NCBI RefSeq assembly: GCF_024105735.1
Contig: NZ_JAAAML010000002.1
Coordinates: 868,001 to 932,000 of the forward strand
Direction: 5' to 3'
Origin: Parahoeflea alexandrii
Lineage (GTDB): Bacteria; Pseudomonadota; Alphaproteobacteria; Rhizobiales; Rhizobiaceae
DNA length: 64,000 nt
The position numbers were made by a program, and so were the translations under genes. The notes below the pieces were generated by a model that worked only from the letters and a program-made list of their open reading frames with translations, was not told where the DNA came from and made no database searches. Shown in pieces: positions 1 through 64,000 of this stretch. Position 1 is the stretch's first letter; each line of letters opens with the position of its first letter.

Positions 1-233
1 TGTTCGCGCGCCTCGACCAGCCCGTCGATTTCGAGGCGCTGGACGATCAGCCCGTCGACCTGGTGTTTCTGCTGCTGGCGCCCGAGGGGGCAGGAGCCGA
101 TCATCTCAAGGCACTCTCGCGGATCGCCCGTGTCATGCGCGACAGCGAGATGGTGGCCAAGTTGCGCGCCACCGACAACGCCGCGTCGCTGCATGCCTTC
201 CTGACCGAGGAGCCGGAATCCAACGCCGCCTGA
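1..233 (+). CDS. ptsN: PTS IIA-like nitrogen regulatory protein PtsN, C-terminal part
   Basis: This is the last 76 residues of an open frame that enters from the left edge and stops at 231-233. The remnant reads like the C-terminal half of EIIA-Ntr: the hydrophobic strand LVFLLLAPE, then DHLKALSRIARVMRD, then a short acidic tail. In the nitrogen PTS, PtsN takes a phosphate from NPr and regulates potassium uptake and other targets instead of moving sugar. The phosphorylated histidine lies in the missing N-terminal part, so it cannot be checked. A strong terminator follows at 298-336. The call rests on family resemblance of a fragment. Confidence 0.82.
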   Translation, partial: FARLDQPVDFEALDDQPVDLVFLLLAPEGAGADHLKALSRIARVMRDSEMVAKLRATDNAASLHAFLTEEPESNAA

Positions 234-297
234 GGGCGCGTGCGTTCTGAAGGCTGCCGACAGCGCAAGCACCAATCTTCAAATTGACCACAGTGAA

Positions 298-336
298 AAG
301 CCCGGAAATCCAAAGGATTTTCGGGCTTCAATTTTT
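298..336 (+). terminator. Intrinsic terminator after ptsN
   Basis: A 14-bp stem pairs 298-311 with 315-328 (one G-U pair) around a three-base loop and is followed by CAATTTTT. It lies 65 bases after the ptsN stop and closes that transcript. The stem is symmetric and could also help stop the DUF1150 transcript arriving from the right. Confidence 0.85.
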
Positions 337-393
337 GCGCATCCAGGTTTTGGCCGATGGGCCTGGAGCGATTCCAGCCGAAGATGACTGACT

Positions 394-651
394 TTAGTGC
401 AGGGCGACTGTCTTGAGTTCGTCTTCGGCGGCGCGGTAGAAGGTGCTCGACCGGTTGTCGGTCAACAGGATCGGCGTACCGTCGGCGCCGAACAGCGCCC
501 AGAGTTCAAGGCCGGGGTCGAGCACCGGCGCTTCCGGAAAGCGGGCGCTGACGTCCTCGGAACGCATCTTGCGGATATAACCGATCTTGCCGGCGCCCAG
601 CAGGGCCAGATCATTGGCGGACAATTGGGTCTTTCCCGATTTGGCAATCAC
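394..651 (-). CDS. DUF1150 family protein
   Basis: This 85-residue protein matches the DUF1150 family, whose genes in Rhizobiales lie directly beside small heat-shock genes; the function is unknown. The start is GTG at 651, chosen because a perfect AGGAGG stands eight bases upstream of it. The gene follows the Hsp20 gene on the same strand with a 55-base gap, so the two are probably co-transcribed. Motifs such as LALLGAGKIGYIRK and LWALFGADGTPI fit the family. There is no signal peptide or membrane segment, so the protein is probably cytoplasmic. Confidence 0.85.
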   Translation of the reverse strand: MIAKSGKTQLSANDLALLGAGKIGYIRKMRSEDVSARFPEAPVLDPGLELWALFGADGTPILLTDNRSSTFYRAAEDELKTVALH

Positions 652-706
652 GTCGATTTCCTCCTGTAGGTGGCAGGAAACATCCTGTTGGCTCGAACTC
701 TAATCT

Positions 707-1138
707 TCAGTCTCGAACCGAAATGTTAATTTTTCGCACCATGCGCTCCGGTTCCGGTCGAATTAGATCGACGGAAAGCAATCCGTTCTTCAATTCGGCG
801 CTGACGACCTGCATGCCATCGGCCAGCACGAACATGCGCTGGAATTGCCGCGCGGCGATGCCGCGGTGCAGGTATTCCCGGCCGTCATTGTCGGACTGGC
901 GTCCACGGATGACGAGCTGGTTTTCTTCCGTCGTCACCTCCAGATCCTCGTCACAGAAGCCGGCAACGGCGAGTGTGATCCTCAGCCGCTCGGCCTTGCT
1001 TCCGTCGGCCGAGGCCCGGATTCGTTCAATATTGTAGGGCGGGTAGCCTTCAGAGCCCTTGGCGATCCGCTCCAGGGTCTTTTCCATCGTGTCAAAGCCC
1101 AGCAGCAGCGGGCTTGAAAAGGGCGTCATGCGAGACAT
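707..1138 (-). CDS. Small heat-shock protein, Hsp20/IbpA family
   Basis: This 143-residue ATP-independent holdase chaperone binds unfolding proteins. The alpha-crystallin domain covers roughly residues 35-135. It includes IRGRQ, the IbpA-like stretch GIAARQFQRMFVLADG, and the conserved NGLLSVDL near the end of the domain. The N-terminal FDTMEKTLERIA is also typical of alphaproteobacterial IbpA. ATG at 1138 gives a standard length; ATG at 1129 is an alternative. A GAGGA ribosome binding site precedes the start and sits in the loop of a short hairpin (1140-1159), which may matter for heat control. It is the first gene of a two-gene unit with DUF1150. Confidence 0.9.
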   Translation of the reverse strand: MSRMTPFSSPLLLGFDTMEKTLERIAKGSEGYPPYNIERIRASADGSKAERLRITLAVAGFCDEDLEVTTEENQLVIRGRQSDNDGREYLHRGIAARQFQRMFVLADGMQVVSAELKNGLLSVDLIRPEPERMVRKINISVRD

Positions 1139-1299
1139 GGCTTGTCCTCGTTTTCAAGCGACAGGCGCCAGACCCTCGATCGGCATCCGGCATGCAGGTA
1201 ATATGGGAACTTCATTCCTGCTTCGCAAGAACCTTGCCCGATCGCGGTTACGGCTCTTAAGGTCGCGCCAACCGAATCGCATTCCCCGAAGGACCGACC

Positions 1300-2238
1300 A
1301 TGACGCCGCGCAAGATCATCATCGACACCGACCCTGGCCAGGACGACGCTGCCGCGATCATGCTGGCCCTCGCCAGCCCGGAACTGGAGGTGCTCGGGGT
1401 GACCGCGGTCGCTGGCAACGTGCCGCTGGCGCTGACGGCGCGCAACGCAGGCATCGTCACCGAGATCTGCGGAAGAAGCGACATCGCGGTCTATGCGGGG
1501 GCCGACAGGCCGCTTGCCCGCAAGCTGGTGACCGCCGAGCACGTGCATGGCAAGACCGGCCTTGACGGTATCGATCTGTTCGAGCCCGCGAGACCCCTGG
1601 AGACGGTTCATGCTGTCGACTTCATCATCGAGACCCTGCGCAGGGAGCCGGCAGGCACAGTTACGCTTTGCCCGCTTGGTCCGCTCACCAACATCGCCAC
1701 AGTCATTGAGCGCGCGCCGGATGTCGTTGAACGGATCAAGGAGATCGTACTGATGGGCGGCGGCTATTTTGAGGGCGGCAACATCACGCCTTCTGCCGAG
1801 TTCAACATCTATGTCGATCCCGAAGCCGCGAAGATCGTCTTTGGCACCGGTGTCGCCATCACCATGATGCCGCTCGATGTCACCCACAAGGTGCTGACCA
1901 CTAGGGTCCGGGTCGAGCGCCTGCGCGCCAACGGCAACCGTCCTTCGGTGGCAATGGCCGACATGCTGGAGTTCTTCGAGCGATTTGACGAGGAAAAATA
2001 CGGCACCGACGGCGGCCCGCTGCATGACCCCACGGTTATCGCCTGGCTGATTGATCCCGGCATATTTTCCGGCCGCTCATGCAATGTCGAGATCGAGACC
2101 GGTTCTGACCTCACCCTCGGCGCCACCGTGGTCGACTGGTGGAAGGTCACCGGCCGGACGGAGAATGCCTTTGTCGTCAGGGACGTCGACGCCGACCGCT
2201 TTTTCGATCTGTTTATCGAGCGCGTCGGCCGGCTTTAG
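1300..2238 (+). CDS. Inosine/uridine-preferring nucleoside hydrolase
   Basis: This 312-residue enzyme hydrolyses the N-glycosidic bond of nucleosides to a base and ribose. The N-terminal calcium-binding aspartate cluster DTDPGQDDA (residues 9-17) is diagnostic. The central MGGGYFEGGNITPSAEFN carries ribose-binding residues, and LHDPTVIAW near residue 242 supplies the catalytic-site histidine and aspartate. There is no signal peptide, so it acts in the cytoplasm. The gene runs convergently into a ribokinase gene and the stop codons overlap by a few bases. Together they could salvage ribose from nucleosides as ribose 5-phosphate. Base specificity cannot be judged. Confidence 0.93.
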   Translation: MTPRKIIIDTDPGQDDAAAIMLALASPELEVLGVTAVAGNVPLALTARNAGIVTEICGRSDIAVYAGADRPLARKLVTAEHVHGKTGLDGIDLFEPARPLETVHAVDFIIETLRREPAGTVTLCPLGPLTNIATVIERAPDVVERIKEIVLMGGGYFEGGNITPSAEFNIYVDPEAAKIVFGTGVAITMMPLDVTHKVLTTRVRVERLRANGNRPSVAMADMLEFFERFDEEKYGTDGGPLHDPTVIAWLIDPGIFSGRSCNVEIETGSDLTLGATVVDWWKVTGRTENAFVVRDVDADRFFDLFIERVGRL

Positions 2239-3134
2239 AGCCGGGCATCGACTTCTCCAGAAAGCGGAATCGACGGCTGTGCGCCGGGTTTGAGGCAGGC
2301 CAGCGCGCCTGCCACGGCGGCGCGGCGGACAGCTGTGGCAAAGTCCATCCCGGCGTCGAGCCCCTGGGCCAGATAGCCGCAGAACGTGTCGCCGGCGCCC
2401 ACCGTGTCGACCGGCTTGATTTTCAGCGATGCCACGTGCTCCACTTTGCCGTCTCTCGCCCACAGCACGCCGTCGCCGCCCAGCGTGACGATCAGGCATT
2501 GACCGGTTCTGGCATGCAACGCCTCGACTTCGTCGCGCGCCAGAGCGAGCGTTTCCGCCGGACGGCCGGACAGCCGGCTGAATTCGGTCTCGTTGGCGAT
2601 GACGATGTCGGCAAGCGGCGCAAGCCGTTCGACCGCATCGGTCAGCGGCGCGATGTTGAGGATGCTTCGGACGCTCCTGGTCTTTGCGGCCTTCAGCGCC
2701 GCCCCTATCGCCGCCGCCGGGATCTCCATTTGCAGGACCAGCGTGTCGCTCGCCGCCATCGCCGCTACCGCCTGATCGGCGTCTTCAGCCGTCACATGGC
2801 CGTTGGCACCGGGAATGACGGCGATCATGTTCTCGCCATCACCACCAACAAGGATCAGCGCGGTGCCCGTGGGGCCTTCGATGTGGCGGACGCGGCCGAG
2901 GTCCGTGCCGGCGTCTTCAAGCAGGGCGAGCGCTTCGGTGGCGAAGCTATCATTGCCGACTGCGCCACACATCTTCACCGCTCCGCCGGCCCGTTGCGCC
3001 GCCAGCGCCTGGTTGGCGCCCTTGCCGCCCTGCGCCGTGGTGAAATCCGTGCCGGAGACGGTCTCGCCCGGTTCAGGAAGTCTCGGCGTGGTGGCGATCA
3101 GGTCCATGTTGACTGATCCGATGACGGTGATCAT
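2235..3134 (-). CDS. rbsK: Ribokinase
   Basis: This 299-residue PfkB-family sugar kinase phosphorylates D-ribose at O5 using ATP. The N terminus ITVIGSVNMDL, the substrate motif GGKGANQA near residue 40, and DTVGAGDTFCG near residue 245 with the catalytic aspartate are all present. ATG at 3134 is preferred because AAGGGAGG lies just before it; an upstream start at 3173 would add 13 unrelated residues. It is convergent with the nucleoside hydrolase, which fits use of the ribose released from nucleosides. The length is that of the family. Confidence 0.93.
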   Translation of the reverse strand: MITVIGSVNMDLIATTPRLPEPGETVSGTDFTTAQGGKGANQALAAQRAGGAVKMCGAVGNDSFATEALALLEDAGTDLGRVRHIEGPTGTALILVGGDGENMIAVIPGANGHVTAEDADQAVAAMAASDTLVLQMEIPAAAIGAALKAAKTRSVRSILNIAPLTDAVERLAPLADIVIANETEFSRLSGRPAETLALARDEVEALHARTGQCLIVTLGGDGVLWARDGKVEHVASLKIKPVDTVGAGDTFCGYLAQGLDAGMDFATAVRRAAVAGALACLKPGAQPSIPLSGEVDARL

Positions 3135-3236
3135 GGCGGCCTCCCTTGCTTGCCCGCATCCGCCATGTGGCAACCGGGCTGCGCTCGCAATCGTGTCGCA
3201 AGCTTTCTGTCAGCTTATCGGTGTGGAGAAAAGGGG

Positions 3237-4526
3237 TCAGTCGTCTTCATCGACAACACGCAGTTTGAGCGTTGAGGAGCGCGGTTCGAATTTCGGGCTC
3301 TCGCGTGACCCGGCGTCGGTCGTGGTCTGTTCCGGAGCAGGCGCTGCTGCCGTCCCCTCGCTCAGTTGCGCAAATTCCAGCGCCTCGATCTTTGCGCCGC
3401 GCCTGGTCAACTTGTCAGAGGAGGTCAGGATCAGGTCGACATCCTTCTGCGCCATCGAGAAATGCGCCTGCAGCTTGCGCACTCGGTCATCGAGCCGCGA
3501 GACATCCTCCATCAGCCGGATCACTTCGCCCTGGATCAGGTGCGCCTGTTCGCGCATCCGTGCGTCCTTGAGCAGCGCTTGGATCACCTGGATCGACAGC
3601 ATCAGCAGCGACGGCGAGACGATCACCACCCGTGAGCGCTGCGCTTTGTGAACGATCGCCTCGAACCTCTCATGGATCTCCGCGAAGATCGATTCCGAGG
3701 GCACGAACAGGAACGCCGTGTCCTGGGTTTCACCGGCAATCAGGTACTTGTCCGAAATGTCGCGGATATGGACCTCGATGTCCCGGCGAAAGCGTTGCTG
3801 TGCATTTTGCGCCGCCTGCTCGCCGCTGCCTTCGGCCTCCGCCTCGCGCATCGCGTTCCAGGCTTCCAGCGGAAACTTTGCATCGATGACCAGGTCCGGC
3901 GCACCATTCGGCATGGCGATGGTGCAGTCCGGCCGCATCCCGTTCGTCAGCGTCGGCTGAAACCGGAACGCCCCCATAGGCAGCCCGTCCTGGATGATCG
4001 TTTCCATCCGCGACTGGCCGAAAGCACCTCGGGTCTGCTTGTTCGACAGGATCGCCTGAAGCCCGACCACATCGCGCGCCAGCGACTGGATGTTGTTCTG
4101 CGCCGTATCGATCACCGCCAGCCGCTCCTGCAGTTTCGAAAGGTTTTCGTGCGTCGACCTGGTCTGCTCGGTGATCGAGGACCCCAGCCGCTGGGTCATG
4201 CCGTCGATGCGCTGGCCGATGGATTGATTGAGTTCGGCCTGCCGCGCACCAAACAGCTCGGCCATGGCGCCCATGCGGCCCTGCATTTCCGATTGCGCCT
4301 TGAGGATCTCGGCGAGCCGTGCTTCGGCCTGAGCTGTTCGCTCCGCGGCATCTGCCTCTGCCGTGGCTCGTCTCCGGCTGGTGCGCGCCAGGCTGACACC
4401 GAGCCAGATCGCAATCAGCATGAGCGCTGCCAGCGCGCCAAGCAGGGTTTCGCCCAGCGTGACCATGTGGCCGTTGAGCTCGAGAAGCGGGGTTGAAAAC
4501 AGCGTGGTGCCAGTCTGCATCGCCAT
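3237..4526 (-). CDS. rmuC: DNA recombination protein RmuC
   Basis: This 429-residue protein resembles RmuC, a membrane-anchored protein with a nuclease-like fold that limits recombination at inverted repeats. It has one N-terminal membrane helix (about residues 25-45), a long alanine/glutamate/arginine-rich coiled coil to about residue 140, then the RmuC domain. That domain contains MRPDCTIAMPNG, LVIDAKFPLEAW and the conserved FVPSESIF. The C-terminal tail is acidic and low in complexity. It is divergent from def, with about 100 bases between the starts. The exact biochemical activity of the family is not settled. Confidence 0.9.
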   Translation of the reverse strand: MAMQTGTTLFSTPLLELNGHMVTLGETLLGALAALMLIAIWLGVSLARTSRRRATAEADAAERTAQAEARLAEILKAQSEMQGRMGAMAELFGARQAELNQSIGQRIDGMTQRLGSSITEQTRSTHENLSKLQERLAVIDTAQNNIQSLARDVVGLQAILSNKQTRGAFGQSRMETIIQDGLPMGAFRFQPTLTNGMRPDCTIAMPNGAPDLVIDAKFPLEAWNAMREAEAEGSGEQAAQNAQQRFRRDIEVHIRDISDKYLIAGETQDTAFLFVPSESIFAEIHERFEAIVHKAQRSRVVIVSPSLLMLSIQVIQALLKDARMREQAHLIQGEVIRLMEDVSRLDDRVRKLQAHFSMAQKDVDLILTSSDKLTRRGAKIEALEFAQLSEGTAAAPAPEQTTTDAGSRESPKFEPRSSTLKLRVVDEDD

Positions 4527-4632
4527 GGCCTAGCTGATTCTCCGCCCTTTGTCAGATCAAAACGGGAACATCGTGTTGGTGCGATGTCGGTCACAGATTG
4601 ACGCCGCGCGGATCAATGACTATTTCACCGCC

Positions 4633-5151
4633 ATGACCATCAAGCCGATCATCTACCTGCCCGACCCAGTCCTCCGCCAGCAAAGTCTGGCGGTGGAGCG
4701 TGTCGATTCGGAAATGAACAGTTTCATCGATGACATGCTCGAAACCATGTACGACGCGCCGGGCATCGGCCTGGCGGCGATCCAGGTCGGCGTGCCGCGG
4801 CGGCTGCTTGTGATCGATGTTGCCGGCAAGGACGAAGAGCCCGATCCGCAGGTCTTCATCAACCCCGAACTGGTGGCGACCGGCGACGAGACCAGCGTCT
4901 ACGAAGAGGGCTGCCTTTCGATCCCCGACTACTATGCCGAGGTCGAGCGTCCCGCCACGATTACCGTCAGGCATCTCGACCGTGCCGGCAAGGAACAGGT
5001 GACCGAGGCCGACGGCCTGCTCGCCACCTGCCTGCAGCACGAGATGGACCATTTGAACGGCGTCCTGTTCATCGACCACATCTCCAAGCTCAAGCGGGAC
5101 ATGGTGGTGCGCAAGTTCACAAAGCTCGCCAAGCAGCGCGTCACCGCCTGA
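4633..5151 (+). CDS. def: Peptide deformylase
   Basis: This 172-residue metalloenzyme removes the formyl group from the N-terminal methionine of new proteins. All three signature motifs are present: [17 protein letters not shown] with its metal-binding cysteine, and QHEMDHLNG with the HExxH-type histidines and glutamate. ATG at 4633 gives the usual length and begins [14 protein letters not shown]; the open frame reaches back to a TTG at 4549, but those 28 residues are not family-like. It is followed by fmt, whose product formylates initiator tRNA, so adding and removing the formyl group are encoded side by side. Confidence 0.95.
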
Positions 5152-5217
5152 GACCAGGCTTGGAATTTGCCGTTTGGCGGCTGTTCGCCTGCCGCGACCG
5201 TGTTTTGAGGAACCGCC

Positions 5218-6159
5218 ATGCGCATCATCTTCATGGGAACGCCGGACTACGCGGCGCCTACACTTGAGGCGCTGCATCAGGCTGGCCACGAGATCGTTGC
5301 GGTCTACTCCCAGCCGCCGCGCCCGGCCGGCCGCCGCGGGCTTGAAGTGCTTCCGTCACCGGTTCACCGCATCGCAGAGCGGCTGGGCATTCCTGTGTTC
5401 ACCCCAAAGAGCCTCCGGAACGAACAGGAGCAGGCGGCGTTTCGGGCGCTTGAAGCCGACGCGGCGGTGGTCGTCGCCTACGGTCTGATCCTGCCCAAAG
5501 CAATCCTCGATGCGCCCCGGCTGGGCGCCTGGAACGGCCACGCCTCGCTGTTGCCGCGCTGGCGCGGTGCAGCCCCGATCCAGCGCGCCATCATCGCGGG
5601 CGACACCGAGACCGGCGTGATGATCATGAAGATGGACGAGGGATTGGACACCGGTCCGGTGGCGCTGACAGAAACCGTCGCCATCACGCCCTGCATGACC
5701 ACTGGCGAACTGCATGACAAACTCTCTGCTGTGACGGCTGAGCTGATGGTTGAGGCCATGGCGCGGCTTGAAACGGAAGGCCTGCTGCCGGTCACGCCGC
5801 AACCCGATGACGGCATCACCTATGCTGCCAAGATCAGCAAGGCCGAAACCAGGGTCGACTTCTCCAGATCTGCGCAGCAGGTGCATGACCATGTGCGCGG
5901 TCTCGCCCCGTCGCCGGGCGCCTGGTTCGAGCTCGACGCCGCCGGCCGCAGCGAACGGGTCAAGCTGCTGGCCACAGAGCTCGCGGACACCCGCCTGCAT
6001 CAGGTCGGTCCCGGGACCGCGCTCGATGACCACCTGACGATCGCCTGCGGCGAGGGCGCGATCCGGTTGCTCACCTTGCAGAAGGCCGGCGGCAAGCCGC
6101 TCGCGGCCGGGGATTTTCTGCGCGGAACGCCGGTTCCCCAGGGCACGGTGATCGGCTGA
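5218..6159 (+). CDS. fmt: Methionyl-tRNA formyltransferase
   Basis: This 313-residue enzyme transfers a formyl group from 10-formyl-tetrahydrofolate to Met-tRNA for translation initiation. [19 protein letters not shown] starts the formyltransferase domain. The motif [16 protein letters not shown] (about residues 105-120) carries the catalytic asparagine and histidine, and [10 protein letters not shown] the conserved aspartate region. The C-terminal tRNA-binding domain follows from about residue 205. The gene lies between def and truA, and its stop overlaps the truA start in ATGA form, indicating translational coupling. Confidence 0.96.
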
Positions 6160-6923
6160 TGCCGCGCTACCGGCTTGATATCGAATATGACGGCACCGGC
6201 TATGCCGGATGGCAGCGCCAGGACGATCATCCTTCGATCCAGCAGGCGATCGAGACGGCGATTCATGGCTTTTGTGGTGAGACCGTCAGCATCCGCGGCG
6301 CCGGACGGACCGATGCAGGTGTTCACGCGCTCGGCCAGGTCGCCCACGTCGATCTCGAGAAAACCTGGCCCGAGGACACGGTGCGTGATGCCATCAACGC
6401 GCATCTGCTGATGGCCAGGGAGCGGGTTGTCATCCTGGCCGCCCGCCAGGTCGATGAGGAATTCGATGCCCGTTTTTCGGCAGTGAAACGTCACTATATC
6501 TATCGCATAGTCTGCCGCCGCGCGCCGCTGGTGATCGAGAAGAACCGGGCCCTCTGGTCACCCAAACCGCTCGATGCCGCTGCCATGCACGAGGCCGCGC
6601 AGCGTCTCGTAGGTCGGCACGATTTCACCACCTTCCGCTCTATGAGCTGCCAGGCCAATTCGCCCGTGCGCAGCCTCGAGCGTCTCGATGTGGTCACGGG
6701 CGATGCCGATGGTCTCATCGAGATCCACGCCTCCGCGCGCAGCTTCCTGCACAACCAGATCCGCTCCTTTGCCGGAACGCTGCGGCTGGTGGGCGAAGGC
6801 AAGTGGTCCGCCGATGATGTCGAGGCCGCGCTCGTGGCCAGGGATCGCAAGGCCTGCGGACCGGTGGCCGCTCCCCAGGGCCTGTATTTTCGCGCGGTCG
6901 AATATCCCGATCCTGACAGTTGA
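6159..6923 (+). CDS. truA: tRNA pseudouridine(38-40) synthase TruA
   Basis: This 254-residue enzyme converts uridines 38-40 in the anticodon arm to pseudouridine. The catalytic aspartate lies in [12 protein letters not shown] (about residues 50-61). FLHNQIR, about residue 195, and GLYF near the end also fit TruA. The start overlaps the fmt stop by one base, so def-fmt-truA behaves as one operon. No strong terminator is visible immediately downstream; a rhizobial-type intergenic repeat begins 16 bases after the stop. Confidence 0.96.
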
Positions 6924-6938
6924 GGCATGCGGATCTTG

Positions 6939-6993
6939 GAGCTGTTCCCGCAAGAGTGGGAACCGGTTTCGCGTCCGGAATGGCGTGAAACAG
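6939..6993. repeat. Rhizobial-type intergenic repeat element
   Basis: The stretch contains GAACCGGTTT, GTCCGGAATGGCGTGAAA and GAGCTGTTCC. This matches my memory of a short interspersed sequence scattered between genes in many rhizobial chromosomes, where the core reads roughly AACGGTTTTCCGTCCGGAAT. It falls in the 433-base gap between truA and the chemoreceptor. A 62-codon open frame (6927-7115) crosses it but looks spurious. The rest of the gap shows no gene; the AT-richer part at 7185-7245 could hold the chemoreceptor promoter. Family identity is from memory, not from a search. Confidence 0.5.
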
Positions 6994-7356
6994 TAAGCCA
7001 GGGCTTTTTCGGCCAGTCCGCTTTTCACCGGAAATGGTCTGGCTTGCCACGGGACTTGATCGAAGCTCGGTCGCCCGTCAAACCGTTTGCTGTCATCCGG
7101 TCCGGCACCGCGTGAATGGTTTGCTTGCGGGTCAACAGTCCGGATGGAATCGTCTCCAGGGCCAATTTGGAGCGAAATCATCCCTCAATGTTACAATTCC
7201 GAAAACTCGCAAACCTCGGTTAACTGAATAATAACATAAAAGACGGAAAGCTTCCGAAGCCAGTATCTACGCTCGCGTGGACCGCATGATGCCGTGCTGG
7301 ATGTCTTCGACACAGCGAGACATGTCAACGAAGTTGTTCGAACACCGGGAATCCTG

Positions 7357-9840
7357 ATGCTCATTTCGCGCAAACTGCCGCTTGCCGCCGCCTTGTTGAC
7401 AATCATGTCCATCGGCGTTTCCAGCGTTGTCAGCCTTCAGATTGGGTCCAGTGCGGTTAACGAGAAGATCGTCGAGAAGCTCGAAGCTGTCGTTGACGGT
7501 CGTCGCAACCAGCTTGAAACCTTCCTCGCCAACCTTCAGCAGGACCTGACCGCAACGTCGCAGAACAATCTGATGCGCATGGCGCTCGAGAGTTTCAAGT
7601 ACGACTGGGGCTTCCTTGGTAACGACGTTACCAACGAGCTGAAGCGGCGCTACATCACCGACAATCCCTTCCCGGAAGGCGAGCGCCAGAAGTATGACAC
7701 CGCCAAGGATCCGGATGTCGCCAAGGTGAGTTCCTACGACCAGACCCACGAGCGCTATCATGCACAGTTGCGCGAGATGACGGAAAGCCGTGGATGGGAG
7801 GACTTCTACCTCGTCGATATGAGTGGCAACGTCATCTATTCGGTCAACAAGAACAACGACTATGCCGGCAATCTGCGTTCCGAGGCTCTCAAGGACACCG
7901 GCATCGGACGGGTTTTCGAAGGCATTGTCGGCGCCAATGTGACCGACAGTACGGTGTTCGCCGATTACACCGCCTATCCGGCAGCTGACGGTCGGCCCGT
8001 CGCCTTCATGGGCCATGCGCTCAATTCTCAGATGGGTATGGTCGGTGTCATCATCATCCGCGTGCCCAGTGGCAAGATTGCCGATATCATTTCGAACACT
8101 TCAGGACTTGGCGAAACCGGTGAAACCGTGCTGCTCAACTCTCAGGGCTACCTGATCAGCGACTCGGTCCGGACGCCGGAAAACGACAAGCTCACCGTCA
8201 AGGTCGACAGCGATCTCGTCGCGCAGGCCAATGGGTCCGCCGTGATCGTCGGTACGGTTGACGGCTACCGCAACATGGAGGCCGACGTCGCCATGACCGG
8301 CGTCAAGTTCGATGGCGCCGACTGGACCGTCGCTGCGCTGATCGACCAGCGCGAGGCCGGCGCCAGCATGGTGATGATGCGCAACGCCATCCTTGGCATT
8401 GCGCTGCTGCTTCTGCTTGGCGCCATTGCCGTAAGCACCTGGTTCTCCCGCTCGATGACCAAACCCATCGAATCGCTTGTGGAAAACATGCGCCGGCTTG
8501 CCGAGGGCGACACGTCGATTGAACTCGCCGGTGAAAATCGCAAGGACGAAATCGGTGAAATGGTGCGCTCCGTGGCCGTGTTCCGCAATGCCGCCATCGA
8601 AAAGGTAGCGCTCGAGCGTGAGGCTGACGAGACCCGCACCCAGACCGAAAAGCGGCGCCAGGATCGCGAAACCGCCAAGGCCGAGGAAACCGCCAGGATG
8701 CAGCAGGCTGTCGACGCGCTTGCGAATGGTCTGCACAAGCTCTCGGAAGGCGATCTGACAATCCGGCTCAACGAGCCGTTCATCGAAAGCCTCGACAGGC
8801 TCAGGGTTGATTTCAACGCATCGGTTGAGAAACTCAATGCAACGCTCAGCGACGTGAGTGAGAACATTCTCGGCATCAATGGCGACACCGGCGAACTGCG
8901 TGCCGCAGCCGACGACCTGTCACGGCGTACCGAGCAGCAGGCCGCCTCGCTTGAGGAAACCTCCGCGGCACTCGACGAAATCACCGCCACGGTCAAGAAC
9001 TCCTCCCAGCGCGCCGACGAGGCGACCAGCAAGGTGGCTGAAGCCAAACAGTCGACCGAGACGTCAAGCAAGGTGGTGGCCGAGGCAATTCATGCCATGG
9101 GCCGCATCGAGGATGCCTCCGGCGAGATCTCCAAGATCATCAACGTGATCGACGAGATCGCCTTCCAGACCAACCTGCTGGCGCTCAATGCCGGGGTCGA
9201 GGCTGCACGCGCCGGTGAGGCCGGCAAGGGCTTTGCCGTGGTGGCTCAGGAAGTCCGGGAACTGGCACAGCGCTCTGCGACCGCCGCCAAGGACATCAAG
9301 GGCCTGATCAACAAGTCGGGTGAAGAGGTCAAGTCCGGCGTCACCCTGGTCCGCGAAACCGGTGAGGCGCTTTCGTTGATCGCCGAGCACGTGAGCGCCA
9401 TCAACGACCAGATCAACTCCATCGCCACCGCCGCACGCGAGCAGGCCAATGGACTTACCGAGATCAACTCGGCGGTCAACCAGATGGACCAGGTGACCCA
9501 GCAGAACGCCGCCATGGTCGAGGAAACCACCGCTGTCACCCACCGGCTTACCAGCGGCGCGGCCTCGCTTGAGGGGCTGGTCCGTCAGTTCAACCTTACA
9601 GGCAGCCGCTCTGCATCCGTGCCGGTCCACGCCACGGCGTCCGGCTCCGCCAAACAGACCGCTTCACACAGGCCGGCGGCAGGCGCCAATGGTCCGGCAA
9701 GTGTCAGCGCCTCCACCGCCGGGTCGCGTCCAGTTCAGTCTCCGGCCCGAAACATGCTGAAAACCGTCGCCAGCGCTTTTGGTGTCGGCAAATCCAACAA
9801 CTCAACCGCAGCGTCACAGGACGACTGGGAGGAATTCTGA
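7357..9840 (+). CDS. Methyl-accepting chemotaxis protein
   Basis: This 827-residue transmembrane chemoreceptor has a first membrane helix at about residues 8-28 and a periplasmic sensing domain with Cache-like features to about residue 335. It includes [17 protein letters not shown] and [13 protein letters not shown] second membrane helix at about 340-362 is followed by HAMP segments. The cytoplasmic signalling domain carries the hairpin tip [19 protein letters not shown] near residue 610. The last five residues, DWEEF, resemble the CheR-tethering pentapeptide of full-length receptors. ATG at 7357 is preferred over the open upstream ATG at 7294 because the membrane helix then starts normally. 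It is coupled to cheW by a one-base overlap. The ligand is unknown. Confidence 0.93.
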
Positions 9841-10313
9841 TGCAAGAATCCGCGAACAACAACGTGGCCAACAGCGGCTATCTTGAGATTATTTCGTTCC
9901 ATCTGGGCAAGCAGGTTTTCTGCGTCAACATCATGTCGGTCCGTGAAATCCGCGGCTGGGCGCCTTCGACCACCCTGCCGCACTCGCCGCCGCATGTGCT
10001 TGGTGTGATCAACCTGCGCGGTTCGGTGATCCCGGTCATCGACATGGCCATCCGTCTTGGCCTGCCGGCGATCAAGCCGACCGAGCGCTCGGCAATCATC
10101 GTGACCAACATTGCCGGCAAGCTGGTTGGGCTTCTGGTCGAAAACGTCTCCGACATGATCACCGTTAACAATGCCGATCTCCAGCCGGCCCCGGATGTAC
10201 TGCCGGCCGCCGAGCGGGCACTGACCAGGGCGATCATTCCGGTCGACGAACAGATGATCTGCTACCTCGATCTCGATGCGCTGTTCTCGACGGACGAGGA
10301 ACTCGCCGCCTGA
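9840..10313 (+). CDS. cheW: Chemotaxis coupling protein CheW
   Basis: This 157-residue adaptor links chemoreceptors to the kinase CheA. The protein has the CheW fold motifs: EIISFHLGKQVFCVNI, VREIRGW, HVLGVINLRGSVIPVID and VGLLVENVSDM. Its start overlaps the chemoreceptor stop, so receptor and coupler are made together. No cheA, cheY, cheR or cheB is in the window, so this pair must plug into a chemotaxis pathway encoded elsewhere. A strong terminator follows at 10338-10383. Confidence 0.95.
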   Translation: MQESANNNVANSGYLEIISFHLGKQVFCVNIMSVREIRGWAPSTTLPHSPPHVLGVINLRGSVIPVIDMAIRLGLPAIKPTERSAIIVTNIAGKLVGLLVENVSDMITVNNADLQPAPDVLPAAERALTRAIIPVDEQMICYLDLDALFSTDEELAA

Positions 10314-10337
10314 TCGACACTGCAGAATCCTGATCCG

Positions 10338-10383
10338 AGCCATCCCTGATCCTTTCTCGATGAAGGGGCAGGGATGGCTTTTT
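10338..10383 (+). terminator. Intrinsic terminator after cheW
   Basis: A perfect 11-bp stem (AGCCATCCCTG at 10338-10348 with its complement at 10369-10379) is followed directly by a run of five T. It lies 25 bases after the cheW stop and ends the chemoreceptor-cheW transcript. The convergent membrane-protein gene on the other strand ends at 10430. Confidence 0.93.
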
Positions 10384-10429
10384 AGCACCCGACGATGCGA
10401 AAGCCCGTCCGCTTGTGGAACCCGTGGTG

Positions 10430-11032
10430 TCAGCGGGTCAGTGCGCTGAAGGCGATTTCGGAAACGGTAAGGCCGGTCATCACCATCATCAACGTGATGA
10501 AGATGGAAATCATCAGGTCACCCTCGACACTCATCCGCACCACCCGGAAGTAGAGCCAGATGACAAAGGCGTAGACGCCCAGCGAGATGAAGGCGTTGGC
10601 GGTGTCGGAGACCGGCGTCAGATAGCGCAGTGCCGCGGGAAAGAACCCGATATAGGCCGACAGCAGCCCGAACCAGTTGTTGACGATAACCAGCCTTGGG
10701 GCTTTCGCAGAGATACCGAACAACTGGCAGACGGCCAGCAGCAGCAGTGCCGGAAGCACCCAGGCAGCCACGTCGAACCCGGTCGAGACGAGGAAGAACC
10801 TGAAGATCTCCTGGGCGCTCTCGGGCCGTGTTTCCGGCGCCGCGCGCCAGATCCCGGTCCACAGAAAGCACTGCACCGGCCAGGCCCAGAAGAATGCCCC
10901 GAAAGAGCGCCAGAAGCCATCCGCAGACAGATCGAACAGGCGCAAGCCGTCACGGTTGCCAAGGATCAGGTAGAACAGTCCGGCCAGGGACCGTCCGGCC
11001 TCAAGCCGCGATGGTACGAGGCCGCCTGCCAA
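10430..11032 (-). CDS. Conserved integral membrane protein downstream of dapE
   Basis: This 200-residue hydrophobic protein has about five membrane segments, for instance FFWAWPVQCFLW, WVLPALLLLAVCQLF, VNNWFGLLSAYIGF and a last helix MISIFITLMMVMTGLTV. No catalytic motif is seen and no function is known to me. The start used is TTG at 11032, two bases after the dapE stop; it has only a weak purine-rich stretch before it, so the exact start is uncertain. It is the last gene of a dapD-DUF805-dapE-membrane protein run. Whether it helps lysine or wall metabolism is unknown. Confidence 0.75.
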   Translation of the reverse strand: MAGGLVPSRLEAGRSLAGLFYLILGNRDGLRLFDLSADGFWRSFGAFFWAWPVQCFLWTGIWRAAPETRPESAQEIFRFFLVSTGFDVAAWVLPALLLLAVCQLFGISAKAPRLVIVNNWFGLLSAYIGFFPAALRYLTPVSDTANAFISLGVYAFVIWLYFRVVRMSVEGDLMISIFITLMMVMTGLTVSEIAFSALTR

Positions 11033-11034
11033 GC

Positions 11035-12237
11035 TCAGCCCGCCCTTGAGCGCTGGCGTTCAAACCAGCGTTCGATGAAAAGCTCGTAGATCCCGGTCAG
11101 GCTTTCAAGATCGCTCAGCGCAACCCGTTCATCGACCATGTGCATGGTCTTGCCGACCAGCCCGAACTCGACGACGGGGCAGTAATCCTTGATGAACCGC
11201 GCATCGGATGTCCCCCCGGTGGTCGACAGCGCCGGCGTCCGTCCCGTCGCTTCCCTGACCGCTTCCGACAGCGCATCGATCAGCGCATCATCACGTGTCA
11301 GGAATGAGGGCGAGGAACGTTGGTCGAACTCCACAGTGTAGCGCACCGGATCCCGCCCTGGCCGGAGCCCCGCCTGTCTCGCGGCCCGTTCCAGGCGGGC
11401 GCGCAGTTCGTCCGCCAGGGTTTCGGCACTCCACATGTCGTTGAAGCGGATGTTGAACCGGGCGGTTGTTCGCGCCGGGATCACATTGGTCGCCGTGTTG
11501 CCGGTATCGATGCTGGTGATTTCGAGATTGGACGGCGGAAAACGTTCGTTTCCGGCATCAAGCGGCGGGTCGAGCAATGCATCGGCCAGCATGACCAGTC
11601 CGCGCAGCGGATTGTCGGCCAGGTGCGGATAGGCGACATGGCCCTGCACGCCGTCGACCCTGAGGGTACCCGACAGTGAACCGCGCCGGCCGATCTTGAT
11701 CATGTCGCCCATCTCGGCTGGGTTGGTGGGTTCGCCAACCACGGCCGCATCCCAGCTCTCGCCCTTGGCTTTTGCATGGGCGAGCAGCTTCTCGGTACCG
11801 TTGATCGAGGGGCCTTCCTCGTCGCCGGTGATCAGCAGCGAAACCGAACCTTCGGGCGCACCCTTGCGCTCGATCAGCCGGGCCAGGGCGGAAACGAAGC
11901 AGGCGATACCGCCCTTCATGTCGACAGCGCCGCGGCCATACATCTCGCCATCGACGATCTCTGCGCCGAACGGCCCCTGCGTCCAGGCAGCCTCGTCGCC
12001 GACCGGCACCACGTCGGTGTGCCCGGCGAACATCAGGTGCGGCCCGCCCGAGCCAAGCCGGGAATAGAGGTTCTCCACATCCGGCGTGGCTTCGTCGGAA
12101 AAGGTCACCCGGTCATTGCGAAAGCCGAGCCGGTCGAGCATTTCGGCAAGCGTGGTCAGCGCCCCGCCCTCTTCCGGGGTCACCGACGGACAGCGGATCA
12201 GGGCGGCAAGTGTTTGAGTCGGATCGGTAAGTTTCAT
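11035..12237 (-). CDS. dapE: Succinyl-diaminopimelate desuccinylase
   Basis: This 400-residue M20-family zinc enzyme removes succinate from N-succinyl-LL-diaminopimelate in lysine and peptidoglycan precursor synthesis. AGHTDVVPVGD supplies the first metal histidine and catalytic aspartate, RGAVDMKGG the bridging aspartate, and GDEEGPSINGT the catalytic glutamates. STTGGTSDARFI and VGKTMHMVDE complete the active site and the last metal histidine. The length is normal. It lies in the same transcription direction as dapD, with a DUF805 membrane protein between them. Confidence 0.95.
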   Translation of the reverse strand: MKLTDPTQTLAALIRCPSVTPEEGGALTTLAEMLDRLGFRNDRVTFSDEATPDVENLYSRLGSGGPHLMFAGHTDVVPVGDEAAWTQGPFGAEIVDGEMYGRGAVDMKGGIACFVSALARLIERKGAPEGSVSLLITGDEEGPSINGTEKLLAHAKAKGESWDAAVVGEPTNPAEMGDMIKIGRRGSLSGTLRVDGVQGHVAYPHLADNPLRGLVMLADALLDPPLDAGNERFPPSNLEITSIDTGNTATNVIPARTTARFNIRFNDMWSAETLADELRARLERAARQAGLRPGRDPVRYTVEFDQRSSPSFLTRDDALIDALSEAVREATGRTPALSTTGGTSDARFIKDYCPVVEFGLVGKTMHMVDERVALSDLESLTGIYELFIERWFERQRSRAG

Positions 12238-12301
12238 GCTTCGTGATTAGACGATTGGCCCGGCACTGTCGACTGGCGCGGACCGCGAGAAAAGGCCGCG
12301 T

Positions 12302-12682
12302 TCAGTATCCCGGTTGGTCCGGTCCGGGCCCATGCTTGTTGGGGCCCTTCACCGACGGCCAGAGCATGATGATCAGCAGCATGAAGAAGGAGGCCGCCGG
12401 GATCACCAGCACACCGACCAGAATGCCCGGCAGACCGGCATCATGCAGGCGCTTGATGCTCGTCACCGCGATCGACCAGGCGGCGAGCAGGAAGGAGAAG
12501 ATGAAACCGAAGCCGGCCATGGCCATTGCACCGCTGTCGGGGTCGGCCTGGACCGCCGCCGAGACCGGGATCGACAGCACCGCTGTCCAGAACAACATGG
12601 TCAGAGCATAGGTCTTGCGCGACAGCCGGCCGTAAACGCTGAACAGAAGCCAGCGCATGCCGGATCCGGGCCGCCGCGCCAT
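12302..12682 (-). CDS. DUF805 family membrane protein
   Basis: This 126-residue protein has four hydrophobic segments. The signature GRLSRKTYAL and, later, SIKRLHDAGLPG identify the DUF805 family, small inner-membrane proteins of unknown function. It starts ten bases before the dapD stop region ends and is read with dapD and dapE, so it is probably part of their operon. The C-terminal tail is short and proline/glycine rich. It could influence envelope or transport processes, but nothing in the sequence points to one. Confidence 0.88.
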   Translation of the reverse strand: MARRPGSGMRWLLFSVYGRLSRKTYALTMLFWTAVLSIPVSAAVQADPDSGAMAMAGFGFIFSFLLAAWSIAVTSIKRLHDAGLPGILVGVLVIPAASFFMLLIIMLWPSVKGPNKHGPGPDQPGY

Positions 12683-12691
12683 CAGCTATTC

Positions 12692-13546
12692 TCAGGCCCT
12701 GAGCAGTTCGTTGATGCCGGTCTTCGACCGGGTCTGTGCGTCGACCGTCTTGACGATCACCGCGCAATAGAGGTTTGGCGCAGCCGCCCCGTTGCCCATC
12801 GTGCCGGAGCTCGGCATCGAGCCTGCAACAACCACCGAATAGGGCGGCACTTCGCCATAGCTGATCTCGCCGGTCATCCGGTTGACGATGCGGGTCGACT
12901 TGCCGATGTAGACGCCCATGCCGAGCACCGAGCCTTCACGGATGATGCAGCCTTCCACGACTTCCGAGCGCGCGCCGATGAAGCAGTTGTCCTCGATGAT
13001 GGTCGGGCCGGCCTGCAGCGGCTCGAGAACCCCGCCGATGCCGACGCCGCCCGACAGGTGCACATTCTTGCCGATCTGCGCGCAGGAGCCGACCGTGGCC
13101 CAGCCGTCAACCATCGAGCCTTCGTCCACATAGGCGCCGAGATTGACGAAGGACGGCATCAGCACGACGTTCTTGCCGATGAACGAACCGCGACGGACGA
13201 TCGAGCCGGGAACGGCGCGGAACCCGGCGCGTTCGAATTCATTGGCGCTCCAGCCTTCGAACTTCGACGGCACCTTGTCCCACCAGACAGCTTCGCCCGG
13301 ACCGCCCTTGATGACTTCCATCGGATTGAGCCGGAACGACAGGAGCACGGCTTTCTTGAGCCACTGGTGGACGGTCCAGCTTCCGTCATCGCCGCGCGAG
13401 GCGACGCGGGCTTCGCCGAGATCGAGCAGGTTGAGCGCCGTTTCCACAGCATCGCGGACTTCGCCGCGGGTTGAGGTGGAGACCGTATCACGGGCGTCAA
13501 AGGCGGTTTCGATCGTGCTGGCGAGAGCGGCCAAATCATGTTTCAT
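12692..13546 (-). CDS. dapD: 2,3,4,5-tetrahydropyridine-2,6-dicarboxylate N-succinyltransferase
   Basis: This 284-residue enzyme uses succinyl-CoA to acylate tetrahydrodipicolinate in the succinylase branch of lysine synthesis. The left-handed beta-helix with hexapeptide repeats spans about residues 120-240 (for example [35 protein letters not shown]). The N-terminal helical domain is normal. Its product is the substrate path leading to DapE, encoded two genes downstream. The start ATG at 13546 has AAGGA upstream. The divergent LOG-family gene begins about 150 bases away. Confidence 0.96.
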
Positions 13547-13693
13547 CGTGGCGATTCCTTAAGGGTTCAACGTCTAGTATGGGCGGCCTTGGCCTGTCGG
13601 GCCGGCCCGCCGGCGCCGTTGCACATCTCCTAAGGGAGGCAGGGCGCGGGGTCAATTCCGGTCTGGCGGGCAACGTCAAACGGGAATTTGCAG

Positions 13694-14548
13694 ATGAATG
13701 CCAAGCGCACAAATCAGGTATGGGATCCGCTGGCCGACAGCCGCGAGGACAAGCTCAGGGCCGACCGCCAGCCCCGGACCCCGCAAAGCATGTCGCCGGC
13801 CTACCGGCTGGCCTATGCCGATGAGGATTTTCTCTGCCGCGAGGAACTCAGGCCGGTCCGGTTGCAGCTGGAACTGCTCAAGCCGGAAATGATCCTGATG
13901 GAAGCCGGCATCCGCTCGACGGTGGTCATGTTTGGCGGCGCGCGCATTCCCGAACCCGGCAAGGAGCCCTGGGCCGCCAAGAACGATGTTCAGGCAAAGA
14001 ATCTCACTGCTGCGGCCCGCTACTACAATGAGGCGCGGGAATTTGCGCGGATCTGTTCAAACCACTCGCTGACCACCAAAGGCCAGGAATACGTCATCTG
14101 CACCGGCGGCGGGCCAGGCGTGATGGAGGCGGGAAACCGTGGTGCCCATGATGTCGGTGCGGCCTCGATCGGTCTCAATGTGGTCTTGCCGCACGAACAG
14201 GCGCCCAATGAGTATGTGACCCCGGAGTTCAGCCTGAACTTCCACTACTTCGCCATTCGCAAGATGCACTTCCTCATGCGCGCCAAGGCGGTCACCATCT
14301 TTCCCGGCGGCTTCGGCACCATGGACGAGCTGTTCGAATCCTTGACCCTGATCCAGACCGGCCGCATGGAGCATGTGCCGTTGATCCTGTTCGGATCCGA
14401 GTTCTGGAACTCCATCGTCGACTTTCAGGCGCTGGCCGATTTCGGCACCATCTCTCCGGGCGATCTCGACCTGCTCAATTTCGTCGACACCGCCGATGAA
14501 GCCTGGGCCGTCATCGCCGCCCATTACGGCATTATCAGCGCTCCATGA
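13694..14548 (+). CDS. LOG family protein (Rossmann fold nucleotide-binding)
   Basis: This 284-residue protein of the LOG/TIGR00730-like family carries the hallmark FPGGFGTMDELFE near residue 205 and the glycine-rich CTGGGPGVMEAGNRGA near residue 137. Members of this broad family include cytokinin riboside phosphoribohydrolases and the nucleotide 5'-monophosphate nucleosidase group. This longer bacterial type has no assigned substrate, and older databases mislabel it lysine decarboxylase. ATG at 13694 is preferred to TTG at 13688. It is divergent from dapD and convergent with the EF-hand gene. Confidence 0.9.
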   Translation: MNAKRTNQVWDPLADSREDKLRADRQPRTPQSMSPAYRLAYADEDFLCREELRPVRLQLELLKPEMILMEAGIRSTVVMFGGARIPEPGKEPWAAKNDVQAKNLTAAARYYNEAREFARICSNHSLTTKGQEYVICTGGGPGVMEAGNRGAHDVGAASIGLNVVLPHEQAPNEYVTPEFSLNFHYFAIRKMHFLMRAKAVTIFPGGFGTMDELFESLTLIQTGRMEHVPLILFGSEFWNSIVDFQALADFGTISPGDLDLLNFVDTADEAWAVIAAHYGIISAP

Positions 14549-14582
14549 AAAAACCAGGCCGGATGTGACACCGGCCTGGTTC
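14548..14582 (-). terminator. Terminator for the EF-hand gene
   Basis: An 11-bp perfect stem pairs 14552-14562 with 14571-14581 around an eight-base loop. On the minus strand it is followed by TTTTTT, so it stops transcripts from the EF-hand gene that ends at 14605. The U-tract overlaps the stop codon of the convergent LOG gene. Confidence 0.9.
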
Positions 14583-14604
14583 CATGTGCGACGATCCTTC
14601 AGGA

Positions 14605-15198
14605 TCAGTTGTTGTCGGCGGCGGCAGAACGGTAGAAGTCGGTGACGTCGATCTTCTTGTCGCCGTTCCGGTCGAAACGCTCGAACATCTTGGCGTCAAG
14701 CGAGGTGAACTCCTCGAGACTGATTTCACCGTTCTTGTCGGCATCCAGGCGTTCCATGCGCGGTCCGCCGCGACGCTCTGCCCGGTTTTCGCCGCCGTGG
14801 CGTTTGCCTTCACCGTGACGCTTGCCATCATGCTTGCCGGCCATCCGGCCGTCACGATCGCCGTCCATCTTGCCCTGGCGTTCGGCGCGGCGCTCTTCGC
14901 GGTTTTGCTGACGCATCTCCTTGCGCATCTCGCCGAAGGCCTTGAGCTCGTCCTTGCTCAGCGAGCCGTTCTTGTCGGTGTCGGCGCTTTCGAACATCGC
15001 CAGGCGATGTGCCGAGACTTCCTCGAGCAGGACAGCACCGTCGCGGTCGGCGTCAAAGCGTTCCATCATCCGTTCGATGCGTGGACCGTGGCGCGGCCCG
15101 TCTCCCTTGCTCTGTCCGCCTCCTTGTGCGGCCAGAGCCGGTGCGGCGGTGGATGCGATCAGGGCGGCGGCGATTGTGGCGAGAAATGTCTTTTTCAT
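14605..15198 (-). CDS. Exported EF-hand calcium-binding protein
   Basis: This 197-residue protein begins with a Sec signal peptide: MKKTFLATIAAAL, then cleavage after APALA near residue 23. Four EF-hand loops are readable: DADRDGAVLLEE, DTDKNGSLSKDE, DADKNGEISLEE and DRNGDKKIDVTD. They form two pairs separated by a basic, glycine/histidine/arginine-rich linker (about residues 95-140). Calcium would be bound in the periplasm or outside the cell. The role is not known; such proteins are common in Rhizobiales. It has its own terminator and no obvious operon partner. Confidence 0.9.
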   Translation of the reverse strand: MKKTFLATIAAALIASTAAPALAAQGGGQSKGDGPRHGPRIERMMERFDADRDGAVLLEEVSAHRLAMFESADTDKNGSLSKDELKAFGEMRKEMRQQNREERRAERQGKMDGDRDGRMAGKHDGKRHGEGKRHGGENRAERRGGPRMERLDADKNGEISLEEFTSLDAKMFERFDRNGDKKIDVTDFYRSAAADNN

Positions 15199-15326
15199 GA
15201 GAGATGTCCTTTTGTCGGGGTTGCGTTGCCTTCCACCCCAATGTGGCCACTCCCGCTGACGATCACCACTTAAAGCCCTGTAATGTAGATTAAACTTTGG
15301 AAAGGAAAGCGTCGGTCCAGCGCTTG

Positions 15327-15355
15327 CCGGCCCACTCTCGCCGGCCCCACTCTCG
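15327..15355. repeat. Short tandem repeat upstream of the HAD gene stop
   Basis: CCGGCCCACTCTCG (15327-15340) is repeated directly as CCGGCCCCACTCTCG (15341-15355), differing by one inserted C. It lies just downstream of the HAD gene in a 171-base non-coding stretch. It has no U-tract and no obvious role; a slippage product is the simplest view. Confidence 0.6.
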
Positions 15356-15369
15356 CGGGCTTTGCCTTG

Positions 15370-16077
15370 TCACGACACGATCCGGCTCAGGAAGGCTGCA
15401 AGGTCGTCGGTGACATGGTCGATATGGTTGCCGTCCTTGCCCTCGTGCTCCCAGACCTCGTCCAGCACCACGTCCAGATTGTTGGGTACGATCAGCACGG
15501 TTCGCATTCCCAGCGCATGCGGAGCCAGCAGGTTGCGCGGCAGGTCCTCGAACATCGCCGCCTTGTCCTTGTGCACGCCATGCCTGGCGAGAAACCTGTC
15601 ATAGGTCTCGGGCGCCGGTTTCGGTTTGAGGTCTGCCGCGATGATGTCGAAGATATCGTCGAAATGATCGAGGATCCCGAGCGCCCGCGCCGTCCGCTCG
15701 GCGTGCGGGGTATCGCCATTGGTGAAAATGAACTTGCGGCCAGGCAACGCCCTGATTGCCTCTCCAAGCGCCGGGTCCGGCTTGACCCAGGAGTAGTCGA
15801 TATCGTGAACCTTCTCGAGGAAGTCATTCGGATCGATGCCGTGATGCAACATCAGCCCCTGCAACGTGGTGCCGTGCTCACGATAATATTTTTTCTGGAT
15901 GGCGCGCGCGTCGTCATGTTCAAGCCCGAGCAGCGTTCGGACATAGTGCGTCATCTTCTTGTCGATCTGGGAGAAAAGATCGATGTGGCGCGGGTAGAGC
16001 GTGTTGTCCAGATCGAACACCCATTCGGTCACATGGGCGAACGCTGAGGGATCGGGCAGGGCCGATTTTTCGTGCAT
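15370..16077 (-). CDS. HAD-family pyrimidine 5'-nucleotidase
   Basis: This 235-residue haloacid-dehalogenase-superfamily phosphatase has motif I FDLDNTLYP near residue 20, motif II IFTNGD, motif III KPKPAPETYD and motif IV MFEDLPRNL. This subfamily includes pyrimidine 5'-nucleotidases (yeast Sdt1-like), and rhizobial relatives lie near argB and dapD as here. ATG at 16077 is chosen because residues before it in the longer frame (GTG at 16128) are not family-like. The reaction would be dephosphorylation of a pyrimidine monophosphate; the substrate is inferred from family only. Confidence 0.87.
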   Translation of the reverse strand: MHEKSALPDPSAFAHVTEWVFDLDNTLYPRHIDLFSQIDKKMTHYVRTLLGLEHDDARAIQKKYYREHGTTLQGLMLHHGIDPNDFLEKVHDIDYSWVKPDPALGEAIRALPGRKFIFTNGDTPHAERTARALGILDHFDDIFDIIAADLKPKPAPETYDRFLARHGVHKDKAAMFEDLPRNLLAPHALGMRTVLIVPNNLDVVLDEVWEHEGKDGNHIDHVTDDLAAFLSRIVS

Positions 16078-16227
16078 GAAGATCTCAATCCTGTCTGAAG
16101 GGCATCGGTATGGTTCAACCTGGGACACCGGCGCCGTTTGTAAACAGCAGATTTACCTAGTCTGTATACCCGCTGTCAAAACTATCCTGCGAAGCATCGC
16201 CCGCCACAACAGCAGGAAGCGCCCACC

Positions 16228-17043
16228 ATGCAAACGACCGGCACGCCGCCGACGGTTTCACTTGCGATACTCAGAAAGATGGTTCTGCTGACTGGGGGCT
16301 CGGTTGTCCTCTCGCTGGTGATCACCACGACGATCATGGTACTGATCGGCGAGACCGGTGCCTTGCCGCTGGCGCTTCCCATCGCCGGTTTCTGCCCGCT
16401 GCTGGTAACCCCTCCCGCGACCTATGTCTTTTGCCGCCGCACCATGGAACTCCAGGCCGCGAACAAGGCCTTGGGCGAAGCGCATCGCAACCTCTCCGAG
16501 GTCCATGCCAGGCTGAAGGCTGCCCACGAGGATCTCGAACACCGGGCAAGTCACGACACCATGACCGGGCTTGCCAACCGGGACCGGTTTCTTGCCCATC
16601 TCTCCGACCTCAAGCGCCAGTCCGATTCGGGCTATCTGCTGATGATTGACGCCGACCACTTCAAGCAGATCAACGACCTTCACGGTCACGATGCCGGAGA
16701 TGGGGCGTTGCTGGCAGTGGGGCAGGCGATTGCCGGATCGATCAGGGACACCGATCTGGGTGCCCGGATTGGCGGCGAGGAATTTGCGGTGATCCTCCGT
16801 GGTTCAAGCACCGAAAATGCCACGGGGATCGCCGAGCGGATCCGCAGCAATGTAGAGGACATCTGTATCACCGCTGCGGACGGCAGCCAGCTGAAGGTCA
16901 CGGTCAGCATCGGTGGAGCCCCCTTCGCTCCGGATACCCGCACCAAGGAGGTCATGCGCCAGGCCGACAGCCAGCTCTATCAAGCCAAGCGCAACGGCCG
17001 GAATTGTGTGGTCATCGCCGGCGGGATGACCCGCGCGGCGTAA
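16228..17043 (+). CDS. Membrane-anchored diguanylate cyclase
   Basis: This 271-residue protein makes cyclic di-GMP from two GTP. Two membrane helices (about residues 17-40 and 45-68) are followed by a short coiled coil and a GGDEF domain from about residue 110. The active-site motif is GGEEF at residues 182-186, which is catalytically competent in this family. An inhibitory-site RxxD (RDTD at 173-176) lies exactly five residues upstream, so product feedback inhibition is expected. There is no large sensory domain, so the signal is probably sensed in or near the membrane. Confidence 0.93.
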   Translation: MQTTGTPPTVSLAILRKMVLLTGGSVVLSLVITTTIMVLIGETGALPLALPIAGFCPLLVTPPATYVFCRRTMELQAANKALGEAHRNLSEVHARLKAAHEDLEHRASHDTMTGLANRDRFLAHLSDLKRQSDSGYLLMIDADHFKQINDLHGHDAGDGALLAVGQAIAGSIRDTDLGARIGGEEFAVILRGSSTENATGIAERIRSNVEDICITAADGSQLKVTVSIGGAPFAPDTRTKEVMRQADSQLYQAKRNGRNCVVIAGGMTRAA

Positions 17044-17199
17044 GAAGTTTTCTTAACTCTGCTTCTTCTGCGATTGGCTTGCCGCGCCGGGTGCGCGGCT
17101 GCTAGATCCTTGATCCTGCCGTTAGTGGCCCGGCTTCGGTTTTGCAGGAAGGCGGGGCGTCTCATGTCTGCTTCCTGAAACTGGATCTGCCGCATCAAC

Positions 17200-18102
17200 A
17201 TGGAAACCTGGGTTCTCATAACCATTGCCGCCGCATTCCTGCAGAACATCCGTTCGGTTCTGCAGAAACATCTCAAGGGGGTGATGGGCACCAGCGGCGC
17301 GACCTTCGTCCGGTTCGGTTTCGGCGTGCCGTTCGCGTTGGCCTTCGTCGCCTTGCTTGTCTTCGGCGCGGGCTACCCGCTTCCCCGGCCAAATCCTGCG
17401 TTTTTCGGATGGGTCACCCTGGCCGCCGTTGCCCAGATTACCGCCCAGGCTTTTCTCATCCAGATGTTCAGCCACCGCAATTTTACGGTGGGCACCGCCT
17501 ATTCGCGCACCGAACCTGCCCAGGCCGCGCTGTTCGGACTGATCTTCCTGGGCGACCGGGTCAGCGCCGGAACCCTTGCCGCAATCGCCATCAGCCTCGT
17601 CGGCGTTGTTCTGATCTCGGTCGCCCGCTCGGCGTCGGGCGCGGCCGCGCTGATGCGATCGGTCTTCTCTCGCACCGCGGCTCTTGGCCTGGCTTCGGGG
17701 ACGTTTTTTGGTATCGCCGCCGTCGGCTACCGTGCTGCCTCGTTGTCGCTCATGGGACCGAATTTCATGATGCAGGCTGCTGTTACACTGCTTGTGGCGA
17801 TCATTCTGCAGACCATCATCATGCTGATCTGGATGGGAATGAAATCCCCCGGCGAACTGGCTAGGGTTCGCGCCGCTTGGAAGATCTCGGCGATGGTCGG
17901 CCTCGTCGGCGCAACAGCGTCCTTCGGCTGGTTCATGGCGATGACATTGCAGACCGCCGCCGCCGTCAAGGCATTGGCGCAGATCGAAATGATTTTCACA
18001 TTCGCCTCGTCGGTGCTAGTCTTCAAGGAACACGTCAACAAGCTTGAGATTGCCGGCTGCATCCTGATCGTAGCCGGCATACTCGTGCTTTTGCTGGTCT
18101 GA
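17200..18102 (+). CDS. EamA/DMT-family transporter
   Basis: This 300-residue inner-membrane protein has about ten hydrophobic helices arranged as two EamA halves. The first half includes AYSRTEPAQAALFGLIFLGDRVSAG, the second ALAQIEMIFTFASSVLVFKEHV, both typical of drug/metabolite exporters with glutamate near a helix end. It probably exports a small metabolite; the substrate is unknown. The signature VLQKHLKGVMG near the N terminus is common among alphaproteobacterial members. No operon partner is evident; the next gene begins 66 bases downstream. Confidence 0.88.
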   Translation: METWVLITIAAAFLQNIRSVLQKHLKGVMGTSGATFVRFGFGVPFALAFVALLVFGAGYPLPRPNPAFFGWVTLAAVAQITAQAFLIQMFSHRNFTVGTAYSRTEPAQAALFGLIFLGDRVSAGTLAAIAISLVGVVLISVARSASGAAALMRSVFSRTAALGLASGTFFGIAAVGYRAASLSLMGPNFMMQAAVTLLVAIILQTIIMLIWMGMKSPGELARVRAAWKISAMVGLVGATASFGWFMAMTLQTAAAVKALAQIEMIFTFASSVLVFKEHVNKLEIAGCILIVAGILVLLLV

Positions 18103-18168
18103 ACTGCGGTGTGGCGGTGGCACTTTAACCGACGCCGGTTTCACAGCGAACAGGAACGGAAGAGAGTT

Positions 18169-19494
18169 ATGCCCGCCCGGCGCCCGCAGATGATGAAGCC
18201 CAGGGGCCGCCCCCTGCAGCGACCGCTCGCCGTGGCGCTTCTTCTGCTCGGGCCGCTGATGTCCGGTTGCGCCAGCCCGCCCGAAGGTGTGCTGGCCCCC
18301 GTGGCCCAGACCGCATCGGACGCGACCGAGGTGTCGATCATGGTCGCCACCACCCGTGCGCCCTCCGACAATCCGGGCCTGCTATACTCCGGAGAGCGTG
18401 GCGCCCGCATTGATTTCAACGAAATTGTCGTCTCCATTCCGCCCGACAGCCGCCGCAAGATCGGCGAGGTCCAGTGGCCGAAGAAGATACCGCCCGATCC
18501 GGCGCGGGATTTTGCCACCCTCTCGGCCAAACAGATGGACTCGGTTGCCGAGGTGGAGGCCTGGTATGATCGCAACCGGTCGTCCAGCGGACGGTTGCTG
18601 GTGTTTGTTCACGGCTTCAACACCCGCTACGAGAGCGCGGTCTATCGCTTCGCCCAGATCGCCCATGACAGCAAGACCGACGCCACCCCGGTTATGTTCA
18701 CCTGGCCTTCGCGCGGCAATGTCTTTGACTATGGCTATGACAAGGAAAGCACCAATTACTCGCGCTCCGCACTCGAACTGCTTCTGACCGGAGCGGTGGC
18801 CGTGCCGGAGATCAAGGAAATCACGATCCTCGCCCATTCGATGGGGACCTGGCTGACGGTGGAATCTCTCAGGCAGATGGCGATCCGCAACGATGGCATC
18901 CCGGCCAAGATCAGCGACGTCATCCTCGCCTCTCCCGATCTCGACGTTGACGTCTTCCAACAGCAGATCGTCGACATGGGCGCAAAGCGGCCGAAATTTA
19001 CGGTCTTCGTCTCCAAGGATGACCGCGCCCTGACCCTGTCGCGCCGGATTTCAGGAAATGTCGACCGGCTTGGCCAGATCGACATCAGCAACCCGGTCTA
19101 TCGCGAAAGCCTCGAGCGCAGCGGGATCACGGTGCTCGATCTCTCAGCGCTGCAGGTCGGTGACAGCCTCAACCATTCGAAATTTGCCGAGAGCCCGGAA
19201 GTGGTCAGACTGCTGGGTCAGCGGTTGATCGCCGGCCAGACCGTTACCAATCAGGATGTCAGTCTTGGCACCGAACTCGGCGCGTCCGCGATCACCCTGT
19301 CCAACACCGTCGGGTCCGTGGCTGGCGCCGCGATCACTGCACCGATCGCCATTCTTGATCCCAACTCCCGCGATGCTTTCACCGCGCAATCCAGGCGTTT
19401 CGGCCAGGGTCTCGGGGCGGCGGGACTGACACCGAACCTCTCCGGCCAGTTGCCGTCCGCGCCTGAATGCGATGCCGCCCAAGATTGCCGGTAG
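18169..19494 (+). CDS. Lipoprotein alpha/beta hydrolase, DUF900 family
   Basis: This 441-residue protein starts with a lipoprotein signal ending LMSGC (lipobox near residue 35), so it is probably membrane-anchored. The DUF900 alpha/beta-hydrolase core contains LLVFVHGFNTRYESAVYRF, the nucleophile elbow AHSMGTW, an aspartate in ASPDLDVDVF and a candidate histidine in LNHSKFAE. It is likely an esterase-like enzyme of the envelope; no substrate is known. ATG at 18169 is preferred because GGAACGGAAGAG lies upstream; an earlier GTG at 18109 adds 20 residues that would spoil the signal peptide. Confidence 0.9.
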   Translation: MPARRPQMMKPRGRPLQRPLAVALLLLGPLMSGCASPPEGVLAPVAQTASDATEVSIMVATTRAPSDNPGLLYSGERGARIDFNEIVVSIPPDSRRKIGEVQWPKKIPPDPARDFATLSAKQMDSVAEVEAWYDRNRSSSGRLLVFVHGFNTRYESAVYRFAQIAHDSKTDATPVMFTWPSRGNVFDYGYDKESTNYSRSALELLLTGAVAVPEIKEITILAHSMGTWLTVESLRQMAIRNDGIPAKISDVILASPDLDVDVFQQQIVDMGAKRPKFTVFVSKDDRALTLSRRISGNVDRLGQIDISNPVYRESLERSGITVLDLSALQVGDSLNHSKFAESPEVVRLLGQRLIAGQTVTNQDVSLGTELGASAITLSNTVGSVAGAAITAPIAILDPNSRDAFTAQSRRFGQGLGAAGLTPNLSGQLPSAPECDAAQDCR

Positions 19495-19561
19495 GCGATG
19501 GCGCGGGACGGATTGCGGCGCGCTTGGGCTTTTGTTCAAGACGCCGGCCGGACAGGCCCTG

Positions 19562-20458
19562 TCAGGGAACCAGAAGCGTGCCGGCGCCATGGGCGGTGAA
19601 CAGCTCCAGCAGCACCGCATGGGCGGTCTTGCCGTTGAGGATCACCACGCCCTTCACGCCCCGCTCGATGGCTTCGATGCAGGTTTCCACCTTGGGGATC
19701 ATCCCGCCTGAAATCGTGCCGTCGGCAATCAGTGCCCGCGCTTCGCGGACGGTCAGCTCGTCAATCAGCTTGCCGTTCTTGTCGAGAACACCGGGAACAT
19801 CGGTCAGGAACAGCAGCCGTGACGCTTCGACAGCGCCCGCGATCGCGCCGGCAAAGGTGTCGGCATTGATGTTGTAGGTATGGCCGTCACGACCCGGCGC
19901 GACCGGCGCCAGAACCGGGATCATTTCCGACTTGGCGAGGAGGTCGAGCAGCGTGCGGTCGACTTCCACCGGTTCGCCGACAAAACCGAGATCGAGAACG
20001 CGCTCTATGTTGGAATCGGGATCGGTCATGGTCTTGTGCGCCTTCTCGGCGTAAACCATGTTGCCGTCCTTGCCGCACAGCCCGATGGCCCATTCGCCCT
20101 CGGCGTTGATCAGCGCGACGATCTCCTTGTTGATCGAGCCCGCCAACACCATCTCGACGATTTCGACGGTCTTCTCGTCGGTCACCCGCAAACCGCCCTC
20201 AAACCTCGATTCGATGCCCATCTTGGCGAGCATGGCGGCGATCTGCGGGCCGCCGCCATGGACCACGATCGGATTGACGCCGGATTGCTTGAGCAGGGCG
20301 ATGTCCTGCGCAAAGGCCTTGCCGAGCGCGGCATTGCCCATCGCATGTCCGCCATATTTGACCACGACCGTCTTGTTCTCGTAGCGCTGCATGAAAGGCA
20401 GCGCCTCGGCGAGCAGGCGGGCCTGTGTGGCGGCGTCGCCGCTTGGAGTGTCAGACAT
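19562..20458 (-). CDS. argB: Acetylglutamate kinase
   Basis: This 298-residue enzyme phosphorylates N-acetylglutamate in arginine synthesis. KYGGHAMG (about residue 30) and [16 protein letters not shown] (about residue 65) are the nucleotide/substrate-binding glycine loops, and [15 protein letters not shown] and [10 protein letters not shown] are also family motifs. ATG at 20458 gives the normal length; the frame is open to 20497. In related genomes argB lies close to the nucleotidase and engB genes, as here. It stands alone transcriptionally, with no other arg gene in the window. Confidence 0.95.
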
Positions 20459-20668
20459 TGGCGTGGCGTCCCGGTTTTGATTGCGCGCAGGCGACAAAAG
20501 GTCCGGCGCTGTTTAGCTCCAATCCGGCCCGGCTTCAATAACTGGTTCAAACATTGCGCCAGCCGGCCCGAAACCGTGCAACCCCGCCTGCAATTTCGCC
20601 GTATAGGGTTTCAGGATTTCAGGAAACTGCTATCTGTTGGGTGAACCTGCGGAGAAACCGAAGCTGTT

Positions 20669-21208
20669 ATGAGTCAAGAATTACTCTCGGAATTGATCGC
20701 GCGCACCGCGCTGGGTGACCGCAAGGCGTTTTCTGCACTCTATGATGAGACCAACGCGAAACTATTTGGCGTCGCCCTGCGTATTCTAAAGGACAGGGCC
20801 CAGGCTGAGGATGCGATTCAGGAGGTCTATGTCCGCATCTGGCGACGCGCTGGCAGTTTCAGGGCGGAGCAGGCTTCGGCCATGGCGTGGCTTGTCACGA
20901 TCGCCCGCAATCAGGCGATCGACCTGATCCGAAGCCGTCAGCCTGCGACGCTGGAGTATGACGATGCGCCGGAAATCGCCGATGCGGCGCCGGATCCGGA
21001 GGCCCGCGCGATGCTGAGCGGTGAAGCGCGGCGCATTGACGGGTGCCTGGGCGAGCTGGAGGAAAACAAGGCTGCCGCGGTCGTGGCGGCCTATGTGGAG
21101 GGGTTGAGTTATCAGGAGCTGGCCGACCGCAACGCGGTGCCGCTCAACACAATGCGAACCTGGCTGCGGCGCAGCCTGATGAAACTGAGAGAGTGCTTGA
21201 ACCGATGA
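20669..21208 (+). CDS. ECF-family RNA polymerase sigma factor
   Basis: This 179-residue sigma-70 family protein has region 2 at about residues 20-90 (AFSALYDETNAKLFGVALRIL, DAIQEVYVRIWRR) and region 4 at about 120-175 (EGLSYQELADRNAVPLNTMRTWLRRSLMKLRECL). Regions 1 and 3 are absent, as in ECF factors. The stop overlaps the anti-sigma gene start in ATGA form, so the two are translationally coupled and the anti-sigma probably holds it inactive at the membrane. Fasciclin and MsrB genes follow and are likely targets, which suggests an oxidative or envelope stress signal. The promoter it recognises could not be identified. Confidence 0.93.
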   Translation: MSQELLSELIARTALGDRKAFSALYDETNAKLFGVALRILKDRAQAEDAIQEVYVRIWRRAGSFRAEQASAMAWLVTIARNQAIDLIRSRQPATLEYDDAPEIADAAPDPEARAMLSGEARRIDGCLGELEENKAAAVVAAYVEGLSYQELADRNAVPLNTMRTWLRRSLMKLRECLNR

Positions 21209-21909
21209 GTAGCGGTGCGCAAATCCCCGACGACAATGCCCTGGCCGGCGAATATGTGCTTGGCGTGCTGCCGCTCGCCGAGCGCCGCATGGTCGAGGAG
21301 CGCATGGCCCGCGACAGTCAATTCGCGGGGCTGGTGATCTCGTGGCAGGCTGATCTTTCAAATCTCGACGATGCCTACACGCCGGAAAGCCCGCCACAGG
21401 GCGTCAAGGCGCGGATCGACGCGCGCCTGTTTGCCGAAGCCGCCAGGCCGGCAGGCGGCTTGTGGGGCTCGCTGGTCTTCTGGCGCGGTCTTGCCTTTGC
21501 CTCGGTTGCCGCTGCGGCCGCATTTGGCATCTATACCAGCAATCTGGCAGGGCCTGCCGGTCGCGGTGCGCAGCCATCGCTAGTTGCCGAGCTGGGCGCT
21601 CCCGGAAGCTCCGTCGGCCTGATTGCCGCCCTCGACCCGGCGGACGGCGCCTTCACCATCACTCCCGCAGCGTTCTCGCCCGATGACGGCAAGTCGCTCG
21701 AGTTGTGGCTGGTGGAAGGCGAGGGGGCTCAGCCGGTTTCGCTGGGCCTGGTGCCGGCTGATGGCGGCCGCCTGGTTCTCGATCAGGGCCTGGTCAGCAA
21801 GATCTCCGACGGCGCCCTGCTTGCTGTCAGCGTGGAGCCATTGGGTGGCTCGCCGACTGGCGAGGTCACCGGTCCTGTCGTGCTGTCGGGACCTCTTGGC
21901 AGAAAATAA
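21205..21909 (+). CDS. RskA-type membrane anti-sigma factor
   Basis: This 234-residue protein has an N-terminal cytoplasmic sigma-binding region (about residues 1-80, DDNALAGEYVLGVLPLAERR), one membrane helix (about 88-108) and a periplasmic RskA domain (about 130-230). The last contains SLELWLVEGEG and GRLVLDQGLVSKISDGALLAVSVEP. It should sequester the ECF factor encoded just upstream, with which it overlaps by four bases. No zinc-binding HxxxCxxC motif is seen, so it is not a ZAS anti-sigma of the ChrR/RsrA type. The signal sensed is unknown. Confidence 0.92.
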   Translation: MSSGAQIPDDNALAGEYVLGVLPLAERRMVEERMARDSQFAGLVISWQADLSNLDDAYTPESPPQGVKARIDARLFAEAARPAGGLWGSLVFWRGLAFASVAAAAAFGIYTSNLAGPAGRGAQPSLVAELGAPGSSVGLIAALDPADGAFTITPAAFSPDDGKSLELWLVEGEGAQPVSLGLVPADGGRLVLDQGLVSKISDGALLAVSVEPLGGSPTGEVTGPVVLSGPLGRK

Positions 21910-21957
21910 TCCCGGCATCCGAAACTTTTTCCGAATGCCTCCCGTCTTCCTCTTTAA

Positions 21958-21980
21958 CCGCCGCAGCAAAGATGCGGCGG
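21958..21980 (+). other. Intergenic hairpin between anti-sigma and fasciclin genes
   Basis: CCGCCGCA (21958-21965) pairs with TGCGGCGG (21973-21980) across a seven-base loop. It has no T-run, so it is a poor terminator and more likely an RNA stability or partial attenuation element between the two genes. Confidence 0.5.
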
Positions 21981-22029
21981 GTGAACAAGGCCCGGATGAT
22001 CCGGCCTGAAAACACAAAAGAGGCTGATT

Positions 22030-22596
22030 ATGAAAAATACTCTTCGCTCCATTGCTGCAGCAGCAGTCCTTTTCTCCGGCGCAAGCCTGGCCATTGCCGC
22101 AAGTCATGGCGGAAACAAGATGGTCGGCGGCGCCGAAATGTTCCCCGACAAGAACATCGTCGAAAACGCCGTCAACTCTGCCGATCACACCACACTGGTT
22201 GCTGCGGTCAAGGCCGCGGGCCTCGTCGACACGCTGATGGGCGAAGGTCCGTTCACCGTCTTCGCACCCACCAACGCAGCCTTTTCCGCGCTGCCGGATG
22301 GCACTGTCGACACCCTGCTGAAGCCTGAGAACAAGGACCAGCTGACCAAGGTTCTGACCTGTCATGTTGTTGCCGCCGACGCGATGTCTGAAGCGATCAT
22401 GAAGATGGTTGACGATGATGGCGGCGCGCATCCGGTCAAGACTGTGGGCGGCTGCATGCTCAGCGTTACCTACCAGGGTGACAAGATCATGATCGAGGAC
22501 GAAACCGGTGCTGTGGCCAATGTCACCATTGCCGATGTCGACCAGTCGAACGGCGTTATTCACGTCATCGACAAGGTGCTTCTGCCCAAGGGCTGA
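22030..22596 (+). CDS. Exported fasciclin-domain protein
   Basis: This 188-residue secreted or periplasmic protein has a signal peptide (about residues 1-24, cleavage after IAA). One fasciclin (FAS1) domain follows, with the diagnostic GPFTVFAPTNAAFSALP and the late motif NGVIHVIDKVLLP. An insertion with two cysteines (LTCHV, GGCML) is present; they could form a disulfide. FAS1 proteins mediate adhesion or protein contact. It follows the ECF sigma/anti-sigma pair in the same direction, a frequent arrangement in alphaproteobacteria, and is probably a target of that sigma. Confidence 0.92.
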   Translation: MKNTLRSIAAAAVLFSGASLAIAASHGGNKMVGGAEMFPDKNIVENAVNSADHTTLVAAVKAAGLVDTLMGEGPFTVFAPTNAAFSALPDGTVDTLLKPENKDQLTKVLTCHVVAADAMSEAIMKMVDDDGGAHPVKTVGGCMLSVTYQGDKIMIEDETGAVANVTIADVDQSNGVIHVIDKVLLPKG

Positions 22597-22625
22597 ACCT
22601 GAACCCCGGCTTCCCCGAGGCTGCG

Positions 22626-22668
22626 GCGTGGCACGCCACCCCCTGATAAAGACACAGGCGTGTCACGC
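22626..22668. other. Inverted repeat between fasciclin and msrB genes
   Basis: A 12-bp arm at 22626-22637 pairs with 22657-22668 with one G-U pair, around a 19-base loop. It follows the fasciclin stop and has no T-run. It could slow or partly end transcription before msrB, which has its own strong ribosome site at 22772-22783. Confidence 0.5.
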
Positions 22669-22783
22669 CAGGCCGACCTCTCGCCCTTAGGGGCGGGGGG
22701 GCACCTCACAGGCAAGTGAAAACATGTGGTTGGCCTTTGTCCGAGAGCCACCCTAGGTTCAGATCACCAAAAGGAGAAACACG

Positions 22784-23290
22784 ATGACGACGAAGACAGA
22801 ATTGAGCCGCCGCGCGCTTTTGACTGCCGGCGTTGCCGGAGTGGCCCTGTCGGTGTTTGGCCGATGGACCCCTGCGACCGCGTCGGAAGGCTCATTCGAA
22901 ATCACGCTCAGTGAAGCGGAATGGCGCGATCGCCTGACGCCCGAACAGTTTGCCATACTGCGCGAGGAAGACACCGAGCGTCCATTTACCAGCGCACTCA
23001 ACTACGAGAAGCGAAAAGGCATGTTTCATTGCGCCGGCTGTGATCTTCCGGTCTATTCGTCGGAAACCAAGTTTGACAGCGGCACCGGCTGGCCGAGTTT
23101 CTGGGAGGCCGAGGACAATGCCGTGCGCACCAAGGAGGACCGGTCGCTGTTCTCGGTACGCACCGAAGTCCATTGCCGCCGCTGCGGTGGCCATTTCGGC
23201 CATATCTTTGATGACGGCCCGCCGCCGACGGGCAAGCGTCACTGCATCAACGGTTTTGCCCTGACCTTCAAACCGGCCGGCAATGACTGA
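22784..23290 (+). CDS. msrB: Tat-exported peptide-methionine (R)-S-oxide reductase
   Basis: This 168-residue MsrB domain reduces methionine-R-sulfoxide in proteins. The N terminus SRRALLTAGVAG is a twin-arginine signal, so the enzyme is probably periplasmic, unlike most MsrB, which are cytosolic. The two zinc CxxC pairs are C83/C86 and C131/C134, and the substrate motif GWPSF and the catalytic C154 in KRHCIN are all present. The usual tyrosine before the catalytic cysteine is histidine here. It lies after the ECF/anti-sigma/fasciclin set, suggesting envelope repair of oxidised proteins. The reductant in the periplasm is not evident. Confidence 0.93.
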   Translation: MTTKTELSRRALLTAGVAGVALSVFGRWTPATASEGSFEITLSEAEWRDRLTPEQFAILREEDTERPFTSALNYEKRKGMFHCAGCDLPVYSSETKFDSGTGWPSFWEAEDNAVRTKEDRSLFSVRTEVHCRRCGGHFGHIFDDGPPPTGKRHCINGFALTFKPAGND

Positions 23291-23301
23291 GAACGGATGT
23301 G

Positions 23302-23979
23302 TTAAAGCGTGATCGCAAGAGCGATCGCGGTTCGCAGCTCGGAAATGCCTTCGCCCTTTTCGGACGAGGTGGCGATCACTTCCGGATAGGCCGCCGGCCG
23401 GCGCTTGAGCGCCGAAAGGGTTTCGGAGATCAGCCGTGGCACGCCCGCGGCCTTGATCTTGTCGGTCTTGGTCAGAACCACCTGATAGGACATCGCCGCC
23501 TTGTCGAGCAGGTCCATCACGCCCTCGTCGTTCTTCTTCAATCCGTGGCGCGAATCGATCAGCAGGTAGACCCGCTTCAGGGTCGACCGGCCGCGCATGT
23601 AGTCGAACACCAGCTTGGTCCACAGGTCGACCTGGTCCTTCGGCGCTTTTGCGTAGCCGTAACCGGGCATGTCGACCAGCGCCATTGGTGGCAGATCACC
23701 CTCATCGCCTGAATAGCCCGATGGAACGAAATAGTTCAGCTCCTGGGTCCGGCCCGGCGTGTTCGACGTCCGTGCAAGCCCGTTGACACCGACCAGCGCG
23801 TTGATCAGCGAGGACTTGCCCACGTTGGAACGACCGGCAAAAGCAATCTCCGGCGGCCCTTCAGGCGGCAGGAATTTCAGTGAAGGCACGCCGCGAATGA
23901 ACACCCACGGCTTGGAAAACAGCGTCGCCGAGAGCTCCTTGGCAGCTTGCATTGCCGGATCTGCGGACAGTTGGGTCAT
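23302..23979 (-). CDS. engB: Ribosome biogenesis GTPase EngB (YsxC/YihA)
   Basis: This 225-residue TrmE-Era-like GTPase is needed for assembly of the large ribosomal subunit. GTPase motifs are clear: G1 [10 protein letters not shown]2 region [10 protein letters not shown]3 [13 protein letters not shown]4 TKTDK and G5 [11 protein letters not shown] at 23979 begins [10 protein letters not shown]; the frame stays open to 24117, but that part lies inside yidC. It is transcribed after yidC with a 20-base gap. The msrB gene converges 12 bases away. Confidence 0.95.
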
Positions 23980-23999
23980 CGCTCCGGCCTCCGCGCCGT

Positions 24000-25817
24000 T
24001 CAGCTGGTCTTGTTCTTGGGCTTGAACAGTGCCCTGAGATTGTCCCAAAGCTCGATCTTGGCGCCCTGGCGCTTCATGATCACACCCTGCTGGAGCACCG
24101 ACAGCGTGTTGTTCCATGCCCAGTAGATCACCAGACCGGCCGGGAAGGTGGCCAGCATGAAGGTGAAGACCACAGGCATCCAGGTGAAGATCATCGCCTG
24201 GGTGGGATCCGGAGGCGTCGGGTTCATCCGCATCTGGATGAACATGGTGATGCCCATGATCAGCGGCCAGATGCCGATCATCAGGAACGTCGGCACATCA
24301 TAGGGCAGCAGGCCGAACAGGTTGAAGATCGAGGTCGGATCGGGCGCCGACAGGTCCTGGATCCAGCCGAAAAACGGCGCGTGACGCATTTCGATGGTGA
24401 CGTAAAGCACCTTGTAGAGCGCAAAAAATACCGGGATCTGCAACAGCACCGGCCAGCAGCCGGCCACCGGGTTGATCTTTTCCTTCTTGTAGAGCTCCAT
24501 CATGCCTTGCTGCAGCGCCATCTTGTCGTCGCCGTGCTTGGCCTTGAGCTCTTCGAGCTTGGGCTGAACCTTTTTCATGTTGGCCATCGACACATAGGAC
24601 TTGTTGGCCAGCGGGAAGAAGATGAGTTTCACCACAACGGTGGTGGCCAGGATCGCAAGGCCGAAGTTGCCGAACAGCTTGTAGAGGTAGTCGATCAGCC
24701 AGAACATCGGCTTGGTTATGAAGTAGAACCAGCCCCAGTCGATCATCAGGTCGAAATTGAGAATATTGTACTGATCCTGGTAGCCTTCGATGATCGGGAC
24801 CTGCTTGGCGCCTGCGAAGACCAGCGTGGTCGAGGTGGCGCTGCCGCCCGGTGCGATTGCCATTGCATCTGACTTGAAGTCCGACTGGTAGCGGGCGCGC
24901 CCGTCGGTGAAGTGGGCAAAACGGGTCTCGAAACCGGAGCCCTGTGGCGGGATCAGCGCTGCCGCCCAGTACTTGTCGGTGATGCCCATCCAGCCCGCAG
25001 TTGCCTTGGCGACGCTGATGACCGGGGTGTCTTCGACATCGGAATAGTCGATTTCCTGCAGGCCTTCTTCGCCGACGACGCCGATCAGGCCCTCGTGAAG
25101 TACGTAGATGCCCTGGGTCTTGGGCTTGAAGAACCGCGTTACCCGGCCGTAGCCGGCAACCGATGCGGCTTCATCGCCAGTGTTGGTGATCGTGTCTTCG
25201 AAGTTGAACAGCGAATGCTCATCGACTGAAATGACACGCGTGAACACCAGGCCTTCGCCATTGTCATAGGTCAGCGTGACCGGCGTGGTCGGCGTCAGGG
25301 TCTGTCCTGGAGCGGCGGTCCAGACCGTGTTGGGACCAGGAGCCGGGCCCGACTGCGCATCGGCAATGAAGCCGACTTCGGCAAAATAGCCGTTGGCCAT
25401 GGCCGCGGGGCTGAACAGCGTGATGATCGGGCTCTCGGGATCAATCGTTTCGCGGTATTCCTTGAGCAGCACGTCGTCGATGCGGGCGCCGGACAGGTTG
25501 ATCGACCCGGTGATCGACGGTGTGTCGATGCTGATCCGGTCGGTCTGGGCGAGTACATCCTCGCGCGACAGGCCCGCGGCCTGCGTGATCGTTCCGGGAA
25601 CTGCCGCATCGCTGCCGGGCGCCGAGCCGCTCACCGCGCCGGGAGTGACCGCACCGCCGGTGCCAGCTGCAGGGGCTTGCGCCGCCTGCTCGGCCTGAAG
25701 CGCTTCCGCCGCGAGACGTTCGCGTTCGATCTTCGGACTGACATAGAGGAATTGCCAGGCAATCAGGACAAGCACCGACAAGAGAATTGCGACGAAATAA
25801 TTGCGATTGTTTTCCAT
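24000..25817 (-). CDS. yidC: Membrane protein insertase YidC
   Basis: This 605-residue insertase places proteins in the inner membrane alone or with Sec. It starts with a membrane helix ([19 protein letters not shown]) and a large periplasmic domain to about residue 350. The conserved five-helix core follows, including [50 protein letters not shown] and the C-terminal helix [18 protein letters not shown]. The linker after the first helix is alanine/glycine rich, as usual. ATG at 25817 is chosen over GTG at 25820. It lies three bases downstream of rnpA in the standard rpmH-rnpA-yidC-engB order. Confidence 0.97.
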
Positions 25818-25820
25818 CAC

Positions 25821-26243
25821 TCAATCCTGATGTTCAGGCCTAGGCTGCCTGTTGGTCTGGTGTTGTCCGTTACGCCGGGCGGCGCCGGCGTGCGTCTGTT
25901 GAGGCCGTTTCTGTCTGTCGGCTTCCTTCACCCGCTCGGTGAGCGCGGTGATCAGTCCGGCAAACGGCGCGCCGAGCGTATCCCTGCGTGCGACCACCAC
26001 ATAGTCATGTCCGGGCTTGAATGGAACCCCTGCCATTTGCCGCACGACTTCTCTGAGGCGTCGACGCATGCGGTTGCGCTCGACCGAATTGCCCTGCTTC
26101 TTAGTCACCGTAAAACCGATGCGGGCGGGCTGGTCGGGAGCGCCTCGATCGAGGGTTTCGAGCAGGAAATAGGGGCCGCGCAGGCGTTTTCCCTTCTGCA
26201 CGGCGAGGAAATCCGGCCGGGTTTTAAGCCGCCCGGGTTTCAT
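25821..26243 (-). CDS. rnpA: Ribonuclease P protein component
   Basis: This 140-residue basic protein is the protein subunit of RNase P, which matures tRNA 5' ends together with its RNA. The signature is [23 protein letters not shown] with the RNR core, preceded by the N-terminal [11 protein letters not shown]. The C-terminal 25 residues are basic, glutamine/arginine-rich and poorly conserved. ATG at 26243 starts MKPGRL; GTG at 26264 is a longer alternative. It lies between rpmH and yidC. The RNA component is not in the window. Confidence 0.95.
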
Positions 26244-26299
26244 GATGGTATCGTCCTGTGCCACGCGATCGTAGTCCTTCGCGGGCCCGTCGCCAGCGC

Positions 26300-26437
26300 T
26301 TAGGCCGACAGACGATTGCGCCCGCGGGCGCGGCGAGCCTGGATGACCTTGCGGCCGCCCTTGGTTGCCATGCGTGCACGGAAACCGTGACGCCGCTTGC
26401 GAACAAGCTTGGATGGTTGGTAAGTACGCTTTGGCAT
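26300..26437 (-). CDS. rpmH: 50S ribosomal protein L34
   Basis: Reading the minus strand from ATG at 26437 gives 45 residues. The N terminus is [11 protein letters not shown], the middle is [18 protein letters not shown], and the end is [10 protein letters not shown], a complete L34. The gene is short and very basic, as expected. It heads the rpmH-rnpA-yidC-engB cluster, and a good sigma-70 promoter lies about 105 bases upstream at 26543-26572. The spacing to rnpA is 56 bases. Confidence 0.97.
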
Positions 26438-26787
26438 TTATTTTAATACCGCGGTGTGCGGCCCTTCTTGGAACATCTTGGTTTGGGTGTTCAGTCCGTC
26501 AAAACACGCTCCCGGAAACCGGAAGCTTCCACGGACGAGCGGCTTATAGGCGCGATCGGGGCCAAAAGTCAATGAGCCCTCCGCCGTCGCCGCACGCCAG
26601 TACGGCTTGCCGCGCAAGGTCTGAGCGCATTTTCATTGCATCCGAAGCCGCTTCTGGCGGGATGCACTCCGCTCACGTCCGTTCACAAGCCGGTGACATT
26701 GCGGCTCAGGTGGTTGCCTCGGCTCGCAACCTGCACCAAGTCCTTGTCAGCAATACCGCGCCGCCTAGAACCTGGGAAGCCGAAACC
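26438..26787. other. 350-base divergent intergenic region
   Basis: The region separates rpmH (minus) from the DUF547 gene (plus). It holds the rpmH promoter at 26543-26572 and a leader of about 100 bases. The frame of the DUF547 gene stays open to 26365, but those residues lack family features and cross the rpmH promoter. No other gene is seen. Confidence 0.7.
26543..26572 (-). promoter_or_regulatory. Sigma-70 promoter of rpmH
   Basis: On the minus strand, TTGACT (26567-26572) and TATAAG (26543-26548) stand 18 bases apart, close to the housekeeping consensus. They lie about 105 bases before the rpmH start, which implies an untranslated leader of about 100 bases. Confidence 0.8.
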
Positions 26788-27597
26788 ATGACCCTTGATC
26801 GCCGCACTCTTCTCATCGGATCTGCAAGCCTTGCCGCAACAACCGCGTTTGGACCCGTACCCGCACTCGCAGCCATGACCGGTTTCAGACCAAAAGGGCA
26901 GGCGGGGGTCGACCATGCGGCCTTTGACGCGCTTCTCAAGGCTTTGGTCAAGCCGGATGCCAGTGGCTACAACCGGGTCGATTATCGCGGCGTAAAGGCC
27001 AATCTGGCCTCCCTGCGCGCCTACATTGCCGCTTTGGAGGCGGTCAATCCGGTATCCCTGTCCCGCAACGAGGCCCACGCCTACTGGATCAACCTCTACA
27101 ACGCCAAGACCCTTGAGATCGTGGCGGAGGCCTATCCGGTGACTTCGATCAAGAAGATCAATCTGGGAGGTTCGTTCCTGTTTGGCTCTGGCCCCTGGAA
27201 AGCCAAGGTCATTACAGTCAACGCAACCGAGCTGTCGCTTGACGATGTCGAGCACGAGATCGTCCGTGCCCTTTTCAATGATCCGATGTCCCACTACGGG
27301 CTCAACTGCGCTTCCTATTCCTGTCCCAACCTTGCCACCCGCGCCTTCACCGGTGCCAATGTCGATGCGCTTCTGCGCGTCAACGCGGTGGACTATGTCA
27401 ACCATCCCCGCGGCGTGGCGGTCGACAGCGGACGCATCACGGCCTCGAAGATCTACTCCTGGTATGCGGGTGATTTCGGTGGCAAGGGCCGGCTCAAGGA
27501 ACACTGGATGTCACTGGCCGAACCGCAGAAGGCGGCACGGATCGCCTCCGCCTCCATTTCAGGTTATGACTACGACTGGAGCATCAACGCGCTTTAG
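26788..27597 (+). CDS. DUF547 protein with Tat signal
   Basis: This 269-residue protein starts MTLDRRTLLIGSASLAA, a twin-arginine signal ending near PALA (residue 29), so it is probably exported folded. The rest is a DUF547 domain with the typical EAHAYWINLYNAKTLEIVA, DVEHEIVRALFNDPMSHYGLNCAS and CASYSCPNL segments. The function of DUF547 is unknown. ATG at 26788 is chosen because the Tat signal then lies at the N terminus; the open frame extends upstream to 26365. The TVP38 gene begins 169 bases further on. Confidence 0.9.
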   Translation: MTLDRRTLLIGSASLAATTAFGPVPALAAMTGFRPKGQAGVDHAAFDALLKALVKPDASGYNRVDYRGVKANLASLRAYIAALEAVNPVSLSRNEAHAYWINLYNAKTLEIVAEAYPVTSIKKINLGGSFLFGSGPWKAKVITVNATELSLDDVEHEIVRALFNDPMSHYGLNCASYSCPNLATRAFTGANVDALLRVNAVDYVNHPRGVAVDSGRITASKIYSWYAGDFGGKGRLKEHWMSLAEPQKAARIASASISGYDYDWSINAL

Positions 27598-27766
27598 GCC
27601 TGATGACGCCGCTCTCACGCTGCCGTGAGATTTAAGCGTTCCGGGCTCACGCGAGTTTGGGAAATGGCGAGGCATTGTCATTGGCGGTGGAGGCCGCAGT
27701 CTTCTATTCATGCTTCAGGCAAACCCGACGGCAAGCAAGCAGCCGCAACAAACCTGGAGATCCCGC

Positions 27767-28546
27767 ATGACGTCACAATCCCCGACCGGGCAGATGGACA
27801 AGGCCATGGCAGAGACCCCCAAGGCAACGCCGGACACCGCCAAGCCTGCCAGCTGGCGGCGCTACCTGCCGCTGGCGATCATCGTGATGGGCCTTGTGGC
27901 CGCCTATGCCGCGGGCGTGCAGGATTACATCTCGCTTGCGGTGCTGGCCGAGCAGCGTGACGCGCTCAAGCAGTTCGTCGCCGATCACCGCATTGCCTCG
28001 GCGCTGGGCTATTTCGTGCTTTATGCACTGGCCGTCGCCTTTGCCTTTCCCGCAGCCTCGATCCTGACGATCTTTGCGGGCTTCGTGTTCGGCTGGTTCA
28101 TTGCCGGCACCCTGACGGTCTTTGCCGCCACCACCGGTGCCGCTGCGATTTTCCTTGCCGCAAGGTCCGCCTTTGGCGATGTCCTGCGAAAGCGCGCAGG
28201 TCCCTTTGCCGCCAGGCTCGCCGACGGCTTTTCCAGGGACGCCTTCAGCTATCTGTTGGTGTTGCGCCTTGCCCCGGTGTTTCCATTCTTTGTCATCAAC
28301 ATTGCCCCGGCGTTTTTCGACATCAAGCTGCGCACCTACGTGGCGGCAACCTTCCTCGGCATCATTCCCGGCACCTTCGCCTACACCTGGTTGGGCCAGG
28401 GCCTCGACAGCGTCATCGTTGCTGCGGCCGGGCGCGAGATCTCGATTTCGGACCTGGTGACGCCGGAGATCACCATCGCCTTTCTGGGGCTTGCAATCGT
28501 CGCGGCAATCCCCACCATAGTCCGCAAGTTTCGCGGGCGCGGCTGA
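27767..28546 (+). CDS. TVP38/TMEM64 (VTT/DedA-like) membrane protein
   Basis: This 259-residue inner-membrane protein has about five to six hydrophobic helices. The VTT domain shows FAFPAASILTIFAGFVFG, a glycine-rich AATTGAAAIFLAAR segment, VLRLAPVFPFFVINIAPAFF and GIIPGTFAYTWLGQG. Relatives act on lipid or solute movement across membranes; the bacterial substrate is unknown. The chosen ATG at 27767 has GGAG upstream; ATG at 27710 is an alternative. It precedes a flavin disulfide-reductase gene by 52 bases, a pairing common in bacteria. Confidence 0.88.
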   Translation: MTSQSPTGQMDKAMAETPKATPDTAKPASWRRYLPLAIIVMGLVAAYAAGVQDYISLAVLAEQRDALKQFVADHRIASALGYFVLYALAVAFAFPAASILTIFAGFVFGWFIAGTLTVFAATTGAAAIFLAARSAFGDVLRKRAGPFAARLADGFSRDAFSYLLVLRLAPVFPFFVINIAPAFFDIKLRTYVAATFLGIIPGTFAYTWLGQGLDSVIVAAAGREISISDLVTPEITIAFLGLAIVAAIPTIVRKFRGRG

Positions 28547-28598
28547 CACCGGACGGTTCCACTCCCCGCCAGCGTTCACATCAAATGGAAGACAGCCT

Positions 28599-30029
28599 AT
28601 GAGCACCGCTTTGACACCTGACATCTGCATCATCGGCGCAGGCTCCGGCGGGCTCTCGGTCGCTGCCGCCGCCGCGGCTTTCGGCGTCGATGTTGTGCTC
28701 GTTGAAAAGGGCAAGATGGGTGGCGATTGCCTCAACTACGGCTGTGTGCCTTCCAAGGCGATGATCGCCGCCGGAAAGCATGCCCACGCCATTGCCGAGG
28801 CGCCTGAATTCGGCGTCACCGCGGGCGAGGCCAAGGTCAATTTCCGAAAGGTCCACGATCACATTCATTCGGTCATCGGTGCCATTGCGCCCAATGATTC
28901 CGTTGAGCGCTTCCGTGCGATGGGCGTCAACGTGATCGAGGCGGAAGCCCGCTTTGTCGACAAGACGACATTGATGGCCGGCCAGACCGAGATCCGCGCC
29001 CGGCGCTATGTCGTCGCTACCGGGTCGTCTGCCTTCGTACCGCCGATTCCGGGCCTTGATACTGTTGAATACCTGACCAATGAAACCCTGTTCGAGCGCA
29101 CCCGTGCGCCCAAACACCTCATCATCATCGGTGGCGGCCCGATCGGCATGGAAATGGCCCAGGCCCATCGCAGGCTCGGCGCCGAGGTCAGCGTTGTCGA
29201 GGGCGCGAGGGCACTGGGCAAGGACGATCCGGAACTGGCGGCGATCGTGCTCGAGAACATACGCGCCGAAGGCGTGACCATCCACGAAGGCTCCAAGGTG
29301 ACGTCGGTCGAAAAGCGCGGCAAGACCGGCGTCCGCGTCAATTACGAAACGGAATCGGGCGAAGGCTTCGTCGACGGCTCCGACGTGCTGGTTGCCGTTG
29401 GCCGCCTCGCCAATGTCGATGGACTGGGTCTGGATGCCGCCGGCGTCGAACATGACCGGCGCGGCATCAAGGTCGGCGCCAATCTCAGATCAAGCAACAA
29501 GCGCATCTATGCCATTGGCGACGTCGCGGGCGGCCTGCAGTTCACGCATGTCGCGGGCTATCATGCCGGCCTGGTGGTGCAGCAAATCCTGTTTCGCCTG
29601 CCTGCGAAGGAAAAGCGCGACATCATCCCCTGGGCAACCTATACCGACCCCGAGCTGGCCCATGTCGGCTTGACCGAGGAAGAGGCTGCGAAGCGCCACG
29701 GCGGCCGGATCTCGATCCTGCGCTGGCCCTATGCAGAGAACGACCGAGCCCAGGCCGAGCGCAGGACAACCGGACTGATCAAGCTGGTGGTCGACCGCAA
29801 GGCCCGCATCCTCGGTGTTTCCATCGCCGGTGCCGGCGCAGGCGAGATGATCAACATGTGGGCGCTCGCGATCACCAATTCGATGACGCTCAAGGATGTG
29901 CGTGGCTACGTCCCGCCCTATCCGACAATGACGGAGATTGGAAAACGCGCCGCGGTTTCCTATTATACACCCTTGACCCGCAAGCCGTTCGTGCGCTGGC
30001 TCGTGCGCTTCTTGAGGCGTTTCGGATGA
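28599..30029 (+). CDS. FAD-dependent pyridine nucleotide-disulfide oxidoreductase
   Basis: This 476-residue flavoprotein is related to lipoamide dehydrogenase and mercuric reductase. FAD binding is by CIIGAGSGGLSVAAAAA (residues 9-25), and the redox cysteine pair lies in GGDCLNYGCVPSK (about 45-57). The NAD(P) loop is IIIGGGPIGMEMA near residue 180, and the dimer domain forms the C terminus. Lipoamide dehydrogenases have histidine in an HPT motif; here the position reads YPTMTE, so the catalytic histidine is replaced by tyrosine, as in mercuric-reductase-like proteins. There is no extra N-terminal metal-binding domain or C-terminal cysteine pair, so mercury reduction is unlikely. The substrate is unknown. 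Confidence 0.87.
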   Translation: MSTALTPDICIIGAGSGGLSVAAAAAAFGVDVVLVEKGKMGGDCLNYGCVPSKAMIAAGKHAHAIAEAPEFGVTAGEAKVNFRKVHDHIHSVIGAIAPNDSVERFRAMGVNVIEAEARFVDKTTLMAGQTEIRARRYVVATGSSAFVPPIPGLDTVEYLTNETLFERTRAPKHLIIIGGGPIGMEMAQAHRRLGAEVSVVEGARALGKDDPELAAIVLENIRAEGVTIHEGSKVTSVEKRGKTGVRVNYETESGEGFVDGSDVLVAVGRLANVDGLGLDAAGVEHDRRGIKVGANLRSSNKRIYAIGDVAGGLQFTHVAGYHAGLVVQQILFRLPAKEKRDIIPWATYTDPELAHVGLTEEEAAKRHGGRISILRWPYAENDRAQAERRTTGLIKLVVDRKARILGVSIAGAGAGEMINMWALAITNSMTLKDVRGYVPPYPTMTEIGKRAAVSYYTPLTRKPFVRWLVRFLRRFG

Positions 30030-30053
30030 GGGACACAAAGCAGGGGCCCGGCC

Positions 30054-31532
30054 ATGGCGGACGACGACCAGACGCAAACTGACCCGGTTCCGGCCGGGCA
30101 AGTGATGAGGGGAATGAGCCTGTCTTCAAGGCTCCTGTGGCTTACCATCCTGTTCGTGATGATCGCCGAAGTGCTGATTTTTGTGCCGTCGGTTGCCAAT
30201 ACGAGGGTCCGCTGGTTGCAGGATCGGCTCAACACCGCCGCTGCGGCCGCCGTGGTGGTTGACGGCGTCAACGAAATGGATCTGCCGCAATCCATCCAGA
30301 ACGATGCGCTGATGGCAACCGGCACCAAGGCCATTGTCCTGCACAAGGACGGTGCTGCCCGCATGATCGCCAGCGGTGACATGCCGCCTGTCGTCACTCA
30401 TCATTATGATCTGTCGGCGGTCACGCCGCTGAGCGCGCTGGCGGATGCCTTCGACACCATCCTGTTTGGCGGCGACCGGGTGATCCGGGTCGAGGGGTTG
30501 GTGGCGGACGACCCGGGCATGACCATCGAGCTGGTGCTCGAGGACGCGCAACTGCGCCACGCCATGCTGATTTACGGGCGCAACGTGTTCTTTCTTTCGG
30601 TGCTGATTTCGCTCATCACCGCAAGCCTGGTTTTCTTCTCGATCAGCCGCATGCTGATCCGCCCGATCCACCGCGTGACCGAGAACATGAAGGCCTTCGC
30701 CAAGGACCCGGAAAATCCGGGCAACATCATCGTCCCGAGCCCGCCGGTCGATGAACTGACCGCCGCCGAGGGCCATCTTGCCGACATGCAGACACGGCTC
30801 CAGCAGACGCTCAAGGAGCAGCGCCATCTCGCCGATCTCGGTCTTGCGGTTTCCAAGATCAACCACGACATGCGCAACATCCTCACCTCCGCGCAGCTGA
30901 TGTCCGACCGTCTGGCGACGGTCGATGATCCGATGGTCAAGCGCTTCGCACCCAAGCTGCTGCGCACCATCGACCGGGCGGTGAGCTATTCCAGCGAGGT
31001 GCTGGCCTATGGCAAGGCCCGCGAGGCCAAGCCGCGCCGACGCTTCCTCAATTTCGCAGCCCTTGCCCGCGAGGTCACCGAGATCGTTGCCGAGGAGACC
31101 GAGGCCGATATCGACTACGTGGTCGATGTCGATGGAACGCTCGAGATCGAGGCCGACAGCGATCAGCTGTTCCGGGTGATCTACAATCTGGTGCGCAACG
31201 CCGTGCAGGCTTTTGCCTCCGACCCATCTGATGATCCGGTGCTTGTCCGGCGTGTGACCCTGTCCGCGCACCGCACCGGGTCGGTGGTGGAGATCCGGGT
31301 CAGCGATACCGGGCCGGGGCTTCCGGCACGGGCGCGGGAGAACCTGTTCCAGCCGTTCCGGGGCTCGGCAAGATCCGGCGGCACCGGCCTGGGACTGGCC
31401 ATCGCCCGGGAACTGGTTTTGGCCCATGGCGGCTCGATCGCCCTTGACGACACCGTTTCGCAGGGAACATCCTTCTGCATCGAACTGCCCGACCAGCCGG
31501 TGCCGCTTGACGGGTACCGGGCCCGCGCCTGA
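30054..31532 (+). CDS. Membrane sensor histidine kinase
   Basis: This 492-residue kinase has two membrane helices (about residues 25-47 and 180-203) around a periplasmic domain, then HAMP (about 204-262). The phosphoacceptor H271 sits in SKINHDMRNIL, an H-box variant common in Rhizobiales. The ATPase motifs follow: N-box IYNLVRNAVQAF, G1 SDTGPGLP and G2 GGTGLGLAIAREL. No response regulator is adjacent, so its partner is encoded elsewhere. The gene follows the flavin reductase by 24 bases and is probably in one operon with it and the TVP38 gene. Confidence 0.92.
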   Translation: MADDDQTQTDPVPAGQVMRGMSLSSRLLWLTILFVMIAEVLIFVPSVANTRVRWLQDRLNTAAAAAVVVDGVNEMDLPQSIQNDALMATGTKAIVLHKDGAARMIASGDMPPVVTHHYDLSAVTPLSALADAFDTILFGGDRVIRVEGLVADDPGMTIELVLEDAQLRHAMLIYGRNVFFLSVLISLITASLVFFSISRMLIRPIHRVTENMKAFAKDPENPGNIIVPSPPVDELTAAEGHLADMQTRLQQTLKEQRHLADLGLAVSKINHDMRNILTSAQLMSDRLATVDDPMVKRFAPKLLRTIDRAVSYSSEVLAYGKAREAKPRRRFLNFAALAREVTEIVAEETEADIDYVVDVDGTLEIEADSDQLFRVIYNLVRNAVQAFASDPSDDPVLVRRVTLSAHRTGSVVEIRVSDTGPGLPARARENLFQPFRGSARSGGTGLGLAIARELVLAHGGSIALDDTVSQGTSFCIELPDQPVPLDGYRARA

Positions 31533-31741
31533 TTCCGGCGGCATGGACGCTACATCCTGCCGTATGGCCGCAACCCGCCCCGGCGGCAGCCTTCGAAGCT
31601 TGGAAAACCATGCGCTTGCCAGCCCGGTTTGGCCAGATGTGCGACAATTGCGGGACAATCGCTTTTTTCGCCAAATCCGCTTGCAATCCCCCGCAGTCCG
31701 TTTTAGGAGAACGCCTCGCAGGCGAAAGACACCTGCAGCGC

Positions 31742-31818
31742 GCGCCCGTAGCTCAGCTGGATAGAGCACCAGACTACGAATCTGGGGGTCAGAGGTTCGA
31801 ATCCTTTCGGGCGCGCCA
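31742..31818 (+). tRNA. tRNA-Arg(ACG)
   Basis: This 77-base tRNA has a seven-pair acceptor stem (GCGCCCG at 31742-31748 with CGGGCGC at 31808-31814), a D arm with AGCTCAGCTGG, an anticodon stem CCAGA/TCTGG around CTACGAA, and a T loop GGTTCGAATCC. The anticodon is ACG (arginine, probably read as ICG). The 3' CCA is encoded at 31816-31818. No integrase and no obvious duplicate of its 3' end is seen further right. Confidence 0.97.
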
Positions 31819-32098
31819 TTTCTTCCTCTCTGGATCAGCAAGGCGCGTGTTCTCAGCTTATGCTGAAAGCGCATTCTTCATGATGAGTTGCAAACGGGTC
31901 GCCACCGAACTGTTGGTGTGAGACGCGGTGGAGAAGCTGGTTCTTGTCAAGCCGTCGTGCCTTCCCTGAGCGAAAACCAGGAAAATCTGACGTGCGGCAC
32001 TCGCAAACTTTACCGCCAGGGCAAAAGGCAGGCTGACGCAAAGCTAGAGGTGAGACGCCCTACCGGTTCATTGCGATAAGCCAGTCTGCGAAATCCGC
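31819..32098. other. Gap after tRNA-Arg, no gene recognised
   Basis: The 280 bases hold a weak hairpin around TCAGCTTATGCTGA (about 31854-31867) that may end the tRNA transcript. Two short open frames (31853-32041 minus, 31888-32079 plus) resemble nothing and oppose each other. No promoter or RNA element could be identified. Confidence 0.5.
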
Positions 32099-32503
32099 GT
32101 GGCTTTGCCTGCGTCATTCGACGATGCGCTGTGGCCGATGCTCGGCTGGCTGGCCGGAAGCAGGTCCCCGGCAGGCATTCCGGTTCTCACCGGGCTCGAG
32201 CATCTGTCCCGGGCGCCCGACGATCTGAGTCAGCCGTGGCGGAAGTTCAATGCCGGCGGTGACAGGATCGATCTCGTCGCCATCTGCAGCCCGCATGCAT
32301 TGCTTGCCGAAACCCGGCGGTTCGCGGATCGCCTCGACGCTCAACACTGTCATAATGGTACAAGGGCAATCGTCACCATTGCCCGCAAGACACTTGCCGA
32401 CATGGCGGCTCAAGGCATTATCGACCGGCTCCCTTGGCTGACTGTGCTACCTGCCTGGTTCAATCAGCGAACGGCGGTTTCCTTCAAGTCGGTCAGTGCC
32501 TGA
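32099..32503 (+). CDS. Hypothetical protein, 134 residues
   Basis: I do not recognise this 134-residue frame starting at GTG 32099. It has no signal peptide or membrane helix and reads like an ordinary soluble protein with a balanced composition (for example FDDALWPMLGWLAGSR, DLVAICSPHALLAETRRF, GTRAIVTIARKTLADMA). It overlaps the end of the ABC ATPase gene by 11 bases in the convergent direction. It could be a small gene, the remnant of a longer one, or a chance frame. No ribosome site is clear. Confidence 0.4.
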   Translation: MALPASFDDALWPMLGWLAGSRSPAGIPVLTGLEHLSRAPDDLSQPWRKFNAGGDRIDLVAICSPHALLAETRRFADRLDAQHCHNGTRAIVTIARKTLADMAAQGIIDRLPWLTVLPAWFNQRTAVSFKSVSA

Positions 32504-33230
32504 GTATCTTGCTGAAGAAATCCTGGGCCCTGTCTGTCTTCGGATTGTCGAAGATCTCCCGCGGCGTTCCGCTCTCGATGATCTCTCCGCGGTCCATGAA
32601 GACGACCTGATTGGCGACTTCCCGGACAAAGGCCATCTCGTGGCTGACAAGGATCATTGTCATTCCCTCTCCAGCAAGCCGCCGGATCGTGTCGAGCACT
32701 TCGGTGACGAGTTCAGGGTCCAGAGCGGACGTCACCTCGTCTAGAAGCAGGATCTTTGGCTCGAGGGCAAGCGCCCGGGCGATCGCCACACGCTGTTGCT
32801 GGCCGCCGGACAACTGGTCGGGATAAGCGCCATGTTTGTCTCCCAATCCGACGAGGTCGAGAAGTTTCTTTGCCTGGGCCTCGACTTCAGCGACCGGACG
32901 CCGCTTGATCTTGATCGGTGCAAACGTGACATTTCCCATTACCGTCATGTTCTGAAACAGGTTGTACTGCTGAAACACGATGGCCATGGTGTCGCGGGCA
33001 GCCCGGACCGAGCGTGCGCTGCGATAGTCGATGGTCTGACCTGCGATTTCAATGTTGCCGCCGGTGATCGGTGTCAAACCGACCAGCGCGCGCAGGACGG
33101 TTGATTTTCCCGACCCCGAAGGGCCCACGAGCGCGGAAATCTCGCCCTTCTTGACGGACATGCTGATGCCGCGCAGGACTTCAAGGGCGCCGTAGCTTGC
33201 GCGAATGTCGTTGACCCCGAGGTGTAGCAA
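32493..33230 (-). CDS. Amino-acid ABC transporter ATP-binding protein
   Basis: This 245-residue ATPase drives a polar-amino-acid-type importer. It shows Walker A GPSGSGKST, signature [15 protein letters not shown] and Walker B ILLLDEVTSALDP. I chose TTG at 33230 as start because GGAG lies seven bases before it and the residues LHLGVNDIRASYGALEV begin the usual first strand; no ATG gives a complete N terminus. The gene then overlaps the end of the upstream permease by 50 bases. It is the last gene of the four-gene operon read from 35444. Confidence 0.93.
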   Translation of the reverse strand: MLHLGVNDIRASYGALEVLRGISMSVKKGEISALVGPSGSGKSTVLRALVGLTPITGGNIEIAGQTIDYRSARSVRAARDTMAIVFQQYNLFQNMTVMGNVTFAPIKIKRRPVAEVEAQAKKLLDLVGLGDKHGAYPDQLSGGQQQRVAIARALALEPKILLLDEVTSALDPELVTEVLDTIRRLAGEGMTMILVSHEMAFVREVANQVVFMDRGEIIESGTPREIFDNPKTDRAQDFFSKILRH

Positions 33231-33894
33231 GCCGTTTCTCCAGATGTTGGCCCAAGAGGGTGAGTGGGAAGGATAGAATAAAATAGCAAAGCGCGATCGT
33301 GCCGAAAACGAGAACACCCGAATAACCCTGGTTGTTCAACTCCTTGCCGCGGAACGTCAGTTCGAACACGCCGATCTGGCTGACAAGTGCGGTGTCCTTG
33401 ATGAAAGACACTGCAAAGGCGATCGACGGCGGAACAATGACCGGCCACGCCTGCGGCAGAACGATCATGAAGGTGGTCTGGAAACGCGAAAGGTTCATGG
33501 CACGCGCAGCCTCGACCTGGGTCTGAGGCACGGATTCAAGTCCGCCGCGGATGATGTCTGCCGTGTAGGCTATCGCGTAGAGGCAGATGGCGATGACGGC
33601 AATCGAAAACAGCGATGCGTTTGGCGTCAGGGCCTGGATGAAGAAAAGCACCAGATAGACGATCACGAGGAACGGTATGCGCCGGAAGAACTCGACATAG
33701 GTCACGCAGACAAGTCTGAGCGGCAGCGCCCACAGACCGGGCGTCTGGCGAAGGTAGACCAGAACGAGCGCAAGCCCAAAACCGATCAGGCAGCCGACGA
33801 CGGTGATGGCCAGCGTCATGTATGCCGCTTCCGCCAGCATCATCACGTTGCTGGCGGTAAAGAAGCGCGGGATCTGTTCGATCAGGCGGTCCAT
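33181..33894 (-). CDS. Amino-acid ABC transporter permease
   Basis: This 237-residue inner-membrane permease of the HisM/GlnP type has about five helices. The coupling loop is EAARAMNLSRFQTTFMIVLPQA, about residues 130-151, with the EAA pattern. It overlaps the other permease by one base (TGATG form) and the ATPase start by 50 bases. The pair of permeases would form a heterodimeric channel. The exact amino-acid-like substrate cannot be judged. Confidence 0.92.
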   Translation of the reverse strand: MDRLIEQIPRFFTASNVMMLAEAAYMTLAITVVGCLIGFGLALVLVYLRQTPGLWALPLRLVCVTYVEFFRRIPFLVIVYLVLFFIQALTPNASLFSIAVIAICLYAIAYTADIIRGGLESVPQTQVEAARAMNLSRFQTTFMIVLPQAWPVIVPPSIAFAVSFIKDTALVSQIGVFELTFRGKELNNQGYSGVLVFGTIALCYFILSFPLTLLGQHLEKRLATPRGQRHSRKLRRP

Positions 33895-34571
33895 CAGAAG
33901 ATCCTCGCCTTGACCCGGAAGGCCCAGCGGCCGAGCAGGGCCAGTCCCACGCTGGCGATGAAGGTCAGCACCACATACATCAGCGCGACAACCGTGAAGT
34001 ATTCGAGCCAGCGGTAATTCACCGAAGACAGGTTGATCGCCTGTCCGGTCAGTTCATCGACGCCGATCAGCGACCCGATGGAAGTTCCCATCACAAGGAT
34101 CACGATGAAGAAATTGGCCATTGCGGGATAGATGGACTTGGCGATGTGCGGCACCACGATGTACCGCACCTGCTGCACGATCGACAGTCCGAGGACCTGG
34201 CCCGCTTCCAGTTCGGTCCGCCGCACCGACAGGAAGCCGGCTCGCATGATCAGGGTCAGGTAGGCACCTGCGTTCAATATCAGTCCGATCAGCAGGCAGG
34301 CTTCGCTCGACCAGCGTATCCCGAACTCTGGCAGGCCGTAGTAAAGGAAGTAGATCTGGATGAGGGCCGGCGTGTTGGTCACGGCCACGACATAGACATG
34401 GACCGGAAGGCGAAGGATGAACGGGCCGTAGGCGATCAGGGCGGCGCAAAACAGCCCGATCAGCGCGCCCCCCGCAAAGGAAACGGCCCCGAGCTGGAAC
34501 GTGAGGATCGCCCCGTCGAAAAGTTCGCCAAGGTTTTTCCAGACGACGCCATATTGAAACGTGTAGTTCAT
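33894..34571 (-). CDS. Amino-acid ABC transporter permease
   Basis: This 225-residue partner permease has about five helices, including LGAVSFAGGALIGLFCAALIAYG. The coupling motif is LEAGQVLGLSIVQQVRYIVVPH near residues 120-141. It lies 63 bases after the binding-protein gene and is coupled to the second permease. Its family moves polar amino acids and opines. Context with FAD amine/imino-acid oxidases fits an amino-acid-like or opine-like substrate, but that is inference. Confidence 0.92.
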   Translation of the reverse strand: MNYTFQYGVVWKNLGELFDGAILTFQLGAVSFAGGALIGLFCAALIAYGPFILRLPVHVYVVAVTNTPALIQIYFLYYGLPEFGIRWSSEACLLIGLILNAGAYLTLIMRAGFLSVRRTELEAGQVLGLSIVQQVRYIVVPHIAKSIYPAMANFFIVILVMGTSIGSLIGVDELTGQAINLSSVNYRWLEYFTVVALMYVVLTFIASVGLALLGRWAFRVKARIF

Positions 34572-34634
34572 GTGCCGATTTCGCCCCGAGGCACCCGCGG
34601 CCTGCAGGCCACGGGTGCGAACGCCGGTTTCCTA

Positions 34635-35444
34635 TCAGAAGTAGGGGTTTGGCATGACTGCGCGCAGCATTGGGGCTCCGTAGAACTTCTCCCAGGTCGC
34701 GTTCACAGTGCCCTCCGAATGCAGGTTGTAGAGGGCGATGTTGAGGACCTCGGTGAGGTTGTCATTGCCCTGGCTGACGCCGATGGCGCAGTAGGCGACA
34801 AAGATCGGATCATCTACAACGCGCCATTTCACGTCAGGGTAGTTCTTGGTGAAGGCCATGTAGAAGTCGATGTTCTCGACGATTGCATCGGCGCGGCCCT
34901 GTGCGACCATTCGCACCGTGTCGGCGAGCGTGTCGACAAGCTCAACGTTTGCGGTCGGCATGTTTTCCGCGGTCCAGTCGACCGTCCAGTTACCGCGCAT
35001 GTTTGCCAGTGTCATTCCGTCCCGGTCGAAGTCCTTCCAGTTGTTGCCCTCGACGTTTTCGGTGGTCAGCACAGCAAGAACTTCGGTGTGCAGCGGAACG
35101 GTGTAGTCGATCAGTTTGGCGCGCTCGGTATTTCGGGTCAGGGCGCCAAGCGACATGTCGATGCGGTCCGAGACGAGGAACGGTACCCGCTGCGGAGTTT
35201 CTGTCGGCACCCATTCGACTTCCACGCCGATGGCTGCGGCCAGGGCCTTGCCGATCTCGATGTCGAAACCTTCCCATTCGCCCGCGCTGTTGCGCACGCT
35301 CATGTTGGGGAAGTTCGGGTTGATGCCGATGCGGATCTTGCCGTCAGCCAGAATGTCATCAAGGCTTCGGGCCTGGACCGTCGTCACCGTTGCAGCGGCA
35401 ATTGCCAGACCGGCAATGCTAGTGAGCAGAGTTCTTCTGAGCAT
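34635..35444 (-). CDS. Amino-acid ABC transporter substrate-binding protein
   Basis: This 269-residue periplasmic binding protein of the SBP_bac_3 type has a signal peptide (about residues 1-25, LRRTLLTSIAGLAIA, ending VQA). Core motifs include IRIGINPNFPNMS, GEWEGFDIEIGKALAAAIGV and RIDMSLGALTRNTERAK, the last binding the amino-acid group in this family. ATG at 35444 has GGGAG upstream; an earlier start at 35483 would hide the signal peptide. It is the first gene of the operon SBP-permease-permease-ATPase, and a double operator-like site lies 80-110 bases upstream. Confidence 0.93.
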   Translation of the reverse strand: MLRRTLLTSIAGLAIAAATVTTVQARSLDDILADGKIRIGINPNFPNMSVRNSAGEWEGFDIEIGKALAAAIGVEVEWVPTETPQRVPFLVSDRIDMSLGALTRNTERAKLIDYTVPLHTEVLAVLTTENVEGNNWKDFDRDGMTLANMRGNWTVDWTAENMPTANVELVDTLADTVRMVAQGRADAIVENIDFYMAFTKNYPDVKWRVVDDPIFVAYCAIGVSQGNDNLTEVLNIALYNLHSEGTVNATWEKFYGAPMLRAVMPNPYF

Positions 35445-35523
35445 GTGACATCTTCTCCCATATGAATGCCCGTTTCGGGCCAAGTGGTGTCTTCCTGGCT
35501 ACGTGCTCCGTAGCAGGCGATTT

Positions 35524-35554
35524 CGCACTTGTGCGCTAAACGAACATTTGTGCG
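35524..35554. promoter_or_regulatory. Double operator-like site (site A)
   Basis: CGCACTTGTGCG (35524-35535) and CGAACATTTGTGCG (35541-35554) are two inverted repeats with centres 18 bases apart. The second matches the CGnACAwwTGTnCG type found at 38880, 46025, 47727 and 52492. The site lies 80-110 bases upstream of the amino-acid ABC operon. The IclR regulator at 51.5-52.4 kb is the best candidate to bind it. The 297 bases between the binding-protein gene and the deacetylase gene show nothing else. Confidence 0.6.
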
Positions 35555-35741
35555 ATAATCTAGCCTCTTGTAGAATCCGGCTCATGTCAATCCTGTTTCT
35601 CGGTAATTGTGGAGAGCGTGCCAGATCTACTTTCGTGCCCCGATCCGTGACTGCGTGCACGGTTGCGCGCCTCGGCGGGCAGGGCCTTGTCTTCTCGGGT
35701 TGCAGTTGCGCAACGCGCAAGACGGCCTGACCGTCCCGGTT

Positions 35742-36638
35742 TTACTTTACGGGGCAACTGTCCTTGACGTGCTGCGCCACGGCGTCGTGGGATGCGATCC
35801 AGACTGGCCCGCGGGCCCTGGCATGGCGCAGGATTTCCTCCAGGATCCAGATACGTGACCTGTATCCGATCACGAACGGGTGCATCACCAGCTGGCAGAG
35901 GCCGCCTTCGTCGAATGCGGCATCGAACTCCCGAATGAAGATGTCTCGAACCTGTTCAGGTGAAGCGTAGGGTCGTGCAGGTGGAGTCCTGTTGAAGGAC
36001 AGATAGACCGCGTCATCGCGCACCCAATCGACGGGGATCTCGACCACTCCCGAGGCTGTCCCGTCCAGAACCAGCTCGTAGCAGTCCTCGTCCGCCATCA
36101 TTGAGCTGTCGTAGGCGAACCCCAGTTCGGCAACCAGTCGAATGGTGTTCTCGCTCAGGTCCCAATGGGCTGCTCGATGCCCGGTTGGTCGCTGCCCGGT
36201 GATTTGCTCAAGCGTGTCGCGGCTGCGCACCAGCATGGCTTTCTCCGTAGCCGCGTCGAGGGTCGAGGTGTTCTCGTGAATCCAGCCGTGGACACCGACC
36301 TCGTGCCCTTCGGCGGCAATGCGGCGCGGCTCATCAGGGTCGATCAAGGCAGCGACGGCAGGAATGAAGAAGCTGGCCGAAGCAGAGTAGTGTGTCAGCA
36401 GGTTGAGAATGCGCGGCACGCCGACCCGGCGTCCGAACTCGGCCCACCCAAGTCGGCCGACGGCCTGCCCTCCCGCGCCAAGCTCGGCGGTTTCATGGTC
36501 GCAGTCAAAGGACAGGGCGAGCGCACACCGGGCGTTGTCCGGCCAGTGATCGGGCGCCAGTCGGCGCCCCGCGCGCACACGCGAAACGGCTGTTCGCCAG
36601 ACGCTTTCGGGCCAATCGACAGGTGGCGGCTTGTTCAT
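35742..36638 (-). CDS. Polysaccharide deacetylase family protein
   Basis: This 298-residue CE4/NodB-like protein has the metal-binding aspartate motif ALSFDCDHET near residue 40 and the HxxxH-type GHEVGVHGWIHE near residue 115. SENTIRLVAELGFAYDSSM (about 165) is typical of the family. Members remove acetyl groups from sugar polymers or, in the PuuE-like branch, open hydantoin-type rings; this one has no signal peptide, which fits the second idea better. ATG at 36638 (MNKPPPVDWPES) is preferred to an upstream start at 36737. It follows the GST gene on the same strand. Confidence 0.8.
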   Translation of the reverse strand: MNKPPPVDWPESVWRTAVSRVRAGRRLAPDHWPDNARCALALSFDCDHETAELGAGGQAVGRLGWAEFGRRVGVPRILNLLTHYSASASFFIPAVAALIDPDEPRRIAAEGHEVGVHGWIHENTSTLDAATEKAMLVRSRDTLEQITGQRPTGHRAAHWDLSENTIRLVAELGFAYDSSMMADEDCYELVLDGTASGVVEIPVDWVRDDAVYLSFNRTPPARPYASPEQVRDIFIREFDAAFDEGGLCQLVMHPFVIGYRSRIWILEEILRHARARGPVWIASHDAVAQHVKDSCPVK

Positions 36639-36822
36639 CCGGAACACTCGCCTGGGGTATGTGTTTGTGACTGGCGCGGGACAAGAGGCAAGAGCGCACC
36701 CGACATGCCCAGGCATGCCAGCGGCGGCAGAACCCATTCAGCTTCGGCAAGATCGGCGCCGCGGGTGAGTGCGGCATGAACGGGTACGGACTTCGGCACT
36801 CGCCCCATCGGAAGGAGCGGTG

Positions 36823-37515
36823 TCACTGGCTTTGCCTGATGGCGTGGATATGCGGGTAGAGATTGCGGATCGCGTCTTCGTCGAAGGCCTGTTTGAAAGA
36901 GTGACGATCAGGCAGCGCCATTGCGCGGGCTGCTGCAGGGCGCGCATTGATTTCGGTCATGAGCCGCGCGATCGAAGGGTAATCCGCCATGGCATCCTCC
37001 CCCATCATGAAAGGGATCCTGCTTGCCCACCCCCACACCGACATGTCCACGATCGAGTAATCCTCGCCCAGCATGTAAGGCGAGAGCTTCAGCCGGTCTT
37101 CGATGATTTGCCAGTGTCGTCGCGCCTCATGTGCATATCGCTCGCGCGCATACTCGTTTTCACCCGGCGCGAAATGGCGGAAATGAACCGCTTGTCCCGA
37201 ATAGGGTCCGATCCCGGAGGCCACGAACATGAGCCATGAAAGAAGTTGCCCCCGGTTTTTCTCAGGCTCACTTGTCAGAAACTGGTCCGCCTTTTCAGCC
37301 AGATAGAGCAGGATCGCGTTGCTGTCGAAGATTGCGGTGTCGCCATCGACGATCGCCGGCACCTTGGAGTTCGGGTTGATCGCCCGAAAGCTGTCGCTGT
37401 GCTGGTCGCCGCGTTTCGTGTCCACGGGTATGGCCTCGTAGCTCATTCCCGCCTCTTCCAGGAAGAGGGCAATTTTCAGCGGATTTGGGGCCCCGTTGTA
37501 GAAGAATTTGATCAC
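36823..37515 (-). CDS. Glutathione S-transferase family protein
   Basis: This 230-residue cytosolic GST fold has an N-terminal thioredoxin-like domain starting IKFFYNGAPNPLKIALFLEE, with the substrate motif SKVPAIVDGD and the glutathione-binding FDSNAILLYLA near residue 65. The all-helical C-terminal domain follows. I chose GTG at 37515 because GGAG lies six bases before it; TTG at 37527 is the alternative. It is read in the direction of the deacetylase, with a gap of 184 bases. A detoxification or isomerase role in the catabolic region is possible but not shown. Confidence 0.85.
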   Translation of the reverse strand: MIKFFYNGAPNPLKIALFLEEAGMSYEAIPVDTKRGDQHSDSFRAINPNSKVPAIVDGDTAIFDSNAILLYLAEKADQFLTSEPEKNRGQLLSWLMFVASGIGPYSGQAVHFRHFAPGENEYARERYAHEARRHWQIIEDRLKLSPYMLGEDYSIVDMSVWGWASRIPFMMGEDAMADYPSIARLMTEINARPAAARAMALPDRHSFKQAFDEDAIRNLYPHIHAIRQSQ

Positions 37516-37748
37516 GTGGCTCTCCAATCCTGGTCGGTTGCCGGCGCATTTGCATGCCTGTGGCCAATGGTGCGCCTCGATGGCGTTGCGTCAAGCAGAA
37601 AAGTGCGCATAATAAACAAAAGTTCGATATGTTGCCTTGTGGCAAGGCAGATTTCAGCGTTGGATGGCGATTGATGAAGGTTTTCTCCATTGGCAAACAT
37701 CTGTGCGGGTTCTGGAGCGCTGGTGATGTCGCATAGTGACGGCGAAAC

Positions 37749-38861
37749 ATGCAGATCGGCGTGATTGTCAATCCGATCGCGGGTATGGGGGGCACCGTTG
37801 GACTCAAGGGAACGGATGGTCCCGATGCGGTCGCCGAAGCCTTGCGCCGCGGGGCCGAGGCCCAGTCCGGACCGCGGGCGCGCAGGGCCTTGGCAATTCT
37901 TGCAAAACGATGCCCTCGGGCCAGGCTGAGGGTTGCTGCCGGAAGCCTCGGTCAGTGTTGGGCGAGTGACCTCGGACTTGATCTTGACGTTGTGTCCGCA
38001 GGCCCGCCAACCGGTACCGCGCGCGACACACGTGAGGCGATTGCGGTGCTGGGTGCGGTGGACATGGTCGTCTTTGCCGGCGGTGACGGGACAGCCCGTG
38101 ATGTTGCCGGAGCGCTTTCCAGCGGGGCGGGCATGCTCGGAATTCCCTGTGGGGTGAAGATGCATTCGGGTGTCTTCGCAGTGTCTCCGGAGAGCGCGGG
38201 GCACATCCTCGCTGATCTTGTCGAAGGCAATGGCAGGGCCGGCTGGACGGATGAGGCGGAAGTCATGGACATTGATGAAGTGGCCTTGCGTGCTGGACGC
38301 CTTGCGCCGCGTCTCTATGGTCTCGCGCGGGTTCCGGTGGTGGCAAACCGGATGCAGGCTGCCAAGGGTGGGCCGCGCCGCGATTCGGCGGCGGCTCTTG
38401 CCGCTGCCGCACACGAATGTGCACGGGCTTGCGAGCCTGGCGCTCTCTACATCGTTGGCCCCGGCAGCAGCGCCGGAGCTTTCGCAAGGGCTCTCGGTCA
38501 TGAGCCGACGCTTCTCGGTGTGGATGTGTTCAGAGACGGTGAATGTCTTGTTCAGGACGCGACGGCACCCCGGATTGAATCATTCCTCGATGACCGGCCG
38601 GTACGCATTGTGCTTGGAGTGACGGGTCAGCAGGGCTTCTTGCTGGGTAGAGGCAACCAGCAAATCAGCGCTGACGTCATACGCCGCGCAGGACGCGAAG
38701 GGCTCAGGGTTCTGGCGACAGAAGACAAGCTCTCCACTCTTTCCGCTGCCGCGTTGTTCGTCGATACAGGCGATCCGGATCTCGATCAGGAGTTGGCCGG
38801 GTTCATCCGTGTGCAGACGGACAGGGGCAGATTCATGATGATGCGTGTCGTTGCGAGTTGA
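37749..38861 (+). CDS. ATP-NAD kinase family protein (AcoX-like)
   Basis: This 370-residue protein of the NAD-kinase/diacylglycerol-kinase fold, COG3199/AcoX type, has the nucleotide motif FAGGDGTARDVAGAL near residue 115 and the N-terminal IGVIVNPIAGMGGTVGLKGTDG. AcoX relatives lie in acetoin and related catabolic operons; their reaction is unresolved. It is divergent from the GST gene and followed by the gcvPA-like gene after 58 bases, which hold an operator-like site. It may be a regulatory or cofactor enzyme for the lipoyl/PLP systems nearby, which is speculation. Confidence 0.82.
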   Translation: MQIGVIVNPIAGMGGTVGLKGTDGPDAVAEALRRGAEAQSGPRARRALAILAKRCPRARLRVAAGSLGQCWASDLGLDLDVVSAGPPTGTARDTREAIAVLGAVDMVVFAGGDGTARDVAGALSSGAGMLGIPCGVKMHSGVFAVSPESAGHILADLVEGNGRAGWTDEAEVMDIDEVALRAGRLAPRLYGLARVPVVANRMQAAKGGPRRDSAAALAAAAHECARACEPGALYIVGPGSSAGAFARALGHEPTLLGVDVFRDGECLVQDATAPRIESFLDDRPVRIVLGVTGQQGFLLGRGNQQISADVIRRAGREGLRVLATEDKLSTLSAAALFVDTGDPDLDQELAGFIRVQTDRGRFMMMRVVAS

Positions 38862-38866
38862 AACAA

Positions 38867-38893
38867 TTCGTGCGTTGTGCGAACCTTTGTACG
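38867..38893. promoter_or_regulatory. Operator-like site B upstream of gcvPA
   Basis: CGAACCTTTGTACG (38880-38893) is an inverted repeat of the CGnACAwwTGTnCG type (one arm imperfect), preceded by TTCGTGCG (38867-38874) at the same spacing as in site C. It sits in the 58-base gap between the AcoX-like gene and gcvPA, 27 bases before the gcvPA start. Confidence 0.6.
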
Positions 38894-38919
38894 AAAATTG
38901 CAGGTGAGGTGAAAATTCC

Positions 38920-40326
38920 ATGACTATCGAACAGCGTGCCCATCCATGGATGGCTCTATCGGCGCCGGGAGCGCTGCAACAGATGCTTGACGAAATCGGG
39001 GTTAAGGATGTGGCCGCCGTTTTCGAGCAGATTCCCGCGGACCACTTTCGCAAGGCGCCACTTGATCTGCCTCCCGCGCTGGGCTCGGAAATGGAGCTGA
39101 AGCGGGATCTCGTGTCCAAGCTGCGCAAGAACGAGGATTGCGAGACCAATCTGAGCTTTCTCGGCGCGGGCGTTTGGCAGCACCATGTTCCCGCCGTTGT
39201 CGATGAGATCGTCGGCCGGACCGAGTTTGCCACAAATGTCTGGGGCTCATACCAGTCCGACCACGGTCGCAACCAGGCCTGGTTCGAATTCTCGAGCCAG
39301 CTGGGTGCTTTGCTCAATCTCGATGTCGTGCAGTTGCCGGTCTACTCCTGGGGCTGCGCGATAGGCCACGCCATACGAATGGCCACCAGGCTGACGGGCC
39401 GGCGCAAGGTGCTGCTTCCTGTTCTGTCAGACCCTGAGAGGCTCTCTGTGATCAGGACCTACTGTCAGCCCAGCGAAATGGAAAGCCACATCGAGGTGGT
39501 GCCCGTCGCGGCCGATCCGACCAGCGGACGATTGTCAATCAGTGACCTGAAATCGAAACTGGGCCCGGATGTTGCCGCTGTCTATTTCGAGAACCCCGCC
39601 TATCTGGGAACGATCGAGAACGGTGCCGCCGAGATAGCGCGGCTTGCACGCGAAGCCGGCGCGGAAACGATTGTCGGCGTGGACCCCATAAGCCTCGGTG
39701 TGATGATGGCTCCGGGGGACTATGGCGCCGATATCGTCACCGGTCCGGTTCAGCCCCTTGGCGTGCACATGCATTGTGGTGGCGGGGTCGGAGGTTTCAT
39801 CGCCTCTCGTGACGAAGAGCGCTATGTCCGGGAATACAACGGGTTTCTTGTTTCCATCGCCCCCACGGCCGAACCCGGCCAAGTGGGTTTCGGCCTCGCC
39901 GCCTCACACCAGAATTCCTATGGCTCGCGCGAGCATGGCAAGGACTGGACCGGCAATTCCACCTATCTCTGGGCCATCGCCGGTGCGGTCTACATGAGCC
40001 TGCTTGGGCCGCAAGGATTCCGCGAGGTCGGGACCCTCATCCTGTCGCGGGCCCGATATGCAGCCCGGTTGTTGAACGAGATCCCGGGCGTGAAGGCAGT
40101 CTGGCCCGAGACAGGCTTCAAGGAGTTTGTGGTCAATTTCGATGACACCGGAAAGACGGTTGAAGCCGTCAATGACGCGCTGAGGGCGCGCGGCATCTTT
40201 GGTGGAAAGGACATTTCAGGCGAGGGGCACGGTTTGGGGCAGGCGGCGCTTTACTGCGTGACGGAAGTCCACAGCGCCGCCGATATCCGCCGACTTGCCG
40301 ATGCAGTGAAGGAGATTTGCCAATGA
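38920..40326 (+). CDS. Glycine dehydrogenase-like subunit 1 (GcvPA-like), divergent
   Basis: This 468-residue homologue is the N-terminal half of the glycine-decarboxylase P-protein. DLPPALGSEMELKRDL, the SFLGAGVW segment and the domain order match GcvPA, but hallmark motifs differ. The usual TPYQPEISQG reads GSYQSDHGRNQ near residue 110, and the YDGATA-type motif reads YSWGCA near 142. The active site is therefore changed and the substrate may not be glycine. It is coupled to the GcvPB-like gene by a four-base overlap. gcvT and gcvH are absent from the window. A candidate operator lies 27 bases upstream. Confidence 0.8.
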   Translation: MTIEQRAHPWMALSAPGALQQMLDEIGVKDVAAVFEQIPADHFRKAPLDLPPALGSEMELKRDLVSKLRKNEDCETNLSFLGAGVWQHHVPAVVDEIVGRTEFATNVWGSYQSDHGRNQAWFEFSSQLGALLNLDVVQLPVYSWGCAIGHAIRMATRLTGRRKVLLPVLSDPERLSVIRTYCQPSEMESHIEVVPVAADPTSGRLSISDLKSKLGPDVAAVYFENPAYLGTIENGAAEIARLAREAGAETIVGVDPISLGVMMAPGDYGADIVTGPVQPLGVHMHCGGGVGGFIASRDEERYVREYNGFLVSIAPTAEPGQVGFGLAASHQNSYGSREHGKDWTGNSTYLWAIAGAVYMSLLGPQGFREVGTLILSRARYAARLLNEIPGVKAVWPETGFKEFVVNFDDTGKTVEAVNDALRARGIFGGKDISGEGHGLGQAALYCVTEVHSAADIRRLADAVKEICQ

Positions 40327-41870
40327 AACTGCCAAACTATCACGCCCCCCGTTGGGATGAACCGGTAGTCATGGAGCTGGGACGCCCCGGCGCCCGCGGG
40401 CAGCTGTTTCCCGCGCCCGAGCAGGAAATTGAGGTGGCCGAGATCCCCGCGGCGATGCAGCGCAAGGACAGGCCGGAACTTCCCGAGATCACCGAGTTCG
40501 AGGCGCAGCGCCACTACCTCCACCTGTCTCAGATGACGCTCGGCATGATGGGCATCAGCCTGTTTGGCACCTGCACGATGAAGTACAATTCCAAGACAGC
40601 AGAAGCGGCAACCTTGCGACCGGAACTGGCCGAGGTTCATCCCTATCAGCACCCGGATACCCTGCAAGGCGTTCTTGAAATCATTCATGATTTCGATGGA
40701 ATCCTGCAAAACCTCTCGGGAATGGACCAGTTTGTGTTCCAGGCAGGCGGCGGCGCGGACGCAGCCTATACGATGGCGGCACTCGCCCGCGCCTACTGGG
40801 CCGACCGGGGCGAGCTTGGGCAACGCACCGAGATGGTGACTTCGATCCAGGCGCATCCGTGCAATCCGGCAACGGCTGCGGCCGCCGGCTTTACCGTGAT
40901 CAATCTGCCGCTCGAGGAAAACGGCTACCCGTCAATCGAAGCACTGAAGGCTGCGATCGGTCCCAAGACCGCGCTTCTCATGATCAACAATCCCGACGAC
41001 ATGGGCATCTACAATCCGGAGATAAAGGAATGGGTGCGCCTGGCCAAGGAGGCCGGCGCCCTGTGCTTCTACGATCACGCAAACTTCAATGGCGTGATGA
41101 GCAAGTTGTCTGCCCGTGAACTCGGTTTCGACGCCTGCATGTTCATGCTCCACAAGACCTTTGGTGCCCCCAAGGGTGGAGGTGGCCCGGCAGTTGGCGC
41201 CTTTGGGTGCTCGGATGAACTTGCTCCTTATCTGCCGGCACCGGTTGTGGTGAAGCAGGGCGACACCTACCGCCTCGACAATGACCGTCCGAAATCGCTC
41301 GGCAAGATCCGCGAGTTTTGGGGCAATGTCCCCCAGGTCGTGAAGGCCTATGCATGGGCCCGCGCGATGGGCGCCGAGGGGATCGCGATGGCCTCCGATA
41401 TCTCCGTCGTGGCCAACAACTACATGGACAAGAAGCTCGGTGAGATTGCCGGTATCGAGATATCCAATCCGCACATCCGCAAGCGGCGCATGGAGATGAC
41501 CCGCTGGTCGCTTGGACCACTGGCTCAGGAGACTGGAATCGGCACCGCCGATTTCGCCAATCGCATGGCCGACTACGGCATCGATCCGTGGTGGATGAGC
41601 CATGAGCCCTGGATCGTTGCCGAACCGTTCACGCCGGAAGCCGGGGAATTGTGGTCCAAACAGGACATTGACCAGTGGATCGGTGTCGTCGCCCGTATTG
41701 TCCAGGAAGCCCGGGAGACGCCCGAACTGGTCAAGTCGGCTCCTCACAACCAGGCGATCGCCCAGGTTGACGGCAGCGTCTTCGAGGATCCGAAAGCATG
41801 GGCAATGACCTGGCGGGCGTGGCAGCGAAAGCGTGCTGGCGACGCGAAGGCGCGCAGCGGTTCAGCCTGA
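40323..41870 (+). CDS. Glycine dehydrogenase-like subunit 2 (GcvPB-like), divergent
   Basis: This 515-residue homologue is the C-terminal, PLP-binding half of glycine decarboxylase. The PLP lysine is K278 in LHKTFGAPKGGGGP, and FGTCTMKYN (residues 81-89) is kept in outline. The usual SAHGTNPASA reads QAHPCNPATA near residue 177, YDGANLN reads YDHANFN, and PHGGGG reads PKGGGG. Catalysis by PLP is therefore likely, with an altered substrate pocket. ATG at 40323 overlaps the upstream stop codon. A tandem AcoX-like gene and FAD oxidases nearby suggest a catabolic, not housekeeping, role. Confidence 0.85.
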   Translation: MKLPNYHAPRWDEPVVMELGRPGARGQLFPAPEQEIEVAEIPAAMQRKDRPELPEITEFEAQRHYLHLSQMTLGMMGISLFGTCTMKYNSKTAEAATLRPELAEVHPYQHPDTLQGVLEIIHDFDGILQNLSGMDQFVFQAGGGADAAYTMAALARAYWADRGELGQRTEMVTSIQAHPCNPATAAAAGFTVINLPLEENGYPSIEALKAAIGPKTALLMINNPDDMGIYNPEIKEWVRLAKEAGALCFYDHANFNGVMSKLSARELGFDACMFMLHKTFGAPKGGGGPAVGAFGCSDELAPYLPAPVVVKQGDTYRLDNDRPKSLGKIREFWGNVPQVVKAYAWARAMGAEGIAMASDISVVANNYMDKKLGEIAGIEISNPHIRKRRMEMTRWSLGPLAQETGIGTADFANRMADYGIDPWWMSHEPWIVAEPFTPEAGELWSKQDIDQWIGVVARIVQEARETPELVKSAPHNQAIAQVDGSVFEDPKAWAMTWRAWQRKRAGDAKARSGSA

Positions 41871-41900
41871 GGCGTGTTGGCGATGCTGGTGCCTTGGTGC

Positions 41901-43031
41901 TCAGAAAAGCGCTGAAACACCGTTGAGCGGCAATCGCGGTTGGCGGCCGAGAATCATGTCGGCCGTCAGCCTTGCGGTGATCGGACCCGCCGAGAAGCCC
42001 ACCCAGGGAAACAGCGACAGAAAGAAACCCTTATGGCCTGGCACCTCGCCAATGATTGGTCTCCAGTCTTCCGTTCCATTGACAGTCGCTGTCCAGCTTC
42101 GAACCGCCCGGGCCTGCCCGAGCGTGGGCACCAGGTTGGCTGCATTGGTCATGTTGCCGGCAAGATGAGCCGGATTGGTCACCAGCCGTCCGTCGGCAAG
42201 GCGGCGGGCATGCCATCCGCCGCCAATCAGGCAGCTGCCGTTGTGGGCCTGCTTGAGCGAAAGTTTGCCCGCTGCGGAATAGACCAGATGCGGAATCAGC
42301 GGCGCCACCGGTTCGGTGACCGTGACCTGCAGCGGAACGCCCTGCAGAGCAATTGGGATCCCGAGCATGGCCGCGATGTCGGCGGCCGCTGCACCGGCGG
42401 CGTTGACGATCCTGCGCGCCTCGATTGTTCTCTCCCCGGTCCTCACGCGGTATCCTCCGGACGTCGGTTCAAGGCCGAGGATGCGGGTCCGCGTCAGCAT
42501 GCTCGCGCCCCGGCGTTCTGCAGCCGCCGCAAATGCCGGCGTCGCTTTCAGCGGGTTGGCCTTTCCCTCGATGGGGCAGAACCCGGCACCGATCGCGGTC
42601 TCCGCGAGATAGGGCGCGAGTATTCTCAAGCTGTCCCTGTCGAGGATCTCGATGGGAACCCCGAAACTGCGCTCGATCTTGGCCTTTGCCTCGATCTGCC
42701 GCATCTGTTCCGGTGTTGTGGCGACGAGCAATCCGCCTCCCAGGCTGACGTCAAGATCCACCCCAAGTTCTGCACCCAGTCCCAGCCACATCTGTTGCGA
42801 TTCGATCAGAAGCCGGAGTGTGGGGCCATAGGCTCGGGCCCAGTCAGGCCCCAGGCTGACAAATTCGGGGTGCTGGATCTGCACGTGAATCGACCCGGCA
42901 TTCGCGCCGGATGCCTGGGTGTTGAGATCATCGGCTTCAACCAGTGTCACATCGACACCTTCGGTGGCCAGGTAATAGGCGGTCGCCGCCCCTGCGATAC
43001 CGCCGCCGATCACGAGAACATCAGTTTTCAT
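41901..43031 (-). CDS. FAD-dependent amine/amino-acid oxidoreductase (DAO family)
   Basis: This 376-residue DAO-fold flavoprotein has the FAD loop VLVIGGGIAGAATAYYLA at residues 6-23, the FAD-contact segment EADDLNTQASGANAGSIHVQ and a C-terminal GEVPGHKGFFLSL region. Relatives include sarcosine oxidase, D-amino-acid dehydrogenase and the beta subunits of opine and D-hydroxyproline dehydrogenases. It resembles the second FAD protein at 50.4 kb. It would oxidise a C-N bond next to a carboxylate. ATG at 43031 is used. It is divergent from the DapA-family gene with only 52 bases between starts, so they share a promoter region. Confidence 0.85.
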   Translation of the reverse strand: MKTDVLVIGGGIAGAATAYYLATEGVDVTLVEADDLNTQASGANAGSIHVQIQHPEFVSLGPDWARAYGPTLRLLIESQQMWLGLGAELGVDLDVSLGGGLLVATTPEQMRQIEAKAKIERSFGVPIEILDRDSLRILAPYLAETAIGAGFCPIEGKANPLKATPAFAAAAERRGASMLTRTRILGLEPTSGGYRVRTGERTIEARRIVNAAGAAAADIAAMLGIPIALQGVPLQVTVTEPVAPLIPHLVYSAAGKLSLKQAHNGSCLIGGGWHARRLADGRLVTNPAHLAGNMTNAANLVPTLGQARAVRSWTATVNGTEDWRPIIGEVPGHKGFFLSLFPWVGFSAGPITARLTADMILGRQPRLPLNGVSALF

Positions 43032-43083
43032 ATCCAACCTTCAACCCAGCCCGGGCATTCCGGGGACTCATGAGGACCATCCA

Positions 43084-44022
43084 ATGACGACGACTTTTTC
43101 CGGCAGCTATACGGTTACGATCACGCCTTTCACGCCGGGTGGAGAAGCGATTGACTATTCGGCTTGGGAGCGCTTTCTCGATTGGCAGGTTGCCTGCGGT
43201 GTTCCCGGCATCATCATTCTCGGCACCACTGGCGAATTTCTGACGATCACCGACGAAGAGCGCAGTGCGTTTGTCGAAGCAACCGTCAAACACGTCAACG
43301 GCCGTATGAAGGTGCTGGTCGGGACCATGAATGCCTACACTCCGAACGCTGTGCGTTATTCCAAGGAGGCCGAGGCGCTCGGTGCGGATGGACTGATGAT
43401 TATCCCGCCTTACTATTACACGCCGACCGAAGACGAGATCTTCAACTATTACAAGGCGATATGCGAAGCGCAAAACCTCCCGATCATGCTCTACAACAAC
43501 CCGTTCACGTCCAACGTCGACATGTCCGCATCGCTTGTTGCCCGGTTGACCAAGGCGTTCAGCCAGATCCGCTATATCAAGGAGGCCAGTCAGGACACCG
43601 CGCGCGTCCATGACATCATCGTTGCAAGCGAGGGGGTGATGAATGTCTGGGCGGGACAGCGTGTGCTTGAAAGCTACAAGATGGGCGCCACCGGTTACGT
43701 CAACCCCTATGGCAACTACATTCCGAGAGCCTCGGTCAAGTTCGTGGAGTGGGCGGAGCAGGGGCGCTGGGAGGATGTCTGGGCAGTGCAAAGCGTGATC
43801 AAGAAATTCGACGCCATCATCACGGAGGGCCATCCGCTCTACGGCCATCAGTGTTACTCGAAGGCGCTGGCTGCGGCAGCGGGTTACCCGGTCGGTGATG
43901 TGCGCGCTCCGATCACGACATTCGCCTCGCTTGGCAAGGAAGGCGCTGAACGTGTGGCCAAGATGGTCCCACTCATGGCCGAACTTGAACGTATTGTCGA
44001 CAGGATCGAGGCTGGCTCGTAG
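43084..44022 (+). CDS. DapA-family (dihydrodipicolinate synthase-like) lyase
   Basis: This 312-residue TIM-barrel class I aldolase of the DHDPS/N-acetylneuraminate lyase superfamily carries LGTTGEF (T48/T49, carboxylate binding), the tyrosine in LYNNPF and the Schiff-base lysine K166 in YIKEAS. Such proteins include DapA, sugar-acid aldolases/dehydratases and LhpC-type hydroxyproline-pathway deaminases. Its place beside FAD oxidases suggests a catabolic lyase or deaminase and not lysine synthesis, although the exact reaction is open. A second paralogue lies at 56.8 kb. Confidence 0.88.
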   Translation: MTTTFSGSYTVTITPFTPGGEAIDYSAWERFLDWQVACGVPGIIILGTTGEFLTITDEERSAFVEATVKHVNGRMKVLVGTMNAYTPNAVRYSKEAEALGADGLMIIPPYYYTPTEDEIFNYYKAICEAQNLPIMLYNNPFTSNVDMSASLVARLTKAFSQIRYIKEASQDTARVHDIIVASEGVMNVWAGQRVLESYKMGATGYVNPYGNYIPRASVKFVEWAEQGRWEDVWAVQSVIKKFDAIITEGHPLYGHQCYSKALAAAAGYPVGDVRAPITTFASLGKEGAERVAKMVPLMAELERIVDRIEAGS

Positions 44023-44070
44023 CAGGCAGGCCGCCAGCGGGCGCATTCCGTGGCAGGAACACGGTGCGGA

Positions 44071-44097
44071 AGGTCCGCGCGAACGAAGCGCGGGCCT
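44071..44097. terminator. Convergent hairpin between DapA-family and SDR genes
   Basis: A 10-bp arm at 44071-44080 pairs with 44088-44097 (one G-U) around a seven-base loop, in the 77-base gap between two convergent genes. There is no T-run; it may still end transcripts from either side. Confidence 0.45.
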
Positions 44098-44099
44098 CC

Positions 44100-44873
44100 T
44101 CATCGGATATAGGCCGCACCGTTGATGTCGATGGTGCTCCCGGTGAGATGGCGGGCACGCCCATGGGCCAGGTAGACCGCCAGATCCGCGATTTCTTCCG
44201 GTGGAACCCATTCCCCCATCGGCAGGGTGGCGGTGACGGCGGCTTCGCCTCCGGTGCGGGCCGCCGACTCTTCAGACATGCGTGTGCGCACAACACCAGG
44301 CGCAATCACATAGGCAAGAATTCCGTCGGCTGCGTGATTGCGGGCGACCGTCTTGGTGGCCGCTGCGATTGCAGCCTTTGATGCTGCATAGGCAATTGCG
44401 CCGGGATTTGACGATCCGCGCGTGCTTACCCAGCTCCCGATTCCGATGACGGCTCCGCCACAGCCCGCGTCAAGCCACGACTGGACAGCAAAACGCATCA
44501 GCCGAGCCGGTGCATGGACGTTGACCGCCATCGCCTCCTGCCAGACCTTGTCCCATTGCTCGATCGGGTCAGCGATGCCGCCGGATTGGCGCATGATGCC
44601 TGCATTGTTGACGAGCACGTCGATCTTGCCGGCAATCTCGATTGCCTCGCTCCAGAACCGCTCGACCTGGTGCATGTCACTGAAATCGGCCTGCACGAGG
44701 TGGGCCTGATCAGGTTTCGCATCCGCGAGGGCGGATTCCGCACCGGCGCGGTCGCCGCCGTAATGGGCGATGACTTTCGCGCCGGCATCAACCATGGCCC
44801 TGGCTGTTGCGGCTCCGATACCCTTCGAGGCACCGGTAACGATCACCGTCTTTCCTTGAAGATTGTGCGACAT
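44100..44873 (-). CDS. Short-chain dehydrogenase/reductase
   Basis: This 257-residue classical SDR has the nucleotide loop TGASKGIGAATA near residues 13-24, NNAG near residue 90, and an active site with serine in GSWVST and the YAASK motif. It would oxidise or reduce an alcohol/carbonyl using NAD(P). ATG at 44873 has AGGAG upstream; an in-frame earlier start is rejected for that reason. It follows the old-yellow-enzyme gene by two bases, so they form an operon controlled from the 46.0 kb operator region. The substrate is unknown. Confidence 0.92.
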   Translation of the reverse strand: MSHNLQGKTVIVTGASKGIGAATARAMVDAGAKVIAHYGGDRAGAESALADAKPDQAHLVQADFSDMHQVERFWSEAIEIAGKIDVLVNNAGIMRQSGGIADPIEQWDKVWQEAMAVNVHAPARLMRFAVQSWLDAGCGGAVIGIGSWVSTRGSSNPGAIAYAASKAAIAAATKTVARNHAADGILAYVIAPGVVRTRMSEESAARTGGEAAVTATLPMGEWVPPEEIADLAVYLAHGRARHLTGSTIDINGAAYIR

Positions 44874-44875
44874 TG

Positions 44876-45979
44876 CTAGCTCCTGGTGATGAATGGCTTG
44901 CCGCGCATCGCCGGATTGCAGCGCGCATACGGGGCTGGAAGCTGAACTTCCGCGCCCAGCTCCTTGGCGGCGTGCCAGACCCAGCGCGGGTCCCACAGCA
45001 TTCCGCGAGCCAGAGCCACGGCATCTGCCTGCCCGCTCAAGAGAATGGTTTCCGCCTGAACCGGATCGGTGATCTGTCCGACCGCCAGCGTGGCTGTTTC
45101 AGCCTGCCACTTGATCTCGTCGGCAAACCGGACCTGATAGCCGGGGCCGGCAACGATTTCCTGCCGTTGATCAAGTCCCCCTGAACTCACATGGATCATC
45201 TCGCATCCGGCTTTCTTGAGCGCCTTGGCAAACTCGACCGATTGCACCAGGTCCCAGCCGCCCTCGATCCAGTCCGTGGCTGACAGCCTCAGGATAACCG
45301 GCCGGTCGGCGGGAAAGGCTTGCCGCACCGCATCGAAAACCTCGAGCGGAAACCTCATGCGGTTTTCCAGAGAGCCGCCATAGGCATCCTTGCGGCGGTT
45401 GCTGATCGGCGAGAGAAACTGGTGCAACAGATAGCCGTGCGCCGCATGCACCTCGATGAGATCGAAGCCGGCGCGAGCTGCCCTCCGTGTGGCATCCACA
45501 AAGGCCGCCTTTATGCGATCAAGGCCGTAGTGATCGATTTCCGAAGGCGGTTCCCAGCCCTCCAGATAGGGCTCGTTCGAAGGAGCGCCTGTTTTCCACC
45601 CACCTTCCGCGAGACTGATCTGGCCTGCACCCTCCCAGGGTTTGCGCGTGCTGCCCTTGCGCCCCGCATGGCTGAGTTGAATCCCGATCTTGCTCTCGCC
45701 AACCGAGCGGCAGAAATCGATGATCCTGGCAAAGGCTGCTTCCGAGGCATCGGAATAAAGGCCGGTGCAAGCAGGGGTAATACGCCCCTCGGCCTCGACA
45801 CCGGTGGCTTCAACCAGGATCAACCCTGGCCCGGACTGCGCAAACTGGCCCAGATGGACCAGGTGCCAGTCTGCCGGTACGCCGTCACTGGCCATGTACT
45901 GGCACATCGGCGCAACCACAATTCGATTGGCAAGTTCGAGCTTGCCAATGGTGAGCGGTGAAAACAGCAGACTGGACAT
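44876..45979 (-). CDS. Old yellow enzyme family NADH:flavin oxidoreductase
   Basis: This 367-residue FMN TIM-barrel protein of the YqjM-like class has IVVAPMCQYMA near residue 20, QLSHAGRKGS near residue 100, EVHAAHGYLLHQFLSP and the NRRKDAYGGSLENR motif near residues 190-210. These proteins reduce activated C=C bonds with NAD(P)H; in catabolic clusters they often act on enones or enamines. It is the first gene of an operon with the SDR and divergent from the sugar-isomerase gene, with site C between them. Confidence 0.92.
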   Translation of the reverse strand: MSSLLFSPLTIGKLELANRIVVAPMCQYMASDGVPADWHLVHLGQFAQSGPGLILVEATGVEAEGRITPACTGLYSDASEAAFARIIDFCRSVGESKIGIQLSHAGRKGSTRKPWEGAGQISLAEGGWKTGAPSNEPYLEGWEPPSEIDHYGLDRIKAAFVDATRRAARAGFDLIEVHAAHGYLLHQFLSPISNRRKDAYGGSLENRMRFPLEVFDAVRQAFPADRPVILRLSATDWIEGGWDLVQSVEFAKALKKAGCEMIHVSSGGLDQRQEIVAGPGYQVRFADEIKWQAETATLAVGQITDPVQAETILLSGQADAVALARGMLWDPRWVWHAAKELGAEVQLPAPYARCNPAMRGKPFITRS

Positions 45980-46010
45980 GAGGTTCCCGGATTTCGAGTT
46001 GAATGATCCG

Positions 46011-46047
46011 CTTCGTGCGGTATAGTAACATTTGTGCGCAAATGAAC
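46011..46047. promoter_or_regulatory. Operator-like site C in divergent promoter
   Basis: GTAACATTTGTGCG (46025-46038) matches the CGnACAwwTGTnCG type with one weaker arm and is followed by CAAATGAAC (46039-46047). TTCGTGCG at 46012-46019 precedes it at the same spacing as in site B. It lies between the start of the OYE gene (45979, minus) and the isomerase gene (46087, plus) and could control both. Confidence 0.6.
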
Positions 46048-46086
46048 ATGTCGGGCAAGGCCTGACAAGCGAAAAGGAAATTTTTT

Positions 46087-46926
46087 ATGTCCGGTACCGA
46101 CGTTGCAGCCAGCACCTTTCCCTTCCTCTATTCCCATGGTGGCCTCGACGCGCTGAAGCATTTGCGCGGTCTGGGCTATGACAAGTTTGAGATGATGATT
46201 TTTCCTCCCCACTGCTGGCCGCGCGAAATGGATGCCGCAGAGCGGCGTTCCTACAGCGATTGGCTGGAAGGTGAAGGCTGCAGTCTCACCTCGTTCTGCT
46301 ACCCCCTGCTCGACAACAATCCAAACGGTGTCGACAAGTTGATGCGTGAGTATACGCTTGACCGGTACCGGGAAGCCATCGACCTCGCGGCGGAATGGAA
46401 ATGTCCTTACCTTGTCGCCATTCCGGGACCGGTCAACAGCCTGATCAATCCGCCGACGAAATGGATGCTGGACTGGTTTGTCGAGGGCATGAAGAAGCTG
46501 GTCGACCATGCCAGGGGAACCGGCGTGACCCTGCTTCTTGAGAACGTTCCCTTCACCTTCCTTCCGACCGCAAAGGACATGAAGGAAACCGCCGAGTTGA
46601 TCGATCCGTCGATCGGGATCAATTTCGATATCTGCAACTCGGTCTTCATCAAGGAAGATCCGGCTGCGGCCATCCATATGCTTGGTGACATGCTCAAGAA
46701 CGTTCACATATCCGATTCAGGCGCCGAAGAGTTCAAGCACGCGCGACTCGGAACGGGGATTGTCGATCCGGGCCCGTCCTTCAAGGCACTCCAGGAGATC
46801 GGCTATCGGGGCGCGACCGTGATGGAGATCATCACCGATGCCCTGGATGCCAATTCCGATCCGGACGAAGATATTCGCGCAAGTCATGCGATCCTTGCCA
46901 GCCATGGCTGGAAACCTCTGGGCTGA
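46087..46926 (+). CDS. Sugar phosphate isomerase/epimerase family protein
   Basis: This 279-residue AP-endonuclease-2-like TIM barrel shows typical metal-site features: LLLENVPF (about residue 145), GINFDICNS (about 178) and NVHISDSG (about 203), plus VMEIITDA near the end. Members isomerise or epimerise sugars and related keto compounds. AAGGAAA precedes ATG at 46087. Its stop codon abuts the convergent SDR gene. Together with the CUT1 transporter it hints that the catabolised compound has a sugar-like part; this is inference. Confidence 0.87.
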   Translation: MSGTDVAASTFPFLYSHGGLDALKHLRGLGYDKFEMMIFPPHCWPREMDAAERRSYSDWLEGEGCSLTSFCYPLLDNNPNGVDKLMREYTLDRYREAIDLAAEWKCPYLVAIPGPVNSLINPPTKWMLDWFVEGMKKLVDHARGTGVTLLLENVPFTFLPTAKDMKETAELIDPSIGINFDICNSVFIKEDPAAAIHMLGDMLKNVHISDSGAEEFKHARLGTGIVDPGPSFKALQEIGYRGATVMEIITDALDANSDPDEDIRASHAILASHGWKPLG

Positions 46927-47691
46927 TCAGCCCAGGCCGGATTCCACGGGCACCACGGTGCCCGTGATTCCGCCCGCAGCGTCCGATGCCAACCACAACG
47001 CCACCTCGGCCACATCATCCTCGGTCGCAAGGCGGCCGGTTGAGGTCTCTGCGGCGAGAATCGCCAGGGCTTGATCTGGCGAGGGGCCGCCGTTGCTGTG
47101 CCGGCTTTCCAGTCGCGCCATCAAGGCATCCGTGGCGATCGGACCCGGAGCTATCGCGTTCACCCGGGTCCCGTCGGCCCCCATGTCGAGCGCAGCGGCG
47201 CGCATCACCCCAAGCACGGCATGCTTGGATGTTGTGTAGAGGACCTGTTTTGGATGGGCCTTGTAGCCATTGATGGATGCCATCACGACAGCGCTGCCAT
47301 GATCCGAGCGGGCCAGCGCTGCGGCAAAGGCGCCAAGAGTGGCCGCAACACCCCATACATTGATGGTCATCACGGTCTGCCACTCGGCTGCGTCAAGCTG
47401 GCGCATCCCACGCCAGGGCGGCACCACTCCGGCATTGGCGATTACGATATCAACAGCTCCAACCTCGTCTGCGATCGCTTCAAGCGCCTGACCGCAATCC
47501 GGCCGGGAAAGATCGATGTCGAATGTTGTCCAGTCTGATGGCAGCTCGGCCTTTGCCAGCGCCTCCGGCAGATCCAGTATCACGACGGCTGATCCGGCAT
47601 CGGCCAGCTTGCGGGCTATCGCTCGTCCGAGGCCGCGGCTGCCACCGGTGACCACCGCGGTGCGACCTTTGAGACTGTTGGTGTTTGCCAT
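46927..47691 (-). CDS. Short-chain dehydrogenase/reductase
   Basis: This 254-residue classical SDR has the TGGSRGLGRAIA nucleotide loop near residue 15, NAG near residue 85, a serine in MASING and an intact YTTSK active site near residue 150. The C-terminal GTVVPVESG fits the family. It is divergent from the 3-hydroxyacyl-CoA-dehydrogenase-like gene, with site D in the 83-base gap. The substrate is unknown; the cofactor loop cannot separate NAD from NADP with confidence. Confidence 0.92.
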   Translation of the reverse strand: MANTNSLKGRTAVVTGGSRGLGRAIARKLADAGSAVVILDLPEALAKAELPSDWTTFDIDLSRPDCGQALEAIADEVGAVDIVIANAGVVPPWRGMRQLDAAEWQTVMTINVWGVAATLGAFAAALARSDHGSAVVMASINGYKAHPKQVLYTTSKHAVLGVMRAAALDMGADGTRVNAIAPGPIATDALMARLESRHSNGGPSPDQALAILAAETSTGRLATEDDVAEVALWLASDAAGGITGTVVPVESGLG

Positions 47692-47726
47692 GTTGCGCGT
47701 CCCGCATCCTCATCCTATAGGTGTTT

Positions 47727-47750
47727 CGTACATTTGTGCGTTATGTGAAC
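47727..47750. promoter_or_regulatory. Operator-like site D in divergent promoter
   Basis: CGTACATTTGTGCG (47727-47740) is an almost perfect copy of the CGnACAwwTGTnCG inverted repeat, followed by TTATGTGAAC (47741-47750), the same extension seen at site E. It lies between an SDR gene (start 47691, minus) and the 3HCDH-like gene (47775, plus) and could regulate both. Confidence 0.65.
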
Positions 47751-47774
47751 TCAAAATGCAAGAAATGAAGATTC

Positions 47775-48719
47775 ATGAAGCAAGCAGGCCATCTTGTCGT
47801 TCTGGGAGCCGGATCAATCGGCGTTTCCTTTTCAGCCGTGTTCCGGGATGCCGGTTTCGAAGTCACCATCTGCGACCCTGATACGGAACGCAGCAGCGCT
47901 GCAACGCAGGCCATTGAAGCGCAGCGCGCTGCAATGGCACTGGCCGGTCTGGAGCGTGGCGGAAACGGCAAGCTGAATGTAGTGGGCAGCCTCGATAGTA
48001 CCGTGGAAAAAGCCGATATGGTGATTGAGGCTGGGCCTGAACGCCTTGAGGACAAGCAGGCGATCTTCCTGGATCTGCTGGAGCGGGCATCCCAGGATGC
48101 AATCCTCGCGACGGCATCGTCGGCAATTCCGATGTCACGCATTCTCCCCCGTCCCGCGGATCAGGCACGCTGTCTGGTGGCACATCCGGTCAATCCGCCC
48201 GCAATCCTTCGCCTGATTGAATTGTGCCCGGCGCCGGCGACATCTCCACAGACCATGGAGAAGGCTTCGCTTCTTTTCGATCGTGCGGGTTTTCGGTCGG
48301 TCCGGCTGGGTCACGAGATCGAGGGCTTTGTGCTCAATCGTCTTCAGGGGGCCGTGCTGCGCGAGGCCTACCGGCTGGTTGACGAAGGAGTCGTCGGCGC
48401 CGAGGATCTCGATGCGGTCATGCGGCTCGGTCTCGGCCCGAGATGGGCACTCTCGGGTCCCTTTGAAACGGCGGAACTCAATACGCCGGGCGGCATCCGC
48501 GCCCATGCTGCGCGAATGGGTCCGGCCTATCGGGCGATGGGAGAGGGCAGAGGCGAAACCGGCTGCGACTGGAGTACAGCGCTGGTGTCGCGGGTTGAAT
48601 CGGAACGCCGCGCGGTTGTTTCCGAGCAGGCTCTTCCGAAACGGGCGGAATGGCGTGTAAAGGCTGTCGCGCGGCTTGTGGCCGTTCGTGACAAACTGCT
48701 GGGAGAGGCCGATGTCTGA
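47775..48719 (+). CDS. 3-hydroxyacyl-CoA dehydrogenase-like (L-gulonate dehydrogenase-like) protein
   Basis: This 314-residue NAD-binding dehydrogenase has the Rossmann loop VLGAGSIGVSFSAVF at residues 9-23, the family motif AHPVNPPAIL near residue 136 and NRLQGAVLREAYRLV near residue 188. The single-domain length matches CRYL1/L-gulonate 3-dehydrogenase and carnitine-dehydrogenase-like relatives more than fatty-acid enzymes. It would oxidise a beta-hydroxy acid. It overlaps the next gene by eight bases, so it is in one operon with the flavoprotein pair. Confidence 0.83.
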   Translation: MKQAGHLVVLGAGSIGVSFSAVFRDAGFEVTICDPDTERSSAATQAIEAQRAAMALAGLERGGNGKLNVVGSLDSTVEKADMVIEAGPERLEDKQAIFLDLLERASQDAILATASSAIPMSRILPRPADQARCLVAHPVNPPAILRLIELCPAPATSPQTMEKASLLFDRAGFRSVRLGHEIEGFVLNRLQGAVLREAYRLVDEGVVGAEDLDAVMRLGLGPRWALSGPFETAELNTPGGIRAHAARMGPAYRAMGEGRGETGCDWSTALVSRVESERRAVVSEQALPKRAEWRVKAVARLVAVRDKLLGEADV

Positions 48720-50385
48720 TCAACCTTCGGGTTTCACCTTCAATGGCCGTCCGGTCGCATTGCGCATCGGCCAGTCGGTGGCTGCAGCATTGACCGAAGC
48801 CGGCCAGCGCCCTTTCCGCGTCACGGCGAAGGGGGAAAAGCGCGGCATGTTCTGCGGCATGGGTGTGTGTCAGGACTGCCTGGTCACCGTCAATGGCGTG
48901 CCGAACCAGCGAGCTTGTATGACGCCCGCCAGGGACGGAATGCAGGTTGCCACGCAGGTCGCCTTTGCCGCGCTGACCGAGCAGCCGGCCGTGCAAACGC
49001 AGGAAGGCCGGCAGCTTGCGCCAGACGTTCTGGTCATCGGTGCCGGAGCCGGTGGGCTCAATGCAGCAATCGCAGCGGCCGGATCCGGTGCCGGAGTTGT
49101 CGTCCTTGATGAGCGCAAGGTCTCGGGCGGGCAATACTATAAGCAGGCGGCCGGGGCCGCCTCTGTGCTGGATACCCAGCAGCAGGATGGTGCGGCACTG
49201 ATCGCCGCGGCCGTGTCCGCCGGTGTGGAGATCCTCTCGGAGGTTGAGGTCTGGGGCGTGTTTGAAGGCCTTCTCGTCATGGCCCATCACGAAGGCCGAG
49301 CGCTCATTGCCAGACCCAGGACACTCATCGTCGCGACGGGCGCCTTTGAGCGCCCACGCATGGTGCCTGGCTGGACGCTGCCCGGAGTCATGACCACCGG
49401 TGCCGCACAAACGCTCTGGCGGAGCTATCGGACCCTGCCGGGCAAACGCGTGGTCGTCGCCGGCTCCGGGCCGCTCAATCTTCAGGTAGCTCTGGAACTG
49501 TCTCGCGGTGGGGCGGATGTGGTGATGGTCTCCGAGTCCGCCCGCCCGCCACATCGGCAGCCGCTGGCTGCCGCCAGGATGGTTGCTGCGGGCCCTCGGC
49601 TTGCGGCACGCGGGCTGGCGATGTCGCTGGGGTTGCGGCAACGCGGGGTCAACGTGGCCCATCAGACCAGCCTGTCCCGTGTCGTTGAGGTCGAAAACGG
49701 TCTGAAGGCGAGTTTCAAGGATGCCCACGAACGTCAGATCGACCACCTGGTGGATGCCGTGTGCATGAATGATGGTTTTGAGCCTCAGAACGAAATCCTG
49801 CGTTTGCTTGGTGCGGACATGAGGTATGACCCAGCTTTTGGCCACCTTCGGTGCAAGCGGGATTCAACCATGCAAACGAGCGTGCCGCAGCTTTATGCCA
49901 TAGGCGACTGCGCTGGCCTGGGCGGCGCGCCTGCTGCCAGCGTCGAGGGCACCATTGCGGGGCTGGCTGCCGCTTCCTACTGCCGCGACACGCCAGTGCC
50001 GGATCTGCGAAAACTGCAGTCCAGTCTTGCCGCGCATCGCCGGTTCCAGCAACGGCTGTGGGCACTCTATGACATTGGGCCTCGGGATCTGTCGGCGCAG
50101 GACGATGATCTTGTCGTGTGTCGCTGCGAAGAGGTTTCTCTCGGCGAGCTTCGCCAGGCGCTGGGCACCGCGCCCGGGCACGCAGGAACGGTCAAGCGCG
50201 CGACGCGGGCCGGGATGGGCAGGTGTCAGGGGCGTTATTGCGGGCCGGTGACGGCGCGCATGGTCGCGGAGCGGGACAATCGTCAGGTGGAAGACCGTAG
50301 TTTCTACGCGCCACGGGTTCCAATCAAGCCCGTCAGCATAACCGCCATCCTCGCAGCACAGGAGATGCTGGATGGAAACGATTGA
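48712..50385 (+). CDS. [2Fe-2S]-FAD dehydrogenase large subunit (opine/D-hydroxyproline dehydrogenase-like)
   Basis: This 557-residue multidomain flavoprotein has three parts. Residues 1-95 are a [2Fe-2S] domain with C48, C53, C56 and C69. Residues 105-460 are a pyridine-nucleotide/FAD oxidoreductase domain beginning DVLVIGAGAGGLNAA. Residues 465-515 are a BFD-like [2Fe-2S] domain with CRC and, later, CQGRYC. In Lhp and Hcn/Oox systems the small [2Fe-2S] protein and the FAD subunit are separate; here they are fused. It overlaps the 3HCDH-like gene by eight bases and the partner FAD gene by 14. It probably carries electrons from a C-N oxidation. Confidence 0.87.
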   Translation: MSDQPSGFTFNGRPVALRIGQSVAAALTEAGQRPFRVTAKGEKRGMFCGMGVCQDCLVTVNGVPNQRACMTPARDGMQVATQVAFAALTEQPAVQTQEGRQLAPDVLVIGAGAGGLNAAIAAAGSGAGVVVLDERKVSGGQYYKQAAGAASVLDTQQQDGAALIAAAVSAGVEILSEVEVWGVFEGLLVMAHHEGRALIARPRTLIVATGAFERPRMVPGWTLPGVMTTGAAQTLWRSYRTLPGKRVVVAGSGPLNLQVALELSRGGADVVMVSESARPPHRQPLAAARMVAAGPRLAARGLAMSLGLRQRGVNVAHQTSLSRVVEVENGLKASFKDAHERQIDHLVDAVCMNDGFEPQNEILRLLGADMRYDPAFGHLRCKRDSTMQTSVPQLYAIGDCAGLGGAPAASVEGTIAGLAAASYCRDTPVPDLRKLQSSLAAHRRFQQRLWALYDIGPRDLSAQDDDLVVCRCEEVSLGELRQALGTAPGHAGTVKRATRAGMGRCQGRYCGPVTARMVAERDNRQVEDRSFYAPRVPIKPVSITAILAAQEMLDGND

Positions 50386-51499
50386 TCTGCTTGTCGTTGG
50401 CGGCGGTATCGTCGGATTGACGGCGGCGATCGCTGCGGCCGAAGGCGGCGCACGTGTTGCACTCGTCGACGCGGCCATCAACGCGGGATCGAACGCGAAT
50501 GCGGGCAGCCTTCATGTCCAGATGCAAAGCCGGTTCATCAGGCTGTTTCCCGATCAGGCCCCCAACGTCGAGGCCTCGCTGCCGCTTTACCTCAGTGCCG
50601 TGAAGGAATGGGAGCGGCTGGACAGGGAGATCGGGCCGTTCGAACTTGTCCGAAAGGGCGGCCTGATGCTGGCTGAAAGCGCGGAGCAAATGGCGTTTCT
50701 CGAGCAAAAGGCTGCGCGGGAAGCTCGCCAGGGTCTTCACGTTGACTTGCTGGGTCGAAGCGAACTGGACAAGCTTGCCCCTTGGCTTGGAGAACAGATC
50801 GTCGGTGCCGAGCTCTGCCACGATGAAGGCAAGCTGAACCCGCTTGTGGCCAATGTCCGCCTCCGCGCGCGTGCCATCGAGCTGGGAGTGGACATGCAGA
50901 TCGATCATGTGACCGGGCTGGGACAGCAGGGACATGTCACCGTCCATTGCGCCAGCGGCCGTGTTCATCACTGCGACAAGGTCATCCTTGCAGCCGCCTG
51001 GGGGGTTGGATCTCTTGTGCAGGGGTTCGGACTGGACCTGCCCGTCAGGGCCGAGCCACTGCATATGAACATAACCGAGGCGGGGGCCGGGCAGATCAAT
51101 CATCTCATTCAGCATGCTGAGCGGTCCATCACCCTCAAACAATTCGGATCAGGCCAGATCGTTATTGGCGGTGGATGGCAGGCGCAGAGCCGCGGCAATC
51201 AGGATGTGCCCGGCGTTCTGGCGCAATCCCTGCTCGGCAATATTGCCCTGGCGGCACGGCTGGTGCCTTCCATCGGTCAGCTCAGGGTGATCAGAACCTG
51301 GGCGGGGATGAACACGACGTTGGACGGCAAGTCGCTTCTGGGCGGCGTGCCCGGCGCCGAAAGGATCATCCTCGCAGTGCCCGGCGACGCCGGCTACACA
51401 TTGGGACCGTTGTGTGGGCGGGCGGCCGCTTGCCTGGCGCTCGGCAATGAGCCGCCACTGGATATCGATCCATTCACGCCGGGGCGGTTCAGTGCTTGA
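50372..51499 (+). CDS. FAD-dependent dehydrogenase small subunit (DAO family)
   Basis: This 375-residue DAO-fold protein has VVGGGIVGLTAAIAAAEGG at residues 7-25, the segment NAGSNANAGSLHVQMQSRF and the late GGVPGAERIILAVPGD. It is the probable partner of the fused [2Fe-2S]-FAD subunit, as OoxB/HcnC/LhpB-like proteins partner their large subunits. It would bind and oxidise an amino- or imino-acid-like substrate. GGAGATG lies just before its ATG and inside the upstream gene. Its end overlaps the end of the convergent IclR gene by 11 bases. Confidence 0.87.
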   Translation: METIDLLVVGGGIVGLTAAIAAAEGGARVALVDAAINAGSNANAGSLHVQMQSRFIRLFPDQAPNVEASLPLYLSAVKEWERLDREIGPFELVRKGGLMLAESAEQMAFLEQKAAREARQGLHVDLLGRSELDKLAPWLGEQIVGAELCHDEGKLNPLVANVRLRARAIELGVDMQIDHVTGLGQQGHVTVHCASGRVHHCDKVILAAAWGVGSLVQGFGLDLPVRAEPLHMNITEAGAGQINHLIQHAERSITLKQFGSGQIVIGGGWQAQSRGNQDVPGVLAQSLLGNIALAARLVPSIGQLRVIRTWAGMNTTLDGKSLLGGVPGAERIILAVPGDAGYTLGPLCGRAAACLALGNEPPLDIDPFTPGRFSA

Positions 51500-52370
51500 G
51501 TGCCTGTGAGATGGTCGCTGCGGTCTGCTGCAGCTTGGGCAACACCGTTTCCACCATGTTGTCCGCGCTCATGCGCAGGGTCGGGGCGCCGACATTGATT
51601 GCGCCAACGAGGCCGCCAAAGGAATTGCGCAGAGGAACCGCGATCGACAGCAAGCCCTTTTCCAGTTCCTGGTCGACAATCGACCAGCCTTTGTCTCGGA
51701 CGGTTTCGAGTATCTTTCGAAACTCGTTGCGGTCGGTCACGGTGCGATCTGTCATGGGAAACAGCGGAATGTTCTGCAGAATGCCCGGCCACATCTCCGG
51801 TGGTTGTGCGGCCAGCAGCACGCGTCCCGTCGCTGTGCAGTGAGCCGCGAAACGCGCGCCTACGGTTATGCCTACGGAAATCACCCGGTGGTACTGGGTG
51901 CCGCTGACGTAAACCACTTCGAATTTGTCCAGAACCGCTGCTGACACCGATTCGCGGATCTCCTCGGAAAGATGGTCGAGAAAGGGACGCGCAATATCCC
52001 AGGCGCCCTTGGAGGACAGCACCGAATAGCCCAGTTCGAGCACCTGCGGGGTCAGGTCGAAGAGTTTTCCATCGGCGACCGCATAGCCTTCATGCACGAG
52101 GGTCAGCAGAATCCGCCGGGCACCGGCCCTGGTGTTTCCGGTTTCGGCGGCAACTTCCGACAGGGTCATCTTCCGGCGTGTGCGATTGAAGGCGCGGAGC
52201 ACTTCAAGCCCCCGGGCGAGCGAACTCACATAGTCCCGCGGATTCAGGCCACCATTGTCTGGATCATCCTGGAAATCGGATGAAGCGGTCATCAAACCTG
52301 TGCGCTGCCCGGACTTTGGACCTATGCCAGTGCTCTCATGCTTGGCTTCCGATTTGGGTTTCTGCGCCAT
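51489..52370 (-). CDS. IclR-family transcriptional regulator
   Basis: This 293-residue regulator has an N-terminal winged helix at about residues 48-105 (LARGLEVLRAFN, TLSEVAAETGNTRAGARRILLTLVHEG) and a C-terminal effector domain at about 120-285. The effector part includes HCTATGRVLLA, DQELEKGLLSIAVPLRN and GAINVGAPTLRM. It looks like the PcaR/PobR type, which often activates catabolic genes. ATG at 52370 has GAGGAG seven bases upstream. It is divergent from the CUT1 ABC operon, sits at the centre of the catabolic region and is the best candidate to bind the repeated operator-like sites. A degenerate site lies in front of its own gene. Confidence 0.92.
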   Translation of the reverse strand: MAQKPKSEAKHESTGIGPKSGQRTGLMTASSDFQDDPDNGGLNPRDYVSSLARGLEVLRAFNRTRRKMTLSEVAAETGNTRAGARRILLTLVHEGYAVADGKLFDLTPQVLELGYSVLSSKGAWDIARPFLDHLSEEIRESVSAAVLDKFEVVYVSGTQYHRVISVGITVGARFAAHCTATGRVLLAAQPPEMWPGILQNIPLFPMTDRTVTDRNEFRKILETVRDKGWSIVDQELEKGLLSIAVPLRNSFGGLVGAINVGAPTLRMSADNMVETVLPKLQQTAATISQALKH

Positions 52371-52384
52371 GATTCGGCTCCTCG

Positions 52385-52398
52385 CGCACAATTGTAAA
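52385..52398. promoter_or_regulatory. Degenerate operator-like site in front of the IclR gene
   Basis: CGCACAATTGTAAA keeps one full arm and the centre of the CGnACAwwTGTnCG type, with the last two bases changed. It lies 15-28 bases upstream of the regulator's start, next to its ribosome site, and could serve autoregulation. Confidence 0.4.
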
Positions 52399-52491
52399 TT
52401 TCCCAGACGCCTTAGCACACGCGATTGTGGGGGTGCAGCGGAAAAATCTCAAAATCAACACTTGCCACACAATCCAAAAATGGTGTTATAT

Positions 52492-52515
52492 CGCACAAGA
52501 GTACGGTATGTGAAC
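52492..52515. promoter_or_regulatory. Operator-like site E upstream of the CUT1 ABC operon
   Basis: CGCACAAGAGTACG (52492-52505) followed by GTATGTGAAC (52506-52515) lines up with site D along its whole length. It lies 27-50 bases before the binding-protein start at 52542 and 122 bases from the regulator start, in the divergent promoter region. Confidence 0.65.
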
Positions 52516-52541
52516 AAAATCAGCAACCAAGGGAGACGATA

Positions 52542-53876
52542 ATGAGCAATTCGGGGAATGGGAAATTCGATGTGACGCGCCGCGGCGCACTCAAGGGCCT
52601 GGCGGCTTCGACCGTTTTGGCGACGCTTCCGGTGCGGGCATGGGCCCAAGATGTGACCCTGCGCTGGTGGTCGCCGCAAGGCTCACCCGACCAGGTGGCG
52701 GCCTACAAGTTCCAGATCGAGCAGTTCGAAGCCATGCATCCCGGTATCAAGGTAGTCTTCGAGACGACGTCGGATGAGGGGTATGCGCCGCAGCTCGCTG
52801 CTGCGTTCTCGAGCGGCGAAGTGCCGGACGTGGTTACGCACCTGCCGTCCTTTGCGGTCGCGAGCTATTACGCGAACGGTCTGGTCGAGCCGTTTGACGA
52901 TGTCATCGAGGCTATCGGCGCCGATGATTACTATGCTGGAGCCAATGATGTCTTCAAGGCTGCCGACGGAAAGTACATCGGCACGGGCATCGGCAACACT
53001 GCCGCCAACATGCTCTGGCTGCGAAAAGACCTGATGGAAGCTGCCGGCGTCGACAAGGCGCCCGAGACCTGGGACGAATTGCGCGCGGCCTGTCAGGCCA
53101 TGCAGGGCGGTGGCGTGTACGGTGCCCCGCTGCCCTATGGCCGCAATTCCATGACCTCGCTGATCTTCATCGGCGTCATCCACCAGGCAGGCGGGCAGGT
53201 TTTCACGCCGGATCTTGAAGTCGACATCGACAGCGACGCCACTCGCGCTGCGCTGGACTTCTATGCTTCCATGCGTGAGCTGTGCCCTCCCGGTGCCACC
53301 AACTACAGCTGGGGCGAGAGCCTGACTGCATTTGTCAGCGGCGCATCAGCCACCGGCATCTATGCAGGCCGCGTGCTGGCCAACGTCAATGCTCAGAATC
53401 CGGGCATCGCCAACTCCGTCACCTGCGTGACCTATCCCCGGATCTCGACCGATGTGGCTCCCTGGACGTTCAACGACTTCCCGAGCGTCTTTATCCCGGC
53501 GCAGTCCAAGCACAAGGATGCGGCCAAGATGTTCGCGGCCTTCCTGTTCAACCCGGAAGGCTACATCAAGCAGCTGCACGCAGCTCCCGGCCATGTGCTG
53601 CCGGTGCTCAAGTCGATCAGCACGAATCCGATGTATCTCGATAATGCGATCATCAAGGCGTACGAATCCGAAGTCGATCTGATGGCTTCCGCTGCGGCGG
53701 GCGGTTACAATCTCGGCTATGAATCGGCAGCGCACAAGTCCAACGACAAGGGCGGTGAGGTTGTCGGCAGCGGAGTGATTGCGGACCTTGTTCAGCGCGT
53801 CGTGCTCAACGGCGAGAACGCCGATACTGTTCTGGGCGAGACATCGAAGACAATCGAAGCCATCATGAAGGGCTGA
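52542..53876 (+). CDS. CUT1-type ABC transporter substrate-binding protein
   Basis: This 444-residue SBP_bac_1 protein has a twin-arginine-type signal (FDVTRRGALKGLAAS, about residues 9-23, cleavage after AWA near 36). The mature part has LRWWSPQGSPDQVAAY and the extracellular sugar-binding features FEAMHPGIKVVFETT, VPDVVTHLPSF and NPEGYIKQLHAAPGHVLPV. GGGAG precedes ATG at 52542. It heads an operon of two permeases and an ATPase, then catabolic genes, so its ligand is probably the pathway substrate. The family binds sugars, polyols or glycosides. Confidence 0.94.
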   Translation: MSNSGNGKFDVTRRGALKGLAASTVLATLPVRAWAQDVTLRWWSPQGSPDQVAAYKFQIEQFEAMHPGIKVVFETTSDEGYAPQLAAAFSSGEVPDVVTHLPSFAVASYYANGLVEPFDDVIEAIGADDYYAGANDVFKAADGKYIGTGIGNTAANMLWLRKDLMEAAGVDKAPETWDELRAACQAMQGGGVYGAPLPYGRNSMTSLIFIGVIHQAGGQVFTPDLEVDIDSDATRAALDFYASMRELCPPGATNYSWGESLTAFVSGASATGIYAGRVLANVNAQNPGIANSVTCVTYPRISTDVAPWTFNDFPSVFIPAQSKHKDAAKMFAAFLFNPEGYIKQLHAAPGHVLPVLKSISTNPMYLDNAIIKAYESEVDLMASAAAGGYNLGYESAAHKSNDKGGEVVGSGVIADLVQRVVLNGENADTVLGETSKTIEAIMKG

Positions 53877-53886
53877 GATCGCAACT

Positions 53887-53914
53887 CGCGTGGCGGTGAT
53901 TTCGCCGCCACGCG
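53887..53914 (+). other. Hairpin between binding-protein and permease genes
   Basis: A perfect 10-bp stem (CGCGTGGCGG at 53887-53896 with 53905-53914) and an eight-base loop fill most of the 41-base gap after the binding-protein stop. It has no T-run. Such hairpins often protect the binding-protein mRNA or reduce read-through, so that more binding protein than permease is made. Confidence 0.6.
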
Positions 53915-53917
53915 CTC

Positions 53918-54826
53918 ATGAGAAACCCAATGATCAAAAACAAGCAGACAAAGCTGGAGCGGCACTACGCCACTCTGGGTATGATGTTGATTGCGCCTAC
54001 CGTCCTGGTGTTTTGCGCGGTTATCGTCTACCCGCTGGTTTCGGCAATCTATCTGAGCCTGTTCGACATCTACACCCCGACGCTGCAAGGCGAATGGGTC
54101 GGTCTGGACAATTATCGCGAGCTGCTTGGCAAGGGTGAGTTCTGGGCATCTCTTCGCACCAACCTGATCTGGACCGTTGGCACACTCAGCCTTCAGATCC
54201 TGTTCGGTATCGGCATGGCCCTGGTGCTGCACCAGAACATCTGGTTTCGCAGTCTTGCACGCAGCCTGATCCTGTTTCCATATTTCATCTCGACCGTTGT
54301 TGCGGTTCTGGTCTGGCGCTGGCTGTTCAACGATCTCTACGGCATCCTCAACCATCTGATGATGGCCGCAGGGCTGATCGACATGCCGGTCGACTATCTT
54401 GGTTCCATGCCCAATGCGATGATTTCGGTCATTCTCGTGGGTGCATGGAAGTATTTTCCGTTTGTTGTCATCGCCGTGCTGGCACGGCTGCAGACGATCC
54501 CCGACTCGCTTTACGAGGCTGCCCGCATTGACGGCGCCGGCCCGGTTGCACGCTTTTTCGATATCACTTTGCCTCAGCTGCGTGATGTGCTCGTGGTTAT
54601 CATCATGCTGCGCGCAATCTGGGACTTCAAGGAATTCGACCTGATCTTCCTGCTCACCGGTGGTGGCCCCGTCACCTCGACCCAGACACTGCCGCTGCTC
54701 GTCTACAAGGAAGCCTTCTCCCTCAACAACATGGGAATGGCTGCGGCCTACGCGGTCGCCATGATGGCGGTGATGCTGGTCTTCATGATCCTCTACATTC
54801 GCAAGACCGGGGAGAAAGACGCATGA
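53918..54826 (+). CDS. CUT1 ABC transporter permease 1 (MalF-like)
   Basis: This 302-residue inner-membrane permease has six helices, from LGMMLIAPTVLVFCAVIVYP to the last helix AVAMMAVMLVFMILYIR. The EAA coupling loop is EAARIDGAGPVARFFDITLPQL near residues 205-226. ATG at 53918 is used; ATG at 53930 is a possible alternative. Its stop overlaps the second permease start in ATGA form. Together with the next gene it forms the channel for the sugar-type importer. Confidence 0.93.
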   Translation: MRNPMIKNKQTKLERHYATLGMMLIAPTVLVFCAVIVYPLVSAIYLSLFDIYTPTLQGEWVGLDNYRELLGKGEFWASLRTNLIWTVGTLSLQILFGIGMALVLHQNIWFRSLARSLILFPYFISTVVAVLVWRWLFNDLYGILNHLMMAAGLIDMPVDYLGSMPNAMISVILVGAWKYFPFVVIAVLARLQTIPDSLYEAARIDGAGPVARFFDITLPQLRDVLVVIIMLRAIWDFKEFDLIFLLTGGGPVTSTQTLPLLVYKEAFSLNNMGMAAAYAVAMMAVMLVFMILYIRKTGEKDA

Positions 54827-55644
54827 TACGCCGCGTTCTCTTCAACTTGATGGCCTGGGCCATTGTGCTGGCAGTCGCCTTTCCGCTGTTCTGGATGGTG
54901 GTCACGTCGCTCAAGCCGCAGTCCGAGCTCTTCCGGCGACCTCCGACAATATTGCCGGAAGTCACCACGTTCGAGCACTACTGGCGGCTGCTCAGTGAAA
55001 CGAATTTCCTCACCTACTTCCAGAACTCGGTGGTCCTCTCGGTTGTCACCACGGTGGTGGTCGTCTCGATCGCGACGCTTGGCGCCTATTCGATCGTGCG
55101 TTTCAAGTACTGGGGACGCGAGAGCCTGGCGTTTCTTGTCCTCTTTACCTACTTGCTGCCTTCGGTCGTCCTCATCATTCCGCTCTATCTCATGCTGGTC
55201 GGCCTTGGCTTGTCGAACACGATATTCAGCCTGGTGATAGCCTATACGACCTTTGCGCTGCCCTATGCGCTGTGGCTGCTTCGTTCGTTCATGGCAGGAA
55301 TACCGGAGGATCTGGAATCGGCTGCCCTGGTTGACGGCGCTTCCCGCATGGGCGCGTTTCGCGACGTGATCTTGCCGCAGCTTCTGCCGGGCATCATCTC
55401 GACGGCGTTGTTCACGTTCATCCTGTCCTGGAACGAATATCTTTACGCTCTGGTGCTGGTGAATTCCGACAACACCCGTCCCCTCACAACCGGCGTGATG
55501 AACATGCTGATCTCGTCATTCAACGTCGAATGGTCGCTGTTGATGGCGGCCTCGGTGATGATGAGCGTTCCGCTGATCATCGTGTTTGCCTTCCTGCAAA
55601 GTTATCTAACCCGCGGCTTCGGCGCTGGCGGGGTCAAGGGTTGA
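54823..55644 (+). CDS. CUT1 ABC transporter permease 2 (MalG-like)
   Basis: This 273-residue partner permease has six helices, including ILAVAFPLFWMVVTSLKP-like and YLLPSVVLIIPLYLMLV regions. The EAA-type loop is ESAALVDGASRMGAFRDVILPQ near residues 165-186. It overlaps the first permease by four bases and precedes the ATPase by two bases. The family transports mono- and oligosaccharides, polyols and some glycosylated compounds. Confidence 0.93.
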   Translation: MIRRVLFNLMAWAIVLAVAFPLFWMVVTSLKPQSELFRRPPTILPEVTTFEHYWRLLSETNFLTYFQNSVVLSVVTTVVVVSIATLGAYSIVRFKYWGRESLAFLVLFTYLLPSVVLIIPLYLMLVGLGLSNTIFSLVIAYTTFALPYALWLLRSFMAGIPEDLESAALVDGASRMGAFRDVILPQLLPGIISTALFTFILSWNEYLYALVLVNSDNTRPLTTGVMNMLISSFNVEWSLLMAASVMMSVPLIIVFAFLQSYLTRGFGAGGVKG

Positions 55645-55646
55645 TC

Positions 55647-56741
55647 ATGGCCGATGTAGTATTCAAGAACGTCCACAAAAAATTCGGCGACTTCATTGCC
55701 GTTGAAGGACTGGACCTGTCGATAGAAGAAGGCGAATTCGTCTCTCTGCTTGGACCGTCCGGATGCGGAAAGACAACGACGCTGCGCATGCTTGCCGGAC
55801 TGGAATTTCCCAGTTCCGGGGAGATCAGCATCGGCGACAGGGTGGTCAATGATCTGCCGCCCGGTAAGCGCGATATCGCAATGGTCTTTCAGAGCTATGC
55901 GCTCTACCCGCACATGTCGGTGGAAAAGAACATCGCCTACCCGCTCAAGAAACGGGGCGTTCCCCGCAGCGAGCAGGGCCCCATGATCGCCCGTGTTGCA
56001 GAGATGCTGCAACTGACCCCGCTGCTGTCGCGCAAGCCAAGGCAGCTTTCCGGCGGCCAGCAGCAGCGTGTGGCCCTGGGTCGTGCTCTGGTGCGTGATC
56101 CGAAAGTGTTCCTGCTCGATGAACCGCTGTCCAACCTCGACGCCAAGCTTCGAGGAATCATGCGCGCTGAACTGGTCGAGCTGCATCAGCGCCTCGGCCG
56201 AACCATGGTCTACGTGACCCATGACCAGCTTGAAGCGATGACCATGTCAGATCGGATCGCGGTCATGTATGACAAGAAGCTTCAGCAATTTGCCCCACCG
56301 CAAGAGGTCTATCGCGAACCCGCCAACCGGTTTGTCGCCGGTTTTATCGGGATGCCGTCGATGAACCTCATAGACGGTGACCTTTCCCAAGAAGGTGATC
56401 GGTGGATGTTCCGGTCGGGAAGCATTTCGGTACCCGTGGGGCCTTTGGTCGCCGATGCCCGGGGCGGTGAAGCCTGCCTCGGAGTGCGCCCGGAAAATCT
56501 GCTGCTGGGCGAGGGGCCAACGCCGGCAGTGGTGCAACTGGTCGAGAGAACGGGACACGAGAACATCGTGGTTGTCGAGATCGAAGGTGGCCTTCGCATG
56601 ACCGGGCGAGTGCCTGCCAGCACTGATTGGAAAACCGGCGAAACAATCCAGATGTCCATTCAGTCCGAAGCAGCCCACGTATTTGCGGCTGGCCCCACGG
56701 GCAGGAGACTGAACATCGCTTCCGTCGCGGTCCGGCCGTGA
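55647..56741 (+). CDS. CUT1 ABC transporter ATPase (UgpC/MsmK-like)
   Basis: This 364-residue ATPase has Walker [10 protein letters not shown], signature [15 protein letters not shown], Walker [16 protein letters not shown] and the switch histidine in YVTHDQ. A C-terminal regulatory TOBE-like domain spans about residues 245-360. ATG at 55647 begins [15 protein letters not shown]; the open frame to 55530 lies inside the permease gene. It completes the importer and is followed after 43 bases by the DapA-family gene, so transport and catabolism seem co-transcribed. Confidence 0.94.
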
Positions 56742-56784
56742 CCCGTTACCCATTCAAAGCTGCACTTTCCTCAGGAGATCCAAG

Positions 56785-57705
56785 TTGAACCGCTCATCTG
56801 TAAATTGGTTCGGGCCGATGCCCGCCATAACAACACCATTCCGCACGGATCTCAGCATCGACGAAGCGGCTTTCGTCGCCAATATAGAACGTCTCTTCGA
56901 TGCCGGAGCCACTGGAATGGTCGCATCCGGATGTACGGGAGAGTTCTGGGCGATGAGCATGGAAGAGCGCTCTCAGGTTGCACGGCTGACCGTAGAGGCC
57001 TGCAAGGGCAAAGGCCCTGCCATCATCGGTACCGGCGCAATTCGTCCCGAAGACGTGATCGACCAGATCCATGCGGCGAAGGAAACCGGAGCGGACGGTG
57101 TTCTCGTTATGCCACCCTATTTCGCGCATCTGACGGAAGCGGAAACGATTGCCCATTTTGAAGCGGTCAACAAAGAAGCGGTGCTGCCGATCCTGCTGTA
57201 CAACATTCCGGGAAATGCCGGGAATGCCATCACGCCCGAGATTGCCGACAAGCTCGCCGATCTCGACATGGTTGTCGGTATCAAGGAAAGCTCTGGCAGC
57301 TGGAGAAACTTCCATGCCACGCTCAATGCCGTCAAGGACCGCCTGCTGGTCTTCTGCGGCCCCTCCTCGGTCTATGGCGTGCCGGCGACGCTCGCGGGCG
57401 CAGATGGCCTGATCGACTGTTTCCCCAATGTCTGGGCCAAGGGGTGCCTCGATCTCTGGCATGCAACGGTCGCCGGTCGTCTCGACGAAGCCTGGGAACT
57501 GCAGCAGACCGGCATGGAACTTACGGATCTGTTCACCAGTGACGGCCGCACGCTATACCCGGCGACAAAGGCTGCGATGAACCTGCTGGAATTGCCGGGT
57601 GGCGGTTTGCCGCGTCCACCGTTGCTGCCATTGACCGGCACTGCATTGGTTGGATTGAGCAAGGGGCTGGAAGCCTTGCTTTCGCCTGTCACGGAACCGG
57701 CCTGA
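56785..57705 (+). CDS. DapA-family lyase 2
   Basis: This 306-residue DHDPS-superfamily protein has the Schiff-base lysine K167 in GIKESS and tyrosine in LLYNIPG. The loop normally reading GTTGE reads GCTGE (C50/T51), which differs from the 43.1 kb paralogue. The start is TTG at 56785 because AGGAG lies seven bases upstream. It belongs to the long operon of importer and catabolic genes. A deaminase/dehydratase or aldolase role is likely; the substrate is not known. Confidence 0.87.
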   Translation: MNRSSVNWFGPMPAITTPFRTDLSIDEAAFVANIERLFDAGATGMVASGCTGEFWAMSMEERSQVARLTVEACKGKGPAIIGTGAIRPEDVIDQIHAAKETGADGVLVMPPYFAHLTEAETIAHFEAVNKEAVLPILLYNIPGNAGNAITPEIADKLADLDMVVGIKESSGSWRNFHATLNAVKDRLLVFCGPSSVYGVPATLAGADGLIDCFPNVWAKGCLDLWHATVAGRLDEAWELQQTGMELTDLFTSDGRTLYPATKAAMNLLELPGGGLPRPPLLPLTGTALVGLSKGLEALLSPVTEPA

Positions 57706-57720
57706 TCAAGGGAGATAGAC

Positions 57721-58503
57721 ATGGATCTTGGATTGAAGGGCCGCAAGGCCATCGTGTCCGCTGCAAGCAGGGGGCTTGGCCTCGCCGCCGCACGTTCGCT
57801 GGCGCGCGAAGGCGTTTCGCTGATCATGAACGCAAGGTCTGCAGAGGCACTGGAGAAGTCTGCCGCCGATATTCGTTCGGAATTCGGCGTCGAGGTGACA
57901 ACGGTCGCTGCCGATTTCAACTCCGCCGAGGGCCGCAAGCAGATCCTCGATGCGGCGGGTGATGTCGATATTCTTGTCAACAACCCCGGGGTCAGGCAGG
58001 TTCCGACACCCTATGCCAAGATCTCGGCCGAGGATTGGCGGTACTGGATGGAGACCCATTTCCTGTCGTCGCTGGAAATGATCACCGCCGTCGCACCGGG
58101 AATGCAGGCCCGCAAGTTCGGCCGCATCGTCAACATGTCGGTCAGCTTCATCAAGTTTCCGCAGGTGGGTTTTGCTCACAGCCATGCCGCGCGACTGGCG
58201 CTGTCGGGTGCGGTCGCTGCCATGGTCCGGGAACTGATGCCCGACAATGTGACGATCAACACGGTCTGCCCGGGCCTGTTCGATACCGACGCGCTGCACA
58301 CCAATCTCCACGGCCATGCCAAGCGCGGCAACACCACCTACGAAGCCATCGTGGAAAACCGGTTGTCGACCTGTCCCGCCGGGCGGTTCGCAGACCCCAG
58401 TGAGTGCGGGGACCTGATCGCCTTCCTGTGCTCTGCCCAGTCCGGCTTCATGTCGGGCCAGAACATCGTAAACGACGGCGGCGTCTATCAGGGGCTTTTC
58501 TAG
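57721..58503 (+). CDS. SDR family protein with altered catalytic site
   Basis: This 260-residue short-chain dehydrogenase fold has the nucleotide loop SAASRGLGLAAARSLA near residues 13-28 and NNPG near residue 91. The catalytic YxxxK is not present; where it should stand, after the conserved serine in MSVSFIK, the sequence reads AHSHAARLALSG, so Tyr and Lys are replaced by Ser and Arg. The protein may be inactive as a classical dehydrogenase, use another mechanism, or serve as a partner. It lies 15 bases after the DapA-like gene and directly before another SDR gene. Confidence 0.87.
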   Translation: MDLGLKGRKAIVSAASRGLGLAAARSLAREGVSLIMNARSAEALEKSAADIRSEFGVEVTTVAADFNSAEGRKQILDAAGDVDILVNNPGVRQVPTPYAKISAEDWRYWMETHFLSSLEMITAVAPGMQARKFGRIVNMSVSFIKFPQVGFAHSHAARLALSGAVAAMVRELMPDNVTINTVCPGLFDTDALHTNLHGHAKRGNTTYEAIVENRLSTCPAGRFADPSECGDLIAFLCSAQSGFMSGQNIVNDGGVYQGLF

Positions 58504-59214
58504 ATGGAAACGCGTGTTGCCATGATTTCAGGTGCTGGGCGCGGTCTTGGCGCGGCCATTGCAGAGCGGCTGCTGGCTGACGGCTGGTCGGTTTCGCTCG
58601 GCATGCGCAATCCGGCAAAAGCCCAAGCTGACATGGAAGCGGGAGCGCAAGGCCGTATGCTTTGCTGTCGTTTCGATTCCGCTGATGCTGCCACTGCGCA
58701 ATCATGGGTCGACCAGACGGTTGCGCATTTCGGTCGCATCGATGCGTTGGTCAACAATGCCGGCATCCTGCGAATGGTCGACTTCGAGCAGGGCAGCGAA
58801 GAAGATCTCGATGATCTCTGGTCGGTCAACGTCAAGGCGCCGTTCCGGTTGATCCGCGCCGCGCTCCCTCATCTCAAGCAAACCGGGCAGGGACGTGTGG
58901 TCAACATCGCTTCAACCGACGCGAAGCGCTTTAGAGGCGGAACATCTGTCGGCTATGCGATGACCAAGCATGCTCTTCTGGCCATGACCCAGGCGGTCCG
59001 CTTTTCAGGATGGGACGAAGGCGTCCGGGCGACCGCCATGTGTCCGGGCGCGATCGATACCGACTTGATCGGCAATGCCCCCGCCGCCACCCCGAAGGCC
59101 GACAGGCTCCAGCCGGAAACTGTGGCTGGGATGGTGGCATTTGTTCTCTCTCTGCCAAATCAGGCATCCGTGCCCGAACTGATCAGCAACACCCGACTGG
59201 AGAGCTTCATATGA
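58504..59214 (+). CDS. Short-chain dehydrogenase/reductase
   Basis: This 236-residue classical SDR has MISGAGRGLGAAIAE at residues 7-21, NNAGILRMVDF near residue 85, serine in NIASTD and an intact YAMTK active site near residue 155. It starts one base after the preceding SDR stop and overlaps the aminotransferase start by four bases. The adjacency to an SDR with a broken active site suggests the two could form a pair in which this is the active member. Confidence 0.92.
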   Translation: METRVAMISGAGRGLGAAIAERLLADGWSVSLGMRNPAKAQADMEAGAQGRMLCCRFDSADAATAQSWVDQTVAHFGRIDALVNNAGILRMVDFEQGSEEDLDDLWSVNVKAPFRLIRAALPHLKQTGQGRVVNIASTDAKRFRGGTSVGYAMTKHALLAMTQAVRFSGWDEGVRATAMCPGAIDTDLIGNAPAATPKADRLQPETVAGMVAFVLSLPNQASVPELISNTRLESFI

Positions 59215-60593
59215 GTTTGGCAGGCCCGATCAACGACGAACTTGCTGCCTGGGATCGGGACTGTCTGCTCCATCCCACCACGCACACCGCGAACCACGCC
59301 CGCGGCGATGTGCCCGGCCGGATCGTGACTGGCGGCAAGGGTGTTCATATCGAGGACCGCGACGGCAACCGGTTCCTGGACGCGTTTGCTGCGCTCTACT
59401 GCGTCAATGTCGGCTACGGTCGCACGGAAATCGCCGACGCGATGAATGATCAGGCGCAAAAACTCGCCTATTTTCACGCTTTTGCCGGGCACGGCAATGA
59501 ACCGGCGATAACACTGGCCCGGCTGATCATGGATCGGGCGCCGGAGCACATGGCCAGGGTCTATTTCGGCCTGTCCGGATCTGATGCGAACGAAACCAAT
59601 GTGAAGCTTGCCTGGCATTACAACATCCTGCGCGGCAAGCCTGAGAAGAGAAAGATCATCAGCCGCTGGCGGGCGTATCACGGTTCCGGAATCGTATCCG
59701 GGTCGATGACAGGTCTGAAGGCCTACCATGCCCGCTTTCATCTGCCGCTTGAAGGGTTTTTGCACGCCGCAACACCGCATTATCTGCGCAGGGACGATGC
59801 GACACTGAGCGAGGCTGCCTTCACCGACCGTCTCATCGCCGATCTCGAGGCGATGATGCTGTCTGAGGGGCCTGAAACCATCGCGGCATTCATTGGCGAG
59901 CCGGTCATGGGAACCGGTGGGATCCTGCCGCCACCGGAGGGATACTGGGGACGGGTTCAGGAGCTGCTTGATCGCTACGATATCCTCTTGATCAGCGACG
60001 AAGTCGTCTGCGGCTTTGGCCGCACCGGAAGCATGTTCGGCGCAACCCACTATGGCCTGAAGCCCGATTTCATGACCATCGCCAAGGGGCTGACCAGCGC
60101 CTATGCGCCGCTGTCGGGCTCGGTCATTTCCCAAAGGGTGTTCGACGTCCTGATGCAGGGGTCCGATGATTTCGGCGCTCTTGCCCATGGCTGGACCTAC
60201 TCCGCCCATCCGGTCAGTTGCGCTGCCGGAATTGCCACGCTCAATCTGGTCGATGAACTGGGATTGCTCGGCAACGCGTCCAGCACCGGTCCCTATTTGC
60301 TTCAGCGCTTGCGTGATGCTGTCGGAAGCCATCCCAATGTCGCGGAAGTCCGCGGTGTAGGCCTGATGGCTGCTGTCGAATTCATGGAGGATCCCGGCAC
60401 GTTCAAGTGGTTTGAGCCGCCGATGAGCATGAGCGGCAAGATTTCCGCGGCGATGCTGCGGCGTGGTGTCATTGCCCGCCCGATGCCCGAAGGCGACATC
60501 ATCGGTTTCGCTCCCCCGCTCTGCATTACCCCCCAGGAGGTTGATCAGGTTGTGGAGGCCTTGCAGGGCGCGGTTCAGGAAGTTCTTGGCTGA
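59211..60593 (+). CDS. Class III aminotransferase
   Basis: This 460-residue PLP omega-aminotransferase has SGSDANETNVKLA near residue 125, the aspartate motif LLISDEVVCGFGRTG near residue 265 and the PLP lysine K292 in TIAKGLTS. The family includes beta-alanine:pyruvate, putrescine and taurine aminotransferases. ATG at 59211 overlaps the SDR stop; an earlier start at 59010 lies inside that gene and is rejected. The aldehyde it would make could be oxidised by the next enzyme in the operon. Confidence 0.93.
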   Translation: MSLAGPINDELAAWDRDCLLHPTTHTANHARGDVPGRIVTGGKGVHIEDRDGNRFLDAFAALYCVNVGYGRTEIADAMNDQAQKLAYFHAFAGHGNEPAITLARLIMDRAPEHMARVYFGLSGSDANETNVKLAWHYNILRGKPEKRKIISRWRAYHGSGIVSGSMTGLKAYHARFHLPLEGFLHAATPHYLRRDDATLSEAAFTDRLIADLEAMMLSEGPETIAAFIGEPVMGTGGILPPPEGYWGRVQELLDRYDILLISDEVVCGFGRTGSMFGATHYGLKPDFMTIAKGLTSAYAPLSGSVISQRVFDVLMQGSDDFGALAHGWTYSAHPVSCAAGIATLNLVDELGLLGNASSTGPYLLQRLRDAVGSHPNVAEVRGVGLMAAVEFMEDPGTFKWFEPPMSMSGKISAAMLRRGVIARPMPEGDIIGFAPPLCITPQEVDQVVEALQGAVQEVLG

Positions 60594-60654
60594 CCGCGGC
60601 GGGCACGACCAATCGGCCATCGAAGGCCTTTACCAACACGAAATGGAACGTCCA

Positions 60655-62100
60655 ATGTCGCATGAGCACCTTGTCCGTCAGGCCAATCTTATCTCCGGAA
60701 ACTGGGTTTCAGCGGACTCGGGGAAGACCATTGATGTGGTCAATCCCGCTGACGGCAGTGTGATTGCGACGGTGCCGAATTGCGGTGCCGCAGAAACCCG
60801 CCGCGCCATTGAAGCGGCGCATGCTGCCTTTCCGCAATACGCCGCAATGCCGCTTAACGAGCGCGTCGTACTGTTGCGCCGGCTGCATCAGTTGATTGTC
60901 GACAATCTCGAAGGTCTGGCTTCGCTGCTGACAGCTGAACAGGGCAAGCCTCTTGCGGAATCGCGCGCCGAGGTCGGCTCCTCCGCGGCGTACGTATTGT
61001 GGTTCGCGGAAGAGGCACGCCGCACCGACGGGGCCGTCATTCCGGCGCCGGTCAAGGGTCGGAAACTGATGACCACGCGCCACCCGGTTGGCGTTGTTGC
61101 CGCGATAACACCCTGGAACTTCCCTTCATCCATGCTCGCCCGGAAAATAGGACCGGCGCTGGCCGCCGGATGTACGGTCGTTGTCAAGCCAGCCACGGCA
61201 ACTCCCTTGTCGGGGCTGGCCTGGGGGCTTCTGGCCGAGCAGGCCGGCTTTCCGCCCGGTGTGGTCAATATCCTCACCGGCTCGGCGGGCGAGATCGGCG
61301 GAGAAATCACCGCCAACAAGCTGGTCCGCAAGATCACCTTTACGGGCTCGACGGAAATTGGAAAGCAGATACTGCGCGAAGCGGCCGGCACCGTCAAACG
61401 CGTGTCGATGGAACTGGGAGGCAACGCGCCCTTTATCGTCTTCGACGACGCGGACCTCGACCGCGCGGTGAAAGGCGCATTGATTGCCAAGTTCAGGAAT
61501 GCCGGCCAGACCTGCATCTGCACGAACAGGCTCTACGTTCAGTCGGGCATCTACGATCAGTTCACGGCACGCTTTGCCGAACGGGTCGCAGCTCTCAAGG
61601 TTGCGCCGGGCAACGAGGACGGTGCCGAGCAAGGCCCGATGATCGATGAAGCCGCACTGGCAAAAATGGAAGAGCTCGTCGGCGATGCGCTGTCAAAAGG
61701 GGCACAGGTCGTCACCGGAGGCGACCGGCACACGCGCGGTGGTCTGTTCTATGCCCCCACGGTGCTTTCCGGCGCGAGCAGTGAGATGCGCTTTACCCGG
61801 GAGGAAATTTTCGGGCCTGTTGCTCCGGTCTACCGGTTCGACACCGAGGAGCAGGCAATCACTGCAGCAAACGACACGGACTACGGGCTTGCCGCCTATG
61901 CCTACACCAGGGATCTGGCAAGGATGTTCCGGCTGCAGGATCAGCTCGAATATGGCCTGATCGGCATCAATGAGGTGCTGATTGTCAGCCCTGAGGCACC
62001 GTTTGGCGGCCTCAAGGAATCTGGTATCGGCAAGGAGGGGAGCTGGCAGGGGATCGACGACTATCTCGACACAAAATACACTTGCATAGGCGGACTTTGA
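60655..62100 (+). CDS. NAD(P)-dependent aldehyde dehydrogenase (succinate-semialdehyde dehydrogenase-like)
   Basis: This 481-residue aldehyde dehydrogenase has the general-base glutamate E253 in MELGGN and the nucleophile C287 in AGQTCICTN, as in GabD-type enzymes. The extra nearby cysteine two residues on is also typical of that group. The N terminus includes NPADGSVIATVPN. ATG at 60655 has GGAACG upstream; an ATG at 60643 lacks a site. It probably oxidises a semialdehyde made by the aminotransferase or DapA-like enzyme, for instance succinate or 2-oxoglutarate semialdehyde. This is the last gene of the operon. Confidence 0.93.
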   Translation: MSHEHLVRQANLISGNWVSADSGKTIDVVNPADGSVIATVPNCGAAETRRAIEAAHAAFPQYAAMPLNERVVLLRRLHQLIVDNLEGLASLLTAEQGKPLAESRAEVGSSAAYVLWFAEEARRTDGAVIPAPVKGRKLMTTRHPVGVVAAITPWNFPSSMLARKIGPALAAGCTVVVKPATATPLSGLAWGLLAEQAGFPPGVVNILTGSAGEIGGEITANKLVRKITFTGSTEIGKQILREAAGTVKRVSMELGGNAPFIVFDDADLDRAVKGALIAKFRNAGQTCICTNRLYVQSGIYDQFTARFAERVAALKVAPGNEDGAEQGPMIDEAALAKMEELVGDALSKGAQVVTGGDRHTRGGLFYAPTVLSGASSEMRFTREEIFGPVAPVYRFDTEEQAITAANDTDYGLAAYAYTRDLARMFRLQDQLEYGLIGINEVLIVSPEAPFGGLKESGIGKEGSWQGIDDYLDTKYTCIGGL

Positions 62101-62623
62101 GCCCCGCAGAGAGGGTCGAGACAGATCTAGTCTTGTCACGGCAGGGAACGTGAATCGGATCAACTCTCTCAGAAGCGGCCGCCTCCGGCAAACCCGGCAC
62201 GGTTTGCGTTATCACCTTCAGACTCACCGCCACATAGGGTCAGGTTCGTGTTCGTCCGGGTAGGAATACGGGTGGCGAAACACGCGGTTTGACGGCTCGG
62301 TCATCCGATCACCGGCACCAGTTTCGCAGCCGCCGAGGCTACCCGTCTTCTCTCTCGAAAAATGGCGGAACTGACGGCCGGCTGCGCATCGGGAGCCAAG
62401 ATATCCGGTTTTGACCCCGACACCTGGTTTCGCGTCATCGCCGAAGACGAGGATGGCGGAGACCTGGCATCGCTGCCAAGGGCGAAGGTCGGCTGGGGAA
62501 GGGTCGGCAGAACCGGCGTTTCTGGCAGTCTGGCGGCAAAAATCTGAAACGCAACTCCATCGTCGCGGGGCAGGGTGTTGTGCGGAGAGATGCCGCCCCG
62601 CACGTATCCCGGGATTGCGGATT
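62101..62623. other. 523-base gap without a recognised gene
   Basis: Short open frames on both strands (for example 62301-62603 minus and 62362-62547 plus) overlap one another and resemble nothing I know. No tRNA, terminator with a U-tract, or repeat is clear. It may be degraded sequence at the right boundary of the catabolic region; I see no integrase or insertion sequence remnant. Confidence 0.5.
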
Positions 62624-62974
62624 CTATCCGGTCCGGGATCGAATGAGCGATTGCAGGGTGTAGACCAGAACGGCGATGCCGACAGCGCCGAGGCTTGCCA
62701 CGCCCAGAAGCACGATCAGGTCGATCGGGCCGCCGATGTCGCTGAAGCCGGAGTTTGTGATCAGCTGCACGAACAGGACGGCGGCGATGGCGCCCAACGG
62801 CATCGACAGCTGCGCCAGCAGGAACTTGCGCATCGACATCGACCGGTCGCGCACGAGCACGTAGAGATAGGCGGCGGTGATCACGACTGCGGCCACCACC
62901 ATGGCCCAGAACAGGCCGCGGCCGAAGATCTCCTCGAAGACGGCAATCAGGGTGGTGAAGGTCAGGTCTTTCAT
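62624..62974 (-). CDS. DUF5368 family membrane protein
   Basis: This 116-residue protein has three hydrophobic helices (FWAMVVAAVVITAAYLYVLV, FLLAQLSMPLGAIAAVLFV and LIVLLGVASLGAVGIAVLVY) and a short cytoplasmic tail. It matches the DUF5368 family, genes for which lie beside sulfide:quinone oxidoreductases in alphaproteobacteria. GAGGAG precedes ATG at 62974. It follows the oxidoreductase by ten bases and is probably co-transcribed. The role is unknown, perhaps membrane support for sulfide oxidation. Confidence 0.85.
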   Translation of the reverse strand: MKDLTFTTLIAVFEEIFGRGLFWAMVVAAVVITAAYLYVLVRDRSMSMRKFLLAQLSMPLGAIAAVLFVQLITNSGFSDIGGPIDLIVLLGVASLGAVGIAVLVYTLQSLIRSRTG

Positions 62975-62984
62975 GGCGTTCTCC

Positions 62985-64000
62985 TCAGGCCTTGCCGCGC
63001 AGCATGGCGTTGTAGGTGGCCTTCAGCGCCACTTCCTTCATCAGCCAACTGATCCACAACTCCTCCATCGGCGCGATGATTCCGGGGAAGGAGGGGGTGA
63101 GATTGTTCTGGTAGTCGAACTCGATCAGCATGGCGCGACCGACGCGGGTGATCAGTGGGCAGGAGGTATAGCCGTTGTAGGTCGCGGTGCCTTCCGTGCC
63201 GGCAATGGCTGCGACAAGGTGATCCTCGACCACCGGAACCTGCCATTTGACCGAGGCGGCGGTCTTGCCCTTGGGCACGCCGGCGACATCGCCGAGCGCG
63301 AAGATTTCCGGGTAGCGCAGATGCCTGAGCGTCTGCCTGTCGACTTCCACCCAGCCTTGGTCGGTCCATTTGTCGGCCCAGGACAGGCCCGACTGCCGGA
63401 TCACGTCGGGCGCGCGCTGCGGCGGGATGACATGCAGGTAGTCGTATTCAAGCTCCGTATCACCGTCGGGAGTGGCGAATGTGGCGCGCTGGCTGCCCGG
63501 CTCGATGGACTTGAGCACATGGCTGTAGGCCGGCGTGATGCCGCGGTTCTCAAACAGCATCCGCACCTTTTCCGAAACGATCGGAACGCCGAAGAGGCTT
63601 TGGTTGTTGGCGGCGTAGATGATCTCGGTCTTGCCCGCATTGCCTGCGGTACGGGCGATGTCATCGATCAGGAAGGTGTGCTTGAGCGGCGCACCGGCGC
63701 ATTTCATCTCGGTCGCCGGGCGCGTGAAAATCCCGACACCGCCTTCCTCGGTGTATTTCGACGCGGCCTGCCATGTGCGCGCGGCATACTCCGGACCGGC
63801 ATAGAGCGCGCCGATACCGTTCGAGCCGACGAGGTCGAGCGAGAAGCCCTCGATTGCGTCGTGATCGAGAACAAGGCCGGGGGCGACAACCAGGAAGTCA
63901 TAGTCGACCGCCTGTCCGCCGGAGGTCGTCACCCTGCGGGTCTCGGGATCGATACCGGCGGCGGCCTTGTTGATATATGTGATGCCGCCGGGCAGCCAGT
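62985..64000 (-). CDS. Sulfide:quinone oxidoreductase (FAD/NAD(P)-binding), C-terminal part
   Basis: This is the C-terminal 338 residues of a flavoprotein whose start lies beyond the right edge. Reading into the window, WLPGGITYINKAAAGIDP leads to YDFLVVAPG, the usual SQR segment. The redox cysteine motif KCAGAPLK lies mid-protein and NGYTSCPLIT contains the second active cysteine. ALGDVAGVPKGKTAASV is the quinone/FAD-contact region. The enzyme oxidises sulfide to polysulfide and passes electrons to ubiquinone. A DUF5368 gene follows. Confidence 0.9.
   Translation of the reverse strand, partial: WLPGGITYINKAAAGIDPETRRVTTSGGQAVDYDFLVVAPGLVLDHDAIEGFSLDLVGSNGIGALYAGPEYAARTWQAASKYTEEGGVGIFTRPATEMKCAGAPLKHTFLIDDIARTAGNAGKTEIIYAANNQSLFGVPIVSEKVRMLFENRGITPAYSHVLKSIEPGSQRATFATPDGDTELEYDYLHVIPPQRAPDVIRQSGLSWADKWTDQGWVEVDRQTLRHLRYPEIFALGDVAGVPKGKTAASVKWQVPVVEDHLVAAIAGTEGTATYNGYTSCPLITRVGRAMLIEFDYQNNLTPSFPGIIAPMEELWISWLMKEVALKATYNAMLRGKA

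Follow-up and report, generated by a model that had tools for sequence, protein, structure and literature searches.

Introduction

The closest described relative of the proteins considered here is the split P-protein of glycine cleavage, GcvPA/GcvPB, exemplified by that of Thermus thermophilus (1WYT/1WYU), a two-subunit fold-type-I PLP enzyme. In pairs such as PduX–CobD and sphingosine kinase–sphingosine-1-phosphate (S1P) lyase, a kinase acts first and a PLP enzyme then works on the phosphorylated amino substrate. The acetoin dehydrogenase complex uses lipoyl. AcoX, encoded in acetoin operons, is presented in an excerpt of PMC10943186 as a substrate-orphan kinase tied to a carbon-bond-cleaving enzyme. 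The present analysis concerns a stretch of DNA of 64 kb, hereafter called the window, in which positions 38920–41870 encode what is, judged from sequence, a divergent GcvPA/GcvPB-like PLP heterodimer. That this pair constitutes a separate family outside glycine cleavage is considered very likely. A broader reading, in which the region 37749–41870 forms one catabolic module combining a kinase with a P-protein-descended PLP heterodimer that operates outside glycine cleavage, is put forward at about even strength.

A gene pair homologous to split P-proteins

Both open reading frames lie where the first-pass annotation had placed them, and the five altered family motifs that it listed all occur in their translations (Table 1). 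Its assertion that the proteins match GcvPA and GcvPB over their lengths also holds, as the NCBIfam profiles cover nearly the whole of each protein and their cut-offs are exceeded (402.9 bits versus 364 for the GcvPA-like subunit, 492.5 versus 441 for the GcvPB-like subunit). PDB profile matches link both subunits to 1wyt, with full-length P-protein homology, and the top fold matches of the predicted GcvPB-like model, which is poor at its N-terminus (mean pLDDT 68), are GCSPB 9a73_B and 1wyt_B. In the list of open reading frames, the GcvPB-like entry has 517 aa from a TTG at 40317, and its residues are numbered accordingly; translation is likely to begin instead at position 40323, where an ATG and the stop of the GcvPA-like gene overlap as ATGA, and the PLP lysine earlier given as K278, counted from this ATG, is the same residue as K280. 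The NCBIfam name 'glycine dehydrogenase' is probably wrong for these genes; the seven annotated plasmid loci that were fetched all carry the names gcvPA/gcvPB.

Table 1. Coordinates of genes and residues discussed in the text (positions in the window)
Feature	Position	Strand	Basis or remark
NAD-kinase-fold small-molecule kinase, near-constant partner	37749..38861	+	Pfam NAD_kinase and NAD_kinase_C
GcvPA-like subunit, 468 aa	38920..40326	+	ORF and profile matches, clade-specific residues
GcvPA-like active-site loop, residues 105–120	39232..39279	+	TAYTPYQPE..QG replaced by TNVWG-SYQSDHGRNQ
GcvPA-like residues 331–346	39910..39957	+	stands where P-proteins have REQHIRRxKATSNICT
GcvPB-like catalytic subunit, 515 aa from ATG	40323..41870	+	ORF, profiles, fold matches
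PLP lysine codon, K280 (517-aa numbering) in LHKTFGAPKGGGG	41154..41156	+	K in 94/94 distinct clade sequences
K286, PHGGGG of P-proteins replaced by PKGGGG	41172..41174	+	K in 91/91 distinct type I sequences
FAD amine/amino-acid oxidase (DAO)	41901..43037	-	DAO in 51/89 loci
DHDPS-family aldolase/lyase	43084..44022	+	in 43/89 loci
Old-yellow-enzyme-type flavin oxidoreductase	44876..45979	-	in 34/89 loci
SoxA-like + DAO two-subunit flavin dehydrogenase	48676..51499	+	SoxA-like in 33/89 loci
IclR-family regulator	51489..52418	-	in 36/89 loci

Phylogeny and distribution of the clade

A position inside ordinary P-proteins, which would speak against the enzyme being distinct as the first-pass annotation had suggested, was looked for in trees of both subunits; in each of them the pair falls outside the ordinary P-proteins in a clade of its own. 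The PB tree sets 42 clade rows (39 of type I) apart from 32 P-proteins with an SH-aLRT of 100, and the PA tree likewise separates 30 clade rows (27 of type I) from P-proteins with a support of 100. Plasmid-borne relatives are 51–81% identical, and the next match, an ordinary GcvPB, is at 35%. Across 289 genomes, full-length clade members score 610–1006 bits versus at most 320 for ordinary P-proteins, those fetched outside these genomes reaching up to 400 bits. Relatives are encoded at up to 271 places among 84,980 species genomes, the nearest 80 of the 271 having been read. The family occurs in Alphaproteobacteria and elsewhere in Pseudomonadota, in actinomycetes and Bacteroidota, and in a single haloarchaeon. 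No description of the clade was found in the titles and abstract openings of open-licence PMC literature.

Counts omit same-place duplicates (L002, L003, L109–L115, L119, L128 and L129), G196, in which PB is split across two contig ends (L145, L146), and rows covering fewer than 380 (PB) or 330 (PA) profile positions; because of this coverage filter, the PA set is smaller than the PB set. Three places were entered twice (L148/L060, L150/L067 and L152/L026). Counts called 'distinct' omit these repeats, which are included in the replacement count, the search for H- and T-proteins, the kinase and PA trees, the distance correlation and the kinase motif rows. The single-chain P-proteins used for comparison number nine, all from the window's own genus.

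Conserved and replaced residues

Comparison of 94 distinct sequences confirms that the PLP residues were retained while the motifs for glycine and the H-protein were replaced. H180, D253 and K280, which we take to be the stacking histidine, the aspartate and the lysine of the PLP site, are kept in all 94, and the lysine also occurs in 32/32 canonical or single-chain P-proteins. Clade-specific replacements affect 79 positions conserved in split P-proteins (49 in PB and 30 in PA); because the motif changes recur across a clade of this size, they are not due to chance.

Two regions of the GcvPA-like subunit stand out. Residues 105–120 align with the loop in which human Y161 and Y164 are presumably located. 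The first tyrosine of this loop is found in none of the 87 distinct type I sequences but in 3/3 of type II; glycine replaces proline in 90/90, and in the majority sequence the loop is shortened by one residue. An excerpt of PMC7259800 counts the two human tyrosines as P-protein active site and, from a docking model rather than a structure, describes the segment REQHIRRxKATSNICT as the H-protein docking site. At the position aligned to human R373, arginine is present in 27/27 P-proteins and in none of the 90 distinct clade rows, 76 of which have M, S or L; at a second docking position, lysine is retained in 24/94 clade rows.

Position 286 of the GcvPB-like subunit is histidine in 32/32 P-proteins and in 3/3 type II sequences, which retain some canonical residues (H286, D at PA 143 and the first tyrosine of the PA loop). 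Together with PA H115, a basic residue particular to the clade (81/90 rows), K286 would suit an anionic substrate. PA R117 was considered as a further new basic residue and rejected: it is common in the clade, yet Arg is found in 9/9 single-chain P-proteins.

The kinase partner

The gene just upstream of the pair, overlooked in the first-pass annotation, encodes the most constant feature of the clade, a kinase to which we would assign the labels COG3199 and AcoX-like. It lies <4 kb from the pair, in three arrangements, in 85/86 judgeable loci; the 86th, from an archaeon, has both on one plasmid with 54 kb between them. Beside the more deeply branching type II pairs, the kinase is present in 3/4 genomes, those whose contig continues. 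Among 289 genomes, the pair occurs in seven, the kinase in seven and both in six (Fisher 6e-11), and among 398 genomes of the phylum the kinase is found in 3/3 that have the pair. The type I kinases form one clade in the kinase tree (42 linked rows out of 87), and kinase distances follow the PB distances (r 0.88, 83 loci). No P pair was seen beside kinase homologues in 15 contexts read from other classes of the phylum. Overall, the kinase is likely to work in the same pathway as the PLP pair.

The GGDGT motif is intact in 84/84 distinct linked kinases. NE and GSTAY, which we take to be the substrate motifs of NAD kinase, are absent from all 87 linked kinase rows and both present in the NADK of the window's own genome. 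With these motifs missing and a separate NADK in the cell, NAD kinase activity was rejected as the function of the linked enzyme.

That the substrate of the PLP enzyme is also the one used by the kinase is a tentative proposal, held at somewhat below even strength. In the foremost alternative, which we judge unlikely, the pair is a PLP enzyme, either decarboxylase or lyase, that needs no H-protein and acts on an amino acid other than glycine, whereas the kinase does not use that substrate and serves the pathway in an accessory role, making or repairing a cofactor or handling a by-product. This alternative draws support from genome G087, where the same kinase family adjoins a GcvPA with fully canonical motifs, and because of this pairing kinase linkage alone is not proof of a new substrate; against it, linkage as tight as that observed would be commoner for enzymes of consecutive steps. 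G087, the sole one of the 289 genomes with the kinase and no clade pair, was dismissed as a counter-example to the association, as its kinase adjoins another P pair.

Less probable still is a PLP pair acting as a lyase on a phosphorylated substrate, by phospho-elimination or retro-aldol cleavage and with no decarboxylation, in analogy with S1P lyase or phospholyases. In its favour, the kinase gene adjoins that of the PLP enzyme, the first fold match of the PB model past the P-proteins is human S1P lyase (4q6r, rank 20), and diacylglycerol kinases figure among weak Foldseek matches of the kinase model (pTM 0.55). However, the S1P lyase match is not specific, as cysteine desulfurases score alike, the kinase model has no match below E 0.001 and the ancestral P-protein is a decarboxylase.

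H-protein and T-protein

As the first-pass annotation had reported, no aminomethyltransferase or H-protein is encoded in the 64 kb of the window according to tblastn, and none was detected in 99 sequences totalling 1.87 Mb (the window and 98 stretches around relatives, with three repeats). The search employed three H-protein and three T-protein queries at E 1e-4, drawn from four of five control loci; all five controls were detected, two of them being overlapping stretches of the genome's own gcv operon. True gcvP genes are not always linked to gcvH/gcvT. An ordinary gcvTHP set elsewhere in the genome, whose existence the first-pass annotation had left to be checked, was found on another contig, where gcvT, gcvH and a single-chain gcvP (962 aa) are grouped. 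Since H-proteins occur elsewhere in the genomes checked (41/42 cassette-bearing or kinase-linked genomes, own included; 10/11 + 31/31), an H-protein may act in trans. The exception, G184, has the cassette but neither an H-protein nor another P-protein in an assembly that is 90% complete; its module is identical to that of L060, a metagenome-assembled genome. We regard it as likely that the PLP pair works independently of H-protein.

A true glycine-cleavage P-protein that borrows the genome's single H-protein and its T-protein from the other locus is very improbable: the NCBIfam scores and the wide occurrence of H-proteins speak for it, whereas the separate clade, the replaced active-site loop and modelled docking segment, the canonical single-chain gcvP already present and the cassette of G184 without H-protein speak against it. 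Equally improbable is a PLP pair that works in the manner of E1 enzymes and delivers the carbanion to a lipoyl protein, or a carrier of another kind, whose gene lies elsewhere; this would agree with the ancestral P-protein mechanism and with AcoX operating with the acetoin dehydrogenase complex (PMC10943186, excerpt), but not with the lack of any H-type protein near the loci by tblastn and the loss of the modelled docking segment.

Neighbouring genes

The constant link to FAD oxidases anticipated in the first-pass annotation was not borne out, and such linkage was discarded as a defining feature of the clade (51/89 loci). Neighbour sets vary by lineage, with a loose agreement on the handling of amines, imines and aldehydes. 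A hydroxyproline-type pathway (DAO, DHDPS and ALDH) was considered as a candidate. Aldo-keto reductase genes occur in 20/89 loci; in 16 the gene has sufficient length for a RidA fusion like that of the single one tested, and the Gemmobacter locus has an amine oxidase; these neighbours fit amine, imine or aldehyde products. An incidental reading of the annotated neighbour proteins found no proline-racemase family among them.

Proposed function

The first-pass annotation had proposed a PLP decarboxylase-like enzyme with a new substrate. The clade, the lack of local H- and T-proteins and the replaced motifs support this view; the constant FAD-oxidase link does not stand. Given the loss of the motifs for glycine and partner proteins and the near-constant presence of an orphan kinase, the true substrate is probably something other than glycine. 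In the preferred scheme, the kinase would phosphorylate a hydroxylated amino substrate, and the PLP pair would then form an aldimine on Lys280 and cleave a bond at the alpha carbon, the order of the two steps being itself conjectural. Cleavage would most likely be a decarboxylation in which protonation or phosphate loss replaces transfer to lipoyl-H. The freed amine, enamine or aldehyde would pass to the enzymes of the lineage-varying neighbourhood, such as FAD/amine oxidases, aldo-keto reductase–RidA, aldehyde dehydrogenase and acyl-CoA ligase. More speculatively, and somewhat below the standing of a shared substrate, this might represent a new PLP reaction class derived from glycine decarboxylase, a lipoyl-H-free heterodimer with a dedicated kinase that cleaves a phosphorylated (hydroxy)amino acid.

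If this is true, automatic annotation wrongly attributes glycine cleavage to an entire family with a different role, and a fold believed to be dedicated to one-carbon metabolism would have a second use, in P-protein chemistry that dispenses with lipoyl-H. The near-constant partnership also opens an orphan kinase family, with AcoX perhaps among its kin, to experiment: the substrate of either the kinase or the PLP pair, once identified, would reveal that of the other.

Comparison with known systems

With the split P-protein, the pair shares the two-subunit fold-type-I architecture, the PLP lysine, aspartate and histidine and full-length homology, but differs as a separate clade with its own replacements, linked to a kinase and with no H- or T-protein adjoining. 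The kinase shares the Pfam NAD_kinase fold and the GGDG motif with the NAD kinase family, from which the absence of NE and GSTAY distinguishes it. It resembles AcoX, which may be its sequence kin, as an orphan small-molecule kinase paired with a carbon-bond-cleaving enzyme; the partner of AcoX is a thiamine-diphosphate enzyme, whereas that of the present kinase is a PLP enzyme. PduX–CobD and sphingosine kinase–S1P lyase provide an analogy only, their PLP families being different from that of the present pair. As in such serial kinase–PLP pairs, kinase and PLP enzyme are encoded together here, at 85 of the 86 judgeable loci.

Gene pair and annotation

The family to which the window's GcvPA-like (PA) and GcvPB-like (PB) proteins belong is real and widely spread, and probably misannotated. 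Both open reading frames reported in the first-pass annotation are real and lie at the coordinates given, and all five altered motifs described there are found in their translations. The PB frame as listed opens with TTG 40317; an alternative ATG at 40323 overlaps the PA stop as ATGA, the commonest type of PA/PB spacing (51 of 89 loci, comprising eight plasmid loci, the window and the nearest 80 of 271 genome places). Counted from this ATG, the PLP lysine is indeed K278; residue numbers hereafter follow the 517-residue numbering, in which it is K280. The pair is accepted by the NCBIfam equivalog models NF001696 (GcvPA; 402.9 bits versus a cut-off of 364) and NF003346 (GcvPB; 492.5 bits versus 441), which would explain the gcvPA and gcvPB names in public records.

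Features of the window and of stretches fetched around relatives (L numbers)
Sequence	Positions	Feature
Window	37749-38861	Kinase gene
Window	38920-41870	PA and PB genes
Window	52425-62100	Transport and catabolic gene set
L061	4513-5979	Aldo-keto reductase
L156 (Peptoclostridium acidaminophilum)	8992-11068	Kinase and PLP-enzyme genes
L157 (Pseudoalteromonas)	1213-8116	fadI, fadJ and kinase homologue
L165 (genome G087)	6890-13018	Kinase with canonical-motif GcvPA

A separate clade

Eight plasmid records match the PB protein at 51–81% identity, the next match being at 35%. Among 289 genomes of the class sample, full-length clade members score 610–1006 bits and ordinary proteins at most 320; one genome has the gene split across two contig ends (441 and 346 bits), and ordinary split GcvPBs from other sources score up to 400 bits. 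Placement in a clade of its own, outside ordinary glycine-cleavage P-proteins, is borne out by a PB tree with 23 split and nine single-chain P-proteins for comparison, in which 39 rows of type I (the main group, with the window) and three of the deeper-branching type II group together (SH-aLRT 100; branch length 1.71, drawn from a midpoint root), and by a concordant PA tree uniting 30 clade rows (SH-aLRT 100), both to be read with the program's warning of long branches, which several canonical rows have.

A normal gcv operon is present elsewhere in the genome, with gcvT, gcvH and a 962-residue gcvP together on another contig and a single H-protein match overall; the split pair is therefore an extra copy. 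Within the genus, 2 of 18 genomes carry it (own genome counted), as do 7 of the 289 in the class sample; it is also plasmid-borne, and is an accessory trait.

Residues retained and replaced

All 94 distinct clade sequences keep the lysine that binds PLP, the aspartate at its pyridine ring and the histidine stacked on it, roles known from P-protein structures. Replacement in type I affects 49 PB and 30 PA columns: those where 90% or more of split P-proteins (23 PB and 18 PA rows) agree on a residue that no more than 10% of type I rows have (94 PB and 91 PA rows, 91 and 87 distinct). The PA loop TAYTPYQPE, in which human Tyr161 and Tyr164 lie, is replaced in the clade and one residue shorter, its first tyrosine being retained in type II. 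Also replaced is the PA segment REQHIRRxKATSNICT, presumably bearing human Arg373 and Lys376, as counted along the human protein. At the Arg373 position, 27/27 P-proteins but 0/90 distinct clade rows have Arg (Met, Ser or Leu in 76); the Lys376 position is less clear-cut, with Lys in 24 of 94 clade rows. PMC7259800 lists the two tyrosines as active site and describes a docking model with H-protein contacts at Arg373 and Lys376. Two basic residues distinguish the clade, K286 in PB and H115 in PA, and would fit an anionic group.

H- and T-proteins

The reported absence of gcvH and gcvT from the window holds: three H-proteins and three T-proteins used as tblastn queries gave no match there or in 98 further stretches (99 sequences, 1.87 Mb, three stretches repeating a place), and 5/5 control loci, two of them overlapping, were detected. 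An H-protein is encoded somewhere in the genome in 10 of 11 cases in one set and in 31 of 31 in another, and the pair could use it in trans. The exception is G184, a 5.1-Mb assembly (90% complete) with a module of kinase and pair identical to that of L060, from a metagenome-assembled genome; neither an H-protein nor another P-protein was found in it, and a missing contig could conceal an entire gcv operon.

The partner kinase

An NAD-kinase-fold gene lies immediately upstream of the pair in the window. Across the 89 loci the kinase is upstream on the same strand in 77 (at most 400 bases away in nearly every case, 1.4 kb in one), divergently upstream in five and downstream in three (up to 3.6 kb off); of the four without an adjoining kinase, three stop at a contig edge. 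In the fourth, from the haloarchaeon Natronosalvus halobius, kinase and pair share a plasmid but are 54 kb apart, the kinase lying near a DHDPS-family gene and SDRs. In three of the four genomes with type II pairs (G163, G196 and G626) the kinase is downstream of the pair; the contig of the fourth, G224, ends at that point.

Of the 289 genomes, seven have the pair, seven the kinase and six both (Fisher 6e-11, a guide only, the genomes being related), and among 398 genomes of the phylum all three with the pair also have the kinase. Kinase distances track PB distances (r 0.88 over 83 loci, a value reached by none of 2000 permutations). Type I kinases and the archaeal kinase form one clade (SH-aLRT 96), outside which those of type II and G087 fall. 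Against an exclusive tie speaks the wider kinase family, present in 38 of the 398 genomes: for 15 of the 35 kinase genomes lacking the pair the surroundings were read, and no P pair was seen.

GGDGT occurs in all 84 distinct kinases. None of 87 kinase rows has the NE or the GSTAY motif of NAD kinases, both of which are present in the genome's own NADK, a separate gene. A fold search with the kinase model gave no match under E 0.001, and one with the PB model an unspecific lyase match.

Other kinase contexts were noted. In the Pseudoalteromonas stretch fadI and fadJ are followed downstream by a homologue, no P pair being found there. In Peptoclostridium acidaminophilum, a single case, a same-family kinase overlaps a HisC- or CobD-like PLP-enzyme gene scoring below the cut-offs of both models. 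Upstream in the G087 locus are a glycine-C-acetyltransferase-like gene (below model cut-off) and an epimerase-family gene; H and T were not found in that stretch.

Neighbouring genes

At window-like loci a DAO gene and a divergently oriented gene of the DHDPS family come after the module; further on are OYE, SDR, TIM-barrel, 3HCDH-type and SoxA/DAO genes with an IclR regulator. Counts per 89 loci, rough owing to automatic gene choice, clustering and several short contigs, are SDR 53, DAO 51, DHDPS 43, IclR 36, OYE 34, SoxA 33, aldo-keto reductase 20, class III aminotransferase 15, ALDH 9 and AMP-binding 7. A constant link to FAD oxidases, as envisaged earlier, is thus not supported, DAO being present in those 51 loci only; the constant core is the kinase and the PLP pair alone. 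The one aldo-keto reductase tested (L061) is fused to a RidA-type (L-PSP) domain; aldo-keto reductases recur near the module in up to 19 other loci, and 16 of the 20, with at least 480 residues, are long enough for this fusion. A Rhodococcus and a Gemmobacter plasmid have an amino-acid permease, an SDR and an acyl-CoA ligase instead of window-type neighbours, the latter also a primary-amine oxidase, and other lineages show zinc alcohol dehydrogenases, ALDH and luciferase-type oxidoreductases. The window's distal set consists of a sugar-type ABC transporter, another DHDPS-family gene, two SDRs, one class III aminotransferase and one aldehyde dehydrogenase; much of this set adjoins the module in several relatives. 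The common theme is, loosely, amine, imine and aldehyde handling; kin beyond the nearest 80 places may differ in surroundings.

A candidate kinase-coupled reaction

The three-gene unit, the kept PLP residues, the lost motifs and the co-inheritance are established, and a kinase-coupled PLP reaction of a new kind is the bold candidate reading. In the most likely scheme, the kinase would phosphorylate, and so prepare, an amino substrate; the pair would cleave an alpha-carbon bond, most likely by decarboxylation, would not pass carbon to lipoyl-H, and would yield a product for local oxidases. Alternatively, the kinase may serve P-type chemistry generally or act on a by-product, because in G087, the seventh kinase genome, it adjoins another GcvPA, this one with canonical motifs, and a GcvPB reading in two frames. 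If AcoX, the kinase of acetoin operons and possibly its kin, shares its role, that role may not be substrate phosphorylation. For phosphorylation ahead of a PLP step, precedents are PduX–CobD, sphingosine kinase–S1P lyase and the phospholyases.
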